Origin: Holophagae bacterium
GTDB lineage: Bacteria; Acidobacteriota; Holophagae; Acanthopleuribacterales; Acanthopleuribacteraceae
Direction: 5' to 3'
DNA length: 64,000 nt
Assembly (NCBI GenBank): GCA_029263455.1
Contig: JAJCXM010000038.1
Span: forward strand, 1-64,000
The notes beneath the pieces are model-generated. The model saw nothing but the letters and a program-made list of their open reading frames with translations. It made no database searches and was not told where the DNA came from. Every line of letters starts with the position of its first letter. Within the stretch, counting starts at the first letter, position 1. The position numbers were made by a program, and so were the translations under genes. Shown here piece by piece: positions 1 to 64,000 of the stretch.

Positions 1-101
1 CCAATCACTTCCCGCCAATAAGCTCGCTTCTCCGTTCGCGACGAGCCCTTTAATGCGGGTTTTAGTCGCTCCCCCAAACATACTTCTTGCTGGTCCGTCA
101 T
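1..101 (-). CDS. IS66-type accessory protein TnpA, N-terminus only
   Basis: Thirty-three codons from ATG at 101 are visible before the window edge. GGAGGTGA lies six bases upstream of the ATG, a very good Shine-Dalgarno match. The segment EKRAYWREVI resembles the conserved early motif of IS66 TnpA/helper proteins (R-x-Y/F-W-x3-I), which precedes a short helix-turn-helix. The rest of the protein is outside the window, so its integrity cannot be judged. TnpA of IS66 elements is needed with TnpB and TnpC for transposition. Confidence 0.55.
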   Translation of the reverse strand, partial: MTDQQEVCLGERLKPALKGSSRTEKRAYWREVI

Positions 102-184
102 GATTCACCTCCATGCCGACCAGCATGCCCGCTCTCTTTCCTTTAGGCTAGATGGGGTTCATCGCTCGCTTACATCCCGCTTAC
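1..184 (-). mobile_element. End of an IS66-family insertion sequence (partial)
   Basis: Read on the minus strand from base 184, the DNA starts GTAAGCGGGATGTAAGCG, the GTAAGCG-type terminus typical of IS66-family elements, with the GTAAGCG/GTAAGCG pair repeated 11 bp apart. About 80 bp inside lies a ribosome-binding site and the start of a TnpA-like reading frame. The element continues past base 1, so only one end is visible. If it is intact, bases 185-192 (GACATATT) would be the expected 8-bp target duplication, but the other copy lies outside the window. The family assignment rests on the terminus plus the protein start. Confidence 0.65.
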
Positions 185-440
185 GACATATTGTCGTGAA
201 GTAAGTCTATTATTGTGGCGCTCATGAAACGGTCAATTACAAGCGTAAAGAACATGCCCGAGGCCCTGTCCACAACAATATGGGGTTTAAAGCTGTGGTG
301 TCCCGCTGTAGCCTTCCATTCCTTTAGAATGAGGGAATCGTTGCGAACAAACAGGACTGAGAATGGAGGCGTATCACGTGAAGCATTTAATTACCACCTT
401 TTCCCTATTTTAGAAGCGTATAATTTTGGGGCAGGTGTCT

Positions 441-3400
441 ATGACTAAACCTTTTAAAGTTGAATCAGAAGACATTAATCGTCTGAATGATATTCAACTA
501 ACACAACTGCTTAAAGAACTATTGGATGCTGAGGCTTATAAATCTGGAATAGCGCAGTGCGCTGTTGAGGTTGCATTAAATATCCGTGCCGGAGATGGCG
601 GAGAAGATGGTCGTATAAGTTGGGTTGACGGGCCTGAGCGAACAGAGTTTTTCCCTTGTCGTCTTACGATGTTTCAAAATAAAGCGACGGAAATGGGGCC
701 GGCGGCATATGCCAATGAAATAATGACAACTGCAAGAGGAGGCATCCCAGGTGTTTTAAAGCCAAAGGTGGAAGAGGTGTTAGCTGGTGAGGGCGCCTAC
801 ATAGTTTTTACTACTCAAGAATTGAACACAAAGCAAAAAGATGAACGCATAGCGGCTATAAGAAATAAGATCAGGGAACAAGGTAAAGCATATGCAGATA
901 CTTGTAACGTTGCTATTTACGATGCTGCTCAAATATCTTCGTGGGCTAATAATTTCATATCGACGATAGCTTCGGTGCAACATTGGGTTGGGAGGCCAAT
1001 GGAAAGAGGGTTGAAGCCCTTTAATATGTGGAGCGAAGATAATGATTTGTCTCGCCTCCCTTTTGCAGCCGTAGATAGTAGAAATGATATCGTTGCTACG
1101 CTTGTTGGACGGGTAGCAGAGCCAAAATCGTGTTTCCGCATTATAGGCCTGTCTGGCTTGGGTAAAACAAGAACCGCCTTTCAGGTTTTCGTGGAGAATG
1201 AAGCCATAAGAAATTTAGTTGTTTATGTCGATGCTAATCACGCTCCCACAATTGATGCTCTGATAGCAGATTGGGTTGGATTGGGGCTAAGGGCAATCTT
1301 GATAGTCGATAATTGCGAGTATCGCTTACATGAAAGACTAGCTAAAGAGGTTTGCCGTGCGAGTAGCCAGATAAGCCTATTGACGTTGGACTACAACATG
1401 GAATCTGTATCGGCACCAACGGTTTGTTTTAGGCTGAGACCAATGACCGACAAAGAATTATTGCAGTTGTTAACCCCTATATATAAGGATCAACTACCGG
1501 ATCTTGAGAGAATTGCATCGTTTGCACAAGGGTTTCCCCAAATGGCTGTTTTATTGGCAGAAGCCCGCTTAACAGAGGACCCTCGGATTGGCGAACTTAC
1601 AGAAGACGAGTTGGCAAACAAGTTGCTATGGAGGCGTGGTGAAGCTGAAAATCCTGAACGGATAAGGGTACTGCAGGCTTGTTCTCTGTTTAATGTGTTT
1701 GGAGTTGAGAGAGAGGTAGAAAATCAAATTGAATTTATTGCGACTGTTGTTGGTGCAAGTATCGATAATGTATACGAATGTGTGCAAGAATATTCAAAAA
1801 GAGGGCTGATTGACCGTCGGGGCCGTTACGGTCAGGTTGTTCCAAAGCCATTGGCTATAAGATTAGCTGGCCAATGGTGGACAAAAACTAGAGAGCAAAA
1901 ACAAATAGAACTATTGGATAGCATTCCAGAAGGAATGATACAAGGGTTTTGTCATCAAATAGAAAGAATGGATTTTCACACAAATGTTAAAGAACTAAGC
2001 GAAAAACTGTGTGGGCCCCAGCGCCCTTTTGGCCTAGCGGAAGTAATCTTATCGGATCGGGGTTCTAGTCTCTTTCGCTCATTTGTTGTTGTGAATCCCG
2101 AAGCTACCTGCGCGGCACTATATAAAGTGCTGAGTAATAAAAATACCCAGCAGCTTTCTGCCATCAAAGGTGCTATTCGAAGAAATTTAGTGTGGGCGCT
2201 TGAGAAACTGTGTTTTCACTCAGAGATATTTTCAGAGGCAGCATGGTGCATGTTGCTCTTGGCATCAGCTGAGAATGAATCATATGGTAACAATGCAACG
2301 GGGATGTTTGCTCAGCTATTCAGCGTTTCTCTTTCTGGCACAGAGGCTACTCCTAGAGCACGCTTTGATCTCCTAAATCGGGCTGTAGAGTTGCAACAAG
2401 ATTCTGTCGATATGGTTGTATTAAAAGCTCTTGAGCAGGCAACCAGGACCTATGGTGGCAGCCGTATGGTAGGCGCAGAGTACCAAGGCACTAAGGCCCC
2501 CCTTAAAGAATGGAAAGCCATAGTTTGGAAGGATATTTTTGATTACTGGCAAGAGGCATTTAATTTACTTATTTCTCTGCTGGAACGGGGAGAGAACCAA
2601 AAAGAAAAAGTACTCTCTGTTATTGGTCAATCAATACGTGGCTTTGTTAGGTGTGGGCGTCTGGAATTGTTGGATACCGCAATCAATCAAATTGTGAATG
2701 TTAATGGTCGATATTGGCCAGCTGCTTTAGAAAGTATTAAGCGCACTTTTGAGTACGACGCGGAGGGAATGGAGAAAGAGGCCATTGAATCGCTAAATAG
2801 TTGGCTACAATTGCTTAGCCCAGATGAAGCGGACTTACCAGAAAAATTAAAGATACTTGTGATCAATCCGCCTTGGGAACACGGTAAAGGAGCTGACGGT
2901 CATTATATCGATGTCGCTTCTGAAAATGCCAAGGCATTAGGTGTCGATGTTGCTATGAATATAGAGGAGTTGATGCCTCATCTTGACTTGCTTCTACAGG
3001 GTGAACAAAAGCAATCTTTTTCCTTTGGCTATCAGTTAGCTCTTGTCCTCACAGATTTAAAGCAGTTGTTGGAGCAATCGTTAGAACAGCTTATAGATGC
3101 TGACCCTGCGAATCCTAGCTTTATTTCAGGGATGTACCATGGAATATTTGAAAAATCAGACGAGCAGTGGCAAGCAAATATCGATAAACTTTTGGCTGAT
3201 GAACGTCTTGTTCGTTTTTATCCAGATCTTATTGGCACTGGTAAAATTCGGAAGCTGCATCTTGATCAATTATTAGCATTAATTCGTCGTGGAGTTATCA
3301 CGCCCAATAGTGCAAATGCATTAGGGTATGGAAGCGTAACCGCCGGTATTGATCCAACAACAATGATGGAATTCTGTTTGTCTCTGGCGGATTTAGGCGA

Positions 3401-4208
3401 CAATGCAAGTTGGGCAGCATTGAATGTGATCTATACGTACTGTTTTGGCAGTGAGGGATGTATTGAAATACTTACCAAACCGCTGAAACTGCTTGTTTCC
3501 AGCGTGCCTCTACAGAGAGACCAGCGAGGCCCAACAGCAGATACATATCATTGGCGTGACTTGGCGGAGAAGTTGTTAAAGGAATCGGATGAGGATTTTG
3601 CAATAGCATTGACGAAACAGCTTATTGATGCTTGCCACCACGGCTTAAATCATGGCGACATATGGAATAACACTAAGCCATTGTTACTCGATCTTATGCG
3701 TGAGTACGGTGACAAACTGTGGCCGATTTTTGGAGATGCCATTATCCAGGCGGAGGGTATGGAGCGGTATTGGTTGCAACAATTGCTTGATCGTGGGAAT
3801 AGTTATTTGAACCAGTTTCCGGGCGCCTTGTCTGTGGTACCGGTCGAGAGTGTGATCTCTTGGTGCGAGGAACATCCTGAATTAGGGCCGAGTTTTGTTG
3901 CTAGCTGTGTGAATATCTTTGAAACAGTCGACGATAAACAACGACCTTCAGAATTGTTTATAGCATTGCTCGTGCGATTCGGTGACGATGAACGTGTAAT
4001 AAGTGGCCTAATTGCCAATATGGGTTCTCGGGGATGGTCAGGCTCGCTAGTACCTTACCTCGAAGCTGACAAAGCGGCGCTAAGCCCATTGCTGGAACAT
4101 GAAAGTGACAACGTAAGGCGGTGGGTGAGAAATCAAATTGCTTATTTTGATCAGCAAATTGATACTGAATCGATTAGAGATGAAGAGAGAGATTTGGGGC
4201 TATTCTAA
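441..4208 (+). CDS. STAND-type NTPase with N-terminal PD-(D/E)XK-like nuclease domain; candidate phage-defence protein
   Basis: The protein has 1255 aa if it starts at ATG 441, which is preceded by GGGGCAGG; an in-frame TTG at 426 is less likely. Residues 50-82 carry GDGGEDG (D52, D56) followed about 25 residues later by FQNKA (Q79, K81). This matches the Mrr-like restriction-endonuclease pattern GxDxxxD...QxK. The NTPase core has a Walker A GLSGLGKT at 236-243 and a Walker B ILIVDNCE at about 286-293. The remaining ~850 residues look helical, with a HEAT/TPR-like end (NVRRWVRNQ). Nuclease-STAND-helical repeat is the architecture of Avs/AVAST anti-phage proteins, where the repeats sense a viral protein and the nuclease cuts DNA; that role is inferred here. 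The gene stands alone beside an IS66 end and is AT-richer than the metal-efflux genes that follow, suggesting horizontal acquisition. TATAAT at 419-424 is a possible -10 box. Confidence 0.7.
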   Translation: MTKPFKVESEDINRLNDIQLTQLLKELLDAEAYKSGIAQCAVEVALNIRAGDGGEDGRISWVDGPERTEFFPCRLTMFQNKATEMGPAAYANEIMTTARGGIPGVLKPKVEEVLAGEGAYIVFTTQELNTKQKDERIAAIRNKIREQGKAYADTCNVAIYDAAQISSWANNFISTIASVQHWVGRPMERGLKPFNMWSEDNDLSRLPFAAVDSRNDIVATLVGRVAEPKSCFRIIGLSGLGKTRTAFQVFVENEAIRNLVVYVDANHAPTIDALIADWVGLGLRAILIVDNCEYRLHERLAKEVCRASSQISLLTLDYNMESVSAPTVCFRLRPMTDKELLQLLTPIYKDQLPDLERIASFAQGFPQMAVLLAEARLTEDPRIGELTEDELANKLLWRRGEAENPERIRVLQACSLFNVFGVEREVENQIEFIATVVGASIDNVYECVQEYSKRGLIDRRGRYGQVVPKPLAIRLAGQWWTKTREQKQIELLDSIPEGMIQGFCHQIERMDFHTNVKELSEKLCGPQRPFGLAEVILSDRGSSLFRSFVVVNPEATCAALYKVLSNKNTQQLSAIKGAIRRNLVWALEKLCFHSEIFSEAAWCMLLLASAENESYGNNATGMFAQLFSVSLSGTEATPRARFDLLNRAVELQQDSVDMVVLKALEQATRTYGGSRMVGAEYQGTKAPLKEWKAIVWKDIFDYWQEAFNLLISLLERGENQKEKVLSVIGQSIRGFVRCGRLELLDTAINQIVNVNGRYWPAALESIKRTFEYDAEGMEKEAIESLNSWLQLLSPDEADLPEKLKILVINPPWEHGKGADGHYIDVASENAKALGVDVAMNIEELMPHLDLLLQGEQKQSFSFGYQLALVLTDLKQLLEQSLEQLIDADPANPSFISGMYHGIFEKSDEQWQANIDKLLADERLVRFYPDLIGTGKIRKLHLDQLLALIRRGVITPNSANALGYGSVTAGIDPTTMMEFCLSLADLGDNASWAALNVIYTYCFGSEGCIEILTKPLKLLVSSVPLQRDQRGPTADTYHWRDLAEKLLKESDEDFAIALTKQLIDACHHGLNHGDIWNNTKPLLLDLMREYGDKLWPIFGDAIIQAEGMERYWLQQLLDRGNSYLNQFPGALSVVPVESVISWCEEHPELGPSFVASCVNIFETVDDKQRPSELFIALLVRFGDDERVISGLIANMGSRGWSGSLVPYLEADKAALSPLLEHESDNVRRWVRNQIAYFDQQIDTESIRDEERDLGLF

Positions 4209-4227
4209 TTTTGAGTCAATATTTTTT

Positions 4228-4250
4228 GGGGACAACCACTGGGTTTCCCC
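4228..4250. terminator. Weak stem between convergent genes
   Basis: GGGGACAACC pairs with GGTTTCCCC (one bulge) around a CACTG-type loop. It lies between the 3' ends of the STAND gene and cusA. No T-tract follows on either strand, so it is at best a weak or factor-assisted terminator. The remainder of 4209-4324 shows nothing recognisable. Confidence 0.3.
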
Positions 4251-4324
4251 AGATTTGGTAGACGAATTTAAGCTGTTTATGAACTTTTTACCGGAGTAAC
4301 ATCAGGAAGCAGATACTGTGCACG

Positions 4325-7300
4325 TTACTGGCTTGCTTTTCTGCTTAGCTCCGTTTCTTTGATTAGGCAGTAGAGGACCGGAACCACGAAGATGCTGATG
4401 ATCACGAACAGCATGCCTCCGACTGTGGGGATCGCCATGGGGACCATGATGTCGGATCCGCGGCCCTGGGATGTGAGTACCGGGATCAGCGCGATGATGG
4501 TGGTTGCCGCCGTCATGGTGGCAGGTCGGATCCGCCAGGAGCCAGCACGGACCGTGGCGGCGCGGATCTTGGCGGCGGTGTCGGGCTTTTCTTCGTCGAA
4601 GACTTGTTCGAGGTAACTGCCAATGATCACTCCATCGTCCGAAGCGATACCAAACAGCGCTAAGAAGCCGACCCAGATGGCGACACTCAGGTTGATGGGG
4701 TGGATTTGGAAGAGCTCGCGTAAATCGACGCCCAGCACATGGAAGTTCAGGAACCAGTCTTGCCCATAGAGCCAGAGCAGCGAGAAGCCGCCCGACCAAC
4801 CAACAATAATGCCCGAGAATACGAGCAATGAGGTGCTTACCTTCTTGAATTGCAAGTAGAGGATCAAGAAGATGACGACCAAGGCCAAAGGCAGTACTTT
4901 TCGCAGCGTGCGGATGGATCTGAGCTGGTTTTGGTAGGATCCAGCCGGTTGGTAACCGCCGGCAGGGGGGATGAGTTGTTTGCTCGCGATGGCCTGGTCC
5001 AACGTCGCAATGACCTCTTCCATGACGTCGACTTCCGCGTGTCCTGGTTTCATATCGAAAATGACGTAAGAGACGAGGAAATTGTCCTCGCTCTTGATGA
5101 CCTGCGGACCTTTGACAATGTCAAAACGGGTTAGCTGTCCGAGCGGGATCTGTGATCCTGAAGCCGTGGGCACCAGCACTCGTTTCATTTGATCGGGCAT
5201 ATCGCGCAGTTCTCGAGGGTAACGGACGCGGACGGGGAATCGCTGACGACCTTCGACCGTGGTCGTAATGCGCATACCTCCGATGGCCACTTCGATCACG
5301 CGTTGGACTTCCTCTAGACGAACCCCGTAACGGGCGATGGCGTTACGGTCGATGTGGATCTCGATATAGGGTTTACCGATGATGCGGTCGGCGACGACGG
5401 TGTCTGGATTAACCGATGGGATGGTTTTGAGGATCTGTTCCACTTGGATTCCTGCCTGTTCGACGCTTTCCAAGGTGGTGCCAAACAATTTAATGCCCAT
5501 GGGCGCGCGCATCCCACTCTGTAGCATGACAATGCGAGCTGCAATAGGCTGTAACTTTGGTGCCGAAGTCACGCCGGGCATTTTTCCAGCGGCAACAATG
5601 AGATCCCAAATATCGTCTCTCTTTTCGATGCCGGACCAAGGGTTGCGTCCTTCGTTTAAGTCCGGATCCAGCTCGCTCCGCCACTGTCTGAAGGGGCGTC
5701 CTTTGGGATCGGGGATCAATCGGCCTTGATCATCACGCTGATAACGACCCTTAACGCGATAGGGTTTGCCGTCTATGGCGTTGACCGCATTCCCCTCGCT
5801 ATCACGAAACAGATCGGTTTCATCGTGCTCAAAAGCAAATGACAGGATGCCACCATCTCGGTCCTCCAAATACTGCGACTTGGTGTTGATAATGGTTTCG
5901 ATCATGGATATCGGCGCGGGGTCGAGTGACGTTTCTGCTCTACCTAGTTTGGCTACCGCACTTTCAATTTCTGGGATCATGCTGAATTTCATGTCTTGAA
6001 GGCGAATAATGTCTCGGGCTTCATCGATGGAAGCGTGAACCGACGTGGTTGGCATGTAGAGATAGGAGCCTTCATCTAGGGGTGGCATGAATTCTTTGCC
6101 AAAGCCCGGAAACGCTTTGTCGACGGAGGATATAGGCCAAGTAGCGAGAACGGATTTCCCCATCCAACCAAAAAGGGTGCTGAAACCGAGCCAAGCCGTG
6201 AATCCCCACACGACAAGCACACTCGGAAAGATCATGAAGAGTGCTTTATGGTCCAGTGCCCAAGTAAGGATTGACGGGTAGACCTTCTGAAAGGCGGTGA
6301 AGAAGAGCAGCAGCGAACCAATAACCGCAACCACAAAAATGAAATTAATCCATTGACCTGAAGTTAAGCCAAGCGGCATCCAGGCATTGGCGAGGATTTT
6401 GGCGACAATGACAGCAAGGATGAGACTTGAGCTTCTTGAAACGTAGCCAACCATTTTCGCGGGCATCAGATGTTTCAGAGAATGGGCCAGTGACATGGCG
6501 ATCACTATCAGGCCTAACCAGATATTGATCTTAACCATCATGACGAATCCCAGCGCGAAGAAGACGACCTGGAGCACGTGCTTGGTTATTTTGGACGGTT
6601 TTTGTCTTGAAAAGAGTAGATGACAGATTGGAGGAATCAGGGCCATGGAAACGATGATCGATGCCACTAAGGCGAACGTCTTGGTGAAGGCGAGCGGTTT
6701 GAAGAGTTTCCCTTCTGCACCAATCATGGTGAATACTGGGAGAAAGCTAATAATGGTGGTGGAAACGGCGGTAACCACGGCACCACTGACTTCTCGTGCT
6801 CCCTCGTAGACCACATCACGCAAATTGGCATCGGGGCCCGCTCGGTGGATGTGTTTGAGAATGCTTTCAACCATGACCACGGCCATGTCAACCATGGTCC
6901 CGATGGCAATCGCAATACCCGATAAAGCCACAATATTGGCGTCGACTTCGAACACCTTCATGGCGATGAAGGTCATCAATACCGCTAATGGCAGCAGCGC
7001 CGAGATAATGGCCGAGCTTCTTAAGTTCCACAACATTAATAGCACCACAATGATGGTGACCAAGAGTTCGTGGGTTAGCGCATCACTTAAGGTTCCCAAT
7101 GTCTCGTAGATGAGTCCACTGCGGTCATAGAACGGGACAAGCGCTATTTGGCTAATCGTGCCGTCAGCCAGCGTTTTTTTGGGGAGCGAGAGTTGTAATT
7201 CGGCGATCGCCTTCTTGAGTTCCTTGATGGCATTGAGCGGATTTTCGCCGTAACGTACCAGGACCACGCCACCTACAACTTCGGCGCCTTCCTTATCCAG

Positions 7301-8200
7301 GATCCCGCGTCTTTGGGCAGGACCCAGCGCCACGTTGGCGACGTCTTTCACGTAGATCGGCACCTCGTCGCGCACCGTTACTACCGACTGTTCAATGTCG
7401 GCAATTTCTTTAATGAAACCAATGCCGCGGATGAAGTATTCGACATTATTGATTTCGATGTTGCGCGCGCCGACGTCCAAATTGGCCATTCGCACGGCAT
7501 GCATAATTTGAGTTAGGGAAACACCATAAGCACGCATGGCGTCTGGATCCACATCTACCTGATATTCCTGAATGAATCCACCAACGGAGGCTACTTCCGC
7601 AATGCCATTGACCGCCAAGAGTTTGTAACGAATGGTCCAGTCCTGAATGGTCCTTAACTCGTTGAGGTCCCATCCCCCTGTTGCGTTGCCTTTGGCATCT
7701 CTACCTTCCAAGGTATACCAGAACACTTGGCCCAGCCCGGTCGCGTCAGGTCCCAGCGTCGGTTGGACCGCTTCTGGTAGTGTTCCCTGAGGCAAGCTAT
7801 TAAGTTTTTCTAAAATACGTGAGCGAGACCAATAGAAATCAATTTCTTCTTTGAAAATGACATAGATTGATGAGAACCCGAAAAAGGAATAGGAGCGCAC
7901 TGTCTTCACGCCAGGAACGCCTAGCAGAGCGGTGGTGAGTGGATAGGTGACTTGATCCTCGATGTCTTGCGGTGAACGACCCATCCATTGAGTGAATACG
8001 ATCTGCTGGTTTTCGCCGATATCGGGAATGGCGTCGACGGGTACAGGGTCACGATCGAGGCCACTGATTTCCCAGTCAAATGGGGCGACCAAGGTGCCCC
8101 AAGAGGCGAAGAGAATGACAAGGATTAAGACGATTAGTTTGTTGTTGAGACAGAACCAAATGATGTGATCCAGGGGTGAGCGTCGCGTTGGTTCACTCAT
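4325..8200 (-). CDS. cusA: Heavy-metal RND efflux pump, CusA/CzcA type, long variant
   Basis: The inner-membrane proton-driven pump that expels Cu/Ag-type or divalent metals through the tripartite complex with the next two proteins. The protein is 1291 aa from ATG 8200, chosen because GAGGA lies upstream and the ATG overlaps the cusB stop by 8 nt. The HME-RND signature GTMVDMAVVMVE of TM4 is present (proton-relay Asp at 438). The equivalent C-terminal repeat reads GIASDDGVIIGSYLEQ (Asp 1188). Usual CusA/CzcA length is about 1040-1060 aa. The excess lies mainly in two places: extra hydrophobic segments after the first TM block (residues ~530-640), and a ~100-residue hydrophilic insertion rich in Asp/Arg/Gly in the second periplasmic half (~775-880). 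Metal specificity cannot be fixed, although the partners carry copper/silver-type Met/Cys/His domains. Confidence 0.92.
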   Translation of the reverse strand: MSEPTRRSPLDHIIWFCLNNKLIVLILVILFASWGTLVAPFDWEISGLDRDPVPVDAIPDIGENQQIVFTQWMGRSPQDIEDQVTYPLTTALLGVPGVKTVRSYSFFGFSSIYVIFKEEIDFYWSRSRILEKLNSLPQGTLPEAVQPTLGPDATGLGQVFWYTLEGRDAKGNATGGWDLNELRTIQDWTIRYKLLAVNGIAEVASVGGFIQEYQVDVDPDAMRAYGVSLTQIMHAVRMANLDVGARNIEINNVEYFIRGIGFIKEIADIEQSVVTVRDEVPIYVKDVANVALGPAQRRGILDKEGAEVVGGVVLVRYGENPLNAIKELKKAIAELQLSLPKKTLADGTISQIALVPFYDRSGLIYETLGTLSDALTHELLVTIIVVLLMLWNLRSSAIISALLPLAVLMTFIAMKVFEVDANIVALSGIAIAIGTMVDMAVVMVESILKHIHRAGPDANLRDVVYEGAREVSGAVVTAVSTTIISFLPVFTMIGAEGKLFKPLAFTKTFALVASIIVSMALIPPICHLLFSRQKPSKITKHVLQVVFFALGFVMMVKINIWLGLIVIAMSLAHSLKHLMPAKMVGYVSRSSSLILAVIVAKILANAWMPLGLTSGQWINFIFVVAVIGSLLLFFTAFQKVYPSILTWALDHKALFMIFPSVLVVWGFTAWLGFSTLFGWMGKSVLATWPISSVDKAFPGFGKEFMPPLDEGSYLYMPTTSVHASIDEARDIIRLQDMKFSMIPEIESAVAKLGRAETSLDPAPISMIETIINTKSQYLEDRDGGILSFAFEHDETDLFRDSEGNAVNAIDGKPYRVKGRYQRDDQGRLIPDPKGRPFRQWRSELDPDLNEGRNPWSGIEKRDDIWDLIVAAGKMPGVTSAPKLQPIAARIVMLQSGMRAPMGIKLFGTTLESVEQAGIQVEQILKTIPSVNPDTVVADRIIGKPYIEIHIDRNAIARYGVRLEEVQRVIEVAIGGMRITTTVEGRQRFPVRVRYPRELRDMPDQMKRVLVPTASGSQIPLGQLTRFDIVKGPQVIKSEDNFLVSYVIFDMKPGHAEVDVMEEVIATLDQAIASKQLIPPAGGYQPAGSYQNQLRSIRTLRKVLPLALVVIFLILYLQFKKVSTSLLVFSGIIVGWSGGFSLLWLYGQDWFLNFHVLGVDLRELFQIHPINLSVAIWVGFLALFGIASDDGVIIGSYLEQVFDEEKPDTAAKIRAATVRAGSWRIRPATMTAATTIIALIPVLTSQGRGSDIMVPMAIPTVGGMLFVIISIFVVPVLYCLIKETELSRKASQ

Positions 8201-10589
8201 GTGCGGAATCCTCATTATGGTTATGTCCAATATGGGCGGTTTCGTTTCCACAACTCGGCATCATCGAGCCGAAGTAGGGGTTCTTCACCGCTGCGTCTCG
8301 TTGTAACCAATTGGCACCATGATCGCCGTACATGGGGCAATGGATCTGGTAAATCTCTTGGTGGAGGTCAATTTTGGAGGTTAATAAAAATAGGGCGTCA
8401 GAGAGGGCAACAAATTGTTCGCGTTGAGACTCGATATCGTGGTCCGCTGAAATATGCTTCAAAGCAGTCGATATGTCTTGATCGAGAGGTTGGAATTGGC
8501 TCTTAAAGAAGCCTTTGCTTTTCAACGTTTTGAAGGCTGTCATCCCACGCTTCGCGGCGTCGCGAGCAGGGTCACTGAGGTCATTGGCGTAGGCTTCGCC
8601 CATTTCGAAATAGGCATTGAGTAGCGAGTTTAGACTCGCTTGAGAATCGGTCGCTAGCGCCTTGGGTGACTTCGCTTTGGCGGGTTCATTGTCTGTGTTT
8701 GAATGGATCAATGTGACTTCGCCGCAGTCTTGCATCTTGGTTCCCAAGAATGGGTTCATGACTTTGTCATCGCCTTGAAGCCAAGATGCACCTTGGTCAT
8801 TGAAGGCCATTGGGCAAGTTAATTTGAATGTCGGGGCACCTTGATTGAGATTAAACTGTTGCTGCATTTGTTCGATTAATGTGGCGATGGCACTAAAAGA
8901 CTGCCGCGCTTGGGTAAGGTCTTCACTTGCGCTAAGGCTCATGAGAAGTGGTTTTAGCAGCAGAATGGAACGGTCCCAGGCGACCATGGCCTCGGCGGGC
9001 ATGGTCTGTCCATTGGCGATGAATCGAGCGTCATGCAGTTGTTTGGCGCCTGATTGTGCCTTGGCAAGATCATCCATTGCCAGTGCCATGTGGATGGCGA
9101 GGTATTGGTCCCAGATAGGTTTTAGGCTTGATTTACTTGTTTCTGGTAGGGTGAAACTCTTAACGCTATCTCGACTCTTGGAGTCGGATAGATACATCAT
9201 GCTGGTTTTACCTTGAAGCTGTAACTCGCTGTCAATTTTGAAGTTACCTTGCGTGACCACCCATTCGCCTTCTTGGATTCCTGATTTGACGACGAAATAG
9301 TCACCCGCTCGTGGGCCCAGGACCACTTCGCGTCCTGTGTAAATGCCCGGTGCGGACGGGTCATGCACGTAAACAACCGCACGTTTGCCCGTGATCAATG
9401 GAGCGGAAGCCGGGATGATCAGCGGAGCTTGGTCGCGAGCGTCTTCGGCACTCACATATCCCATCTGAGCCGCAGGTACTAAGGCCATACCGCAGATGTC
9501 ACAATTCCCAGGCTTGTTCTTAATGATTTCGGGGTGCATGGGACTAATCCATTTACCGACTAAGTCGGGGTCCATGACTTTGCTGGTGGTGGCTAGTTTT
9601 GAGTAGACCTTGGCGCGAACAAACATGTCAGGTTTCAGACGACCGTCCGCATTGTCGACATTGAGCCTCAATTTAACCGTTCGAGTCTGTACATTGAGCA
9701 CAGGGTCGATGAACACGATACGACCGGAGAATAGCTCGCCAGGGTAGGCTTCAACCTCGAAGGAAACCTCTTGGCCGTAACGTAGCCAGGCCAGGTCGGA
9801 TTCGTAGGCATCTAGTTTCACCCAGACTTTGGATAGATCTGCGATGGTATAGATAGGGGCACCCGTTTTGACGTAATCGCCTTCTAGCGCGTGCTTTTTG
9901 ATGACAATACCAGACATGGGTGCATAGACGGTTAGTTGGTCGCTAGCCGCGCCGCTGGCTTCGATTTCTTTAATTTGAGTCGGACTTAAGCCCAATAAAC
10001 GCAGCTTCTCGCGAACTGCAGCAAGCCGTTTTGTGGCCGACAATCTTAAGCTTTCACTGCCGTGTTGCGCCGATTTTGAGGCTTCCAGCAACTCCTGTTG
10101 CGTGGTGACTAGTTCGGGGCTGTAGAGTGAGACCATGTGGTCGCCCTGGCTGACACTGACGCCCGTAAAGTCGACAAATAGGCGGTCGATTCGGCCAGAT
10201 ACCCAAGCGGAAATAACGCCCATGCGCTTTTCGTCAAACTCGATCTTGCCGACCATGGGAATCTCGCGAGCCACATAACGACGTTCGACTTGCGATACTT
10301 GGACAGATGCCAATTTTTGCGCGTAGTCGGAAAGACGAACGTCCCAGTGACCAAGGTTTTCCGATTCCGTTTCTAGTGGAATGAGATCCATGCCGCAGAT
10401 GGGGCATTGGCCTGGCTCGGGAAGCTGAATCTGCGGGTGCATGGAGCAGGTCCATAAGGTCTCGCTGGCGTGATCTGCATGCTCGGCATTGTCAGTGATG
10501 TTGTCATTTGGCCGACCTACAGCTACACCAATAATGAAGGTGGTGATTAATGCGGCCAGAACGATTAGGATTTGTTGTGTCTTATTCAT
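8193..10589 (-). CDS. cusB: CusB-like membrane fusion protein with two HMBD and two DUF3347 domains
   Basis: The periplasmic adaptor of the efflux pump; 798 aa from ATG 10589 (GGAGG upstream; ATG overlaps the cusC stop by 8 nt). It has an N-terminal membrane anchor (residues 5-25), then a heavy-metal-binding domain starting at 46 (CSMHP...CPICGM). A CusB/HlyD barrel-lipoyl core follows, then a second heavy-metal-binding domain at ~347-372 (SPMHP...CDICGM). Two C-terminal helical DUF3347 units follow, each ending in the CPM...G-A-x-W-L-Q...NP-(F/Y)-x-G...M-x-x-CG pattern (first Cys at 592 and 751). CusB proteins are usually ~400 aa, so this one has roughly doubled by adding metal-binding modules. 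These probably capture periplasmic Cu(I)/Ag(I) and hand it to the pump, a role inferred from the domains. Confidence 0.9.
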   Translation of the reverse strand: MNKTQQILIVLAALITTFIIGVAVGRPNDNITDNAEHADHASETLWTCSMHPQIQLPEPGQCPICGMDLIPLETESENLGHWDVRLSDYAQKLASVQVSQVERRYVAREIPMVGKIEFDEKRMGVISAWVSGRIDRLFVDFTGVSVSQGDHMVSLYSPELVTTQQELLEASKSAQHGSESLRLSATKRLAAVREKLRLLGLSPTQIKEIEASGAASDQLTVYAPMSGIVIKKHALEGDYVKTGAPIYTIADLSKVWVKLDAYESDLAWLRYGQEVSFEVEAYPGELFSGRIVFIDPVLNVQTRTVKLRLNVDNADGRLKPDMFVRAKVYSKLATTSKVMDPDLVGKWISPMHPEIIKNKPGNCDICGMALVPAAQMGYVSAEDARDQAPLIIPASAPLITGKRAVVYVHDPSAPGIYTGREVVLGPRAGDYFVVKSGIQEGEWVVTQGNFKIDSELQLQGKTSMMYLSDSKSRDSVKSFTLPETSKSSLKPIWDQYLAIHMALAMDDLAKAQSGAKQLHDARFIANGQTMPAEAMVAWDRSILLLKPLLMSLSASEDLTQARQSFSAIATLIEQMQQQFNLNQGAPTFKLTCPMAFNDQGASWLQGDDKVMNPFLGTKMQDCGEVTLIHSNTDNEPAKAKSPKALATDSQASLNSLLNAYFEMGEAYANDLSDPARDAAKRGMTAFKTLKSKGFFKSQFQPLDQDISTALKHISADHDIESQREQFVALSDALFLLTSKIDLHQEIYQIHCPMYGDHGANWLQRDAAVKNPYFGSMMPSCGNETAHIGHNHNEDSAHE

Positions 10590-11859
10590 GAATAACCTCC
10601 GCCGTATGGCCGGTCGCGCCTGCAAGATAGCGTAATTCGGATTCGGCGCGTAATTGGTCCGCCTCGGACTGGTGTAGGGTCAAGTTAAATTCCAAAAGCA
10701 TGCGTTCCGCATCGATGACGTCTAAGTAATTGGCGCGATTGGATTGAAATGCGGCTTGCAGGACGGAAAGCGACTCGGTCGCTTTAGGGATAATCGTATC
10801 GCGGTATAAGACGATCTTGCGTTTGGCGTCGTCGCGGTCAAAAATGGCACGAACCCATTGAGAGGTTAGGTTGTTGGTAACGGCCGCCATCTGATATTGC
10901 ACGGCTTCGGCTTCCAGTTGGGCCGCTTGCTGACGTGCTCGAATCGTCTTTCGCCAAATAGGTAGGTTGATGCCTGCTCTCACCATCAGCGCGTCGTCTC
11001 CGCTGCCTGGCATGTTTGGATTAACAGCTCCGCCTGTTCTTATCCAATCAATGCCTACATTGAAATTAGGTTTTCCGTTGAGTCGAGCCAATTCGGTTGC
11101 GGCTACTTTGCTTTCGTAAAGGTGATCCAATTGGTCCAATTCTGGATTACGACTGAAATTTGGCGTGGAGCCGTAACTCAGCGCGGGAATGGAGGCCGGA
11201 AAGGGGATGGCATCATCGGCGGTCTGATCCATGAGTAGATTCATGCGTGTTAGGAGTGGTTCAGCCATTTGATGGAGGGTGATGAGTCTGTCCTGCAGAC
11301 GGTCGCTCTCAACTTCGATTCGAATGAGTGATGCATAAGGCGTTGAGCCAGACTGATAGTTGACGCGTACCACTTCCTGAAGATCGTTAAGTAGCTGCAA
11401 ATGAGACTCTGAACTCGCGATGGACTTACCGATGACGTAATAATCCGCGTAGAGCTTGATGAACGATCGATGCAGTTCACGTCGGGTTTGGTTCAGCGCC
11501 GCTCTGGACCGTTCCACCATGGCTTGATCGCGAACCCTGAGTAAATGTCTCTTGCCTTTCCAGGGTAGTGATTGAGAGAGTGACAGTCTCTGTTCCTGTG
11601 GGCCAACCCGAGTTTCGATGGGTTCCAAGAACAAACCGACAGATAGTTCAGGGTCGGGTAGCGTGTCAGCCACGTCAGCGCGAGTTTGTGCTGCTTCCAG
11701 TTCAAGTTGCATGGACGCTAGTCCCGGATGATGTCTGTCGATGCGTTCCAGGTATTCTTTTAGTATCGGTCGCTGGCCAAAAATAGGCGTGGCCAAAAAA
11801 TAAAGGATGAGACAGGGTCTCGATGTTCTTGAAACGAACATCATTGCAATGCGCAACAT
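10582..11859 (-). CDS. cusC: TolC/CusC-like outer-membrane efflux protein
   Basis: 425 aa, outer-membrane factor of the tripartite pump. A short signal-like N-terminus (RPCLILYFLATPIFGQ) is followed by two repeated long-helix blocks typical of TolC proteins. Recognisable segments are LPDPELSVG and LSLSQSLPWKGKR in the first half and AGINLPIWRKTIRARQQAA in the second. The start at 11859 has GGAG seven bases upstream. The last codons overlap the cusB start by 8 nt (ATGAATAA), indicating translational coupling. The gene is the first efflux component after the small Cys/His protein. Metal specificity comes from context only. Confidence 0.88.
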   Translation of the reverse strand: MLRIAMMFVSRTSRPCLILYFLATPIFGQRPILKEYLERIDRHHPGLASMQLELEAAQTRADVADTLPDPELSVGLFLEPIETRVGPQEQRLSLSQSLPWKGKRHLLRVRDQAMVERSRAALNQTRRELHRSFIKLYADYYVIGKSIASSESHLQLLNDLQEVVRVNYQSGSTPYASLIRIEVESDRLQDRLITLHQMAEPLLTRMNLLMDQTADDAIPFPASIPALSYGSTPNFSRNPELDQLDHLYESKVAATELARLNGKPNFNVGIDWIRTGGAVNPNMPGSGDDALMVRAGINLPIWRKTIRARQQAAQLEAEAVQYQMAAVTNNLTSQWVRAIFDRDDAKRKIVLYRDTIIPKATESLSVLQAAFQSNRANYLDVIDAERMLLEFNLTLHQSEADQLRAESELRYLAGATGHTAEVIHE

Positions 11860-11902
11860 ATGAATTCTCCATATAACGGCAGTGGTAGGCGAACTACCTT
11901 GG

Positions 11903-11944
11903 CAGGTTTATTAAATGGAGCGCGATTAACTCGCGCGAAACCTG
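11903..11944 (-). other. Two-tier stem-loop between small Cys/His gene and cusC
   Basis: The outer arms CAGGTTT/AAACCTG (perfect, 7 bp) enclose an inner perfect stem GCGCGA-TTAAC-TCGCGC at 11920-11936. It lies in the 92-nt gap of an otherwise overlapping operon. It has no T-tract, so it may be an RNA-processing or stabilising structure, or a partial attenuator, rather than a full terminator. Confidence 0.5.
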
Positions 11945-11951
11945 TCTTGGC

Positions 11952-12353
11952 CTAAATACGGAAAATGGAGATCTTTGAAAGGGCAGGCGTTAGCCAGTAG
12001 GGCGGCGCTTTGCCTAGAGTCTCGATTTTGAGGTAAGAGGGTTGATTGGGTTTGAGATCCAATGCTGGCAAGAAGGTGCTGGCAGATGTCCAAGATTGGA
12101 CTTCAATGCGAAGATTACCTTGATCGCTAGGAACGGCTTGCACATCTTCAGACAGATGACGACAACCGCAGTCATGGGTAACGACATAATCAGCATCGAT
12201 CGGAGAAGCGGTTTGCGCTTCAACGTGTTGATGACAGCTTGGTTGATCGACTTCCGCGGCGGGCGATCCATGCTCGCAACCACAAAGCGCACCTTGGGCC
12301 CAAAACCCGAAGGCTAATAACAGTGTGCTTGTGATGTAGTTGAGCTTTCGCAT
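11952..12353 (-). CDS. Small secreted Cys/His-rich protein, first gene of the metal-efflux operon
   Basis: 133 aa from ATG 12353, preceded by GAGGG with a 7-nt spacer; an in-frame ATG two codons further out lacks that spacing. A signal peptide spans residues 1-~24 (ITSTLLLAFGFWAQGALC). The mature N-terminus has clustered potential metal ligands: CGCEHG, CHQH, and HDCGCRH. The C-terminal half is ordinary and beta-like and ends in IFRI. No family is recognised. Position and composition suggest a periplasmic metal binder for the pump, an inference. It could also be a divergent DUF2946-like protein. Confidence 0.7.
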   Translation of the reverse strand: MRKLNYITSTLLLAFGFWAQGALCGCEHGSPAAEVDQPSCHQHVEAQTASPIDADYVVTHDCGCRHLSEDVQAVPSDQGNLRIEVQSWTSASTFLPALDLKPNQPSYLKIETLGKAPPYWLTPALSKISIFRI

Positions 12354-12371
12354 ACACAATCCCTCTGTACA

Positions 12372-12400
12372 CTCTTACGTACAAAAACCAAAAACGTCAA
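12372..12400 (-). promoter_or_regulatory. Promoter of the metal-efflux operon with overlapping inverted repeat
   Basis: On the minus strand TTGACG (12400-12395), a 17-bp spacer and TAAGAG (12377-12372) form a plausible sigma-70 promoter ending ~20 bp before the first ATG. The inverted repeat TGTAC-N8-GTACA (12366-12383) covers the -10 region and could bind the divergently encoded BlaI-type repressor. Confidence 0.5.
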
Positions 12401-12513
12401 GGGCCAGCGCAATCTACATGGTTGGTCGTAGTTATACAGTGTGTCGGTTGATGTTCACCTGTGCGGGTTCAGAAGCGATAAAGTTTTACAAAGAAAAACT
12501 GACGTAAATGCTG

Positions 12514-12555
12514 TTGACAACTTCATACACTGGGTTTTATGTTCTACACATGTAG
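12514..12555 (+). promoter_or_regulatory. Promoter and BlaI/CopY-type operator of the repressor gene
   Basis: TTGACA (12514-12519), an 18-bp spacer and TATGTT (12538-12543) make a strong promoter. Immediately downstream is the perfect palindrome CTACACATGTAG (12544-12555), which contains TACA-NN-TGTA, the core recognised by BlaI/MecI/CopY winged-helix repressors. Its position over the expected transcription start fits direct autorepression. Confidence 0.65.
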
Positions 12556-12589
12556 TTATAAGCTGACGCGTGTAGATAAGGGAGCAGCG

Positions 12590-12979
12590 ATGCAAGAGCT
12601 ATCGACTTTTGAGCTTGAAGTGATGCATTTTTTTTGGGAAGAAGGCGATCTTACAGGTCCCGATGTTTACCAACGGATCGCTGATCAGCGCGATGTCGCC
12701 TACACCACCGTTAAGACGATCATTGATCGCTTGGAAGGTAAAGGGGCGTTGAAACGGCATCGAAGTTATGGGCGAACCATTGTGTATCGCGCCGCCATTC
12801 AACGCGGATCTACCAAAATGCGGCACCTGCGCCGGTTCATCGATTCGGTGTTTCGCGGCGATTCCCGCGAGTTATTCACGACTCTGTTACACGACGATCA
12901 GCTTTCGCTCGATGATTTGGGCTATTTGGAATCGCTGCTTGTGCAGAAACGTCATGACAAGGATGAAAAAGAGCGATGA
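12590..12979 (+). CDS. BlaI/MecI-family winged-helix repressor
   Basis: 129 aa from ATG 12590 (GGGAG upstream). The N-terminus LSTFELEVMHFFWEEGDLTGPDVYQRI and the helix AYTTVKTIIDRLEGKGAL are the BlaI/MecI DNA-binding core; residues ~75-129 form the dimerisation tail. There is no cysteine, so it lacks the CxCx4CxC copper site of CopY and probably cannot sense metal itself. It overlaps the next gene by 4 nt (ATGA), as in blaI-blaR1 pairs. In those pairs a membrane M56 protease cleaves the repressor after signal detection. Adjacency and the operator suggest it controls itself and the divergent efflux operon. Confidence 0.85.
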   Translation: MQELSTFELEVMHFFWEEGDLTGPDVYQRIADQRDVAYTTVKTIIDRLEGKGALKRHRSYGRTIVYRAAIQRGSTKMRHLRRFIDSVFRGDSRELFTTLLHDDQLSLDDLGYLESLLVQKRHDKDEKER

Positions 12980-14853
12980 GCAACTATTTGGTGACCCAAT
13001 GTTTGATCAGTTTAGTTTTTGTCGCTGTGATGTTCAGCCTTAAAGATACGCCCCCACGCCTGCAATTCTATCTCGCGATCCTCGCCCTGATCGCGTGGCT
13101 GATACCCGTTCATTTAGTTGAGGTATCGCTTCCAGCCATGGCGCCCTTACCTTATGACTTGGTTCTATCTATTAGTGAAAAGGTTGAAACGGTCTGGTTA
13201 AATTCAGTCGTGACAAGCGAAGCAACCCAAGAATCAGCCAAATGGTCGCTGTCCTGGATCTGGGTTGTGTTGATGTTTGGGGCCTGTTGGTTTATTTGGG
13301 ACATCGTGCGCCACTGGCGAATCACAAGGCGCTTGAAACGCGCGCTTTCGGGGTATTCGGAAAGTGAGAGGGATTCGGGTAAACCCGTTCGTATCAATTG
13401 GGTATCGGGGCTCTCCGGGGCCATGGTTTCAGGTGTGATCAGGCCTACCATTTGGGTGGGAACCCAATATCGAGATCATCCTGCTTTTGAATCACTCATC
13501 CAACATGAAGTGACTCACATCCAGCAATGGGATCATATGTGGACTTGGGTGATTGCCTTTTTGCGGCGACTGATTTGGTGGTCGCCCTTCAGTTGGTTCT
13601 TTGCGCGCTATGCGGACCAGTTTATGGAACGAAGTTGCGATTTGCGCTGTGCAGAAACGATCGGAAGACAGCGTTACCAGTCGCACCTTGCCCAACTCAT
13701 CATGCATTCATCCCTTGGTCCTGGCGTTGGGTTCACGGGCATGGTTGCCAACCACGAGAACCTTAACGTCTCCAGACTAAGATATTTAGAAAGGAAATCT
13801 CATATGAAAAAGCGTCATATACTTATTCTTTGTCTTGCGGCTCTAGGCTGTGTTGCTCTAGTGGCTCGTCCAAGTGCCATCAGTGACAGCGGTGCCCAGC
13901 AGTCCGCGAAAGATAGCAAGGAAGAGGTTGCACGGGTTGGTACGGCTGGTACCGTGCCGCCGAAATTTACGCACAAGGTGAAGCCTGACTATCCAAGCAA
14001 GGGGCTCGCCGAACGATTGCAAGGATATGTCATCGTGGAGGCGGTTTTGCGTAAGGATGGAACCATGTCCGACATGGTCGTTCTGCGTGAATTAGGCGGT
14101 GGAGAACTTGGCTTCGAAGAGGCGAGTCTTGCCGCGTTGGAACAGTGGAAGTTTGAACCAGGTCAAGTGGATGGCAAGCCTGCGGATGTGCGCATGACGA
14201 TCAAAATTGATTTTACTTTGGACGGTGGGGCCAAGAGTTTGCAAATCGTCGAGGTGGAAGGTCAAGACAGCGTATCTGACACGGTCGCGCCAAAGCTCAT
14301 TGAAGTGACAAAACCGAGTCGTCTGAAAGGCTTGCAAACGGAGAAACTGCCCGTCAGTTTTTGGGTTAATCAGTGGGGCGAAGTTGAAGATGTAAGCTTT
14401 GACATGCTCGTCGACCGTGTTGTCACAAGCGAACTTCCCGCCATTCGCGAGGCGATTCAACTTGCTAAGTATCGGCCTGCTACGGTTGAAGGGAAGAACG
14501 TTAAAGTTAAGGTCCAGATGTGGGTGCCACTGCCGGTTGACGTATCGGTTGCTGAAAGTGTGCTGGCGCGCCAGAACGTGCCTGAAAGTTGGGTCGTTCC
14601 GCGCGTCGAAATCGAGCGCATGCCTTTGGCTCAATTGGTTAAAGAAGTGACAAAGCCGTTAGGCTTACGAATTGAAATAGAAGAGGAACTGGGCGACGTG
14701 GAGCGAACCTATACGTTTACCAATATTCCCTTCGCCAGCCTGATGAACATCGTCACGTCAGACAATGACAGCACGTGGATGGTGATTGACCAAACGCTGT
14801 TTATTGGCCATGAAAAAGACCTATTGAAACGACTAACAAAACCCATCGAGTGA
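12976..14853 (+). CDS. M56 (BlaR1-type) membrane metalloprotease with two TonB-C-like domains and an STN-like domain
   Basis: 625 aa. The N-terminus has three hydrophobic segments (about 3-20, 28-48, 89-110). The zinc protease motif HEVTH lies at 177-181 in QHEVTHIQQWDH, followed by ERSCDLRCAE. A fourth membrane segment is at ~280-298. The extracytoplasmic part has a TonB C-terminal domain (~327-413, KPDYPSKG...GYVIVEAVLRKDG...WKFEPG), a second diverged copy (~435-520), and an STN-like domain (~543-622, PLAQLVKEVTKPLGLRIEI). BlaR1 proteins instead carry a penicillin-binding sensor. Here the TonB/STN region probably detects the signal, possibly metal or envelope state (inference). An AAGGA plus ATG at 13804 could also give a separate signal-peptide-bearing C-terminal product. 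Confidence 0.82.
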   Translation: MSNYLVTQCLISLVFVAVMFSLKDTPPRLQFYLAILALIAWLIPVHLVEVSLPAMAPLPYDLVLSISEKVETVWLNSVVTSEATQESAKWSLSWIWVVLMFGACWFIWDIVRHWRITRRLKRALSGYSESERDSGKPVRINWVSGLSGAMVSGVIRPTIWVGTQYRDHPAFESLIQHEVTHIQQWDHMWTWVIAFLRRLIWWSPFSWFFARYADQFMERSCDLRCAETIGRQRYQSHLAQLIMHSSLGPGVGFTGMVANHENLNVSRLRYLERKSHMKKRHILILCLAALGCVALVARPSAISDSGAQQSAKDSKEEVARVGTAGTVPPKFTHKVKPDYPSKGLAERLQGYVIVEAVLRKDGTMSDMVVLRELGGGELGFEEASLAALEQWKFEPGQVDGKPADVRMTIKIDFTLDGGAKSLQIVEVEGQDSVSDTVAPKLIEVTKPSRLKGLQTEKLPVSFWVNQWGEVEDVSFDMLVDRVVTSELPAIREAIQLAKYRPATVEGKNVKVKVQMWVPLPVDVSVAESVLARQNVPESWVVPRVEIERMPLAQLVKEVTKPLGLRIEIEEELGDVERTYTFTNIPFASLMNIVTSDNDSTWMVIDQTLFIGHEKDLLKRLTKPIE

Positions 14854-14870
14854 AGCGACAAGGACGTCGT

Positions 14871-15725
14871 TCACGTCAGCGACTGTTGCCACCAAACCCA
14901 GGCGATACTCGCGTAGCCAAATAGATTCATGGCGTAAGCAAAGAGCTTGTGCTCCCTAGCTCCATACCGTTGGAAATAGAAGAAATCAAAAACTAGCCAC
15001 ACCAGCCCTGCCGCCAGGAACCAACCTAATAGCCATTCTTGAAAGTGATGGAACAGCAGCCAGGATTCGCTGGCGATAAGGATCATGATCAGGATTTTGG
15101 TCGCTCGTTGACCCAAGAGCAGGGCGGTCGTGTGTCTATTCGCCTGTTTGTCTGGCTCCATATCCATAATTTCACCCATGAGATGGGCTTGTAAGCAGAA
15201 AAGGCCTAAGTAGAGATAGGTCGCAAAGGCGGGGTTCTGGCTTTGGTTTAATAACGCAGAAAACGGGATAAGCACCAGGTAACCTAAAACATTGATCAAT
15301 TCCAGGGGTGGTTTCGAGCGCCAACCCCAGGATCTGCCGTTGTAAAGGGCATTGACGAGCACGATCAGGGTGAAATAGACCAGCAGAAGTCGGTCAAGCC
15401 ATAACCAAAAAAGGACAAAAGGAGCCAAGACAGAGGCGCACAGGATGGGCCAGTTTTTCAGTTCGTTCTCGGTCGCTTGAGCGCCAAACCAAAAGTTACC
15501 CTTTCTTGGGTTTATGGCGTCCAAATCGACATCTACGCGATCGTTCCAACCGTAGACCAAGAAGTTGAGGGGGAAAGTGACAAACACGAAGCCGACCCAG
15601 AATAGTGCATTACCCGTTTGTTCGTGGGGTGAGGTGGGCAACAGGTAAAGCCAGACGGTTTGAAACCACAATCCTGGCCTCGACACCATCAACCAGAAAC
15701 GGAGCTGTTTGAAAAAGCGACTCAT
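14871..15725 (-). CDS. UbiA-family prenyltransferase
   Basis: 284 aa, mostly hydrophobic with about eight or nine membrane segments. The first Asp-rich motif is NDRVDVDLD (NDxxDxxxD) and the second is DMEPDKQAN (DxxxD); both bind Mg-prenyl diphosphate in UbiA enzymes. The family attaches isoprenoid chains to aromatic or other acceptors (quinones, hemes, chlorophylls, lipids). The acceptor cannot be deduced and no quinone or heme genes are adjacent. It converges with the M56 gene and diverges from the M28 peptidase gene. The upstream ribosome-binding site is weak. Confidence 0.85.
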   Translation of the reverse strand: MSRFFKQLRFWLMVSRPGLWFQTVWLYLLPTSPHEQTGNALFWVGFVFVTFPLNFLVYGWNDRVDVDLDAINPRKGNFWFGAQATENELKNWPILCASVLAPFVLFWLWLDRLLLVYFTLIVLVNALYNGRSWGWRSKPPLELINVLGYLVLIPFSALLNQSQNPAFATYLYLGLFCLQAHLMGEIMDMEPDKQANRHTTALLLGQRATKILIMILIASESWLLFHHFQEWLLGWFLAAGLVWLVFDFFYFQRYGAREHKLFAYAMNLFGYASIAWVWWQQSLT

Positions 15726-15809
15726 GAAGGCTCAACATAAACCAAGTGGATAGCAAGCTGGAAGTGTTTCTTACTTTGCAATGGTATGATTTTTCATTTT
15801 GGAGGATTC

Positions 15810-17177
15810 ATGCGCTGCCTACTTTGGACAACTCTTTTATCGGCAAGTATTAGCTTCAGTCAAGGTCATCTGAGTGAGAAGCAGATTCAGCAGGCCGCTG
15901 CCTTGCGCGATACCGCGATCAAAGAGAGTCAAGCCTATGACATCGTGGAATCGTTGGTGGTGGAAGTAGGTCCACGTATGGCGGGCACTGAAGCCGATGC
16001 GCGTGCGGTTATTTGGGCAGAGAACAAATTGAATGAGCTTGGTTTTGACAAGGTCTGGAAAGAGGAAGTGCGTTTCCCGTCCTGGAAGAGGGGACAAGAG
16101 GTTTGCGAAATCGTGCAACCCTATCCTCAGCCCTTAATGGTGACGGCATTGGGCGGTTCCATTGGAACGTCAGAAGAGGGTTTGACGGCTGCAGTGGTCG
16201 AAGTGGCTAGTTTGGAAGCTTTAAAGGAGATCGATCCCTCAAAGGTCAAGGACAAGGTTGTCTTCATTTCAAATCGCATGGAACGCACAAGAATAGGTAC
16301 GGGATATGGCTCAGCGGTTGGCGCGCGCGTGCATGGCGCTTCAGTGGCGGCGGAAAAAGGTGCCTTGGCCGTGGTGATTCGTTCTATTGGAACCGATGAT
16401 CACCGCTTGCCGCACACAGGACTGCAACGCTATGCCGATGGCGTGCGCAAAATTCCGGCAGCTGCTCTTTCCAATCCGGATGCTGATCTATTGCAATTGG
16501 CCCTGAAACGCGCGCCCGTAACCATAAAACTGACGCTAGGCTGTTCAGAATCGGGTGAAGCGGTCTCCCATAACGTGATAGGCGAAATGACTGGGCGAGA
16601 AAAACCAGAAGAGCTGATCTTGTTAGCTGCTCACCTGGATTCTTGGGACTTAGGAACTGGCGCTGTGGACGATGGGGTTGGTGTGGCGGTTGTTACGGAA
16701 ACGGCACGCTTAATTGGTCAACTGAAACAGAGACCACGACGAACTATCAGAGTGGTTTTATATGCCAATGAAGAACAAGGTATTTGGGGTGGACGCGCTT
16801 ATGCCTCCCAACATCAAGACGACGTTAAAAATCATCTGATAGCTGCCGAATCAGACTTTGGTGCCGGCGCCATATGGGCATTCGCAACGAAGGTAGATCC
16901 AGCAGCTGATGAAACGATGGCTCAGATCGCTGCTGTGCTTGAACCGTTGCAGATTCAGGCGGTTGTTGAAGATGCCTACGGCGGTGCAGATATAGGTCCA
17001 CTGATGAAGCTGGGCGTGCCAGTCGTGTCTTTGATGCAGGATGGCACCCATTACTTCGATATCCACCATACGGCGGACGATACTTTGGACAAAATTGATC
17101 CTGCAACGCTCAATCAGAATGTGGCTGCTTACGTCGTGTTCACTTATTTGGCAGCGGAAGCAGACATCCGTTTCTGA
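15810..17177 (+). CDS. Secreted M28-family zinc aminopeptidase/carboxypeptidase (PGCP-like)
   Basis: 455 aa from ATG 15810, which sits six bases after GGAGGATTC. The signal peptide is MRCLLWTTLLSASISFSQG. A PA-type domain occupies ~residues 110-230. The M28 metal site is visible: HLDSWD at 275-280 (His275, Asp277), VDDG (Asp287), NEEQG (Glu321/322), SDFG, and HHTADDTLDKI near the C-terminus. The arrangement resembles plasma glutamate carboxypeptidase-like M28B enzymes, which hydrolyse short peptides. It probably acts in the periplasm or outside the cell on peptide nutrients. It is monocistronic, with a 139-nt gap to the next gene. Confidence 0.9.
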   Translation: MRCLLWTTLLSASISFSQGHLSEKQIQQAAALRDTAIKESQAYDIVESLVVEVGPRMAGTEADARAVIWAENKLNELGFDKVWKEEVRFPSWKRGQEVCEIVQPYPQPLMVTALGGSIGTSEEGLTAAVVEVASLEALKEIDPSKVKDKVVFISNRMERTRIGTGYGSAVGARVHGASVAAEKGALAVVIRSIGTDDHRLPHTGLQRYADGVRKIPAAALSNPDADLLQLALKRAPVTIKLTLGCSESGEAVSHNVIGEMTGREKPEELILLAAHLDSWDLGTGAVDDGVGVAVVTETARLIGQLKQRPRRTIRVVLYANEEQGIWGGRAYASQHQDDVKNHLIAAESDFGAGAIWAFATKVDPAADETMAQIAAVLEPLQIQAVVEDAYGGADIGPLMKLGVPVVSLMQDGTHYFDIHHTADDTLDKIDPATLNQNVAAYVVFTYLAAEADIRF

Positions 17178-17316
17178 AGCGTGAGCAGAACCCAATCGCA
17201 GGTAAGCCATGGTCGGTCAGGGACTTGTGCGTTATTCGGTATTGGACCTTGCTCCTGGAGGACGATACGCTTTAGGATGAGGTGAATCATTCATCCATTA
17301 AAAAGATCGGTGACGC

Positions 17317-18807
17317 ATGAACTACGGTTTCGTGATCGACAACCGCAAATGCATCGGCTGTCATGCCTGTACAGTCGCTTGTAAATCAGAGCACGATGTA
17401 CCGATTGGCGTTTTTCGCACCCATGTGAAGTACGTAGAAAAAGGCAAGTTCCCGGATTCTAAAAGAACCTTTACCGTTCATCGCTGTAATCATTGTGAAG
17501 ATGCGCCATGCGTGGAGATTTGCCCAACGCAGGCGTTGTTTACGCGCAAGGACGGCATTGTTGATTTTGACAGCCGGCGCTGCATTGGCTGTAAGTCGTG
17601 CATGCAGGCGTGTCCTTACGACGCTCTGTATATCGACCCGAACACTAAGACGGCGGCAAAGTGCAACTACTGCACCCATCGCATAGATCGTGGCTATGAG
17701 CCGGCTTGTGTGGTCGTTTGTCCGGTCGAAGCCATTGTTTCGGGTGATTTACATGACCCTCATTCAGCGATCGCCAAGTTGGTGGCGACGGAACCGGTAA
17801 GCGTGCGTAAACCTGAAAAAGATACGCATCCCAATGTGTTTTACGTGGAGGGCGATGCCAGCTCGTTTGCTCCGGAAATCAATCGAACCAATGAGAATAT
17901 TTGGGGTGCGCAAACGGGCGGCGTAGGTTATTTCGCTCGTCAAGACCATGAAGCTGATGATCAAAGCGTAGAGGATCAAGCGGGTCGAAGAGTTTACGAC
18001 GTGCCAAGCAAGGGCGTACTTTGGGGATGGCACGTTCCGGCGTACATCACGACTAAAGCCATCGCCACGGGATTAGTTCTGTTGGGCGTATTATCGCTAC
18101 CGTTGGCCGAATCGTCTCAGCAGGCACTGCCGTTACAGCGTGTCGCGATGTTGTCTTTGCTGTTTATTTGTCTGACGGGCGTTTTGTTAGTTGCTGATTT
18201 GGCGCGACCCGACCGTTTTATCTATGTGCTACTGCGGCCCAATTGGTCATCATGGTTGGTGCGAGGCGGTTATTTGATTTTTGTTTTTAGTTTGATATTG
18301 GTTGTTATTATTGTGATTGGTCAGAATTTACGTTGGTTGTGGCAGATTGCCGGATTTTCGGCGGTCACTGTTGCCAGTTATACGGCGTTCTTGTTGGGGC
18401 AAGCGCGCGGTCGAGACTTATGGCAATCCCCGGTAATTGCTATCCATATGCTGATTCAAGCAATCGTGGCCGGCAGTGCCGCTTGGATTTTCCTTGGCAT
18501 CGATGTGTATGCGGGTGTCTTTTTCTTGTTTTTGTCGCTTCTAGTTAGCTTGGTTATCGTCATTGTAGAAGCCGCCACCCCACATGGTTCACGTGACTCG
18601 CGCTTAGCTATGCAGCATATGTTGCGAGGAGAGCTGGCGCCGTCTTTCTATACGAGTGTGCTTTTAGGTCACATGGTGCCGTTGATCATTGCAGCCAGCA
18701 ATCCAAATACAGCGCTGCTGAGGTTGGCAGCCGTGATGGCGGTTTTGGGTATCTATTTTTACGAATCGGCGCGCATTAAAGCGCCTCAATTGGTCGAGCT
18801 GAGTTGA
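17317..18807 (+). CDS. Fused four-cluster ferredoxin and NrfD-type membrane subunit
   Basis: 496 aa. Residues 1-~160 form an iron-sulfur subunit with four cysteine groups for [4Fe-4S] clusters: CIGCHACTVAC, CNHCEDAPCVEICP, CIGCKSCMQACP and CNYC...CVVVCP. Residues ~235-490 hold about eight hydrophobic helices with the NrfD-type start GWHVPAYITTKAIATG, the quinone-interacting anchor of complex iron-sulfur molybdoenzymes (PsrC, DmsC-like, ActC). PsrB and PsrC equivalents are normally separate, so this is a fusion. It is followed 7 nt later by the catalytic subunit, so the two probably form one quinone-linked oxidoreductase. Confidence 0.88.
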   Translation: MNYGFVIDNRKCIGCHACTVACKSEHDVPIGVFRTHVKYVEKGKFPDSKRTFTVHRCNHCEDAPCVEICPTQALFTRKDGIVDFDSRRCIGCKSCMQACPYDALYIDPNTKTAAKCNYCTHRIDRGYEPACVVVCPVEAIVSGDLHDPHSAIAKLVATEPVSVRKPEKDTHPNVFYVEGDASSFAPEINRTNENIWGAQTGGVGYFARQDHEADDQSVEDQAGRRVYDVPSKGVLWGWHVPAYITTKAIATGLVLLGVLSLPLAESSQQALPLQRVAMLSLLFICLTGVLLVADLARPDRFIYVLLRPNWSSWLVRGGYLIFVFSLILVVIIVIGQNLRWLWQIAGFSAVTVASYTAFLLGQARGRDLWQSPVIAIHMLIQAIVAGSAAWIFLGIDVYAGVFFLFLSLLVSLVIVIVEAATPHGSRDSRLAMQHMLRGELAPSFYTSVLLGHMVPLIIAASNPNTALLRLAAVMAVLGIYFYESARIKAPQLVELS

Positions 18808-18814
18808 GGCAAGC

Positions 18815-21661
18815 ATGAGTACTTCCTGGATCGAAAAAATGGCTGAAAGACTGAAGGTCATCCCGAAACTTCAGATTTCTAATGAGATGAGAATGGACGA
18901 AGCTCATTCGGCATTAGTGGCCTATCCGCCATCTGATCAATGGGACGATGTGACTGTGTTTGATGCTGGCGCGTATCCCGAAGCCAAAGAGAAACACATG
19001 CGACTGGTTCCAACTACCTGTTTCAACTGCGAATCGGCCTGCGGTCTGTTGGCCTTTATCGATAAGGACACGAATAAGGTGGTTAAGTTTGAAGGGAACC
19101 CGGAACATCCTGGCTCCAGAGGACGAACTTGCGCCAAAGGGCCCGCCACCATTAATCAAATCAACGATCCTGATCGCATCCTATTCCCTCAAAAGCGGGT
19201 AGGTGAACGAGGCGGAGGTAAATGGGAAACCATCACTTGGGAACAAGCGTTAGACGAGATTTCGGCCAAGATAAGGGCGTCTTTGGTGGCAGGTCATCGT
19301 GACCGCGTTGTTTATCACGTAGGCAGGCCCGGTTATGAGGGTTCAGTAGAACGCGTCCTAAAAGCTTGGGGCGTTGATGGCCATAATTCGCATACCAATA
19401 TCTGTTCGGCAGGGGCGCGAACTGGTTATGCCTTGTGGCACAAACAAGACAGGCCCTCTCCAGACCACGCCAATGCGCGTGTCATCTTGCTATTAAGTTC
19501 TCATTTGGAAACGGGCCACTATTTCAATCCCCATGCGCAACGGATCATGGAAGGCAAAATGAGTGGCGCCAAGTTGATCGTGATGGACCCGCGTCTGTCT
19601 AACACCGCGTCGATGGCCGACCACTGGCTGCCTACCCAGCCGGGCTCCGAAACGGCCGTGCTATTAGCCATCGCTCGTTACTTGATGGCTGAAGGTCACG
19701 TCAATGAGGCGTTTCTTCGAGATTGGGTCAATTGGCGCGACTTTCTGAAACATGTTTCCCCAGAAAAGAATCCAGTTTTTGAAGATGTGTTACCGGCATT
19801 GATCGATGAATACAGTCGCTACACGTTTGCCTATGCGGCATCGGAGTCGGGCGTTCCTGCCGCTGAGCTTGAGCGCGTGGCGCAGGTGATTGCGGAAGCC
19901 GGCACACGTTTGGCGACCCATGTTTGGCGTGGACCTTCGATCGGTAACTTGGGCGGTTGGCAAGTTTCACGCGCTTTACATTTCATCAATGTGCTGACGG
20001 GCTCTGTGGGCACGGAAGGCGGCACGTCGCCAAATGGTTGGAACAAATTCCATCCACACCTATTCAACGAGCCGCCTGCGGTAGAGGCATGGAACGAGTT
20101 ACATTTCCCGCCCGAATACACGCTTTGTCATTACGAAATGAGTCAGATACTGCCGCACCTGATCAAGGATGGGCGTGGCAGCATGGACGTCTACTTCACG
20201 CGCGTGTTCAATCCAGTTTGGACGTATCCAGACGGTTTCTCGTGGATTGAGATGCTGAGTAACAAGGATGCGGTGGGTTGTCATATCGCTCTAACGCCCA
20301 CCTGGAACGAAACGGCATTTTTTGCCGATTACGTGTTGCCGATGGGTCATTCGTCCGAAAGACATGATTTGAATTCGTACGAAACCCAAGCCGGTGTGTG
20401 GATCGCCTTCAGGCAGCCGGTCCTCAGAGAATCAGCACGTCGCGAAGGTCGTGAAGTGGAATTCACCCATGAAATTAATCCAGGTCAGGTGTGGGAAGAA
20501 GACGAGTTCTGGACGGAGTTATCTTGGCGCATAGACACTGATGGAAGTCTAGGAATCCGCAAACATTTTGAGAGCCCGTATCGTCCTGGCCAAAAGATCA
20601 GAGTCGATGAGTATTATCGATACCTGTTTGAACATACAAAAGGGTTGCCGGCCGCCGCAGAAAAATTGGGCATGGACGCGCTGGAATACATGCGCCGCTT
20701 TGGCGCCTTTTTGGTTGAGGACAACATCTATCAATGTCACCAAAAGGAGATGAGTTCTGAGCAACTGGCGGATTCGAAGGTTGAAGACGGTTCTGTGATG
20801 CGCGACAACGTGATTGTTGGCGTGGTCGCCGAGGACACTTCTTACTCGGGATTTGAGACGCCTTCACGGCGCCAAGAGCTGTTTTCGCAAACGATGGCTG
20901 ATTTTGGGTATCCAGAACATGTATTGCCCCACGACCACATCCGCTCACATGTCCATCCAGACGAGATAGATACGGCTGCGGGCGAGATGATCCTGCTGCC
21001 GAACTTCAGGTTGCCCGTTCATATCCATTCACGTTCAGCTAATGCGAAGTGGTTGGTGGAAATTGCGCACCGAAATCCGATTTGGATACACAGCAGTGAT
21101 GCCGAGAGGTTGGGTGTGGAAACAGGTGATTTGGTGAAGGTCCAAAGTGAAATTGGTTGGTTCGTGGATAAGGTTTGGTCGTGTGAAGCCATCAAGCCAG
21201 GAATCGTTGCCTGCTCGCACCATTTGGGACGCTGGCGCCGTGAGGGTGATCAAGGAAATCAGTGGATGACAAATACGGTCTCCATTGAACGCAAAGAACA
21301 GGGTTGGTTCATGCGCACCAAGTCAGGGGTTCAGCCCTGGTTGTCCAACGATGCCGATAGTCGTCGTATTTGGTGGCGAGACGCAGGCGTCCATCAGAAT
21401 TTGATCCATGCTGTGCAACCAGATCCGATTTCGGGCGCCCACTGCTGGCTACAGAAAGTAAAGGTTCTTCTACCGCTGGAAAATGAACGGTACGGAGACG
21501 TATTTGTCGATACCGACAAATCGTTTGCCTGTTTCAAGCGTTGGAACCAAATGGCATTGGATCGTGAAACACATCCAGACGGACTGCGCAGAGCTCGATG
21601 GCTGAAAAGACCGCTGTCACCCGCACAAGACTACTATCTAATGCCAGAAAAGCGTACCTAA
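18815..21661 (+). CDS. Molybdopterin (bis-MGD) oxidoreductase catalytic subunit
   Basis: 948 aa. An N-terminal [4Fe-4S] site is formed by Cys69, 72, 76 and 106 (TTCFNCESACG...GRTCAKGP). MopB-fold segments follow: WDEAL-like WEQALDEISAKI, GRPGYEGS, and NICSAGARTGYALW. In the last, Cys197 is the plausible Mo ligand, as in PsrA/NapA-type enzymes. The C-terminal dinucleotide-binding domain includes NPIWIHSSDAERLGVETGDLV. No Tat signal is seen at the start (MSTSWIEKMAERLKV), so catalysis may face the cytoplasm unless it is exported by another route. Substrate unknown; polysulfide/thiosulfate, arsenic oxyanion and S/N-oxide roles are all possible. It is co-transcribed with the Fe-S/NrfD fusion. Confidence 0.88.
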   Translation: MSTSWIEKMAERLKVIPKLQISNEMRMDEAHSALVAYPPSDQWDDVTVFDAGAYPEAKEKHMRLVPTTCFNCESACGLLAFIDKDTNKVVKFEGNPEHPGSRGRTCAKGPATINQINDPDRILFPQKRVGERGGGKWETITWEQALDEISAKIRASLVAGHRDRVVYHVGRPGYEGSVERVLKAWGVDGHNSHTNICSAGARTGYALWHKQDRPSPDHANARVILLLSSHLETGHYFNPHAQRIMEGKMSGAKLIVMDPRLSNTASMADHWLPTQPGSETAVLLAIARYLMAEGHVNEAFLRDWVNWRDFLKHVSPEKNPVFEDVLPALIDEYSRYTFAYAASESGVPAAELERVAQVIAEAGTRLATHVWRGPSIGNLGGWQVSRALHFINVLTGSVGTEGGTSPNGWNKFHPHLFNEPPAVEAWNELHFPPEYTLCHYEMSQILPHLIKDGRGSMDVYFTRVFNPVWTYPDGFSWIEMLSNKDAVGCHIALTPTWNETAFFADYVLPMGHSSERHDLNSYETQAGVWIAFRQPVLRESARREGREVEFTHEINPGQVWEEDEFWTELSWRIDTDGSLGIRKHFESPYRPGQKIRVDEYYRYLFEHTKGLPAAAEKLGMDALEYMRRFGAFLVEDNIYQCHQKEMSSEQLADSKVEDGSVMRDNVIVGVVAEDTSYSGFETPSRRQELFSQTMADFGYPEHVLPHDHIRSHVHPDEIDTAAGEMILLPNFRLPVHIHSRSANAKWLVEIAHRNPIWIHSSDAERLGVETGDLVKVQSEIGWFVDKVWSCEAIKPGIVACSHHLGRWRREGDQGNQWMTNTVSIERKEQGWFMRTKSGVQPWLSNDADSRRIWWRDAGVHQNLIHAVQPDPISGAHCWLQKVKVLLPLENERYGDVFVDTDKSFACFKRWNQMALDRETHPDGLRRARWLKRPLSPAQDYYLMPEKRT

Positions 21662-21671
21662 GTGGCAGATA

Positions 21672-22286
21672 ATGGTTAGTGTCTATCAGCTTAAACCCGC
21701 CTTTCAGAAGCTCTTACGTCCGCTGGTTGTTTTTCTGTTTAGGATGGGTGTCACGCCTAATCAGGTGACGTTTTTTGCAACGATTGCTTCGATTGCGGTT
21801 GGTGTGGTGACCATACGACACGTGAATGATCGCATGGTTTATCTGGTTATTCCCGCCTTCCTTTTTGTGCGCATGGCGTTGAATGCTGTGGACGGGATGT
21901 TGGCGCGGGAACACCAAATGCAAACGCCGTTGGGTGCGTTCTTGAATGAGTTAGGTGATGTGATCTCAGATGTCGCCTTATACGCGCCTTTTGCCTGGAT
22001 TGTGAGCGTCAAACCGTGGTTGATTGGGCTTTTTCTCTTCTTTTCGGTGCTGACCGAGTTTGCAGGCGTCGTGGCTGTTCAAGTAGGGGCTAAGCGAAAC
22101 TATGCGGGTCCGATGGGTAAGAGCGATCGGGCCTTTTGTTTTGGTTTGCTGTCTTTGCTGTGGTCGATGGATTGGATCGCGGTGGATTGGCTTAATTGGG
22201 TGATCGGTTCCCTTGCGGGCTTAGCGTTATTGACTGTTGCTAATCGCATCCGTCTTTCTCTTTCCGAAATAAGCGTTGCTGACTAA
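21672..22286 (+). CDS. ynbA: YnbA-like CDP-alcohol phosphatidyltransferase
   Basis: 204 aa, about six membrane helices. The CDP-alcohol phosphotransferase motif D-x2-DG-x2-AR-x8-G-x3-D-x3-D appears as NAVDG-ML-AR-x8-G-AFL-N-ELG-D. The first and third Asp are therefore Asn. I recall the same substitutions, and the flanking MALNA, LTEFAG and YAGPMGKSDRA-like segments, in E. coli YnbA. The reaction would join a CDP-linked lipid or alcohol to a small alcohol at the inner membrane; the substrate is unknown. It starts 10 nt after the molybdoenzyme stop, so it is probably in the same transcript. The usual YnbB/YnbC partners are absent. Confidence 0.8.
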   Translation: MVSVYQLKPAFQKLLRPLVVFLFRMGVTPNQVTFFATIASIAVGVVTIRHVNDRMVYLVIPAFLFVRMALNAVDGMLAREHQMQTPLGAFLNELGDVISDVALYAPFAWIVSVKPWLIGLFLFFSVLTEFAGVVAVQVGAKRNYAGPMGKSDRAFCFGLLSLLWSMDWIAVDWLNWVIGSLAGLALLTVANRIRLSLSEISVAD

Positions 22287-22389
22287 TCCCATGCAGCGAT
22301 TTTTTGAGTCCATGATTTGTTGACCGCACTGGTTCTGTCGGCTCGACTACGGCATAATGGGCGACTAATTATTTGAATTAGGAGTCATT

Positions 22390-23208
22390 ATGTTGGCGAA
22401 TCAAAAAGTGGCAGTTATTGGTATGGGCAAGATGGGAACCACCATTGTTAAAGCCATGATCCAAAACGGTCTCGTTGCGCCGAGCCAAATCGTGGGCTCC
22501 ACCGGTCATGAGCAAACAGCTGAGCGCGCTGCAAAAGAGGCCGGCATCCGTGTCGTTACTGACAGCCAGTCTGCGGTTCGCGATGCAAATATCGTCATTC
22601 TGGCGGTGAAACCGCAAACGATGATGTCGGTTCTTGACACCATTGGTCCATATCTCAATTCTGAACAGCTATTTATTAGTTTGGCTGCAGCGATGTCGCT
22701 GGCAAAAATCGAAGCGAAATTGCCTGCCGGGTCGCCAACCATTCGGGCCATGCCCAACTTGCCCGCCTTGGTAAAGGAGGGCATGACGGTGATGTGCACG
22801 GGTCAATATGCAATGAAATCACATATTGAAATGGCTACGGCGATTTTTGGATCTTTTGGATTGGTGAGGGTGATTGATAATGAGGACTTGATGGATGCTG
22901 TGACAGCTTTGGCCGGCAGTGGACCGGCCTACGGCTATATCATCATCGAGTCGCTTGCAGAGGGTGGTGTCAAAGCAGGATTACCTAGGTCATTGGCCAC
23001 GACTTTGGCTGCACAGGCCATGCGCGGCGCTGCGGCGATGGTGCTTGAAACGGGCGAACACCCTGCAAAGCTGAAAGACATGGTGACGACACCTGCGGGA
23101 ACAACGGTAGACGGTATTATGGCGCTCGAAGAAGGGAGTTTGAGAGTCGCGCTCATCAAGGCCGTTGACGCGGCTACCGCAAAGTCTAAGGAACTATCGA
23201 AAGGCTAA
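22390..23208 (+). CDS. proC: Pyrroline-5-carboxylate reductase
   Basis: 272 aa; the last step of proline synthesis (P5C + NAD(P)H to L-proline), cytoplasmic. The Rossmann motif VIGMGKMGTTI is at the N-terminus. AVKPQ and RAMPN follow. The family C-terminal signature is TALAGSGPAYGYIIIESLAEGGVKAGLPR, followed by VTTPAGTTVDGI. Length equals the usual ~270 aa. AGGAG lies 6 nt upstream of the ATG. It converges on deaD with a single base between the two stop codons. Confidence 0.97.
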   Translation: MLANQKVAVIGMGKMGTTIVKAMIQNGLVAPSQIVGSTGHEQTAERAAKEAGIRVVTDSQSAVRDANIVILAVKPQTMMSVLDTIGPYLNSEQLFISLAAAMSLAKIEAKLPAGSPTIRAMPNLPALVKEGMTVMCTGQYAMKSHIEMATAIFGSFGLVRVIDNEDLMDAVTALAGSGPAYGYIIIESLAEGGVKAGLPRSLATTLAAQAMRGAAAMVLETGEHPAKLKDMVTTPAGTTVDGIMALEEGSLRVALIKAVDAATAKSKELSKG

Positions 23209-23219
23209 ATTAGCCTTTT
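23200..23219. terminator. Bidirectional stem-loop containing both stop codons
   Basis: AAAGGC-TAAATTA-GCCTTT is a perfect 6-bp stem with a 7-nt loop. It can be extended to AAGGCTAA-A-TTAGCCTT. The proC stop and the deaD stop both lie in the loop or stem. T residues follow on each strand (GCCTTTT on plus, GCCTTT on minus), fitting a compact shared terminator. Confidence 0.55.
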
Positions 23220-25000
23220 ACTTTTCCCTTCTTATCTTTCTTAACTTTCTTAGCCTTCTTGGCTTTTTTAGTACCAAACTCTTTGACAGAAAAAGACTGT
23301 TTACGGGCTTCGCGATGAGGTTTGTTTGGACGATTGGTTTTTGAACCCCGATCGGGTCCGCTACCTTTGTCAGCACTTATCCTCATCGGTTTTCCGGCAA
23401 CACGTAGTTTCGTTAAGATGGCCATGACGTCATCTGGCAGATCAGCAGGTAAGTCTACGGTGCTGTACTCTCGTTCAATTTGGATATGGCCGATGTAGCG
23501 ACTGGATATGCCTGCTTCGTTGGCGATGGCGCCAACAATATTTTTGGGCGATAGGCCGTCTGCTCGACCAACTTCAATGCGGTAACGCGAAAGATTGCTG
23601 TTGAAGTCTCTGGCGACCGCATTGGAGCGACCTTTTTCGCGCGACCTTTTGAAATCAGGCTCGCGGTACGGGGCATCTTTAGGCAATAAGAATGGGGCAT
23701 CGCCATGCGCCAACTGCGCGAGTGCGGCAGCAACGTCGATGGCTTCGACTTCAGTTTCAACCTGGTATTGAAGCACCATATTACGAAAAATATCCAATTG
23801 GTCACTGGCGATGGTGTCTGTGATGCGTTGTTTGAAGCGTTCAATTCGTTGATTGTTAACGTCATCTGACGTAGGCAGCTCCATGCGTTCAATGGTCTGA
23901 CGTGTGGCCGCCTCAATATCACGTAACATGCGGCGTTCTCTTGGGGCTACGAATATGATGGCGTCGCCTACGCGGCCAGCGCGTCCTGTGCGTCCGATGC
24001 GATGGATATAAGACTCGGTGTCATAAGGGACATCGTAGTTAATGACATGGCTAAGCCGGTCTACGTCAAGACCTCGAGCGGCTACATCGGTGGCGACGAT
24101 GACATCGACGGCGCCTTTCTTGAGACGTTCAACGGTTCGTTCTCGCTGGTTTTGAGGGATGTCACCGTTAAGCGGTGCACAAGAAAACCCACGTGCTTCC
24201 AATCGTTCGGCAATTTCGATGGTGGCTGTTTTGGTGCGTACAAAAACCAACATGCCGTCGAAATCTTCAACTTCTAGAATTCGGGTGAGCGCGTCCATCT
24301 TATGGGTGCCTGCGATCATCCAATAGCGCTGTCGGATTCTTTCGGCGGTCGCGGTTTGACTCTTCATCATGATGGTGATCGGATCTTTTAGGTAACGATC
24401 CGCGATGCGCCGAATAGGCTTGGGCATGGTGGCCGAGAACAACGCCATTTGACGTGTTGGTGGCGTTTGTTCAAGGATCCACTTGACGTCATCAATGAAA
24501 CCCATGCGTAACATCTCGTCGGCTTCATCAAGCACCAATGTTTTCAATGCATCCAGGTTTAGTGTGCCACGTCGTAGATGGTCCATGACGCGTCCTGGCG
24601 TACCCACCACTACGTGTATTCCGCGTTTGAGCAGCCGTAATTGGCCATCGTAATTCTGTCCGCCATAAATAGGTGAGACATGGAAGTCTTTAATGTGAGC
24701 GGCGTATTTCTGAAACGCTTCGGCAACCTGGATGGCCAACTCTCTAGTTGGTGTCAAAACTAGCGCTTGTGGGTGCCGAATCTTGACATCAACATGGGTC
24801 AAGATTGGTAAAGCAAATGCCGCTGTTTTGCCGGTACCTGTCTGGGCTTGTCCCAACACGTCCTTGCCTTCTAGCATGGGCGGAATAGCAGCCGCCTGGA
24901 TGGGCGTTGCTGATTCATAACCCACATCGTTGAGGGCTTTAAGTAGAGAAGCAGGGAGGCCTAAATCAGAAAATAGGCTTGGTTCAGACGATTCGTTCAT
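23210..25000 (-). CDS. deaD: DEAD-box RNA helicase, DeaD/CsdA type
   Basis: 596 aa. The Q motif (TPIQAAAIP), motif I AQTGTGKT, motif II DEAD (LVLDEADEMLRMGF), motif III SAT and motif VI HRIGRTGRAGR are all present. After the helicase core comes a DbpA-type RNA-binding domain (~470-550, RYRIEVGRADGLSPKNIVGAIA), then a lysine-rich tail (KKAKKAKKVKKDKKG). It unwinds structured RNA, typically in ribosome assembly, mRNA decay and cold adaptation. A 242-nt intergenic region separates it from the divergent small-protein gene; I saw no clear riboswitch or tRNA there. Confidence 0.95.
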   Translation of the reverse strand: MNESSEPSLFSDLGLPASLLKALNDVGYESATPIQAAAIPPMLEGKDVLGQAQTGTGKTAAFALPILTHVDVKIRHPQALVLTPTRELAIQVAEAFQKYAAHIKDFHVSPIYGGQNYDGQLRLLKRGIHVVVGTPGRVMDHLRRGTLNLDALKTLVLDEADEMLRMGFIDDVKWILEQTPPTRQMALFSATMPKPIRRIADRYLKDPITIMMKSQTATAERIRQRYWMIAGTHKMDALTRILEVEDFDGMLVFVRTKTATIEIAERLEARGFSCAPLNGDIPQNQRERTVERLKKGAVDVIVATDVAARGLDVDRLSHVINYDVPYDTESYIHRIGRTGRAGRVGDAIIFVAPRERRMLRDIEAATRQTIERMELPTSDDVNNQRIERFKQRITDTIASDQLDIFRNMVLQYQVETEVEAIDVAAALAQLAHGDAPFLLPKDAPYREPDFKRSREKGRSNAVARDFNSNLSRYRIEVGRADGLSPKNIVGAIANEAGISSRYIGHIQIEREYSTVDLPADLPDDVMAILTKLRVAGKPMRISADKGSGPDRGSKTNRPNKPHREARKQSFSVKEFGTKKAKKAKKVKKDKKGKVKG

Positions 25001-25242
25001 GATGATCCTTGTGGTCAGCCAGACAAAAGCAGGCCAACAAATTCAATAAAAATACGATTTGGATACACCACGGGGGTCAGATGTTCATCAAAAAAAGGAA
25101 AGACTGATGTCCGATTCGGCACCAAAGACGACCGCTCAATCTACTCGCTGTGGGCTACGATTGCAAGACAAATTGCACATCACCAATAGAGCAAGACATG
25201 TTAATATGCACCATATGAGCGTGAATTTATAGGAGACCAATT

Positions 25243-25620
25243 ATGCATAAGTTATTGTCATTAGGCGTTTTGTGCCTATGTATGTTCCAACTTTCGATGG
25301 CCTGTGACGAGACCGGTAAGTGTAGCAAGGCAGACAAGGCCAAATGTGAAATGGTCAAAGTCGCAGCCTCAAGCTGTTGTGCGAAAGCCATAAAAGCAAA
25401 TACAGAAGCGGCGGCTGTCACCGGTGAGACTGTTACGACTGAAGCTGTTTTAGCCAAGAGCGAGTCTGTTAGCGCCACGGTTGCGACTTCTGAGTGTGCA
25501 GAAAAGACAGTTGCGTCCGCTGATACAAAAGCGGCCGCGAAAACCATGTCCTGTTGCATGACGGTTACGGCCGAAGCTAAGGTGACCGAGGACGATGCCG
25601 ATTCCAAACCAGGAAGTTAA
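25243..25620 (+). CDS. Small secreted Cys-containing Ala/Thr/Val-rich protein
   Basis: 125 aa; AGGAG lies 8 nt before the ATG. The N-terminus is a signal peptide (HKLLSLGVLCLCMFQLSMAC), possibly lipoprotein-type at Cys21. The mature part is low-complexity Ala/Thr/Val/Lys/Glu with spaced cysteines, including two adjacent pairs (SSCCAKA and SCCMTV). No family is recognised. It may be a periplasmic thiol or metal-binding protein, or a lipid-anchored spacer. It probably forms its own transcript, ended by the hairpin at 25646-25666, or is read through into mltA. Confidence 0.7.
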   Translation: MHKLLSLGVLCLCMFQLSMACDETGKCSKADKAKCEMVKVAASSCCAKAIKANTEAAAVTGETVTTEAVLAKSESVSATVATSECAEKTVASADTKAAAKTMSCCMTVTAEAKVTEDDADSKPGS

Positions 25621-25636
25621 GTCAACTAAGTTATTG

Positions 25637-26917
25637 ATGATACGAGGAGGCCGCTTGACGGCCTCCAACTTTTGGGTCGCTGTCCTGGTCGTAGGACTCA
25701 ATTTTTCGTGTGCCGTTAAACATGCTACGGTCGATCCGCAAGTGGGCCCTTTTGGAACGACAGAGGTGGCCTTGCAGCATTGGCCTGAGCTTGATGATCA
25801 CGGCCAGCTGGTCCATCTTCAGTTGGCTATTGAACGGCAACTTGCCTGGTTCGACTCACAGAACAAGGACCTCGTTTGGCGCTTCGGTCAAGAAGCCTAT
25901 TCCAGGGAGGACATGCGTGGCTCCTTGCGTTTGTTTCAGCAAGCGTTGAACAAACATGGTCTGTCTGAGCAGCTGGTGGAAGAAATTCAGCGAGATTTCC
26001 GTCTCTTCAAAATGACGGTTGATCCCACTTCAAAGGTATTGGTGACTGGATACCATTCGCCGGTCTATGAAGGCAGTCTCAAGCCTTCCGGTGAATACCG
26101 GTTTCCTCTATATCGATTGCCAAATGATCTGATTCGCATCGATGCGGACGCGTTCGCACCCGAAATACTGAAGAAGGGTGATCGGCTTGTACGAGGTATT
26201 GTTTATGGTCGATATGATGCCGAGCACAAGTCAGTTTTGCCGTATTACACGCGCCGTCAAATAGACCTTGAACATGCGCTGGCGGGGCGCGAGCTTGAGA
26301 TCGTGTATCTGAGCTCTTACATAGACGTTTTTCTATTTCACGTGCAAGGCGGCGGATTCGTTAAGTTGGCCGAGGGTGGCTATCTAAAAGTGAACTATGC
26401 GGGCAAAAATGGATGGCCTTATCGTTCGATTGGACGGGTATTGGTTGACGAAGGCTTAGTTCCAGAAAAGGACATTTCGATTCCTGCCATCAAAGCTCAT
26501 TTTGCACGTGTCCCGGACGACGAGATGAGGGTGTGCCTGATCAATCAAAGTTATGTGTTTTATGAATGGGACGGAACGATACATGAGACGGTTGATTTAA
26601 GTCATTATCCCCATGGTGTATTAGGATTCCCGGTGACGCCTAAGCGTTCTATTGCGACCGACAAGCGCTTGTTTCCGGGTGGTGCGCTTGCTTGGATTAG
26701 CTCAAAACAAAGGCATCTGGATGGGTCAGCCACACCATTTTCTGGATTCGTGATTGATCAAGATACGGGTGGCGCTATAGAAGATGCCCATGTCGACTTC
26801 TTTCTAGGGGCAGGCGTTGAAGCGGAGCGCGACGCAGGCTTATTGATGGATGACAATGGCCAAGTTTATTTTTTGGTGGCAAAAAAGGCCGCTGTGGATC
26901 GATTAGTTAAACCATGA
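25637..26917 (+). CDS. mltA: MltA-type membrane-bound lytic murein transglycosylase
   Basis: 426 aa from ATG 25637; an alternative TTG start at 25655 follows GAGGAGG. Both give a lipoprotein-like signal ending at Cys (VAVLVVGLNFSC). MltA-domain segments are present: VTGYHSPVYEGS, LPYYTRRQIDLEHALAGRELEIVYLS, HVQGGGFVKL, NGWPYRSIGRVL. The C-terminal 3D domain has FPGGALAWIS and GFVIDQDTGGAIEDAHVDFFLG with the catalytic-type Asp residues. It cleaves MurNAc-GlcNAc bonds, forming 1,6-anhydro ends, at the inner face of the outer membrane. It overlaps the next gene by 4 nt. The start region is covered by a strong hairpin. Confidence 0.92.
   Translation: MIRGGRLTASNFWVAVLVVGLNFSCAVKHATVDPQVGPFGTTEVALQHWPELDDHGQLVHLQLAIERQLAWFDSQNKDLVWRFGQEAYSREDMRGSLRLFQQALNKHGLSEQLVEEIQRDFRLFKMTVDPTSKVLVTGYHSPVYEGSLKPSGEYRFPLYRLPNDLIRIDADAFAPEILKKGDRLVRGIVYGRYDAEHKSVLPYYTRRQIDLEHALAGRELEIVYLSSYIDVFLFHVQGGGFVKLAEGGYLKVNYAGKNGWPYRSIGRVLVDEGLVPEKDISIPAIKAHFARVPDDEMRVCLINQSYVFYEWDGTIHETVDLSHYPHGVLGFPVTPKRSIATDKRLFPGGALAWISSKQRHLDGSATPFSGFVIDQDTGGAIEDAHVDFFLGAGVEAERDAGLLMDDNGQVYFLVAKKAAVDRLVKP
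25646..25666 (+). terminator. Perfect GC-rich hairpin over the mltA start region
   Basis: GGAGGCCG-CTTGA-CGGCCTCC is an 8-bp perfect stem with a 5-nt loop, followed by AACTTTT. It could terminate the upstream 125-aa gene. It also buries the only good Shine-Dalgarno (GAGGAGG) and the alternative TTG start of mltA, so it may limit mltA translation. Confidence 0.5.
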
Positions 26918-27198
26918 TCACCGAGATCGTCGTCTACCGGGTGACACCGGGTTTAGAGTCTACATTTGACCAACTGCATGACGAACTAAAGACGACCTTC
27001 GCTTCGTGGGCCGGGTTTGTGGGTTTTAGGACGCTTGTTTCGTGTCAGGATCCCTTACAGCGAATCGACGAAGTGACTTGGTGCGACGAAGAGAGCTCTC
27101 AAGCGGCCTATGCCAAGTTCAAGACATTGCCTAGTTTTAGTGCGTTTATGGTGACCATTGAGATGGTCTCGCATTCGGGTCACTACCGTTCGCTTTGA
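26914..27198 (+). CDS. Small ABM-like dimeric alpha-beta-barrel domain protein
   Basis: 94 aa, a single domain. ITEIVVYRVTPGLESTFDQLHDEL followed by WAGFVGFRTLVS and RIDEVTWCDEESSQAAYAKF matches the ferredoxin-like alpha/beta layout of antibiotic-biosynthesis-monooxygenase (ABM) proteins. The biochemical role of stand-alone members is often unknown, and no substrate can be named. Its ATG overlaps the mltA stop (ATGA), so it is co-translated with mltA. Confidence 0.6.
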   Translation: MITEIVVYRVTPGLESTFDQLHDELKTTFASWAGFVGFRTLVSCQDPLQRIDEVTWCDEESSQAAYAKFKTLPSFSAFMVTIEMVSHSGHYRSL

Positions 27199-27250
27199 AC
27201 GCTTTTTCTTTCCGCTCGTACATCTTGTTGATATGCAATGGAGGTTATTT

Positions 27251-27874
27251 ATGTGGGTTTTAGCTTTTTGTCTGTTGAGCAACGACTCTTTGCAAGAAGT
27301 GATGGATCGTGACCGCCTGTTCTCAGAATCTGTCTCTACTCGTCAACATGAACTATTCGCCTCGTTAATCCACGAAAATGCCACATTTATTGGTGGCAGT
27401 TTGTTGAAAGGTCATGAGGCTGTGGTTAATGGTTGGGCAGCCTTACTAGCGGTCGATCGTGCGACGGAGCTGACCTGGTCCCCCAAAACCGGAGAATCTT
27501 CAGGCGATTTGGCTTACACCATCGGTGATTATTTAATGCTGCAAAAGGTGCCTGAGGGCGAGCCGACGCGCCTTGAGGGCGAGTATCTCAGTGTTTGGAA
27601 ACGAACGGGCGGTGAGTGGCAGGTGATTGCTGACGGCTCACACATACAAAGGATTGAAGGTGTTTCAGTCGTTATCGAATCAGACCGAGTGAGCTTGAAA
27701 AGTCCTAAAATATCCAGCTCTGAAACGGTTCAAATCCAAACTGCTCAGGGCTCTGAATTGGGTTTTGCGGTGGGTTCCTATCAGGCTACGGAAAACGAAA
27801 TGGATGCCCATTTCATGGTGATCTTAGTCGCAGCAGAATCCGGTTGGCAGGTACGCGAATTATGTTTGCCTTAA
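27251..27874 (+). CDS. DUF4440/SnoaL-like (NTF2-fold) exported protein
   Basis: 207 aa from ATG 27251, six bases after GGAGG; longer in-frame starts lack a site. A short hydrophobic N-terminus (WVLAFCLLSN) could be a signal. Residues ~17-130 resemble the DUF4440 NTF2 fold (RDRLFSESVSTRQHELFASLIHENATFIGGSLLKGHEAVVNGW split around WKRTGGEWQVIADGSH). A second part (ETVQIQTAQ...MVILVAAESGWQV) may be another, partial, NTF2-like unit. Function unknown. Its stop overlaps the stop of the convergent PycTM-like gene in a shared TTAA. Confidence 0.6.
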   Translation: MWVLAFCLLSNDSLQEVMDRDRLFSESVSTRQHELFASLIHENATFIGGSLLKGHEAVVNGWAALLAVDRATELTWSPKTGESSGDLAYTIGDYLMLQKVPEGEPTRLEGEYLSVWKRTGGEWQVIADGSHIQRIEGVSVVIESDRVSLKSPKISSSETVQIQTAQGSELGFAVGSYQATENEMDAHFMVILVAAESGWQVRELCLP

Positions 27875-28407
27875 GCGTTTTTCATGATTTCGCTGGTCAC
27901 TAAAACGGCGCCTGATGATAGGAAGCCGATGATGAAGCTAAGGTATGCCAAGCGCACGAATCGATATTTTTTCTGAGCTAGAAAAACGCCTAGGAAATAG
28001 ACCTCTTTTACCTGGGCTCGATAGGCTTCATCGGGATCATTGAGCAGTGCTTCAAATTCAGCCTCGTAGTCTTTGTACGACATGCCAGCAAAATCGCCAA
28101 AAAAGAGTATGTTGAATTGATCCTCTTGCGCGTCTGTGCGGTCCTTTTTTTTGACCCGAAAAGGCAAATGGGGCATCACCGCATAGGTGGCCAATACGAT
28201 GGTGGCTAGGCAAAAAGTCATCAGCACGATGGATGTCCAACGCAGTTGGGGATCCGAAATGTAGCGCAGCGACAGCGTGATAACGACTGAAGCCATCGTC
28301 AACAAGATGTTGGCTTTGACGTCTGCCATCGAACTCAGCTGCATGTGGTGCATGCGAGTTTGACGCAACAAGTGATCAAAGTGGGAAGCGGGTTGCTTAA
28401 CTTTCAT
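27871..28407 (-). CDS. PycTM-like (DUF5706-type) membrane protein, orphan Pycsar-effector homologue
   Basis: 178 aa. The N-terminal helix HHMQLSSMADVKANILLTMA matches the family signature (H...L...ADxKAN.LL). Two membrane segments follow (~35-50 and ~58-76), then a soluble loop (FNILFFGDFAGMSYKDYEAE), the LGxxLAxKKYRxxRLAY block and a final membrane helix. Pycsar effectors of this family are activated by cyclic pyrimidine nucleotides and disrupt the membrane to abort phage infection. No cyclase gene is adjacent, so it may be an orphan effector or a housekeeping relative. Family assignment is by pattern recognition only. Confidence 0.65.
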   Translation of the reverse strand: MKVKQPASHFDHLLRQTRMHHMQLSSMADVKANILLTMASVVITLSLRYISDPQLRWTSIVLMTFCLATIVLATYAVMPHLPFRVKKKDRTDAQEDQFNILFFGDFAGMSYKDYEAEFEALLNDPDEAYRAQVKEVYFLGVFLAQKKYRFVRLAYLSFIIGFLSSGAVLVTSEIMKNA

Positions 28408-28459
28408 AGCGGTTGTACCACTATGATGATCGCTTAGGTTTTGTCAGTCAAGACTAGGG

Positions 28460-29533
28460 TTATGGCGCCTTCATCGAGTTGGTGCTTGATTTCAAGTAAC
28501 CGTCAAGTTCTGAAAGTGGCAGCCAGGCAACGCCAGACTCACCAACCTTGTTGTCCCAATAAGCAACGAATGCATGATCGTTTTCGATCTTCATGACGCG
28601 TTCAAAAAAGTCGGCGCCGCGGTTGCTTTTGATTTGTACACCTTGGGTATCGAACTCCAAATACTCGGCTTTGCCATTCGCTTTTGGGTTCCAAAGAGCA
28701 ACGACGGCGTTGCCATTGGGGCCTATGAAGAGATCCTTTACCAGAGGAAATGTTTCCGGTAGCACAGCCTGGAACTTGATACCCTCGAAGAGGGGGTTCT
28801 TGGAGAGTCGATAAACATAGGTATCAAATGCTTCTTGTCCCCATTCACGATCAAATGCGTGTTTTTTGTCAGGAAAAGAAAAAGTAGCGGTAATTTCCTT
28901 TTTCGCCGCGTCAAAGATAAGGATATTGTTCGATTCGCTTTCGCGTATATAGGCCCATTTTCCATCTTCACTTACCACGACAAATCCGCGTTCCTGGGCA
29001 GGATTGTATGGCGTAAGCACAACCTTTTCCTCTTTCTCTGGACCCTTCTTGACGTGGATCGATTCATGCCATTCGGCCACCTTGGTGAAGTTCAATAAAC
29101 TCTCGGACGCGTAAGACACGGTATAACGGCGCGCAGGTGCTCCGAAAAGTTTGTCGGTCACCAGCCAACCTCGGGCCAGACGTTCCATGTCGCCGCCCAT
29201 TGAAGGAGGGTTATGGGTTTGAATGAAAGTGCGGTCGAGCTTAAAGCTATGGATACCATTAAATTCGTGTACGTAAATTTTGCCTTGATTCAAAGTCATT
29301 TTATAGGCTTGAGGAAACTGGCCATTGCCTTCATTGCTGCCAATGATGGCGTCTTCAAAACCCTTCTCGATGTTGTAGTGCAAGACACGCATATTAAGGA
29401 TGTCGAGCATGAATATCTGTCCATCAGTGACAACAACTTGTTGGTGGCCGAGTGGCTCCTCGATTCCGGAATTCTCCGTTGTCCATGGTCCACTGGGCAT
29501 CATCGCCATCATACCTATTAAAAATAATGTCAT
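28460..29533 (-). CDS. Exported beta-propeller-like protein of unknown function
   Basis: 357 aa; GAGGA lies upstream of ATG 29533, followed by a short hydrophobic signal-like start (LFLIGMMAMMPSG). The sequence shows repeating beta-rich units, for example VVVTDGQIFMLDILNMRVLHYN, KIYVHEFNGIHSFKLD, FVVVSEDGKWAYIRES and NILIFDAAKKEITATF. This recalls six-bladed NHL-type propellers. There are no catalytic motifs. It lies 52 nt downstream of the start of the PycTM-like gene, so it is upstream of that gene in the same direction and may share a transcript with it. Confidence 0.6.
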   Translation of the reverse strand: MTLFLIGMMAMMPSGPWTTENSGIEEPLGHQQVVVTDGQIFMLDILNMRVLHYNIEKGFEDAIIGSNEGNGQFPQAYKMTLNQGKIYVHEFNGIHSFKLDRTFIQTHNPPSMGGDMERLARGWLVTDKLFGAPARRYTVSYASESLLNFTKVAEWHESIHVKKGPEKEEKVVLTPYNPAQERGFVVVSEDGKWAYIRESESNNILIFDAAKKEITATFSFPDKKHAFDREWGQEAFDTYVYRLSKNPLFEGIKFQAVLPETFPLVKDLFIGPNGNAVVALWNPKANGKAEYLEFDTQGVQIKSNRGADFFERVMKIENDHAFVAYWDNKVGESGVAWLPLSELDGYLKSSTNSMKAP

Positions 29534-29656
29534 TGAATCGGTTCCTCGTTTCAGCTGATGTAACAGTTTGACGCCCGTCTAGGCCGTCGACCCCAGCGTT
29601 TTGAGCAATCTTGGTGCCATATTGACAAAGTCTGTTCTAGGTAGACATGATTCACC

Positions 29657-30688
29657 ATGGAAACACCCATGACAGAAGTCCAATTGATGGATCTGGTTGA
29701 GCAGTCTATGCGCAGGCGAGATCATCAACCACGGGGTCGTTACGCGCCCAGTCCTACTGGGCCACTTCACCTGGGAAACCTACGAACCGCGCTATTGGCT
29801 TGGCTTCACATGCGCTTACTCGACGGTGTTTTTGTGCTGCGAATGGAAGATCTTGATTTGCCACGGGTCAAGAAGGGTAGCGCCGAATCGATCCTGAGGG
29901 ATTTAGGTTGGATGGGCTTGGATTGGGATGAAGGGCCCGATAAGGATGGACCCTTTAATTCCTACACGCAGAGCCAGCGATTTCCGATATACCATGCCGT
30001 ATTGGCGCGGTTACAGCAGGCAGGCCGCGTTTATGCGTGTATGTGTTCGCGAAAAGATGTCGCGGAAGCGGCCAGTGCGCCTCATGGAAATACGCCAGTT
30101 TATCCAGGTACCTGTCGCTCTAGAGGCGATGTAGAGGTAATGGCACGGCAGCTGGGTCGTAACCCGTCTTTCAGGTTGAACGTGCAAGAATCTGGTCAGA
30201 TAGATGTAGACGACGAGGTAGCCGGCCATTGGACCTGTCATCCAGCTGAGGAAATGGGTGATTTTGTTGTTCTACGTGCTGATGGTCTGCACTCGTATCA
30301 ACTTGCGGTCGCGGTTGACGATTGCTTAATGAATATCACACATGTCGTTCGTGGATCAGACTTGCGCTCTTCCACGCCTAAACAAATGCTCATTATGCAA
30401 ACTTTGGGTTTTGATCCACCACGATATCTGCACGTACCTTTGATGTTAGATCATGACGGAAGACGAATGTCTAAGCGTGATGGATCACAATCATTGGCGA
30501 ATCTTCGCAGCCAAGGCGTCAAAGCTGAAACGATCATAGCTAACTTGGCTGCGAGTTGTGGATTGATTGAACCTGCTTGTGATGCCATTTCGAGTGTCGA
30601 ACTCTTACAAGAGCTCAACTTGGAAAAATTCACCCAGATTCTGTTTAAGCGTCAACAAGGATCAGAGAGTCAACAAAGATCAGATTAG
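29657..30688 (+). CDS. gluQ: Glutamyl-Q tRNA(Asp) synthetase
   Basis: 343 aa; attaches Glu to the queuosine base of tRNA-Asp. It is a truncated GluRS lacking the anticodon-binding domain. The class I HIGH motif is in PSPTGPLHLGN and the KMSKS motif is RRMSKRDGS. The zinc site typical of GluQ is visible: CMC, then YPGTC 25 residues later. The length is somewhat above the ~300 aa norm because of the N-terminus and a C-terminal tail with a repeated QQ(R)SD-type end. An in-frame ATG at 29672 is an alternative start. Its last bases overlap the convergent 99-aa gene by 4 nt. Confidence 0.93.
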   Translation: METPMTEVQLMDLVEQSMRRRDHQPRGRYAPSPTGPLHLGNLRTALLAWLHMRLLDGVFVLRMEDLDLPRVKKGSAESILRDLGWMGLDWDEGPDKDGPFNSYTQSQRFPIYHAVLARLQQAGRVYACMCSRKDVAEAASAPHGNTPVYPGTCRSRGDVEVMARQLGRNPSFRLNVQESGQIDVDDEVAGHWTCHPAEEMGDFVVLRADGLHSYQLAVAVDDCLMNITHVVRGSDLRSSTPKQMLIMQTLGFDPPRYLHVPLMLDHDGRRMSKRDGSQSLANLRSQGVKAETIIANLAASCGLIEPACDAISSVELLQELNLEKFTQILFKRQQGSESQQRSD

Positions 30689-30984
30689 ACCCAAGTGTGC
30701 TGTGGTGTTAGATCATGTTCCTCTTGCAGGCGTTTGTTCATTTTCAGAAGATCGTCTGCCAGAATGACAGCCTCAGCGTCCGTCAACTGATCGTCGTCGA
30801 TCCTTGAACATATGTGTTTAAGGTCGAACCACATGTCTCCGGGCATGTTATCAGGCCAGATTTTGGCCAAGTAGAGCGTACGAATTTGCACGAGACGCGA
30901 AATGATTTCGCCTGTGCCTAAAGTAAGCCCACGAATTGCGTCGTTTAGTTTTTCGATTCCACCGTAGTAGTCTTTAACTTCCAT
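30685..30984 (-). CDS. Conserved-looking small hypothetical protein
   Basis: 99 aa, no signal peptide or membrane segment, so probably cytoplasmic. GGGGG lies 7 nt before ATG 30984. The sequence looks all-helical (KLNDAIRGLTLGTGEIISRLVQIR, then DAEAVILADDLLKMNKRLQEE). I do not recognise a family. It stands alone, convergent with gluQ. Confidence 0.6.
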   Translation of the reverse strand: MEVKDYYGGIEKLNDAIRGLTLGTGEIISRLVQIRTLYLAKIWPDNMPGDMWFDLKHICSRIDDDQLTDAEAVILADDLLKMNKRLQEEHDLTPQHTWV

Positions 30985-31114
30985 TGTGAACCCCCAATGT
31001 ATATATACGAGAGACGCTTGAAAGACGTTTTCGGTTTATTAAAAATAGTGACTATTTTCCGAAATTTTTCGTGAGTCGGTCAGCGGTAGCGTCTTTTCGA
31101 GGCCTAGAACGAGA

Positions 31115-31147
31115 ATCGGCATACCTATTCGATAGAGATATGCCGAT
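31115..31147. other. Perfect 9-bp inverted repeat with inner stem
   Basis: ATCGGCATA (31115-31123) pairs with TATGCCGAT (31139-31147), and the loop itself contains CTAT-TCG-ATAG. It lies downstream of the TPR-FG-GAP fusion gene. No T-tract follows on the minus strand, so it may act as a 3' stabiliser or weak terminator rather than a strong one. Confidence 0.45.
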
Positions 31148-31177
31148 ACTAAGGGTTCCGCCCGCTGAACGGCTAAA

Positions 31178-33799
31178 TCATTTTGGCTCGCGAATGGTTA
31201 GTCGTGAGTTGAGCTTAATGTCTTGATCTATTGTCTGATCGCTACCTGAAGGCCACTGCACCTCAATACGGTCTATTTTTTCTGTGCTTCCGAGCCCGAA
31301 ATAGAGCGGCAGCAAAGACTGACTTAAGTAGCCAGATTTACCGTCGTGATATTGGGTCCATGTTTGATTGCCTCCATGAAGTGTGACCTTGGTGCCAAGT
31401 CCATCGGTATTGGACTTACTACCCACAAGTTTAATTTCCAGGTAATGAATTTTTGCTTTTTGACTCAAGTTACTGATCAGGACTTGGGGTTCCGAATTAA
31501 ATTCGTTGGTGACGATGTCGAGATCGCCATCTTGGTCAAGGTCAAAAAGCGCCGATGAACGACTACCTAGCGCACCCCAAACCACCGTCATGCCGTTTCG
31601 TTGCGCGCATATTTGCGGGTTTGCATTTGGTGAACTGCAGTTCTCGGTAAACCAAGGTTTGATGGTTAAGGGTCGGGGCTCTATGCCCAACGCAAACTCG
31701 GCATCGACGTAGTTGCCCTGACCATCATTGATGTATAGGCTGTTGATGCCATAACGCCAGGGGTAGTTCATGCTGGCTGCGACAAGAATGTCTTGGAAGC
31801 CGTCGGCATTGAAGTCGCCAACGCTCAGACCCCACGGCCAATAATTTTCGACGCCAATCTGATCAGATACTTCGAGCAAAGGAGTATTACCTTGATTCTT
31901 ATAGAAAGCGTTACCAAAGATGTTATTGGAACCACCTTGCAGAAACTCATCAGTCCACTGCATGTCGGATTTAAGCGTTTCTTTGTCTGGTCCTACTTTT
32001 ATGCTCATATCCGAATGCATGTCGGTTAAATAGAGATCCATATTGCCATTGTTATTGTAGTCAAAGAATTTAGCGCCCATGGTTCCCCAGGGCGTGGCGG
32101 AAAAATACTCCGCTGAGCGATCCCGGAACGATTTGCCGGCTTGATTTTCGTAATAGCGGTCGTCTCCTTGCATGTTCAGTAAAAAGAGATCGGGATAGCG
32201 ATCGTTATTGAGATCAACGAAACTTGCGTCTCCTGACCATGAATTATCCTGTAGAGCCATCTCTTTACTGGCGTCGGCGAATTTTCCGTTGCCTAGATTT
32301 CGGTAGAGCACACTTTGCTCACTGCGTTCAGGGTGTAAGTGGCCGGCAAAGGCATCCTTACGTCCCTGATAATTTCCGCTGGCCAGCTGATTTTCCAGGG
32401 TGTACGAACCGACGTTGACAATGAACAAATCGAGCCAACCATCATTGTCAAAATCCAGGAAAAGGACACCCGAAGAATGGAGCTTGTCTTGATTGATACC
32501 GGATTCCGCGGTGACATTCTTAAAGACACCCTGACCGCTGTTTTCAAAGACGACGTTTCCTGACCTAACGGTGGTGATGACTAAGTCTGGATCACCATCT
32601 CGGTCGAAATCACCAAAAGCGCTGGCGACGCTGATAACCTTTTCAAGGCCAATACCAGCCCGTTCAGTGATATCTTCAAATTTGCCATTTCCTAAACCAC
32701 GCCAGAGCTCGTTACTGCCGACCTGGGTCAAGAACAGGATGTCCATAATGCCATCATTGTCCACATCGGCAACACTTACGCCGTTACCGTGATCATAGTG
32801 GACCGGACGCCAACTTCGTCCTGAATCTTCGGTACAGCGATGTTGGAAGGCAATGCCGCTCTCAATGTAGTTGTCTTTGAATTGAAAGTCGGTGTTCGCA
32901 TTCAATTTTTTTAGTTTCTGTATTTGCTTTGCACTACGTTGGCTTAGCAATGTCTGTACTTTGTCCTCCACATGGCGACCCTCTGAATCGTGTATTAAAC
33001 AACACACGCAATAGCGATAAGGTTCGCGACTATTCGAATTGACGATGAGTAAGGCTTCGTCCGTTTTCATGAATGTTTCTTGGTCACAAAATGTGGGCTC
33101 TAAGCCACATGCCAACGAAAGATATTCGGCTGCACCGTAAGTGTCACCCAACTGCTCCAATGCCCGCGCCTTCCCGTAATAGGCCATTGGGTAGTCGTTC
33201 TTGATTTTTATAGCGCGTTGGAAGTCGTGCATGGCAGCTCGATTTGAGTTGCCTTTTAACTCAAGCATGCCTCGCAAGCAATAGGCCTCTGCAAAATTAG
33301 GGTTTACGTCCAAAATGACCTGGATCGATTTGCGCGTTTGTTTTTCGTCGCCGCTTTTGTAAACAGCGATGGTTCGCAAAAATTGAACCTGGGCATCGTC
33401 TGGCTTGATGGTGAGGTAATGGTCAAAATCTTGAATGGCTTCTTGTAACTTACCCACATCCATATAGAGTGTTGCTCGGTTGTAAAAGGCAAGGTAGGCC
33501 TGCGGACTCATTTCGATGGCTTTGCCAAAATCGATGAACGCTTGCTCGACCTGATTCAAATGGCGTTGAGCCATTCCTCGCATCACATATAGCCTTGGGC
33601 TCTTGGGTGTTAGCTTAATGGCTTCGTCTAGTTTCTTGATAGCCTCGTCCCATTTTCCTTGATTCTGGAGTGACATGGCCTCTTGAACCAATGCACCGGT
33701 GTCACCTTCTTGAACCGCTAAAACGGCTTGTGGCCAGCTCATCAGTAACAAGGCCAGGATCATCATTAGTGGGCGTTTCGTTGAAATATGTTCTGTCAT
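31178..33799 (-). CDS. Exported TPR - FG-GAP/VCBS - ASPIC/UnbV fusion protein (B-A fusion)
   Basis: 873 aa from ATG 33799, giving a 28-residue signal peptide (RPLMMILALLLMSWPQAVLA). An in-frame ATG at 33850 is possible; neither has a strong ribosome-binding site. Residues ~30-250 are six or so TPR units (AIKKLDEAIKLTPKSPRLYV, AIQDFDHYLTIKPDDAQVQF). A CVCC motif sits at 264-267. FG-GAP/VCBS repeats with Ca-binding-type D-x-D-x-D-G loops follow (ADVDNDGIMDILF, GDFDRDGDPDLVI, FDLDQDGDLDIVT). The C-terminal ASPIC/UnbV domain spans ~790-868 (YLSQSLLPLYFGLG, VQWPSG). The domain order equals a B protein joined to an A protein of the 42989-51999 operon. Function is unknown; cell-surface or periplasmic protein interaction is likely. 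Confidence 0.85.
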   Translation of the reverse strand: MTEHISTKRPLMMILALLLMSWPQAVLAVQEGDTGALVQEAMSLQNQGKWDEAIKKLDEAIKLTPKSPRLYVMRGMAQRHLNQVEQAFIDFGKAIEMSPQAYLAFYNRATLYMDVGKLQEAIQDFDHYLTIKPDDAQVQFLRTIAVYKSGDEKQTRKSIQVILDVNPNFAEAYCLRGMLELKGNSNRAAMHDFQRAIKIKNDYPMAYYGKARALEQLGDTYGAAEYLSLACGLEPTFCDQETFMKTDEALLIVNSNSREPYRYCVCCLIHDSEGRHVEDKVQTLLSQRSAKQIQKLKKLNANTDFQFKDNYIESGIAFQHRCTEDSGRSWRPVHYDHGNGVSVADVDNDGIMDILFLTQVGSNELWRGLGNGKFEDITERAGIGLEKVISVASAFGDFDRDGDPDLVITTVRSGNVVFENSGQGVFKNVTAESGINQDKLHSSGVLFLDFDNDGWLDLFIVNVGSYTLENQLASGNYQGRKDAFAGHLHPERSEQSVLYRNLGNGKFADASKEMALQDNSWSGDASFVDLNNDRYPDLFLLNMQGDDRYYENQAGKSFRDRSAEYFSATPWGTMGAKFFDYNNNGNMDLYLTDMHSDMSIKVGPDKETLKSDMQWTDEFLQGGSNNIFGNAFYKNQGNTPLLEVSDQIGVENYWPWGLSVGDFNADGFQDILVAASMNYPWRYGINSLYINDGQGNYVDAEFALGIEPRPLTIKPWFTENCSSPNANPQICAQRNGMTVVWGALGSRSSALFDLDQDGDLDIVTNEFNSEPQVLISNLSQKAKIHYLEIKLVGSKSNTDGLGTKVTLHGGNQTWTQYHDGKSGYLSQSLLPLYFGLGSTEKIDRIEVQWPSGSDQTIDQDIKLNSRLTIREPK

Positions 33800-33933
33800 A
33801 GTGGGGCTTAACTTCCTAATGTGTGTATTGTACTGCGCCTTTTTCTTCATTGATCAGCTCGTGAAGACTGTGCCGGTTTAGTCTCTCTCTGCTATTCTGC
33901 TCGTTCGTAAATGAGGTCTATAGAGGAGACATG

Positions 33934-36033
33934 ATGAATCGATTACTGGCAATAACCGCGACATTGGTAGGAATACTTATCATTTTTGAAGGTTGTGGTC
34001 AAAGTAACCATGGTTATAAAGGGGTTCCTGTCATTTTTATTACCGTTGACACGTTGAGGTCCGACCATTTACCGGCGTACGGCTATCAGGGCGTTGAAAC
34101 ACCTCATATCGACGCTTTTGCCGAAGAGTCAGTGCTGTTTGAGCATGTTTATGCGCACACGCCGCTAACCTTGCCGTCCCATGCGTCGATGATGACGGGT
34201 ATGTGGCCGCCCTTTCATGGGGTCCGAGACAATTTTGGTTTCAAAGTGGACGAAGCCAAAATAACGCTCGCTGAGCACTTGAAAGCGGCAGGCTATCGAA
34301 CCGGTGCCGTGGTTTCCTCCATGGTGCTTAGACAGTCAACTGGCATGGAACAGGGCTTCGATTATTATGACGATCAAATCAAACGCAGTAGTCGAACTGG
34401 CATTGTGAATTTTGCAGAACGTTTAGGAGAAGACAGCCTTGAGTTAGCGGAGAATTGGATAAACGGTCAACAAGATGCATCTTTTATGATGTGGCTACAT
34501 TTATATGATCCTCACGCGCCCTATACGGCACCGCCTCCGTACGATCAGGTAACTTTGGACTACGATGGTGAAATTGCCTACGTTGATGCTTTGCTTGGTC
34601 GCCTTTTTGAGACCTTAAAGAGTAAGGACTTCTACGATCAGGCCATCATCGTTCTGACATCGGACCACGGCGAAGGTTTAGGGGAGCATGGCGAAGAGCA
34701 ACACGGCTTACTTGTGTACCGAGAATCATTACAGGTGCCTTTGTTGATTAAATTGCCGGCGGGAAAACGAGCTGGTACCAGGCTCAAACAAGCGGCTGGA
34801 TTGGCGGACGTTGCGCCCACTCTGTGCGCGTTGATGGGATTGCAGGCCATCGGTGATGGGGTTGATCTTTTTGCTCAGAACTCGGACAAGCGCATGATCT
34901 ATTCTGAATCATTAAATGCAAAGATCAACTTTGGCTGGTTCCAGCAGCAGTCGGTCATCAGGAATAATCAGCACTTCATACGCGGCGATGGCGACAAACT
35001 ATTCGATATGCATGTTGATCCCAAGGAAACATCTGATTTGCTGCCAGCTGAACCTGTTCCAAGCCAATTCGTGGATCTACTTAGCGAAATAGGACAGGGC
35101 GAACTTCAGCAGGCAGAAATAAGCGAAGAGGACGCAGCTCTTTTACAGTCTTTGGGCTATGTTGGTGGCTTTGCAACTGATGAATCGGCTCAGGATCTGT
35201 CGGAGACTGATTTTCTCAAGGTGTTCAACCTCGTAGGCGAATGCAATATGCGTTTGAACCAAGGCGAGTATGCCACCGTAGAGAAACTGCTGTCGCCGAT
35301 TGTAAAAAGATTTCCAGCCATGATAGATGCTCGTCTTGGACTTGGGTCTGCCTTATTTAATCAAGGCAAATACCAGGATGCGGAAGCCTTGCATTTGGAG
35401 TCATTGGCCATGTCACCCACAAACTTGACCGCAATGGTTGCGCTTATTGAAACGAAACTGGCCTTGAAGAAGCGAGCAGAGGCAGAACCGCTAGTAAGAA
35501 AAGCGGTTGGCAGTGCACCGTTGCTGGGCGCACGTCAGCTACTTCCGGTCCTGAACCAATATGATCTATTTCCCTTGGCGGCAGAGATTGCTGGAGACAG
35601 CCTACAAGTTCAATCTGATTATGCCTTTGCCGAAGTGGTGTTAGCGCGATCCGCCATGTTCCAGTCCGATTTTGGGACTGCGGTCACAAATCTGCAAAGA
35701 GCGGAAGAAATGAATTCAAATACGCCAGATCCGTTCGTGGCGGCGGTCATCCAACACACATACGCGGATATAGCCGCGCGACAGGGTCAAACACAGGATG
35801 CGGTTCGTTATTTCTCGGCAGCTCTCGCCCTTGACCCAAACCATCAGCCATCAAGGACGGGATTGAGTTTGTTGTACTTCAGCATAGATGAGCCGCAATT
35901 GGCTCTTTCAAATCTAGACGAATGGTTGCAGCAGTTTCCAACGAACACAAATTTTACAAAAGCAGCGCAACTATGTGAAGTGGTTGGTTTCACTAAAGGA
36001 GCACAGCACTATCGCGACCAAGCCAATCGTTAA
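33934..36033 (+). CDS. Lipoprotein of the sulfatase/alkaline phosphatase superfamily with C-terminal TPRs
   Basis: 699 aa from ATG 33934 (GGAG five bases upstream; ATG 33931 is too close). Lipobox FEGC gives a lipidated Cys21. The sulfatase-like core has VIFITVDTLRSDH (metal Asp39), TPLTLPSHASMMTG and LTSDHGEGLGEHGEE. Formylglycine sulfatases have C/S-x-P-x-R at the second motif. Here it is T79-L-P-S-H83, so the nucleophile would be Thr and no FGly can form. Phosphodiesterase, phosphotransferase or non-sulfatase hydrolase activity is more likely. Residues ~430-690 are TPR repeats (LGLGSALFNQGKYQDAEALHLE; AVRYFSAALALDPNHQ). It diverges from the TPR-FG-GAP fusion. Confidence 0.88.
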   Translation: MNRLLAITATLVGILIIFEGCGQSNHGYKGVPVIFITVDTLRSDHLPAYGYQGVETPHIDAFAEESVLFEHVYAHTPLTLPSHASMMTGMWPPFHGVRDNFGFKVDEAKITLAEHLKAAGYRTGAVVSSMVLRQSTGMEQGFDYYDDQIKRSSRTGIVNFAERLGEDSLELAENWINGQQDASFMMWLHLYDPHAPYTAPPPYDQVTLDYDGEIAYVDALLGRLFETLKSKDFYDQAIIVLTSDHGEGLGEHGEEQHGLLVYRESLQVPLLIKLPAGKRAGTRLKQAAGLADVAPTLCALMGLQAIGDGVDLFAQNSDKRMIYSESLNAKINFGWFQQQSVIRNNQHFIRGDGDKLFDMHVDPKETSDLLPAEPVPSQFVDLLSEIGQGELQQAEISEEDAALLQSLGYVGGFATDESAQDLSETDFLKVFNLVGECNMRLNQGEYATVEKLLSPIVKRFPAMIDARLGLGSALFNQGKYQDAEALHLESLAMSPTNLTAMVALIETKLALKKRAEAEPLVRKAVGSAPLLGARQLLPVLNQYDLFPLAAEIAGDSLQVQSDYAFAEVVLARSAMFQSDFGTAVTNLQRAEEMNSNTPDPFVAAVIQHTYADIAARQGQTQDAVRYFSAALALDPNHQPSRTGLSLLYFSIDEPQLALSNLDEWLQQFPTNTNFTKAAQLCEVVGFTKGAQHYRDQANR

Positions 36034-36394
36034 TGTTTTTTAAGCGAATGTTGAGCTTGCGATAGCCGTTACTAAGAATTAATTAGATTAATTAAGGATA
36101 GTGACTCAAAAAATTGTAAATATGACCAAATCCCCAAGTCTTTGAATCCAATTCATTGAATGACGTGTGTCTGAATGCATGCACGAATTTTGTTAACTCT
36201 TGTAAGTAGGAGTAAATTAAAGACTTTTCATTCAGGGCACGGTTGGCATAGAATTTGTTCTACACAGTGTCACCTGACATGCAGTTACTCAGACATGAGA
36301 AAGTTAGTTTTACGTGTGTAACGAAGAACGAAGCTAAAAATCATGCTGTTGCATGCGGTGATCTTACGGCTTACGTAATTTAGGAGTAACGTTC
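36034..36394 (+). other. 361-nt non-coding region upstream of the Oar-like receptor gene
   Basis: No credible gene is seen. The region is AT-rich and holds ATTAATTAGATTAATTAA, a possible weak promoter (TTGTTA, 17-bp spacer, TAAATT near 36188-36216), and a small CATGC-TGTT-GCATG stem. AGGAG precedes the receptor ATG. A long leader before a heavily codon-biased gene suggests regulated, strong expression. Confidence 0.4.
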
Positions 36395-39300
36395 ATGAGA
36401 CCTAATCGAAGTATCTGGGCTGGCTTGCTCGCGTTCCTTATTTTGGGAGCGGGATCTCTCGCGTTTGCACAGCAAACGTCCAGCATTCATGGCTCCGTCG
36501 TTGACGGAAACGGCGACGCTTTGCCAGGCGTAGTAATTACAATTGAATCCCCCAACATGCAGGGTTCACGTTCAGCAACAACTACCGCCAACGGCGAGTT
36601 CTTATTCCGGCTTTTGATTCCCGGTGACTATACAGTTACTGGCACCATGCCCGGAATGCAAACAAACAAAACTATCGTAGGTTTGGGCTTAGGCCAAACC
36701 TCAAAACCGCGTTTGACATTACAGCCGGAAGCAACCTCTGAAGAGTTGGTTGTTACCGCAAGTGTTGACCCGGTACTCGACACCACTGACGTGGTGGCTA
36801 ACTTTGACGCCAAATTCGTCGACAGTATCGCTTCCGGACGTAATATCCGCGATCGCGCTTTGTTGGCTCCTGGCACGACTCAAAGTGGTGTAAACGGCAG
36901 TGTATCCATTTCTGGTGCACAAACCTTTGAAAACTCTTACCTGCTTGACGGTGGTAGCGTTAACTTCGACAACGTTCGTGGTAGCGCAAGTTTCATCGTC
37001 ATCCCTGACGCGATTCAAGAAACTAGTATTTCTTCTGCCTCTGTATCTGCAGAGTTCGGTCAGTTCACGGGTGGTTTAGTTAACAGCATCACTAAATCTG
37101 GTGGTAACTCATTCTCAGGTGTATTGCGCTCCGCACTGCGCAACGATGACTGGGTAGGTACAACACCTTTGGAAGATGAGACCAACGTCGCTCGTGCAGA
37201 TCAAATCGTTCGCACCGACTCGGTCACCTTTGGTGGTCCGATCATGAAAGATCGTATCTGGTTCCACCTTAGTGCTTCACGTCTTCGTAGTTCACAGCCC
37301 GGTCAGTTGATCGCTGGTGTGCCTTTAACAGATGCAGAAGCGATGGACCTCGGTTTACCTACTGGCCAAACGGCTCCTGGTGTTCGTGCGGTTGATTCTT
37401 CTCGCGATAACGACAAAATTAACTTTAAATTGACCGGTAAGATTGCTGAAGGTCATGAGTTGGTTGTGTCATATGCAGACGAAACAGACAATTCATTAAA
37501 CGATACATCTCGCGGTCCTTTGGGTATCAATGCTGCTTTAACGAACAATGTTCCTGAAGAAGCGTTGTCCATCAACTATCGCGGTATCATTACTCCAGCC
37601 TTTACGGTTGAACTGTTGTATACCGAAAAGAAAGCAACATTTGAGGGTTCGGGCGCAAGCATCGACTCTGACCTCCGCTTGACCAATACCGTTTTGCGTG
37701 ATCGCAACTTCGGTGGTCGATTCGGATCTGAAGTTCTGGCTTCTCCAACCGATGAAAATCGTGACAACGATTCTATTCAATTGAAGGCTTCTTACTTCTT
37801 GACTACAAACAACATGGGGTCACATGACTTCGTGTTTGGTATTCAAGATCAAACCGATGCTCGTATGGGTAACAATCACCAGTCCGCTTCAGGTTGGGAA
37901 TTCTGGGATGTCTATCCAATTTGGGGTAGTGCTGGCCAATTGGAACCAACTGCCGTTTACGGCGGTGGCGGTCCTAACACATTGCCTACACAGTTGATTT
38001 GGTGGCCTATTGTTAACGAATCTATTGGTAGTGATTTCAACACCAAATCTGCATTCGTTAATGACCGCTGGTCTTTCAACAACAACTTCTCATTCAACTT
38101 AGGTCTTCGTTACGACGAAAACAAAGCTACTGCTGAAGATGGCAAGCCTGTATCTAACTCTGATGCACTTAGCCCTCGCGTCGCCATGGAATATGACTTG
38201 CGCGGCGATGGCAAGCATCGCTTCACAGCGAGCTATGCTGAGTATGTGGCTCGTCTGAACGATGCCGGTCAGCAAGCTTCTACCGCTGGTAGCCCAAGCT
38301 ATGCAGTTTGGTACTACTACGGTCCAACGACAACCAATCTTGCTGATGTATTCGCATGGATTGGCGAAAACAACGGCGGCAACGCCAACTCAACGGTTGA
38401 TCCTTTTGCCAATGACTTTTGGCAAACGGCTCCTTTCACCAACATCAACACATCTCCGGATCCAGCCAACGTCATCACGACCGTTGACCCTGGTTTGGCT
38501 TCACCTAACTCTGAAGAAATCCGCATTGGCTATAGCACGCGCTTCAACAAGGGTTTCTTGAAAGCCGACATCATTCAACGCGACTATGGCGATTTCTATG
38601 CTACTCACTTGTTCCAAGAGAGTGCTGATCCGTCTATCTTTGGTGTGACTCCTGCCGGTACGGATCGTCGTTTGTTGACGAACGATAGTTCTAACTACGA
38701 ACGTACGTACAACGCGGTTCAAATCCAAGGTAACTATAAAGTATCTGATAACTTCAACCTAGTAGGTAACTACACATGGTCGCAGTCGATTGGTAACTTT
38801 ATTGGTGAAACTGAAGGTCAAGCGGCTGTCTCTGGCTCGTCAACCACCTTCTACCCTGAGTACAACGCGTTTGCAGCACGTAACCCGCGCGGCTACCTCG
38901 ATGGTGACCAACGTCATATCGGACGTATCTTCGCGATTTACGATCTCAGCACGCGTTTTGGTGACTTCAACTTCAGCGCAACGGAGCGTTTCGAATCAGG
39001 TGCTGCTTACAGTGCCGCATTCACCGTAAACTTCCGTAGCGATCCAGCTGCTTGGGGCATGCCTCTCCGCAGCGATCTGTCTTATGCCAGCCCTGGCACC
39101 ACCACCACCTACTTCGTAGATGGTAAGCGTGGCCAGTATAATGGCGAAGACATGACTCAAACTGACCTGGGCGTTAACTATTCGTTAAAGCTCTGGAAGA
39201 TTGAGTTGTTTGCTGAGTTGAACTTGTTCAACGTCTTCGACGAAGATGCAGCTGTATACCCAAACAACGGTTGGACAAATACGACCGTCCGTTCCACCGG

Positions 39301-39457
39301 CACACCTTTCGATGTGTTTAACGAAACTCCAGTTGAAGGCGTTCACTACACCTTCGATCCAGGTTTCGGAACTCCGCTTGAAGGTAACGGTGTAACTGGT
39401 AACAGTGCTTATCAAAGACCATTCACATACACACTCGATTTAGGTATTCGCTTCTAA
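36395..39457 (+). CDS. Oar-like TonB-dependent outer-membrane receptor
   Basis: 1020 aa with signal peptide (WAGLLAFLILGAGSLAFAQ). Residues ~29-112 form a carboxypeptidase-regulatory-like domain (IHGSVVDGNGDALPGVVITI). The plug follows with LVVTASVDPVLDTTDV and FENSYLLDGGSVNFDNV. The long beta-barrel ends in aromatic YTLDLGIRF, a typical outer-membrane C-terminus. Oar-like receptors are expanded in Acidobacteriota and Myxococcota and take up polymers or export signals; the ligand is unknown. Codon choice (GGT, AAC, GAC, TTC, CGT) is strongly biased compared with its neighbours, implying high expression. It is monocistronic, ending in a strong terminator. Confidence 0.9.
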   Translation: MRPNRSIWAGLLAFLILGAGSLAFAQQTSSIHGSVVDGNGDALPGVVITIESPNMQGSRSATTTANGEFLFRLLIPGDYTVTGTMPGMQTNKTIVGLGLGQTSKPRLTLQPEATSEELVVTASVDPVLDTTDVVANFDAKFVDSIASGRNIRDRALLAPGTTQSGVNGSVSISGAQTFENSYLLDGGSVNFDNVRGSASFIVIPDAIQETSISSASVSAEFGQFTGGLVNSITKSGGNSFSGVLRSALRNDDWVGTTPLEDETNVARADQIVRTDSVTFGGPIMKDRIWFHLSASRLRSSQPGQLIAGVPLTDAEAMDLGLPTGQTAPGVRAVDSSRDNDKINFKLTGKIAEGHELVVSYADETDNSLNDTSRGPLGINAALTNNVPEEALSINYRGIITPAFTVELLYTEKKATFEGSGASIDSDLRLTNTVLRDRNFGGRFGSEVLASPTDENRDNDSIQLKASYFLTTNNMGSHDFVFGIQDQTDARMGNNHQSASGWEFWDVYPIWGSAGQLEPTAVYGGGGPNTLPTQLIWWPIVNESIGSDFNTKSAFVNDRWSFNNNFSFNLGLRYDENKATAEDGKPVSNSDALSPRVAMEYDLRGDGKHRFTASYAEYVARLNDAGQQASTAGSPSYAVWYYYGPTTTNLADVFAWIGENNGGNANSTVDPFANDFWQTAPFTNINTSPDPANVITTVDPGLASPNSEEIRIGYSTRFNKGFLKADIIQRDYGDFYATHLFQESADPSIFGVTPAGTDRRLLTNDSSNYERTYNAVQIQGNYKVSDNFNLVGNYTWSQSIGNFIGETEGQAAVSGSSTTFYPEYNAFAARNPRGYLDGDQRHIGRIFAIYDLSTRFGDFNFSATERFESGAAYSAAFTVNFRSDPAAWGMPLRSDLSYASPGTTTTYFVDGKRGQYNGEDMTQTDLGVNYSLKLWKIELFAELNLFNVFDEDAAVYPNNGWTNTTVRSTGTPFDVFNETPVEGVHYTFDPGFGTPLEGNGVTGNSAYQRPFTYTLDLGIRF

Positions 39458-39483
39458 GCGAAGACCTATTCATAATCTAAGAA

Positions 39484-39509
39484 GGCCCGCGGTAACGCGG
39501 GCCTTTTTT
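39484..39509 (+). terminator. Strong intrinsic terminator of the receptor gene
   Basis: GGCCCGCG-GTAA-CGCGGGCC is a perfect 8-bp GC stem with a 4-nt loop, followed by TTTTTT. It is the clearest intrinsic terminator in the window and begins 27 nt after the receptor stop. Confidence 0.95.
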
Positions 39510-39554
39510 GTTAGTGCGTCCTCTACATCTCATGGTTGGCTAAGTGAATCGGCC

Positions 39555-39745
39555 GAAGATGAGGCTGTCGCATAACACGCTTCAAGGATCAAGAATGTGA
39601 GTCTGGCTTCCTCGGCGCGGCGTAATATGTGAAGCCTGCCAGCCAGAGGTTGTAATCCGTTTATATTCAGGTGAATACGACAAACAGGATAGTCATTCTA
39701 ACCGCTACACCGAATTATTAGGACTTATGCGGCAGCCTCGAAGAT
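39555..39745. mobile_element. MITE-like element with terminal inverted repeats and target duplication
   Basis: GAGGCTGTCGCATAA (39561-39575) and TTATGCGGCAGCCTC (39725-39739) are inverted copies matching at 14 of 15 bases. They are flanked by identical hexamers GAAGAT at 39555-39560 and 39740-39745, as a target-site duplication would be. The 179-bp element between them carries no gene. It resembles the ends of DDE-transposon relatives with GGCTGTCGCA termini; no parent element is in the window. The rest of the 39458-39877 gap outside the terminator shows nothing else. Confidence 0.75.
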
Positions 39746-39877
39746 GGCCGTGGCATGGGCCGAAAAGTGATATCAGGCCGGTACGAACGGGCCATAGACC
39801 TACCATCTTCATTTAGTCTTCATACACGCTTGCTACTTTGAACCTGTTTCTAATTGTTATTAATTAAGCGAGGACAA

Positions 39878-41461
39878 ATGTGGCTCTTATGGCTTGGCTG
39901 GATGAATATCATCGCTCAAACTGACGAGCCTTGTGTCGCTATTGCATCCGTGCGCATTGAAGCCAGAGACGTTTTTGAAGACTCGGACGATATACAGTTT
40001 TATCATCGTTGGTTTCAAGGCATTCATCGAACAACCCGTCAACGTGTCATTCAAAGAGAGCTGCTCTTTGTCTCAGGCGACTGTTTGCAGCTTGACCTGA
40101 TTCACGAAACCGAACGTAACTTAAGGGCCATGTCAATCTTGTCCGATGCGAATATTGAAATCGAATGGAGCATTGACAAGCAAAGCGTTCACCTGGTTGT
40201 CAAAACCCAAGACAGATTCACGGCACGTCTGGAAATGAGCTATAGCCGCAAGGGTGGCCTGAATCGATTGCGCTATAGCGCCGGTGAAAAGAATTTACTT
40301 GGCCTGGGTATTGACGTCCACTACAGCAACTCTTCTCGGTCTGATGGTAGTGATGTAGAAAGAGTCGTTCTAGCAAGTCCAAGAGTCTTTGATTTGTTCT
40401 TACTCAAAGGGAGTTACTCCCATACCGATGAAGGTACATTTCGAGAGTTAAGTGTTAAGAAACCATTTTGGGATTTAAACGATAGGGACGCATTTTCGTT
40501 GACCTACTGGGGCGATCACACCAAAGCGGATTATTATGAAGACGGAGGCGAATCGACCGAGATACCAATTGTGGACGATCTTGTTAAAGGAGTTTGGTCC
40601 CGTGAACTGGGAGAGCCGCAATTTTCGAAGCGGACTGAATTAGAGATTGGTTTTCAACAAACCGCTTATCAACCCGTTCCCGGAATTGATATTCCACCGG
40701 CGACAGATAATCAGTTCCTGGGATTCACTTTTGCTTGGAATCGTCGCAAGCGGTTCTTGGAAGTAACGGGTGTCGACTCTCTGAGAAAAGTTGAGGATAT
40801 TGCGGAACACCATCGGGTAGCAATAGGATTTGAAAACAATTGGCGCACACGCGACGAAACTAAGGAAGTGCATCAAACGTGGCGCTTCGAGATGGCACAT
40901 GTGGCCTTACCCAGAGATTGGTTGCTTATTGGCACTGGAATATCGGCGAAGAGCCGTACTTTTATGTCCGATCAAAAATCACTTAATACATCTATGTACG
41001 TGCACAATTATGTCTTTCTGCCTAAGCGTCAGAGCTTTGTTGTCGGGGTTGCCTATGATTACAGCTACACCCTTGATGATTTGTATTTGCCTATCTTCTT
41101 GGGAGAGGATACCGGGCTTCGCGGCTACCCTGCATTTTCAATAACCGGTAACAAACGTCTCTTGATCAATGTGGAGCACCGTTGGATCTTCCCGTGGCAG
41201 ACACAAAATACGACATGGGGACAAGTCGTATTCTTTGATAGTGGCTCAGCTTGGAAGCCGGGAGAAGCCATGAAATTGTCAAAAATGCATTCTAGTGTAG
41301 GCTGGGGTGTGAGGTTGGACATGCCATCGATGTTTGGCAGCAAAATTTTCCGGGTCGATTTTGCCCACGGATTTGAGGGCGAGTCGTTGTCAATTTCGGC
41401 GTCGGTAGGCCATATTTTCAAACACAACCAAGTGAATCGCGGCTTTGATCGCGACTATTAG
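39878..41461 (+). CDS. Omp85-superfamily (BamA/TamA-like) outer-membrane beta-barrel protein
   Basis: 527 aa from ATG 39878 (GAGGAC upstream), with a short signal-like start (WLLWLGWMNIIAQ). Residues ~20-115 resemble one or two POTRA-like units (VRIEARDVFED...TERNLRAMSILSDANIEIEWSI). The rest is a beta-barrel with the loop-6 motif GLRGYPAF (L414-Y417) and NVEHRWIFPW next to it, the signature of Omp85 surface-antigen proteins. It ends in aromatic residues but not in a canonical terminal F. BamA is ~800 aa with five POTRAs, so this is a short paralogue, perhaps dedicated to secretion or assembly of nearby surface proteins (inference). Confidence 0.8.
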   Translation: MWLLWLGWMNIIAQTDEPCVAIASVRIEARDVFEDSDDIQFYHRWFQGIHRTTRQRVIQRELLFVSGDCLQLDLIHETERNLRAMSILSDANIEIEWSIDKQSVHLVVKTQDRFTARLEMSYSRKGGLNRLRYSAGEKNLLGLGIDVHYSNSSRSDGSDVERVVLASPRVFDLFLLKGSYSHTDEGTFRELSVKKPFWDLNDRDAFSLTYWGDHTKADYYEDGGESTEIPIVDDLVKGVWSRELGEPQFSKRTELEIGFQQTAYQPVPGIDIPPATDNQFLGFTFAWNRRKRFLEVTGVDSLRKVEDIAEHHRVAIGFENNWRTRDETKEVHQTWRFEMAHVALPRDWLLIGTGISAKSRTFMSDQKSLNTSMYVHNYVFLPKRQSFVVGVAYDYSYTLDDLYLPIFLGEDTGLRGYPAFSITGNKRLLINVEHRWIFPWQTQNTTWGQVVFFDSGSAWKPGEAMKLSKMHSSVGWGVRLDMPSMFGSKIFRVDFAHGFEGESLSISASVGHIFKHNQVNRGFDRDY

Positions 41462-41616
41462 CTATGGCTGATTGCGACCGACGACGCACATGTAAAAAAA
41501 CAAGTTAGTCTGTTTTACTACACATCATGGGCATTCTTCTTGCGTAGGTAGTCATCAATACTCTGGTTATTTGTGGCTAGCGAAGGCCAGCTGAATCTTG
41601 GTGAGCGAGGGATGTT

Positions 41617-42948
41617 GTGTTCTTAACTTTGTTGCTGTGGTCTAACTTTATTGATGATGTTCCAGACGTGATTGACAGTATGAAGGTTGAGTACGTTCTC
41701 ATTGATGTCTTTGCTCATGATCGTGAGGGTACGCCCGTGTTTGACCTTACTAAGGAAGACTTTGAAGTGAAGGAGGGTAGGAAGAACGTTGATATCGAGC
41801 TCTTTGATACGGTTGATTACCGTTTTGCGCCGTCACCTCAAGAATTTCAAGCGTTACGCCAAGAAGCCGAATCACCTGATGAGGTTCAGGTCCATCCACA
41901 AACTGTTATTCTGGTGCTTGAGTTCGGCACCGCAGAGATCAATCAGATACGTTCAACCATGGACCAATTGACGTCCTATTTTAAGGATCTCAAAGTCAGG
42001 CCCAATGTTAACTTTTATGCCATTAGTTTGGACCACGGTCAAATAACGCTGGATTTCACCAATCAACCACAATCCGTATACCAGAGTTTGGTGTCGTATG
42101 AAGAGAAAGTCATGAAAGATCCTGGCGGCAACCTGATGATGACTCGGGAAACAAAACTAGGTTATCTGGAAACGCAGCTGAATGACTGCCTTAGACACAT
42201 TACAGGGGCACAGGATGCCGACAATGTTTTTCTAGAAGTCGGTGGGTCCAAGGTTAGGGAATACAACGATTGCATCACGGCCGCCCATGATCAGTTCATG
42301 AATCTACAGGCTCACCAGAGCAAAAATGTCTTGAAGGCATTAGAAAGATTATCAGCGGCCTTTGTTCGCGTTCCTGGTATGAAGAGTATGTACTTTATTT
42401 CTCCTGGCTTCACTTTAAAGCCTGGTAGGGAAGCTGCGTCATTATCGCAGAGCTATGCGGATCGTTTTAAATCTGGCACCTTTACGTCGTCCAATCAAAG
42501 CCAGGACACGCCGCCTTCGCCCGCCCGTATAAGCAGTTCGAATCTCACCAATGAATTCCGTCGTATCATCCATGCAGCTACCGCAAATCGTTTGGTTTTT
42601 CACACCTTTCGTTTTGGTGGACAGAACTCATTTGATCGATTAGGCGCCGATCAAGGCGTCGCAGGGTTGAACGAAGACACGGCGTTCCACTTTGACATAT
42701 TTAGCGAAGAAATGAATCAGGGATTGAGCCACCTTTCCAGCACAACGGGTGGCAGCTTTATGCCTGAAGGTTCGTTGGCTGTGCAGATCCAAAAAGTGAT
42801 TGATGGCCACAGTTTTCATTACGTCGTTGGTTACAACAAGCCAAAAGGTAGTAAGCGTTTTCGCAACGTAACCATTAAGTGCAAACGCGATGGCGTTAAC
42901 TTAAGCCACCGCAGTGGCTATTTTCCCGACCCTAAGAAAGCGAAATAG
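41617..42948 (+). CDS. VWFA-related 'Acidobacterial domain' protein
   Basis: 443 aa from GTG 41617, with GAGGG upstream. The N-terminal segment EYVLIDVFAHDREGTPVFDLTKEDFEVKEG is the hallmark of the VWFA-related Acidobacterial family (TIGR03436). VILVLEFGTAEINQIRSTMDQLTSYF is the degenerate VWA core; its MIDAS is not canonical. The C-terminus has HYVVGYNKPKG...FRNVTIKCKRDGVNLSHRSGYF. Function is unknown; it is exported in family members. Its presence is the strongest taxonomic hint in the window. It converges with the ASPIC/TPR operon (40-nt gap). Confidence 0.85.
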   Translation: MFLTLLLWSNFIDDVPDVIDSMKVEYVLIDVFAHDREGTPVFDLTKEDFEVKEGRKNVDIELFDTVDYRFAPSPQEFQALRQEAESPDEVQVHPQTVILVLEFGTAEINQIRSTMDQLTSYFKDLKVRPNVNFYAISLDHGQITLDFTNQPQSVYQSLVSYEEKVMKDPGGNLMMTRETKLGYLETQLNDCLRHITGAQDADNVFLEVGGSKVREYNDCITAAHDQFMNLQAHQSKNVLKALERLSAAFVRVPGMKSMYFISPGFTLKPGREAASLSQSYADRFKSGTFTSSNQSQDTPPSPARISSSNLTNEFRRIIHAATANRLVFHTFRFGGQNSFDRLGADQGVAGLNEDTAFHFDIFSEEMNQGLSHLSSTTGGSFMPEGSLAVQIQKVIDGHSFHYVVGYNKPKGSKRFRNVTIKCKRDGVNLSHRSGYFPDPKKAK

Positions 42949-42988
42949 GTATCGTTCGTTTCATGTGCTAGGAACAGCAAGTTTCTTG

Positions 42989-44656
42989 TCAGAGAGTTGC
43001 TTGCTTGATACGAATGTACTTGTTGAAATCGCTTGTTTGCTGAACCTGACGTTTGCCGTCGGGCCAATCAATTTCAATCGTAACGAGTCCTTGGTGGGCT
43101 CCCAGTCCGAACAAGAGGCGCAAGTCAGATTGGCTCATGAAGCTGCCTCCGCTAGTAACTTCACGTGAGCCCAGTAGCTTCTGTTCGATCGACAGCCGCA
43201 CTTTTGCGCCAATCGCAAATCGATTGACTTTGGGACCGACGAGTTCAACACCTAACCAGTTACCATTTACCGTCATCCGATTCTCAAGTAGATTGACTTG
43301 ATCATTGATGTTTGTAATTAAGAGATCTAGGCGCCCATCGTTGTTCCAATCACCAGCAGCCATGGCTCTACTAACCTGCTTCTTGGCGAACGCTGTTCCG
43401 GCCTTGTCGGAGACGTCAATAAAGCTACCGCGGCCATTGTTCTTGAGCAGGCTGTTACTTTGGCCATAGGTCATGTTGGGGTCAATCAGAGTGATATTAT
43501 CCATCACATGGCCATTGGCGACTGCCGCATCCAAATCACCGTCAAGATCATAGTCAAACCATTGCACGCCCCAGCCGACCGGGCGACGCGACAATTCCGC
43601 AATACCTGACTGCAGGGTCGCGTCCACGAATAACAAATCGCCCTGGTTTGAATAGAGCGTATTCGTTTCCATGGCGTAGTGGGTCATGATGATATCAGGC
43701 CAACCATTGTTGTCCACGTCGCCAGCTGAAACGCCCATTCCGGCTTCAGCTTCACCTTCATTGTTAAAACCAATGCCAGCTAACAAGGCTTCATCTTCAA
43801 AAACCCCGTTACCGTCATTGACGTACAGCCGATTCATGGTGCCATCGTTGGCGACAATGACATCCAAATCGTGATCGCCATCTACGTCGCTTAAGATGAC
43901 ACCAAATCCCTTTTCGTCCTTGCCGCGCTTAATACCTCGAAGCGCGCTTTCTTCCTTAAATGAACCGTCGCCTTGATTGATATACAAGTAGTCAGGGAGT
44001 CCGTTGAATGCCGTAGGTCGACAATAACTGATCAGATTCAAAGTTGCATTACTACATTGAGGATTATTTTCGAAACTGAAGTCCACATAGTTGGCCACAT
44101 AGATATCAAGATCGCCATCGCCGTCTAGGTCTCCAAAACTACAGCTGGTACCCCAAAGGTCACCGTCCACGCCAGCCTGATGAGACACATCCTTGAATGT
44201 TCCGTTTCCAAGGTTACGAAAAAGGCGATCGCGTCCGAAGTTAGTGACGAAAAGGTCAAGCCAACCGTCGCCATCATAATCGCCAGTGCAAACGCCCATG
44301 CCGCAGCCCGAATCGCCAAGCCCTGAACGTTGCGTTACATCCACGAAACGCCCATCCCGATTCTCAAACATCTGGTTTGGTACTGCCGTGCTGTCGGATG
44401 AGCCAGGAGTGGGACAGCCATTTAGAAGGTAAAGGTCTAAATCGCCATCGTTGTCAAAGTCAATCCAAGCTGCGCCTGATCCTGTCGTTTCAATGTAATA
44501 GTGTTTGCCCGATCTGAAATCGCGATGTTGAAATTTGATGCCCACCGTCTCGGTAACATCGACGAACCAGTCCTGTCCATCTTGCGCCATCAGCGAAGAA
44601 AGTGACATTATGTTAAGGGCAGCAATAATTGGAAAAAATCGCGACAAAATATTCAT
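42989..44656 (-). CDS. ASPIC/UnbV-FG-GAP exported protein (A2, last gene of the A-B-A-B-A operon)
   Basis: 555 aa with signal peptide (FFPIIAALNIMSLSSLMAQ). FG-GAP/VCBS repeats contain many D-x-D/N-x-D-G-x-x-D loops (IDFDNDGDLDLYLL, GDYDGDGWLDLFVT, GDLDGDGDLDIYVA). The family Cys pair is C-x10-C in NPQCSNATLNLISYCRP. The ASPIC/UnbV C-terminus has GSFMSQSDLRLLFGLGAHQG and IDWPDGKRQVQ. It is the most diverged of the three A proteins. Its ATG overlaps the upstream TPR stop (ATGA). UnbV/CRTAC1-type proteins have no established enzymatic activity; a scaffold or binding role is likely. Confidence 0.85.
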   Translation of the reverse strand: MNILSRFFPIIAALNIMSLSSLMAQDGQDWFVDVTETVGIKFQHRDFRSGKHYYIETTGSGAAWIDFDNDGDLDLYLLNGCPTPGSSDSTAVPNQMFENRDGRFVDVTQRSGLGDSGCGMGVCTGDYDGDGWLDLFVTNFGRDRLFRNLGNGTFKDVSHQAGVDGDLWGTSCSFGDLDGDGDLDIYVANYVDFSFENNPQCSNATLNLISYCRPTAFNGLPDYLYINQGDGSFKEESALRGIKRGKDEKGFGVILSDVDGDHDLDVIVANDGTMNRLYVNDGNGVFEDEALLAGIGFNNEGEAEAGMGVSAGDVDNNGWPDIIMTHYAMETNTLYSNQGDLLFVDATLQSGIAELSRRPVGWGVQWFDYDLDGDLDAAVANGHVMDNITLIDPNMTYGQSNSLLKNNGRGSFIDVSDKAGTAFAKKQVSRAMAAGDWNNDGRLDLLITNINDQVNLLENRMTVNGNWLGVELVGPKVNRFAIGAKVRLSIEQKLLGSREVTSGGSFMSQSDLRLLFGLGAHQGLVTIEIDWPDGKRQVQQTSDFNKYIRIKQATL

Positions 44657-46605
44657 GGTTTCAGAAATCTTTGACTGTCGTATTCATCGCAGCAGCTTTG
44701 TTTTTGTTGGAACATGTGGATGAGTATGGCTAGTTCAGCACGATCTTTATCCGTCATTTGGCTGCCGTCTTCTTCAATGTCTTTGAGGATTCTTACCGCC
44801 TCGTCGAAGCGATTGCTTTCGGCCAATGCCATAGCACGAATTTCATGCCAATCTTGGTTCTGAGCGGGTGTTAGAGCTAAAGCACGGGCGCCGTCGCGAT
44901 TGGTCTTGACGGGTGAGGAGGCAAGCATGCGCGCCATTAATTGTTGAATACGGCGGTTGTTTGGCCAATTGGAGAGTGCAGACTCCAGCTTTAGCTGCGC
45001 TGAATCCCAAGATTGCGCCATGATCAAAGCAACAATTTCACCGAGGCTAGCGTCCAAATGATCGGGATTCGACTTTCTTATGTCCGCCATAGCTTGCGCG
45101 GCTTCATCGTACCTCTTGAGCGCACCAATAATGGTGGCCCTTGTGTAGGATAGATCAGGAGTCGGTCCCAGTAAGGCAATGGCTTCATCTAAATGTTGCA
45201 ACGCGCATGGGAAATCACCTTGGCTTTGGCACATCTTGGCTAGATTCAGATGGATGCGAGCACGGTCTTCAGGGACAGTTGCCATAGCTACAGCGTCCGA
45301 ATATGACTGTTTTGCCTGCTCGTGATTGCCAAGTAATTCGTTGGCGATGGCCAGGCGCTCGTGGTACTGGAATACGTCAGGATTGAGGGTGATGGCTAGT
45401 TTCAGGTCGATTACGGCCAACTTCAGGTTGTCTTCGTGTCCACTGTTCATGAGAGCCGCAGCCCTCGAAAAGCGAATACGCGCATCATTGGGTTCAAGAT
45501 CTGCCAATTCATTGAGCAAGTCGATGGCCTCAAGCGAGTCTCCTGCGGCGATTATGCTGTTCAAGTAACGTAAACAGGGTTCGATGAAAAGATTGCCTTT
45601 ATCACAGGCCAGTTGATAGCAGGTTCTTGATTGCTGGGGTTGCTGCCGCTTTTCATAGACGATGCCCGCAGCGTAGTAGATGCGCGCCGCAACGATCGCA
45701 TTCATTTGTGCGGTTTTTAGTCCCTGTTGCGCTTGTTGCACCAAGTACTCTGCGATGCCATCTCGAGAAGTAAGTTGCGACACAATGAACGCTTCAAACT
45801 TCGGCGCAGAAAATTGCTTTTCATCGGCCGCCAACGCCAGCGCGACATGAACAGCCATGGTTGTGACGGTATCGTTGAGATCCTTCAAATGCGGATCCAG
45901 CAATTCGATTTTCCCTTCGCCGCGAGCCTGCATATGTTGGCGAGCCAAGCTATCGTCGCCCGATTTCCGGTAGGCCAGCGCCAACAGGTAGTGAATTGAA
46001 GTCGCCTTCGGCTGCAGCTCAAGCGCACGTGTGAAGTGTTGAATGGCAGCTGAGGAATCGCCTTTATTGCTAGCGGCTTGGCCTAATCCGAACCAGGTAG
46101 ACGCGTTGTTTGGTTCTAGCTTGGCTGCGCCGTTGAAACTGTCTTGTGCTTCGTCATTGAGGTTCTTGTCTAGCAGTACATTGCCTAGACGTATAAGTGG
46201 CCAAGGGTCTTGCGGCCGTTGAAGGGTTAGACCACGGTAACATTCTTGTGCGCGATCTAGTTGGCCCTTCAATTTGTACAAGAAACCAGCGAAATATGGC
46301 CATCTTAGATTGTCTGCGTCCAAGATCAGGGCGTTCTCATACGCCACTAACGCTGCGTCTTCAAGTTCCATCGCATGTAAATTGAGTGCTAACTGTCCGT
46401 AAAACGAACCTAGTTCAATGTCAGATACACGAGCATCTTGTTTCGCTTGTTCAATTTGAGCAAGCATGTTGGTTAGTCCGGCACGAATGGTTTCGTGCAG
46501 TTGCGATAAGTCGCTTTTGGGCACGTCTTTCAACAATGCCCGACTCGTTTGAGCCTGCAGCACCGACGTTAGTAGCCCCAAACCAAGTAGACAGTACTTA
46601 ATCAT
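44653..46605 (-). CDS. Exported TPR protein (B1) with C-terminal QSCC motif
   Basis: 650 aa from ATG 46605, overlapping the upstream A1 stop by 4 nt; a longer in-frame start overlaps A1 by 60 nt and lacks a signal peptide. The signal is MIKYCLLGLGLLTSVLQAQ. TPR units fill ~50-210 (ALVAYENALILDADNLRWPY, DEAQDSFNGAAKLEPNNAST) and again ~330-600. Between them lies a shared non-TPR module beginning RGEGKIELLDPHL and MAVHVALALA. It ends IHMFQQKQSCCDEYDSQ, a cysteine pair 11 residues from the C-terminus, matching B0. It is probably periplasmic and partners the A proteins (inference). Confidence 0.85.
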   Translation of the reverse strand: MIKYCLLGLGLLTSVLQAQTSRALLKDVPKSDLSQLHETIRAGLTNMLAQIEQAKQDARVSDIELGSFYGQLALNLHAMELEDAALVAYENALILDADNLRWPYFAGFLYKLKGQLDRAQECYRGLTLQRPQDPWPLIRLGNVLLDKNLNDEAQDSFNGAAKLEPNNASTWFGLGQAASNKGDSSAAIQHFTRALELQPKATSIHYLLALAYRKSGDDSLARQHMQARGEGKIELLDPHLKDLNDTVTTMAVHVALALAADEKQFSAPKFEAFIVSQLTSRDGIAEYLVQQAQQGLKTAQMNAIVAARIYYAAGIVYEKRQQPQQSRTCYQLACDKGNLFIEPCLRYLNSIIAAGDSLEAIDLLNELADLEPNDARIRFSRAAALMNSGHEDNLKLAVIDLKLAITLNPDVFQYHERLAIANELLGNHEQAKQSYSDAVAMATVPEDRARIHLNLAKMCQSQGDFPCALQHLDEAIALLGPTPDLSYTRATIIGALKRYDEAAQAMADIRKSNPDHLDASLGEIVALIMAQSWDSAQLKLESALSNWPNNRRIQQLMARMLASSPVKTNRDGARALALTPAQNQDWHEIRAMALAESNRFDEAVRILKDIEEDGSQMTDKDRAELAILIHMFQQKQSCCDEYDSQRFLKP

Positions 46606-48323
46606 GGTTCTCGAATACCACTGCCGCGTGTCAGCACATGATATTGATTGGGTTGAAGTTGTGACCAAACTTCGTTCGAACCATCTAAGTAACGTGCTTC
46701 GACGCGGACTTTATTCGTATTCTTTGCTAAACCAAATAAGCAACGTGGATCTTGACTAGACGCGTAACTAGATGTGCGGCGGACGCGGCGCCATAATCGT
46801 TTGCCGCCTTCGTCTCCAATACCAACCAGCGTATCGATCTGATCAAATTTCTTTGAGGTGTCTAGGAGTTTTATGCCAATCCAGTTGTTCTCCTGACCTA
46901 ATTGATTGATGAGCAGACGAACGGGCCCGCTGTTGTTGCTAACTAAAATATCGGCGTCGCCGTCGTTGTCAATATCGCCAAATGCGGCACCTCGACTGAC
47001 TTCCGATAGTTTGAATACCGGCCCAGCCGAGGCGCTTACTTCTTCAAGTTTCCCTTGTCCGAGGTTACGAAACAATTGATTGGGCTGATGGACAGGGTAG
47101 GGGTCTTTCTGGCGTTGAAGCGCCTCGATTGCGTAGACATTGCCATTGGCAATAAAGAGATCCAGATTGCCATCGTTATCGTAATCCGTCCATCCAGTTC
47201 CAAAGCCCGTAGCTGATCTCGTCCTTGGTCCAATGCCAGCCTGCAAAGTCTGATCTTCAAAAAATCGATTGTTTTGATTGTTGTAGAGCGTGTGCGTCTC
47301 GGTTGAGAGGTGGGTCACAAAGAGGTCCAAGTCACCGTCGCCGTCATAGTCTTCGACCTCAATGCCCATGCTGGCTTCGGCCGCTCCTTTTGCGTTAACG
47401 GCACAGCCAAGGAAAAGAGCTTCGTCTTGAAACGTACCGTCACCTTGATTGATCCACATAATATTTGGATCGGCGTCGTTGGCCACGTAAATATCCAAGA
47501 AATGATCTTGATTGAAATCAAAGGCAACAACGCCGAGGCCTGATCCGAACGCGTTGATTTTTGCTCGCGCCGTTACATCTTCGAATCGACCATTCCCCAA
47601 ATTCTTGAGCAGGCGATCTGGCGCGTCGGGATAGACAGACGGCCCGCAATAGCCATCGCTACCGGACTTTGTCGGACACTTACGGTGATTCTTGAAGTCA
47701 AATTGAATGTAGTTACTGACAAATAAATCCAGATGACCATCATTGTTGTAATCAAGAAAAATGGCGGCAACACTCCAGTTTGGGTCGTCGCTGGCCGTCG
47801 CCCGGGTCACATCCTCAAATGTCCCGTCACCCTTGTTTCGCCACAACTGATTGGGCCCGTAGTTGGTGATATATAGATCTAGCCAGCCATCGCTATCGTA
47901 ATCGCCGATTGTGACGCCCATGCCATATCCATATGCGCGGATACCGCTGGATTCCGTGACGTCGGTAAATTTGATTTGTCGGCTGCCGTCTGCAAGGACC
48001 TTCAAGTCGTTGCGATATAGTCGGTCCATTAACGGCACTGGCGATTTCGGTGGAAAAACGGCATCTTCTAACTTTTTGTCTGGACCCAGTAATTGGCCTT
48101 GAACCAAGAACACGTCTAAATCGCCGTCACCGTCAAAATCAAAAAGGGCGCATCCGCTTCCCATGGTTTCCGCAATATACAAGGATCCTGTCATGCCGTT
48201 AAAGTGAACAAAATCGAGCCCGGTAGCTTGAGACTCTTCTAAATAAATGGGTGGTTCTTGAGCAACGGTTGCCAGTGACCAAAGGAAACAGATTGAGGGC
48301 CACACAAGAGCACGCGACTTCAT
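46602..48323 (-). CDS. ASPIC/UnbV-FG-GAP exported protein (A1)
   Basis: 573 aa with signal peptide (LVWPSICFLWSLATVAQ). The opening block GLDFVHFNGMTGSLYIAETM and ALFDFDGDGDLDVFLVQG is nearly the same as in A0, showing recent duplication. FG-GAP loops include GDYDSDGWLDLYIT and EDYDGDGDLDLFVT. The Cys pair is C-x9-C in KCPTKSGSDGYCGP. In the ASPIC/UnbV C-terminus (SYASSQDPRCLFGLA, then VEARYLDGS) the usual WPDG is replaced by YLDG. It overlaps both neighbours by ATGA. Function is unknown; Ca-stabilised propeller-type scaffold on family grounds. Confidence 0.87.
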   Translation of the reverse strand: MKSRALVWPSICFLWSLATVAQEPPIYLEESQATGLDFVHFNGMTGSLYIAETMGSGCALFDFDGDGDLDVFLVQGQLLGPDKKLEDAVFPPKSPVPLMDRLYRNDLKVLADGSRQIKFTDVTESSGIRAYGYGMGVTIGDYDSDGWLDLYITNYGPNQLWRNKGDGTFEDVTRATASDDPNWSVAAIFLDYNNDGHLDLFVSNYIQFDFKNHRKCPTKSGSDGYCGPSVYPDAPDRLLKNLGNGRFEDVTARAKINAFGSGLGVVAFDFNQDHFLDIYVANDADPNIMWINQGDGTFQDEALFLGCAVNAKGAAEASMGIEVEDYDGDGDLDLFVTHLSTETHTLYNNQNNRFFEDQTLQAGIGPRTRSATGFGTGWTDYDNDGNLDLFIANGNVYAIEALQRQKDPYPVHQPNQLFRNLGQGKLEEVSASAGPVFKLSEVSRGAAFGDIDNDGDADILVSNNSGPVRLLINQLGQENNWIGIKLLDTSKKFDQIDTLVGIGDEGGKRLWRRVRRTSSYASSQDPRCLFGLAKNTNKVRVEARYLDGSNEVWSQLQPNQYHVLTRGSGIREP

Positions 48324-50275
48324 GGTAAAAGCACGCTGACATTAGTTTTAGTGCAACAAGATTGCTGAGCCTGATAACGTAAGAGATTGCTATACAGCCA
48401 ACTCACCCGATTTTGGTCACCAACTGCTCGGGCGGATTCTATGAGTTCCGACTGCACTCTTTGTGCCTGTTTGAAATCGTTTCTTTGTGCATAGGCCATA
48501 GCTAATGTCTCGCTGTACGAAGTGTTTGCCATTAAGTTGTCCAGCTTTTGCAGGAGATCTAGGGCCACTTCACCGTCTCGCAGCGAGGGGTCGGGAGCTG
48601 CGACAAGAAGTCTTGCAGCTAGATGAATGAGCTTCATGCTTTGTGGCATCGCAAGCACATCCTTTTCGATGACACTCAAAGCCAGCTCAAATTGTTCGCT
48701 TAAAATCAAAGCTGCATATCGTCCTATTCTAGCCGCTTCGTTTTGAGGTTGATCATCCAAGACCTTCGTGTATTGATTGACAGCCTCGCTGTATTTATCT
48801 TTGAATGCCAATGCTGCAGCTAGATTGATGCGAATATCGGCAGCTTCTGGCTGATGCGCGAGAGCTTGTTCAAACTCATGAATAGCGAACTCCAACTTCT
48901 GCTGATTCAGATAGATACGACCCTTTCCCGCGCGGCATTGTGCCAGAACAGCGGCTTCATCACGTAACGACAACAATTGATCATAGATTTTTAGTGACTC
49001 TTGTGGTCGGGCCTGCTCAGACAACTGAGCCAAAGTGAGAAGCGCGTCAACTTGGTTAGGCTCAAATTGGAGGATACGGTTGAGGTCCTCTATGGCGCGG
49101 TCGACCTGTTTGTCGTCCCTTAAAGCTCGAGATCGGTCAAGTAGAACCGAAATCTGATTGGGTTTGGCTTTCAATAGATTCGTGTAGCAGTCAATTTCTT
49201 CCTGGTAACGCTGGTTGCGTGCATAGATATGGCCTAGTTTTCGCCAGGGTTCGATAAATTGTGGATTGGAAGTGAGGGCGGATTTATAAGAAAGCTCTGC
49301 TTGATGGTCGTCGCCTCGAAACTCCTGAATAACGCCAATCGCGTAGTGGATATGGGCCAATTCGTCTTTGGTAGCGAGTTGCTGACTTGATTTATGTTTA
49401 AGGGCATCACTTAAATAAGTTACGCTGCCTTTCTTGCTAGCGATATTGCTGCGGATGTAGCCTTCGAAATCGCTTAGCGCGACCGAAGCAGAATCTTTTG
49501 CCATGGCTAGGACTACTTGCAGCGACGATACCGTGACGATGCCAGCTAGCTGTCCGACTCTGGGATCTGGAAATACGATCACCCCTTCACCACGTTGGGA
49601 CAAGAATTCGCGCGCCTTTTCTCGGTTTCCGGCGCCGCGATAGGCTAAACCGAGCGGGTAATGGATGGTGGTTGCGTCCGGTTGTAATGAGAGTGCTTTT
49701 TCGAGGTGCGTGACGGCTAAATCAAATTCGCCTAAATCAGACAAAGCACGTCCGAGGCCATACAAGGCGAAAGCGCTAGCGTCATCAATGGCCAGTGCTT
49801 TTTTGAAGTATTCTGCTGCTTCTTGAGGCCGATTCAAATCCAACAGTACGTGGCCGCACCTGACTAGGGCAAAATATTCATTGGGATCTATGGTCAGAGC
49901 TTGGTCAAAATATTTGACAGATTCCTCGAGATTTCCCATCTCCATTAAGTTAAAGCCTAGATAGTAGGCCCAGCGAATGTCATCGGGGGCTAATTTCAAG
50001 GCGTTTGCGTAGGCCGTATTTGCCTCTTCACGATAATTATGAGCGTGCAGGACGAGACCGTACCCGCCATAGGCGTCGGCTTTTTCTTTTTTGGTCTTGG
50101 TAACGTCATTAACTAGGTCGTAAACAGCCTTAAAGGTGTTTTCTATGTTTTCCTTGATGCCACTTTTCAGCTGGCTTGTGTCAGGCATACTCAAAGGTTC
50201 AACTGTTTGAGAAAAAACGAAAGTGGTAGACAACAGCAACGCTAGAACTTTGAGCCCAGGGTTCAGCAGATTCAT
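48320..50275 (-). CDS. Exported TPR protein (B0) with C-terminal QSCC motif
   Basis: 651 aa with signal peptide (GLKVLALLLSTTFVFSQ). TPR units occupy ~65-215 (EEANTAYANALKLAPDDIRW, ESVKYFDQALTIDPNEYF, LAVTHLEKALSLQPDATT) and ~300-560. They are separated by the B-family module RGEGVIVFPDPRVGQLAGIV...SLQVVLAMA. The C-terminus reads LLRYQAQQSCCTKTNVSVLLP, with the Cys pair 10 residues from the end. Its ATG overlaps the A0 stop and its stop overlaps the A1 start. Domain layout and motifs make it a paralogue of B1. Confidence 0.86.
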   Translation of the reverse strand: MNLLNPGLKVLALLLSTTFVFSQTVEPLSMPDTSQLKSGIKENIENTFKAVYDLVNDVTKTKKEKADAYGGYGLVLHAHNYREEANTAYANALKLAPDDIRWAYYLGFNLMEMGNLEESVKYFDQALTIDPNEYFALVRCGHVLLDLNRPQEAAEYFKKALAIDDASAFALYGLGRALSDLGEFDLAVTHLEKALSLQPDATTIHYPLGLAYRGAGNREKAREFLSQRGEGVIVFPDPRVGQLAGIVTVSSLQVVLAMAKDSASVALSDFEGYIRSNIASKKGSVTYLSDALKHKSSQQLATKDELAHIHYAIGVIQEFRGDDHQAELSYKSALTSNPQFIEPWRKLGHIYARNQRYQEEIDCYTNLLKAKPNQISVLLDRSRALRDDKQVDRAIEDLNRILQFEPNQVDALLTLAQLSEQARPQESLKIYDQLLSLRDEAAVLAQCRAGKGRIYLNQQKLEFAIHEFEQALAHQPEAADIRINLAAALAFKDKYSEAVNQYTKVLDDQPQNEAARIGRYAALILSEQFELALSVIEKDVLAMPQSMKLIHLAARLLVAAPDPSLRDGEVALDLLQKLDNLMANTSYSETLAMAYAQRNDFKQAQRVQSELIESARAVGDQNRVSWLYSNLLRYQAQQSCCTKTNVSVLLP

Positions 50276-51999
50276 TCTTTACTCCCTTCCCCTTGTGTTA
50301 GGGAGACATATTGATTGGGTTTTACGTCCTTCCAATGTTCAACCTGGCCATTTGGCCAATGCACTTCGAGGTTACAGCTTTTCGAGTTGGATCCAAGTCC
50401 AAAAAGCAGGCGACCATCGTGGCTGGAAGAATAGGAGCCATCTACCCGAACGCGTCGCCAAATGGGTGGCCGATCGGTTTGTGTCAAACGCACCCTTGTT
50501 TGGGTCACGTCCACGCCTTTAGTGGATTTGCAGTGCACACCCAGCCAGGAATTTTTTTGGCCCACCTGATTCAAGAGCAGGCGTGCTGGCCCACTGTTAT
50601 TGGCGACCAGTACATCGCAGTCGCCGTCATTATCGATATCGCCGATGGCAACGCCGCGGCCTACCTCCGACAGCGAAAAGTAGGCACCGCTATTGAGTTC
50701 TTCAAAAGTACCGTCGCTATTAGCGCGGTAGAGTTGGTCACTTTGGTGAAGCGGAAATGGGTCTTTTAATTTAACTAAATCTGGTTGCATGTTCACGGCA
50801 CCGTTGGCTATGAATAGATCCAGTTGCCCATCATTATCATAGTCAATCCAAGCCGTACCAAAACCCGTTTTGTGCAAGCTGGATGCGCCTAAACCGACGG
50901 TCAAAGTAACATCACGAAAGATTCCCTGTCCTTCGTTGCGAAAGAGCGTATTGGTTTCTCCGTTGAGGTGGGTCATGAAGAGGTCCTGGTCTCCATCTCC
51001 GTCTATATCAGCGGCGTCAACGCCCATGCTGGCTTCGGTTGCGCCATTGAGATTGACCGCACAACCTGCGATGATGCCGTCGTCGATGAATTGGCCGTTA
51101 CCCTGGTTCAACCATAAGAAATTTGGGTCGGCATCGTTTGCGACATAGAAATCTAACAAGCGATCGCCATTGAAGTCTGCGGCAATAACACCAAGACCAG
51201 ACGCAGCAACGCCGTGAATGCCTGCTTTTTGTGATACGTCTTCGAAAACGCCACCGCCCAAGTTGCGGTAGAGGCGGTCTTTCTGGTCTAAATACGAGGA
51301 AGGACCACAGTAATCGACGTAACCTGTGGCTGAGGTGCAAACTTTATGCAGGTCATCACTGAAGTGAACGTAGTTGGCGATATACAAATCCATATTGCCG
51401 TCTTGATCATAATCGGCAAAGCTGGCAGAAACACTCCAGTCAATAGCCGTCAAGTTGCTCTCTTTGGTGATGTCATCAAAGGTGCCGTCACCGTTATTGC
51501 GCCAGAGCTGGTTGGATCCGTAGTTTAAGACCAGGATGTCTAGCCAACCATCGTTGTTGATATCGCAAACAGCCACGCCAATACCGTAGCCAGTGGCCAT
51601 GATTCCACTGGCTTCAGTGACATCCGTAAAGGATAAGCGACGAGAACTGTCAGCACCGACTGTCAGGTCATTGCGAAAGAGACGATCGCGAGTGGGAAGG
51701 GGCTCTTGACTTGGGAAAACCGCATCGGACATAGTCTTGTTGCGTCCAAGCAAGTGTCCTTGAACCAGGTACACATCCAAATCGCCATCGTTGTCGTAAT
51801 CGAATAAGGCGCATCCAGGTCCCATTTCTTCAAGGATGTAGAGATCGCCCACCATGCCGTTGAAATGGTTGAACTTCAGGCCCGAGCTGATGGCTGATTC
51901 CACAAAGATCTCGCCCGCGAATGAATGGCAGCCAAGGGCTGCTAGAACGTGAATCAAAATGATGGGCATGTTTTTCGGGCGACTGCTTGATCGGCGCAA
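50272..51999 (-). CDS. ASPIC/UnbV-FG-GAP exported protein (A0, first gene of the A-B-A-B-A operon)
   Basis: 575 aa from TTG 51999, nine bases after GGGAG. It gives a basic n-region before the signal core (MPIILIHVLAALGCHSFAG). ATG 51969 is the alternative. It has repeated FG-GAP loops (ALFDYDNDGDLDVYLVQG, CDINNDGWLDILVL, ADIDGDGDQDLFMT, GDIDNDGDCDVLVA). The Cys pair is C-x9-C in VCTSATGYVDYCGP. The ASPIC/UnbV C-terminus (YSSSHDGRLLFGLG, VHWPNGQVEHW) is canonical. It is preceded by a strong promoter at 52077-52105 and a leader hairpin. It is the closest paralogue of A1. Confidence 0.87.
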   Translation of the reverse strand: MRRSSSRPKNMPIILIHVLAALGCHSFAGEIFVESAISSGLKFNHFNGMVGDLYILEEMGPGCALFDYDNDGDLDVYLVQGHLLGRNKTMSDAVFPSQEPLPTRDRLFRNDLTVGADSSRRLSFTDVTEASGIMATGYGIGVAVCDINNDGWLDILVLNYGSNQLWRNNGDGTFDDITKESNLTAIDWSVSASFADYDQDGNMDLYIANYVHFSDDLHKVCTSATGYVDYCGPSSYLDQKDRLYRNLGGGVFEDVSQKAGIHGVAASGLGVIAADFNGDRLLDFYVANDADPNFLWLNQGNGQFIDDGIIAGCAVNLNGATEASMGVDAADIDGDGDQDLFMTHLNGETNTLFRNEGQGIFRDVTLTVGLGASSLHKTGFGTAWIDYDNDGQLDLFIANGAVNMQPDLVKLKDPFPLHQSDQLYRANSDGTFEELNSGAYFSLSEVGRGVAIGDIDNDGDCDVLVANNSGPARLLLNQVGQKNSWLGVHCKSTKGVDVTQTRVRLTQTDRPPIWRRVRVDGSYSSSHDGRLLFGLGSNSKSCNLEVHWPNGQVEHWKDVKPNQYVSLTQGEGSKE

Positions 52000-52032
52000 A
52001 ATTCATCTCTCCCGGTTCTTATTATTCAATGG

Positions 52033-52049
52033 CAAAGGATCTTCCTTTG
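52033..52049 (-). other. Leader hairpin of the A-B operon
   Basis: CAAAGGA-TCT-TCCTTTG forms a perfect 7-bp stem with a 3-nt loop. It lies between the predicted transcription start (~52070) and the ribosome-binding site of A0. It has no T-tract and may affect transcript stability or initiation. Confidence 0.4.
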
Positions 52050-52076
52050 ATTAATCTAAAAACGTCGATCCGCCTA

Positions 52077-52105
52077 ATTCTAAGTTATGGCTAGTTTCAT
52101 GCCAA
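52077..52105 (-). promoter_or_regulatory. Sigma-70-type promoter of the A-B-A-B-A operon
   Basis: On the minus strand TTGGCA (52105-52100), exactly 17 bp, then TAGAAT (52082-52077); each hexamer matches consensus at 5 of 6 bases. It lies directly after the stop of the COX2-like gene and ~78 bp before A0, so the five-gene operon can be transcribed independently of the rhodanese/COX2-like pair. Confidence 0.65.
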
Positions 52106-52106
52106 A

Positions 52107-52637
52107 TTAGGTCCCAGTATGGTTTACGGGACGTTCATTAGGTGGGTTAGCGCGTAATTCGGCCATGTGCTGCTTGAAAGCTTTCCAGTCCTGCACGATC
52201 ATCTTACCGTCAAGCTGTTCGAATCGAGGTAGTCCGCACATTTGACCGCCGTCAATTTCAAATTGGCCCGCGCTTTGGGACTCAAATTCCAGGCGGAAAT
52301 CTATTTCAGGAACCAGTAGCTGGTTGAGATCTAACCCTGGCACTTTGAGTGTGTAAATGTAATCGCTACTATCCAGCAGGATCACAATTTGGCGGTTAGT
52401 GGGGATGTGGATATCCTGCATACCGTGAAGATCGTCCTGAGTACCGAGCAGTTGGTCTGGACCGGGGTAGGTCACAAACCAGCGGTGTTCATCCCCAAGT
52501 ACTTGTATTTGAAAAGGTTCTGTTTCATTTTGATGGCACGATATGGGGATTGTTAATAACAAATACAAAACCCAGTTTTGCAAAACAAAAGGCCGTGCCA
52601 ACTTCATCATATGCAAGCATAACCCAATCAGACTCAT
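52107..52637 (-). CDS. Cytochrome-oxidase-subunit-II-like cupredoxin protein with degenerate CuA site
   Basis: 176 aa from ATG 52637, 7 nt after the rhodanese stop; ATG 52610 is also possible and 52688 overlaps the rhodanese gene. A hydrophobic stretch (LQNWVLYLLLTIPISC) ends in Cys, suggesting a lipoprotein. The soluble part follows the COX2 fold in order: HRWFVTYPGPD, IHIPTNRQIVILLDSSDYIYTLKVPGL, LLVPEIDFRLEFESQSAGQF, QMCGLPRFEQLDGKMIV. In COX2 the CuA ligands are H (in DVIH), then C, E, C, H, M in CxExCGxxHxxM. Here they read Y, G, Q, C, R, Q, so one of six remains. It therefore probably cannot hold CuA. It may be a structural or assembly relative; function unknown. Confidence 0.7.
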   Translation of the reverse strand: MSLIGLCLHMMKLARPFVLQNWVLYLLLTIPISCHQNETEPFQIQVLGDEHRWFVTYPGPDQLLGTQDDLHGMQDIHIPTNRQIVILLDSSDYIYTLKVPGLDLNQLLVPEIDFRLEFESQSAGQFEIDGGQMCGLPRFEQLDGKMIVQDWKAFKQHMAELRANPPNERPVNHTGT

Positions 52638-52644
52638 AAATGTT

Positions 52645-53157
52645 TTACTCAACGTCCGATGATTGAAGCGGTGAGCGCAGTTCTTCATTCAAGAGGCAGC
52701 CCCATTTTTGATCGTACGGGTGCACTTTTTTGACAGCACCATTTTGATCTAGGAGATGCCTATTCTCGTTTGCCCAGGCAAAAATGGATCCTTCCAAATT
52801 AACCACACTCAAAAACCCTTTTTTGGTTAGCTCTGAGGCAAATTCGGCGGATCGGTAACCAACGGAGCAGTAAACGACGATCGGTTGTTGCTTATCTGCC
52901 GTGCCAGCTTGCCATTCAGACGCCAGAATGGCGTCCGGCAAGTGGCTTACGTTAAATTCGTCGAGCTCACGAACATCGAGAAGAATGGGTTTTTCAGCGC
53001 TATAAGAAAGCCAAGCAGCTAGCTCGGCCGTTGAGATAAAGCTGACTTGCGGAAAACGGGTACGCACTAGCGCCAGCATCTCTGGCCAGCTAATCCAATC
53101 GCATGGATTTTGCCAGGCACTCGAAAAGGTCATAAGCGAAAGTAAAACGATGCTCAT
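52645..53157 (-). CDS. Exported single-domain rhodanese
   Basis: 170 aa with a short signal-like start (MSIVLLSLMTFSSAW). The rhodanese fold shows ILLDVRELDEFNVSHLPDAI and the active-site loop VVYCSVGYRS (catalytic Cys, six-residue loop ending in RS). The extra N-terminal part and the C-terminal tail are uncharacterised. Rhodaneses transfer sulfane sulfur or act as persulfide/thiol carriers; a periplasmic position would fit thiol or sulfur chemistry in the envelope. It is immediately upstream of the COX2-like gene (7-nt gap) and divergent from tRNA-Ser. Confidence 0.85.
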   Translation of the reverse strand: MSIVLLSLMTFSSAWQNPCDWISWPEMLALVRTRFPQVSFISTAELAAWLSYSAEKPILLDVRELDEFNVSHLPDAILASEWQAGTADKQQPIVVYCSVGYRSAEFASELTKKGFLSVVNLEGSIFAWANENRHLLDQNGAVKKVHPYDQKWGCLLNEELRSPLQSSDVE

Positions 53158-53181
53158 TTTGCTCCAGCTTGGGGGCTCAGT

Positions 53182-53220
53182 TTGACGACGAAAGGCTTGT
53201 TTGTTAGATTAGCGCGCTAA
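53182..53220 (+). promoter_or_regulatory. Promoter of tRNA-Ser with GC-rich discriminator palindrome
   Basis: TTGACG (53182-53187), 17 bp, TAGATT (53205-53210), then the perfect palindrome TTAGCGCGCTAA (53209-53220) just before the mature tRNA. A GC-rich discriminator is typical of stringently controlled stable-RNA promoters. Confidence 0.55.
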
Positions 53221-53222
53221 GT

Positions 53223-53312
53223 GGAGAGATGCCAGAGTGGTCGAATGGGGCAGACTCGAAATCTGTTGATCCGCTTGCGGATCCTAGGGTTCGAATCCCT
53301 ATCTCTCCGCCA
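53223..53312 (+). tRNA. tRNA-Ser (anticodon CGA)
   Basis: Ninety nucleotides including an encoded CCA. The acceptor arm is GGAGAGA/TCTCTCC with G discriminator. The D-arm region is CCAGAGTGGTCGAATGG. The anticodon stem-loop is CAGACTCGAAATCTG with anticodon CGA. A long class II variable arm (GATCCGCTTGCGGATC) and the T-arm AGGGTTCGAATCCCT follow. CGA with the long variable arm identifies serine (UCG codons). Confidence 0.97.
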
Positions 53313-53346
53313 ATAGAATCACTGGATGCGATGGGTCTATGTCGAA

Positions 53347-54354
53347 TTAGATACGTATATTTTTTAACGTTTCGGTGATGACTTCCCTTGATGTGATGCC
53401 TTCTGCTTCGGCTTGGAAGGTTGGCATGATGCGGTGCGTGAGGATCGGTGCCGCAAGGGCCGTGATGTCCTCTTTCTCAACGGTGAAGCGTCCATCTAAC
53501 AAGGCACGAGCTTTTCCTGCCAAGATCAATGATTGCGAGGCACGCGGTCCAGCGCCCCAACGGATGTTGTCGTTGGCGAAGGTACTGCTGTTTTCTTCGT
53601 GTGGTCTAGTTGCACGCACCAAAGCGACCGCATAGCGGACAATGGTTTCGCTGGCGGGTATTTGTCTAACTAAGGATTGGTGTTTTAGCAATCTTTCTTT
53701 GGTGTAAACGGGTTCAACCGTTTCTGCTTCGCGGGAGGTGGTGTTCATGACCATTTCTACTTCTTGATCATGTTTTGGATATTGCACGTCAATGCGGAAC
53801 AAGAAACGGTCAAGTTGCGCTTCGGGCAAAGGGTAGGTGCCTTCTTGTTCAATGGGGTTCTGCGTCGCAAAGACGAGGTAGGGCGGGTCCAGGTGGTAGG
53901 TGGTACCGGCAGCAGAAACTTGGCGCTCTTGCATACTCTGCAGCAAGGCGGCCTGCGTTTTGGGTGTCGTCCTGTTGATTTCATCAGCCAGGAGTAGGTT
54001 CGTAAACAGAGGTCCCTTTACGAACTTGAATTCTCGGCGACCGGTAGCTCGGTCTTCCTGCAGAATTTCTGTACCAATCAAGTCACTTGGCATCATGTCT
54101 GGGGTGAACTGAACACGGGTGAAATCCAATGAGGTGGCGTCAGCCAGCGTATGGACCAACAAAGTTTTTGCTAGGCCAGGAACGCCCATCAGTAACGAGT
54201 GGCTGCTGGTCATAAGAGACATGATCATCAAATCGATCACTTCTTCTTGGCCAACGACTACTTTGGCAATTTCGCGCTTGAGGTCGCGGTATCCGCTGTG
54301 AACATCCTCTATTTTGTCGTGCTCAAGGCCTACATCGATGGTATCGGCAGTCAT
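53347..54354 (-). CDS. moxR: MoxR-family AAA+ ATPase
   Basis: 335 aa from ATG 54354, which follows AAGGAG; an upstream in-frame start overlaps the preceding gene. Walker A is LMGVPGLAKT, Walker B LLLADEINR, with TQAALLQSMQERQV and ATQNPIEQEGTYPLPEAQLDRF typical of MoxR. MoxR ATPases act as chaperones with VWA-domain partners, assembling or activating envelope or metal-centre proteins. Here it is the last gene of the BatA/DUF4159/VWA/DUF4175 operon, 22 nt after the peptidase-MA gene. In many genomes moxR leads the cluster, so its tail position is slightly unusual. Confidence 0.95.
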   Translation of the reverse strand: MTADTIDVGLEHDKIEDVHSGYRDLKREIAKVVVGQEEVIDLMIMSLMTSSHSLLMGVPGLAKTLLVHTLADATSLDFTRVQFTPDMMPSDLIGTEILQEDRATGRREFKFVKGPLFTNLLLADEINRTTPKTQAALLQSMQERQVSAAGTTYHLDPPYLVFATQNPIEQEGTYPLPEAQLDRFLFRIDVQYPKHDQEVEMVMNTTSREAETVEPVYTKERLLKHQSLVRQIPASETIVRYAVALVRATRPHEENSSTFANDNIRWGAGPRASQSLILAGKARALLDGRFTVEKEDITALAAPILTHRIMPTFQAEAEGITSREVITETLKNIRI

Positions 54355-54376
54355 GGTCGCTCCTTGGATTATTTGG

Positions 54377-56026
54377 TTAGCTCTTGCTGGGATCTTTGAC
54401 AATGGGTTGAGATAGGATGTCGAGTAACTTTTGCACCTGTTCAAGGGTCTCGCTGTCGCCTTCTGATTCAGCGACACGCCGCCTCAGCTCGTGAACTTTT
54501 GGGTCGAATGGATTGACGCGAACAGCTTGAATGAGCATGGACTTCGCCTCATCGGTGTTGTCGAGGCGCATGAAAGCCATGGCTTTGTATTTGAGCATCG
54601 TCGGATCCATTTTCCAGTTTGTTATCTGCTCATCTATTAAGGTGATCATTTCTTGGCCTCGTGAAAGGTGTTCGTAACACACCAAGAAGCGCATCATCAT
54701 TTGTCTGGAATAGGGTTCCTTCTGATCGGCGGTTGCTTTGGCATACTCTTTTAGAGCGGGACCATAGCGGTGGTTGTCCAGCAGTAAATCACCCAGTCGC
54801 GTATGTTTCTTGATGGACTCGTCTTCTTCACTTAGGGCGTCGAGCTTTTCGGCACCAAAATCACTATCCAACAAGGTGACGGCACTGTCCTCATCACTCA
54901 ACTCAGCGGATTTCTTGTAGTCGCGGATGTGAGCCCAGCTCTTCCAGAGCTCAAGGAAACCGTCAATATCACGTTCGAAGGCCGTGCCCAAAATCGTCTC
55001 TACCGTGTTTTTCTCGTCCACTTCCCGTAAAAGGTCAGGGATGAAATCGGTGCCTTTTTTATCGCAAATGAATTCAATCATCGAAGCTGTTTGAGCATAG
55101 GCAAGCTGTGCCAATTGCGGTGTAGGTAAGGCAGCAAAACTGGGGTACATCTGTTCAAAGGTCACCAGGCTGTTGGCAGCAAGGGCTTGCGCCAATCGCG
55201 TTTGTAGTGAATCCTCCAACGGCGGCTGGATCTCTGCGTCCCAGCGACCCTCAAAAAACTTGGCAACCCCTTCATGAAACCAAAGAGGAACAGAGTCGCC
55301 GCCTATTTTGGTCATGATGTAGTGAATGAATTCGTGAGAGATAACGTTAGGCCAGTAATAGCCCATCGCCACTCGTCTTGGGGTGAGCACAACAACTCGA
55401 TTCTCGACGCAGAGAGCGACGGTACCGGTTGTTTCAATTTGCTTTTTTGTAAGCGCTGATGCGTAAGAGAAAAGTTCGTAGTCAGGCATCAACTCGACGA
55501 TGATTTTTTCGTCGCGTTCGAATTGAAAGATTTTGCTTAAACGGGAATAGGCAGATTCCATGACGGCAGGTAAGAATTCAATCATGGCTTCATCGCGGCC
55601 CGCTTGGTAACGGATGGAGAAGTTGGATGTTTCCAGTACCGAGAATTCTAAGAGCGCTTGGTCTGTTTTGCGTAATTCAACAAGTCGATTAGATAAATAC
55701 TCGTCATAGTCCTTGTGGTTTTCGTCGAGACCATTAAAGAGTGACAATGCATCTCTATAATCGCCTTTTTGGTGCAAGGCCCAAGCACGAAAAAGGTCGC
55801 GAAGTGGTTGAGAAACGCCCGCATTCTCGGTGAATTCCAGCGCTGCGTCTGGGTCAAAGGATCGGATGAGGCTCATCAACTTGAGGTAGTCGTCCACATC
55901 TGTCACGCCGCTCATTTTTCGCACAGCTTCACGACGCAAGACATCCAGCACGGCGTCCCTAGTGGGCTCTTGAGCGAAAGATGAAACCGTGAAAACTAGG
56001 CTTAACGCCCACATTAACCGAATCAT
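54377..56026 (-). CDS. Exported HExxH metallopeptidase (peptidase MA-like) with TPR tail
   Basis: 549 aa from ATG 56026, one base after the upstream stop; in-frame ATG at 56050 is possible. Signal peptide: LMWALSLVFTVSSFAQ. The N-terminal part is helical (TPR-like). The gluzincin site is ISHEFIHYIM (His231, Glu232, His235), with WFHEGVAKFFEG 17 residues on providing the third ligand Glu252. C-terminal TPR-like repeats occupy ~400-530 (YGPALKEYAKATADQ, DEAKSMLIQAVRVNPFDPKV). It is probably a periplasmic peptidase associated with the VWA/MoxR envelope cluster. Substrate unknown. Confidence 0.85.
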   Translation of the reverse strand: MIRLMWALSLVFTVSSFAQEPTRDAVLDVLRREAVRKMSGVTDVDDYLKLMSLIRSFDPDAALEFTENAGVSQPLRDLFRAWALHQKGDYRDALSLFNGLDENHKDYDEYLSNRLVELRKTDQALLEFSVLETSNFSIRYQAGRDEAMIEFLPAVMESAYSRLSKIFQFERDEKIIVELMPDYELFSYASALTKKQIETTGTVALCVENRVVVLTPRRVAMGYYWPNVISHEFIHYIMTKIGGDSVPLWFHEGVAKFFEGRWDAEIQPPLEDSLQTRLAQALAANSLVTFEQMYPSFAALPTPQLAQLAYAQTASMIEFICDKKGTDFIPDLLREVDEKNTVETILGTAFERDIDGFLELWKSWAHIRDYKKSAELSDEDSAVTLLDSDFGAEKLDALSEEDESIKKHTRLGDLLLDNHRYGPALKEYAKATADQKEPYSRQMMMRFLVCYEHLSRGQEMITLIDEQITNWKMDPTMLKYKAMAFMRLDNTDEAKSMLIQAVRVNPFDPKVHELRRRVAESEGDSETLEQVQKLLDILSQPIVKDPSKS

Positions 56027-56027
56027 A

Positions 56028-59000
56028 TTATTGATCCATGAGCGTTTCATAATACTGTTTGATTTCCTTTCCAAAGCTATCGGGAAAATTCTTTTGCAGC
56101 TGGCGTCTAATCAGATCTTTCAGTTGATCGTCGCGTAAAGCGCGTTCAGATTCTGGAATATATACGTCTCCAGTTGGATCACCATAGAGTGATTCCTGTC
56201 GTCCATTCATGCCTGGCATGAATTGAGGTCGCATTTGGCCAGGTTTCATGGATTGCTGCATCTGCTCCATCATCTCACCAATTTGCCGTAACGCCTCTTG
56301 TTCGTGGTAGAGGCCGCCATCCAGGTTGGAGCCTTTGAGTTTGCGCTCCGCGTTTTTCATGGACAGCCCAATCTGCTCCATACGTTCCATCATCTGTGAG
56401 CCGCCCAGTGAATCCTGAACCCGTTGTTCAAAATCATCGATCATCTTACGTACGCTGTCTTGCTCCTTTGCGAGTTTTTGCTGGCGTTGATCTCCCGATT
56501 CCGCCATATGTTCCCGGCGCTTGTTTTCCATGTTCTGCTTTAGGTTCTGCAGAGCCTCAAGGATCTTGTAGAGTTCCTCCCGTGATTCTTGAAAGGTCTC
56601 TTTTGGTCTGGCTTCGTTTTGGATGTCCTCAGAAACGCCACGTTCGGAGAAGCGCTCACCTTGTAATAGTTTGTTTTCAAGTTGAAATCCAACGTCCAGG
56701 CTCTGAGTTAGTTCACCCTGTTGCAACATATCCGACATGCGTTCCGCCGTATCTAGGCTCTTCAAGGTGATGTCTTGGAGTTGGTCCATCGAGTCACGCA
56801 TGATGTAGTCTAAGGTTCGTTCGGCGTTATGGACGCGCGACTCTATCTGGCGACGTTCGATTTCGGACAAATCTTCGCGATCCAATTGGGTCTTCAGTTG
56901 CGTGATTTGGGCGATGATGCGTTTGCTAGTTTCTTCGTTTTGGTAATTGACGAGATTCTCGTGCAGGGTGGTCAAGAGTTCGCGTATGCGAGCCATGGCA
57001 TCTTTTTGCTCTTGTTTCTCACTGTCGCTTAATTCAGAGGGGTTGCCGCCCATCTCTTCATCGATATCGGCTTTCAACTGTTGCGTTTGTGATTGAAGAT
57101 CCTCTTCACGCTGTTTTAGTTCATTTAACAGACCCATCATTTCACGCATGTCTTGCATCATTTGCTGCATTTGGGGCGACATCTCTCCCATAGCTTTTTG
57201 CATGCCGGACATGGCGGCACTCATCATTTCCTTAAATTGTTCCATCAATTCTTTGAGTTTTTCCATGTCGCCGTTTTTCATGGCTTCCAGCATCTCTTGC
57301 TTTAGTTCTTCCATTTGGTCTTGCTGAAATTCCATACCTTCTTGGTTCATGAATTCGTCAAGCGTTTGATCCATCTCTTGAGCCGCTTTGGCAAACATTT
57401 TCTGCAGCTCTTTCATGACTTCGTTGAGCATCTCTTCTAGGAGTTGTTCAAGTTGCTCTTGGTCCATGTTTTCGCCGTTTTCGAGCATCTTCTCTAGGTT
57501 CTCAAGCGCTTGTTCGATAGCTTCTTGACTGCGCTCCATGTCCATCAATGCCCACATCTTCAGTTGCATCAGGAGATCGTAGGTTAGCTTTTCAAGCCGC
57601 AATTCTTCTTGCCCATGAAGACGATTTAGGTCATTTGCGACTAATGACGGTCGTGCTTGTCGGGATACCGAGGCATAGAGTTGACCCATTTCGATGCGTT
57701 GACGGAACGCGCGCGTGAGATCGTTGTTGAAATCCCGCACAAACTCGTAGTCTAAGGTTGTAATAAAGGGATCTTCGCGCATTAGAGCCATGATCGTGTT
57801 TGTGAGACTCTGTGCTTGGAAGAGACCAGATTGTATTTCTTCTGAAACACCGTGTGCCTGAGCTATGCGCAATCGGTCGTTAGCGCTCGCAAGAATGGTG
57901 TCTAAGTTGTCGCCTAAAACGTTGGTCATTCTGATTAACAATTGGCGAGCTAAATCTACCAATTCGTCATGTTTCCGTTCTGGGCTCTCAAGTTCGAAAT
58001 GCAACATTTCTGACTGACCCACGCCTGGTCCATTGATGGGATTGTTGTCGGACGCTTCTAAGTGAATGGAGAAAGCAACTGCATTGTCAGGGACCAAATC
58101 GGAAATACTCCAACGATTCTTACTAACAAATTGAGTGCGTTGATTGTTGGGTACCTGCAGAGGGAGCCGTTTCTCGTCGCCTTCCCAGGCAACAACCGCT
58201 TCGAGCTTGGCGACACCAAAATCGTCCTTGACCATGGCGTCAAGATATAGAGGGTCCAAGGCATTGATCGCGCCTTCGGGCGTATGACTCTTGATTTGGA
58301 TTTCTGGCTCGGTGTCGCGTTTTGTTTCAAATGCAAATGGTTGCGTTTGACCACCGCGCGACTGATCATCCAGGAAAAACGTCACTTCTAGCGCTTTTAA
58401 TAATAGAAACTCGTAGGTGAATTGACCCGGTGTTTCGGACGACAAAACAACAAGATCAGGTTCATCCGACGTACTTATCCAAACTTTTTGGAGGGGCCGC
58501 GAATCTTGGATTGTAAAGCGTACGCGGCTGCCCGGGTAGGCGTGGAACTTACCCGTCTTTAACGGCAATGTTCTTCCAGGAATGTTAGTGTAATCCGGTT
58601 CAAATATGGTAATCGAGCCGTTCTCAAAAACGATCTGCGTATCGCTGAAAGCAATTAATGGTTGGGTTAATTTTCGCATTAGTTGATTGCCCCAAAGCGA
58701 CCAAACAACGGTCACCATCGCGAACATAACTACCGATAACCAAATGGGGCGCGCCCATGAATCAGTTACCGGTGGTGTTATGGCTACTTCATGGGTAATG
58801 CGAGCCACGTAAACTTCAGCGATCTCGTTGTTCACATGGTCTGAACGTTGTTCGTGAAGATCCATGGCTGATCGGATCTTCAGGTCCAAATCTGGGTTTT
58901 GGTTCTCAATAATACGCGCCACTTCGCGAGGTTTCTTGAGTCGTAACCTTAGGCTCAGCATCCGCCATGCAGCCCAGCCCATGGCTATCGCTGGCAACCA

Positions 59001-59168
59001 AGCTGCGGCCAACCACGAAAGCGGCAAGCGGTCGATGAACATGACCATCATCAGGTAGATCCACAGGTAGAGGAGGCTAGACGCAAGCGCCCAACCAAAC
59101 GTTCTTATCGAACTGGCGCGCCAAATGCGATCGCCCCAACGTGTGAGATAGGATAGTAGTTCTGTCAT
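56028..59168 (-). CDS. DUF4175-like large membrane protein with Met/Gln/Glu-rich coiled coil
   Basis: 1046 aa from ATG 59168, with AAGGA upstream. Three membrane segments sit near the N-terminus (~20-43, 47-65, and ~150-170). An Ig-like or beta region with VWISTSDEPDLVVLSSETPG follows. From ~460 on it is almost entirely helical, with a long Met/Glu/Gln-rich coiled coil (MEKLKELMEQFKEMMSAAMS, MQQMMQDMREMMGLLNELK). The C-terminus has GDVYIPESERALRDDQLKDL. The family neighbours VWA/BatA/MoxR genes in several phyla; function unknown, possibly envelope mechanics or stress sensing. Confidence 0.8.
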   Translation of the reverse strand: MTELLSYLTRWGDRIWRASSIRTFGWALASSLLYLWIYLMMVMFIDRLPLSWLAAAWLPAIAMGWAAWRMLSLRLRLKKPREVARIIENQNPDLDLKIRSAMDLHEQRSDHVNNEIAEVYVARITHEVAITPPVTDSWARPIWLSVVMFAMVTVVWSLWGNQLMRKLTQPLIAFSDTQIVFENGSITIFEPDYTNIPGRTLPLKTGKFHAYPGSRVRFTIQDSRPLQKVWISTSDEPDLVVLSSETPGQFTYEFLLLKALEVTFFLDDQSRGGQTQPFAFETKRDTEPEIQIKSHTPEGAINALDPLYLDAMVKDDFGVAKLEAVVAWEGDEKRLPLQVPNNQRTQFVSKNRWSISDLVPDNAVAFSIHLEASDNNPINGPGVGQSEMLHFELESPERKHDELVDLARQLLIRMTNVLGDNLDTILASANDRLRIAQAHGVSEEIQSGLFQAQSLTNTIMALMREDPFITTLDYEFVRDFNNDLTRAFRQRIEMGQLYASVSRQARPSLVANDLNRLHGQEELRLEKLTYDLLMQLKMWALMDMERSQEAIEQALENLEKMLENGENMDQEQLEQLLEEMLNEVMKELQKMFAKAAQEMDQTLDEFMNQEGMEFQQDQMEELKQEMLEAMKNGDMEKLKELMEQFKEMMSAAMSGMQKAMGEMSPQMQQMMQDMREMMGLLNELKQREEDLQSQTQQLKADIDEEMGGNPSELSDSEKQEQKDAMARIRELLTTLHENLVNYQNEETSKRIIAQITQLKTQLDREDLSEIERRQIESRVHNAERTLDYIMRDSMDQLQDITLKSLDTAERMSDMLQQGELTQSLDVGFQLENKLLQGERFSERGVSEDIQNEARPKETFQESREELYKILEALQNLKQNMENKRREHMAESGDQRQQKLAKEQDSVRKMIDDFEQRVQDSLGGSQMMERMEQIGLSMKNAERKLKGSNLDGGLYHEQEALRQIGEMMEQMQQSMKPGQMRPQFMPGMNGRQESLYGDPTGDVYIPESERALRDDQLKDLIRRQLQKNFPDSFGKEIKQYYETLMDQ

Positions 59169-59178
59169 TGCGGAATCC

Positions 59179-61398
59179 TTAGGCCAACTGACTTGACCGG
59201 CGCAAGTACCATTCAAGGCCTGCCATCATCATAAGGATTGGAAGGCTCCAAATCCAGTTTCTCAATTTTAAACGACGTATCTCAACGATTTGTTTTTCGC
59301 TGGCGTCGTGCATTTTCAGTTGATCGACGCGAAAGTCATCAAGACGAGTGAAGCGGCCACCAGATAAGTTAGCCAATCGTTCCAAGGTTTCTGCAACGGG
59401 TTCTTGGTTGCGAAATTCGTCTTGCGAGCCGCCCAAAAACAATATTTGGCTACGCACGAGCTCGGACCATGGTTTCTCTTTTAGAGACAATTCGTAATAT
59501 CCAGGTTCGGGCACTTTCATTTTGGCCTGAGCGTCACCACGAGCGCTGGTGACGAGCGGCGCTTCGATAGATTCTGTTTCATATCCAATTGGCGTCAGTT
59601 GAAGAGTGATTTCTGTGTGCGGTTGAGGCACAAAATTCCGGTCCCGCAAAAGAATGTCCACATCCAAATCTAACGGTCGTTCTGTCGTTTTAGTTGCCGT
59701 CATTTGGATCTGCTGCAGAGCCGGGTCATGGGTTGCCCATGCCAATAAGTTATTCCAAAACGCGTAATAGTCGTCGCCAGTTCGGCCTTGCGCAATATCC
59801 CTTCTCAACCACTCGAAACTACTTGATGTATTGAGGAAAACCACGCGACCAGTGCCTTTCTCCAAGGTCGCCATAAGGGGCGTACCTGCTTCAGATTCCA
59901 ATAAAAGGCGTGCTTGTGGATGAAGCGTGACTTTTTGCATATGACCACGAAATAGATCGGTGCTGGAATCGAAATATTGCAACAAGGGATGTGTCTTGCC
60001 TACGCTTGTTTTGACTGGAGTTGCCAAGCCTTCGGGGTAGGGCGTTCGGTAGGAAGGTGGAATTAGCGGTAAACAGTCAGCCAGCGGTCCTAAACTCAAG
60101 GACGGCCCAGCGGCCATTCTTGGTCCGCCAACAATAACCAGACCCCCGTGGTGCTGTTCTATGAAATTACGTATTTTGGTCATTAGGCGGCGAGCTTGAT
60201 AAGAATCGCTGAAGTAGTTACCGGCGTCAAAATCTTGAAAGATGATGACATCAAAGCCAAATAATTGGCGGTCAAAGATCTCCTCGGTGGGAAAGGGTAC
60301 CAACGCCATTTCTTCATGACCAATATTGCGGCCATCAACGCCTCGCTGCTGATGCTCTCGGGTTCTCATGATGTAGAAGGCGGTTAAGTCGACGAGATCG
60401 TTTCGTTCGAACATGGAACGCAGTCCGTTTAGATCCCATGTGATGGAGCCAGCGATGTGCAAGACACTAATTTTATCGCGTCCAATTTCAATCAAAAGGT
60501 TCTGCTGATTATTGGCTTGATTGGATTCACGCGGGTGTGGAGGTGCATAGACCGAATACAGATGCTCACCGGTTGTTTCGGGATAGAACTCAAAATCAAC
60601 CGTGCCAAATCCTTGCTCGTCGATGTGAACGTCCCGCACTTGGACTATCTTATCGGCTTCCATGAGTTGGATCTGACTCGGAGGTGTATCCACATCTCTA
60701 GCCATAACCGTCGCTCGAATACGAAGCGGTGCGCGCACGAAAGAGAATGCCGGGGCTTCCAATGAATGTATAGATATTTCAGGACCCTTTTGGGTATCAC
60801 CCACAAGCACGGTATTGATAGGCGGAGCATTGAGTCTGTTTAACCAGGCCTTTGTTTCCGCAAGGTCCATGGAGGTAAATCGACCCAGGTCGTGGCCGTC
60901 TGAGAATGCAACCACCGCCGCTAGGTCTTCAGTCTGGTTGAGGAGTTGGGTAAATGCCTGATAAAAATCTGTCTTGTTACCAGATACTTCGGTTAATTTC
61001 GATTCATGTTGGAGTGGGCCGTAGGTGATTTGATCAAATTCATAGCGCTCGATCTCCAGCTCTAGGTCGGCCAATTTGTCATGAGCATGCGTGGCTCTTT
61101 GATAACGGGTCTTGCTGTCCCCGTCCGCGGATTGCATGCTGCCGGAGCGGTCCGTTACCAGGCCAACTTTGGTTTCTTGTTGGCGGGTGATTTTGCGGAC
61201 CCACGAGGGTTGGTGCACGAGTGCAAACATACAAAGAAGTATAAGACCACGTAATAAACTCACGGCAAGACGCACGTTGCGCGGTTGATACCGAGTTGCC
61301 CAGACGGCAAAGCTAAAGACGACCAAAACGCCTGCCGCCAGCATGATTTCGAGCCACATCGGTCCAATGGGCTGAAACTCAAGATTTGCAAAAGCCAT
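59179..61398 (-). CDS. Membrane VWA / glutamine-amidotransferase-like protein
   Basis: 739 aa. Two N-terminal membrane helices (~13-33, 42-62) precede a VWA domain with the MIDAS start VTDRSGSM (DxSxS) and later VVAFSDGHD. The middle is beta-rich. Residues ~375-530 resemble a class I glutamine amidotransferase-like fold (VIIFQDFDAGNYF, GLVIVGGPRMAAGPSLSLG) without a visible catalytic Cys in the usual nucleophile elbow. A C-terminal membrane helix lies at ~713-730. It is typical of the BatA/DUF4159 clusters. ATG 61398 overlaps the DUF4159 stop by 1 nt (TAATG). Confidence 0.85.
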   Translation of the reverse strand: MAFANLEFQPIGPMWLEIMLAAGVLVVFSFAVWATRYQPRNVRLAVSLLRGLILLCMFALVHQPSWVRKITRQQETKVGLVTDRSGSMQSADGDSKTRYQRATHAHDKLADLELEIERYEFDQITYGPLQHESKLTEVSGNKTDFYQAFTQLLNQTEDLAAVVAFSDGHDLGRFTSMDLAETKAWLNRLNAPPINTVLVGDTQKGPEISIHSLEAPAFSFVRAPLRIRATVMARDVDTPPSQIQLMEADKIVQVRDVHIDEQGFGTVDFEFYPETTGEHLYSVYAPPHPRESNQANNQQNLLIEIGRDKISVLHIAGSITWDLNGLRSMFERNDLVDLTAFYIMRTREHQQRGVDGRNIGHEEMALVPFPTEEIFDRQLFGFDVIIFQDFDAGNYFSDSYQARRLMTKIRNFIEQHHGGLVIVGGPRMAAGPSLSLGPLADCLPLIPPSYRTPYPEGLATPVKTSVGKTHPLLQYFDSSTDLFRGHMQKVTLHPQARLLLESEAGTPLMATLEKGTGRVVFLNTSSSFEWLRRDIAQGRTGDDYYAFWNNLLAWATHDPALQQIQMTATKTTERPLDLDVDILLRDRNFVPQPHTEITLQLTPIGYETESIEAPLVTSARGDAQAKMKVPEPGYYELSLKEKPWSELVRSQILFLGGSQDEFRNQEPVAETLERLANLSGGRFTRLDDFRVDQLKMHDASEKQIVEIRRLKLRNWIWSLPILMMMAGLEWYLRRSSQLA

Positions 61399-62135
61399 TA
61401 TTGACGTCTCCGACGTTCGATCACGGGTGGAAAAGCGCGATCCTTTTTGTAGTTAACCGTTAGGACGTAATAAGTCATATTGATACCCAATCGGAAACAG
61501 AGTTCGCGACGAAATCCGCCTCCGATTTCCATGTTATAGGTCCAGTTTCCGATGCGATCGGCTTCCATGGCACCCAACATGTCGTTATGTGAAAAGGCAG
61601 CAATGGTTCGGATACCTTGGCTCCAGCCTTCAAGATAGGTCGTCTTGTTGAGACGTCCTCTAGGTTCCTTTAACAAATAATAGCTTTGGTACATGGAATG
61701 ATCATTTGGAATGATATTCACTGAAAGTTCGGGAAACGCCTTTTTCATCAGCGCCAAACAGGACTGATAAAACGCTTGATCACCACTCTCTGACTGATCG
61801 TCGAAGAGCAGAAAGCCGCCAGATCGCAGGGTGCTTCGCAGCAAGTTTGCCTGCTCTAAGCTAACTTCTGGCAAAGCCTTGTCACCTGTCACGATCAAAA
61901 ACGGAGAATTTGCTTTATATAGGCCATCAAATTTGACCACATCAAATTCTGGATCGATCGGAATATTGCAGCGGTTCTGGATTTCAAATGCCAGTTTGCG
62001 CAACGAACGCTGCCGTGGTTGCCAATTATTGTTGATATCCAACATAGTAAATCGAAAGCGTAAGTCTTGTTCTGAAGAAAAGGCAGGCGAGAGTGCTGCC
62101 CAACTCAATAAAGACACAAATGTTCTGCGCTTCAA
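61398..62135 (-). CDS. DUF4159-domain exported protein
   Basis: 245 aa if translation begins at TTG 62135, which overlaps the upstream BatA-like stop as TTGA and follows GGGG. That start gives MKRRTFVSLLSWAALSPAFSS, a Tat-like signal peptide (RR followed by TFV). The body matches DUF4159: FLIVTGDKALPEVSLEQANLL, LRSGGFLLFDDQ, IPNDHSMYQSYYLL, GWSQGIRTIAAFSHND. The domain resembles a Rossmann/GATase-like fold; function unknown. A longer ATG start at 62207 would overlap the BatA-like gene by 76 nt and has no signal. Confidence 0.82.
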   Translation of the reverse strand: MKRRTFVSLLSWAALSPAFSSEQDLRFRFTMLDINNNWQPRQRSLRKLAFEIQNRCNIPIDPEFDVVKFDGLYKANSPFLIVTGDKALPEVSLEQANLLRSTLRSGGFLLFDDQSESGDQAFYQSCLALMKKAFPELSVNIIPNDHSMYQSYYLLKEPRGRLNKTTYLEGWSQGIRTIAAFSHNDMLGAMEADRIGNWTYNMEIGGGFRRELCFRLGINMTYYVLTVNYKKDRAFPPVIERRRRQ

Positions 62136-64000
62136 CGGGCACCCCACAAAAGGCTCATTCGTCCAGCAATTAGGGTTTCGACAAGGACGATGATGAATAA
62201 CCACCATATGAGGTTCGGGGCGAGATCAAGACGAGCGAACTCCTTGAATCCCAATTCTTCCATAGCGCTGGAACTTCCTTCGTCATGGTTCTGGCGTAAG
62301 GGTCGGAAATCTAATTCATCGCTATCGATCACTAAATGGACCAAGTGTTGTTCCGAACTTTCCTTGTGACTGTAGATACCGGGTAGAGGACCGTTGACGA
62401 CCAAATCGCGGAACCCTGCTTGGGCTTGCTTTAGAACGAGCTTGTCGATGAGACCTGAGACCATCGCTTCGCTTACGGTCAACTGAACGGATTGCGTTTG
62501 AGACTCTTTAAAAGTGAGGTAATCCAACATCTGTCGCACGATGGGTAGATAGCCAGGTTGCAGGGCGAAATTGGTCCAGGCGAGGTCAAGCGTAGATGTC
62601 CAGATAACGAATCGACGTTGATTTCGTTCGGATGCCAGCAAAATAGGCGAGCCATCTGCCAACGAAAGGGGGATCGAAAAACTGGATCTTCCTACCGACA
62701 AGAGTTTGAAGGCGTTGATGCCAACTCCTTGGGCATACAAATCCAAGTCTGCAGGACTCAGGGACGCGAATATAGGATGGTCTCCGACCCGGATATCTAT
62801 GGGCTGGGGTGCTGGGAAGCGCTTGTTTTCATACAGTTCAAGTCCCAATTCGGCGAATACCGGGTTCCAACTGTCGAAGTCGATGCGGTCGCCCATGGCG
62901 ATAAGCAGGCCTTTCGCATCATTCAACAGCTCATTAAGGCTTTCACTGGGCGGCGTAGCGACGTTTAGAAGGCATACCACGTCATATTGAGCTAGGTCCC
63001 TATTCTTAAGCCCATTGGCTGAAATCGTCTCTACCTGGATGGCCTGATTCTCTTTTTGGTGGAGATTCAGGGCGTGCTCAAAGAAGTAGCTTTCGCTGTT
63101 TTGGCGTTTGGGACTGGGATCGCCATCTACCACTAACACACGTGTACTTTTCTGATCATCGGGGGCGAAGGTGTAGTGGTCGTCCAGGTTAAATTCATCA
63201 TTTGGCAACTGCACAAGGACGCGATTGGAGGGATCGCTTAGACTAAATCGATGTGTCGTTTGCTGGTGAGCATCCAGCTTCAGCGTATGACGTAAGTCTT
63301 GTGAGTCGGATTGCACACGAATCTCGAATTCTGTGCCTTGCTCAGAGCCGTTACGCAAGCGGACATCAATTTCGCCTCGATCGAATCCTCGAGGTTGCGT
63401 CACTGCCACAATGCCCACGTTATTTAGGGGTGAACGTTGTGCTCGCATGGATGAGTAGATAACCTCAACGCCGTCAGGAGGTGCACTCGGCAAATCGACC
63501 CAAGCGGACCTGTTGCCATCACTGAATATCTGAATGGTTGCGTTTTCCCAGCCTTGTTCATTCAGAAGCGATAAGGCTTTTTGATAAGCGGCATCGAGCG
63601 TGATTCGGCGTGTATCGACTTTAAGGGACGGAACGAGTCCGGCCAATTCGCTAGCGGTCAGTGCGGCCAAGGGTGATTCAGGTTGGGATGCCAGCAAAAC
63701 AGCCGTTGGCGCGGCTCTCTCTCGTTGTGCAAGGTGATCAGACAAGGTATCTTTTGCTTCATCAAAATAGGTTTGTGGTTTGCCGGCCAGCATAGATAGA
63801 GAGTTGTCTAGTACCACCACGTAAGGGCGCTTGCTCAGGCTAGAACTCGCTTGGAAAAGTTCATCGCGAAACGGTTGCGCAAAGATAACGGCAAGCAGTG
63901 CTAGTACTGCGACTCTCAGTGCCATCAGTAACCATTGTTCAACTCTCAGCTTGCGTTTTTGTTTGCGTCTCGCCCTCAATAAGAACTCGAAGGCGGCGAA
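62132..64000 (-). CDS. BatA-like membrane VWA protein (5' end outside window)
   Basis: 622 residues are visible and the frame is open to base 64000, so the true start lies beyond the edge; the TTG at 63979 is internal. The first residues (EFLLRARRKQKRKLRVEQ) and the helix LLMALRVAVLALLAVIFAQP are the classic BatA N-terminal region. The VWA MIDAS is VVLDNSLSML (DxSxS). The middle is beta-rich with a GATase-like segment (VVCLLNVATPPSE, GLLIAMGDRIDF). A C-terminal membrane helix (NLIWWLFIIVLVETLIAG) precedes the stop. It heads the visible part of the operon ending at moxR. Confidence 0.85.
   Translation of the reverse strand, partial: FAAFEFLLRARRKQKRKLRVEQWLLMALRVAVLALLAVIFAQPFRDELFQASSSLSKRPYVVVLDNSLSMLAGKPQTYFDEAKDTLSDHLAQRERAAPTAVLLASQPESPLAALTASELAGLVPSLKVDTRRITLDAAYQKALSLLNEQGWENATIQIFSDGNRSAWVDLPSAPPDGVEVIYSSMRAQRSPLNNVGIVAVTQPRGFDRGEIDVRLRNGSEQGTEFEIRVQSDSQDLRHTLKLDAHQQTTHRFSLSDPSNRVLVQLPNDEFNLDDHYTFAPDDQKSTRVLVVDGDPSPKRQNSESYFFEHALNLHQKENQAIQVETISANGLKNRDLAQYDVVCLLNVATPPSESLNELLNDAKGLLIAMGDRIDFDSWNPVFAELGLELYENKRFPAPQPIDIRVGDHPIFASLSPADLDLYAQGVGINAFKLLSVGRSSFSIPLSLADGSPILLASERNQRRFVIWTSTLDLAWTNFALQPGYLPIVRQMLDYLTFKESQTQSVQLTVSEAMVSGLIDKLVLKQAQAGFRDLVVNGPLPGIYSHKESSEQHLVHLVIDSDELDFRPLRQNHDEGSSSAMEELGFKEFARLDLAPNLIWWLFIIVLVETLIAGRMSLLWGAR

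Follow-up and report, generated by a model that had tools for sequence, protein, structure and literature searches.

Gene organization of the operon

The window, the whole stretch of 64,000 nucleotides analysed here, carries on its minus strand five genes (42989-51999) that alternate between two types in the order A0-B0-A1-B1-A2. This arrangement had been described in a sequence-only reading, and both the open reading frames and Pfam agree with it. FG-GAP_3, FG-GAP and UnbV_ASPIC match the products of A0 (50272-51999), A1 (46602-48323) and A2 (42989-44656), the last gene of the operon; many TPR families match those of B0 (48320-50275), the partner of A0, and B1 (44653-46605). All four junctions consist of 4-base ATGA stop/start overlaps, with the start of B1 set at the coupled ATG at 46605 (the open reading frame as listed begins at a TTG at 46668). 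In each A protein, FG-GAP repeats are followed by a UnbV_ASPIC domain (PF07593) that scores above the cut-off of 23.4 bits (A0, 53.9; A1, 34.6; A2, 59.2), which is the architecture of the UnbV_ASPIC/CRTAC1 family. An NCBIfam search yielded a specific family for neither A nor B. The window's genome alone encodes 16 UnbV/ASPIC proteins. A match to the acidobact_VWFA family and the named relatives recovered with the A profile suggest that the host is one of the Acidobacteriota, and it may belong to Holophagae.

Pairwise alignment supports the proposed paralogy of A0 with A1 (53% identity) and of B0 with B1 (32%), and A2 is more distant (40% identical to A0, 39% to A1). The N-termini of all five proteins, read by eye, resemble signal peptides, as had been claimed; that of A0 is read from the internal ATG MPIILIHVLAALGC and that of B1 from MIKYCLLGLGLLTSVLQAQ. 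Lipobox-like N-termini occur in several relatives of A and B and are absent from B0 and B1, according to a rough scan that was used by eye only since it gave false positives, such as MGSGC within propellers. Both B0 and B1 have a C-terminal QSCC. A conserved CC was considered as a trait of the whole B family and rejected: it is present in only 3 of 46 B proteins, and a Cys anywhere in the last 35 residues in 15 of the 46.

All five genes recur in unchanged order in the sister species G001 (L057, 5257-13919), indicating that the arrangement is not due to chance. There, a cupredoxin gene precedes A0, with a rhodanese gene upstream of it (phmmer 125 bits to the rhodanese of the window). The corresponding genes of the window, both on the minus strand, encode an exported rhodanese with a CxxGxR loop (52645-53157; PF00581) and, overlapping it, a CoxB-like cupredoxin (52107-52688; TIGR02866, 40.6 bits), which is a probable operon gene. 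The start of the operon probably lies two genes further upstream than had been noted, taking in the rhodanese and cupredoxin genes. Four CuA ligand positions were compared in an alignment of the cupredoxin, and in both species of the genus three are lost (His to Tyr, the first Cys to Gly, and the last His to Arg), one Cys being kept. A CuA role as subunit II of cytochrome c oxidase was therefore rejected for this protein, since the ligand set (His, Cys, Cys, His) is incomplete.

Fold of A0

The AlphaFold model of A0 (pLDDT 90.2, pTM 0.90) consists of a seven-bladed propeller followed by the C-terminal ASPIC domain, the fold of CRTAC1. By far the best fold match is mouse CRTAC1, 9etn (Foldseek E 3.7e-32; VIA Z 40.0, rmsd 2.4 over 457 residues), and CRTAC1 is also the sole PDB sequence match for the A profile. 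CRTAC1 differs from A0 in being a secreted protein of animals that has no TPR gene as partner. Below CRTAC1, Foldseek matches, among others, integrins and GlcNAc-binding fungal lectins, a likeness suggesting that A0 may bind a ligand.

Pairing of A and B genes in other genomes

Searching 84,980 species genomes with the A profile gave 80 loci from about ten phyla. Both neighbours could be read for 89 A genes, of which 42 have an adjacent TPR gene on the same strand, compared with 10 of 282 other genes of the same loci (Fisher p 3e-21); open reading frames came from a simple script here, and individual loci could have been misread. In a tree of 125 A proteins, A0 and A1 fall within one clade, A-I; A2, which the sequence-only reading had taken to be diverged, is indeed of a different A type and groups with a gene of its own genome (at C22). 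Outside the window's family, a B-like TPR gene lies directly 3' of A, often with a 4-base overlap, in 13 of the 13 A-I members whose 3' flank is readable in the genome_contigs set (L067, L068, L070-L075, two in L077, L080, L087 and L088). Within the family, B also follows A in L051, L056 and L060, and a B-like gene is divergent in L048.

A survey of 247 Acidobacteriota genomes, which scored only the five top candidates of each genome, gave a same-strand A gene no more than 700 bp upstream for at least 68 of 114 B matches, a lower bound. Runs of A-B-A-B appear among the survey matches scored only in two species of the window's genus. Direct reading of fetched loci revealed A-B-A-B-A in G139 (L148), A-B-X-A-B-A in G122 (L152), A-B-A-B in G225 (L149) and A-B-A in G206 (L165). 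The search for neighbouring A and TPR genes thus found that A and B do co-occur in other genomes, where the alternation recurs as well. Clade A-I and B form an ordered, usually overlapping, conserved gene pair whose members duplicate and diverge jointly.

Co-divergence of A and B

The idea that A and B are matched pairs holds at the level of evolution. Across 46 pairs, the A tree parallels the B tree (mirror-tree r = 0.80), and random re-pairing reaches at most 0.44. To take out the species signal, swaps of partners were confined to genomes with several pairs; the fit fell, and none of the 5000 swaps gave one as good as that observed. A0/A0' and A1/A1' form sister pairs in the tree and B0 and B1 mirror them, consistent with the proposed duplication of an A-B unit. 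The operon is best read as a duplicated two-gene module, an A-I propeller followed by a B TPR protein, with an A of another type at its end. The two A-B units are sisters in the window's genus, whereas those of the G139 and G122 arrays belong to different clades in both trees. This indicates that the alternation probably arose more than once, independently in a distant genus from unrelated units. The mirrored trees show A and B evolving as a unit; neither contact nor the suggested fixed stoichiometry is proven thereby, and co-divergence can arise through linkage alone.

A and B are also found joined in a single chain. A minus-strand gene of the window (31178-33850) encodes a natural fusion of 890 aa with TPR, FG-GAP and ASPIC parts, which was aligned to A and modelled. 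Fusions occur in both orders, with the TPR part first in this protein and in L124 and L081, and last in L101 and L127. The AlphaFold model of the window's fusion (pTM 0.65) contains two domains separated by a disordered linker (254-289) and no docked interface. An A-B interface as read from this protein was accordingly discarded, as the model is of two rigid domains on a disordered linker.

TonB-dependent receptors near A-B genes

An Oar-like TonB-dependent receptor (TBDR) gene (36395-39457, plus strand), assigned with a profile made from this receptor and its relatives, is convergent to the operon and neighbours it in both G000 and G001. In the window it lies 3.5 kb from the operon's 3' end with two genes between, and the spacing is shorter in G001. 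A relative in L149 carries CarboxypepD_reg, Plug and OMP_b-brl_4. This carboxypeptidase-regulatory and OMP_b-brl_4 architecture of the neighbouring receptors we take to be Oar-type, a likening by domain content. In Myxococcus, Oar is a TonB-dependent transporter required for secretion of the protease PopC (PMC6434023); the part of that account considered here gives no role to A or B. Three close paralogues of the window's receptor gene (74-89% identity) are found at other sites in the genome.

In 11 Acidobacteriota genomes, a TBDR gene lies within 8 kb of at least 14 of 32 A clusters, compared with 1.85 expected. With one genome per genus, the count is at least 8 of 23 versus 1.40 expected (P 2.8e-5); both the counts and the densities underlying the expected values are lower bounds. 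The other 18 of the 32 clusters have no TBDR within 8 kb among the matches listed, and the TBDR profile detected none at the Planctomycetota A-B loci L070 and L074. Annotated records contain the orders TBDR-TPR-CRTAC1-CRTAC1 in Granulicella, TBDR-CRTAC1-TPR in Acidisarcina, TBDR-SusD-FG-GAP/ASPIC in Hymenobacter, and sulfatases-CRTAC1-TBDR in Pseudoalteromonas, and other ASPIC genes in annotated plasmid records adjoin TBDRs, glycoside hydrolases and sulfatases. A glycan-utilization locus was nevertheless rejected as the general setting of A-I/B pairs: among 70 neighbouring proteins searched with Pfam, glycan enzymes are not in excess, most are single members of unrelated families, and no enzyme class dominates. 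Three of the 70 are PpiC rotamases.

In Bacteroidota, SusD and surface glycan-binding lipoproteins present or capture ligand for SusC. The loci described here resemble that system in that a TBDR with CarboxypepD_reg and Plug is found near exported helical-repeat and beta-rich proteins, and in the Hymenobacter gene order given above. They differ from it in that the window's TBDR is outside the operon and convergent to it rather than in the same operon, and in that A-I/B pairs lack adjoining glycan enzymes. Membership of B in the SusD family was also rejected: by Pfam, B0 and B1 are plain TPR proteins that match TPR families only, while a control SusD (L170, 4466-6091) matches PF07980.

Possible functions of the A-B pairs

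The sequence-only reading knew of no function for such pairs, and the literature searched, which lacks most subscription papers, likewise holds no description of one; nor was a function of bacterial UnbV/ASPIC proteins found there. That the gene pairs are kept, co-evolve and often lie beside an outer-membrane transporter points to a widespread, undescribed cell-surface machine. We favor, with a probability of about 0.4, the reading that A-B pairs serve TonB-dependent transport as matched surface or periplasmic partners, analogous in function to SusD and accessory lipoproteins without belonging to their family. Every B would bind the A of its own pair, either in the periplasm or on the outer surface of the outer membrane; the superhelix of TPRs would hold the CRTAC1-like propeller, whose fold is common to sugar-binding lectins and integrins. 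The pair might then present or capture a ligand for the transporter, and two A-B pairs plus A2 could make up one device with two matched sites of different specificity and an end piece. The broader proposal, that propeller/TPR pairs in A-B-A-B-A arrays replace SusD and surface-binding proteins for the Oar-like transporters of Acidobacteriota as a widespread undescribed outer-membrane device, is more doubtful. If the transport reading is true, the pairs would be an Acidobacteriota counterpart of the SusCD machinery. With one UnbV/ASPIC clade seen as a co-evolving, TPR-partnered unit that is repeatedly arrayed, often near TBDRs, an orphan domain becomes open to experiment, with questions as to binding partners, place of binding and cargo.

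Several observations fit instead a role as accessory or maturation partners of extracytoplasmic copper or heme redox enzymes, with the TPR protein and propeller holding the enzyme or delivering metal. Besides the cupredoxin and rhodanese in the operon, SCO1/SenC is fused to FG-GAP and ASPIC at three loci (L150, 2696-5197; L154, 7107-9866; L155, 6848-9319). Proteins that combine cytochrome c, a PHM-like dicopper monooxygenase and TPRs (L156, 7197-9287; L154, 1864-3987; L151, 7304-9769) lie within 5 kb of 7 of 25 A-I genes in some Acidobacteriota families, compared with 0.25 expected. Their His ligands (HH..H..HxH) are conserved, most have the DEM-type Met, and relatives occur in 53 of 247 Acidobacteriota genomes. 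Two ASPIC genes of the window's genome (L047, 10289-13111; L052, 9736-11823) directly adjoin genes for large membrane multihaem cytochromes. A CRTAC1-family/ASPIC gene is also located between hydrazine-synthase-like cytochrome genes (PMC12758564), a similar placement between genes for redox enzyme subunits, although no TPR partner is mentioned and the subunits in question are cytochromes, which are absent from the window's operon. The cupredoxin, however, has lost its CuA ligands, Pfam finds no haem or copper domain in A or B, and in the window's genus no such monooxygenase gene was found beside A, the copy in G001 being 68 kb from the nearest ASPIC gene. We regard a redox role as unlikely.

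A similarly improbable reading makes B a periplasmic chaperone or export partner dedicated to its own A, whose propeller it would fold and deliver. Such a role would agree with the matched pairs and tight gene coupling, with the PpiC rotamases that adjoin several pairs, and with a fusion model that lacks a docked interface. On the other hand, a chaperone that acts transiently is less in keeping with fusions in both orders than a lasting partner would be, B is at least as long as A, and several B N-termini resemble lipoprotein signals in the rough scan, judged by eye. Least likely is that linkage accounts for everything, with common exported paralogues duplicated in tandem and co-inherited as neighbours and no complex formed. 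The A and B families are large and repetitive, and co-duplication alone would mirror the trees; yet gene order, overlaps and fusions are kept in about ten phyla, and unrelated units have been built into an A-B-A-B-A array.

Other genes of the window

Three minus-strand genes at 4325-11859 resemble by eye a heavy-metal RND efflux trio of the CusA/CusB/CusC type. The gene at 33931-36033 encodes a sulfatase-fold protein fused to TPRs, with a Thr at the Cys/Ser site of sulfatases (TLPSHASMMTG), so it is perhaps a phosphohydrolase or transferase; in G001 (L059), a related Sulfatase+TPR gene adjoins a B-like gene. Next to A2 lies a gene for a VWA protein of the acidobact_VWFA family (41617-42948; TIGR03436), and at L162 a VWA protein is encoded between a TBDR and an A-B pair.
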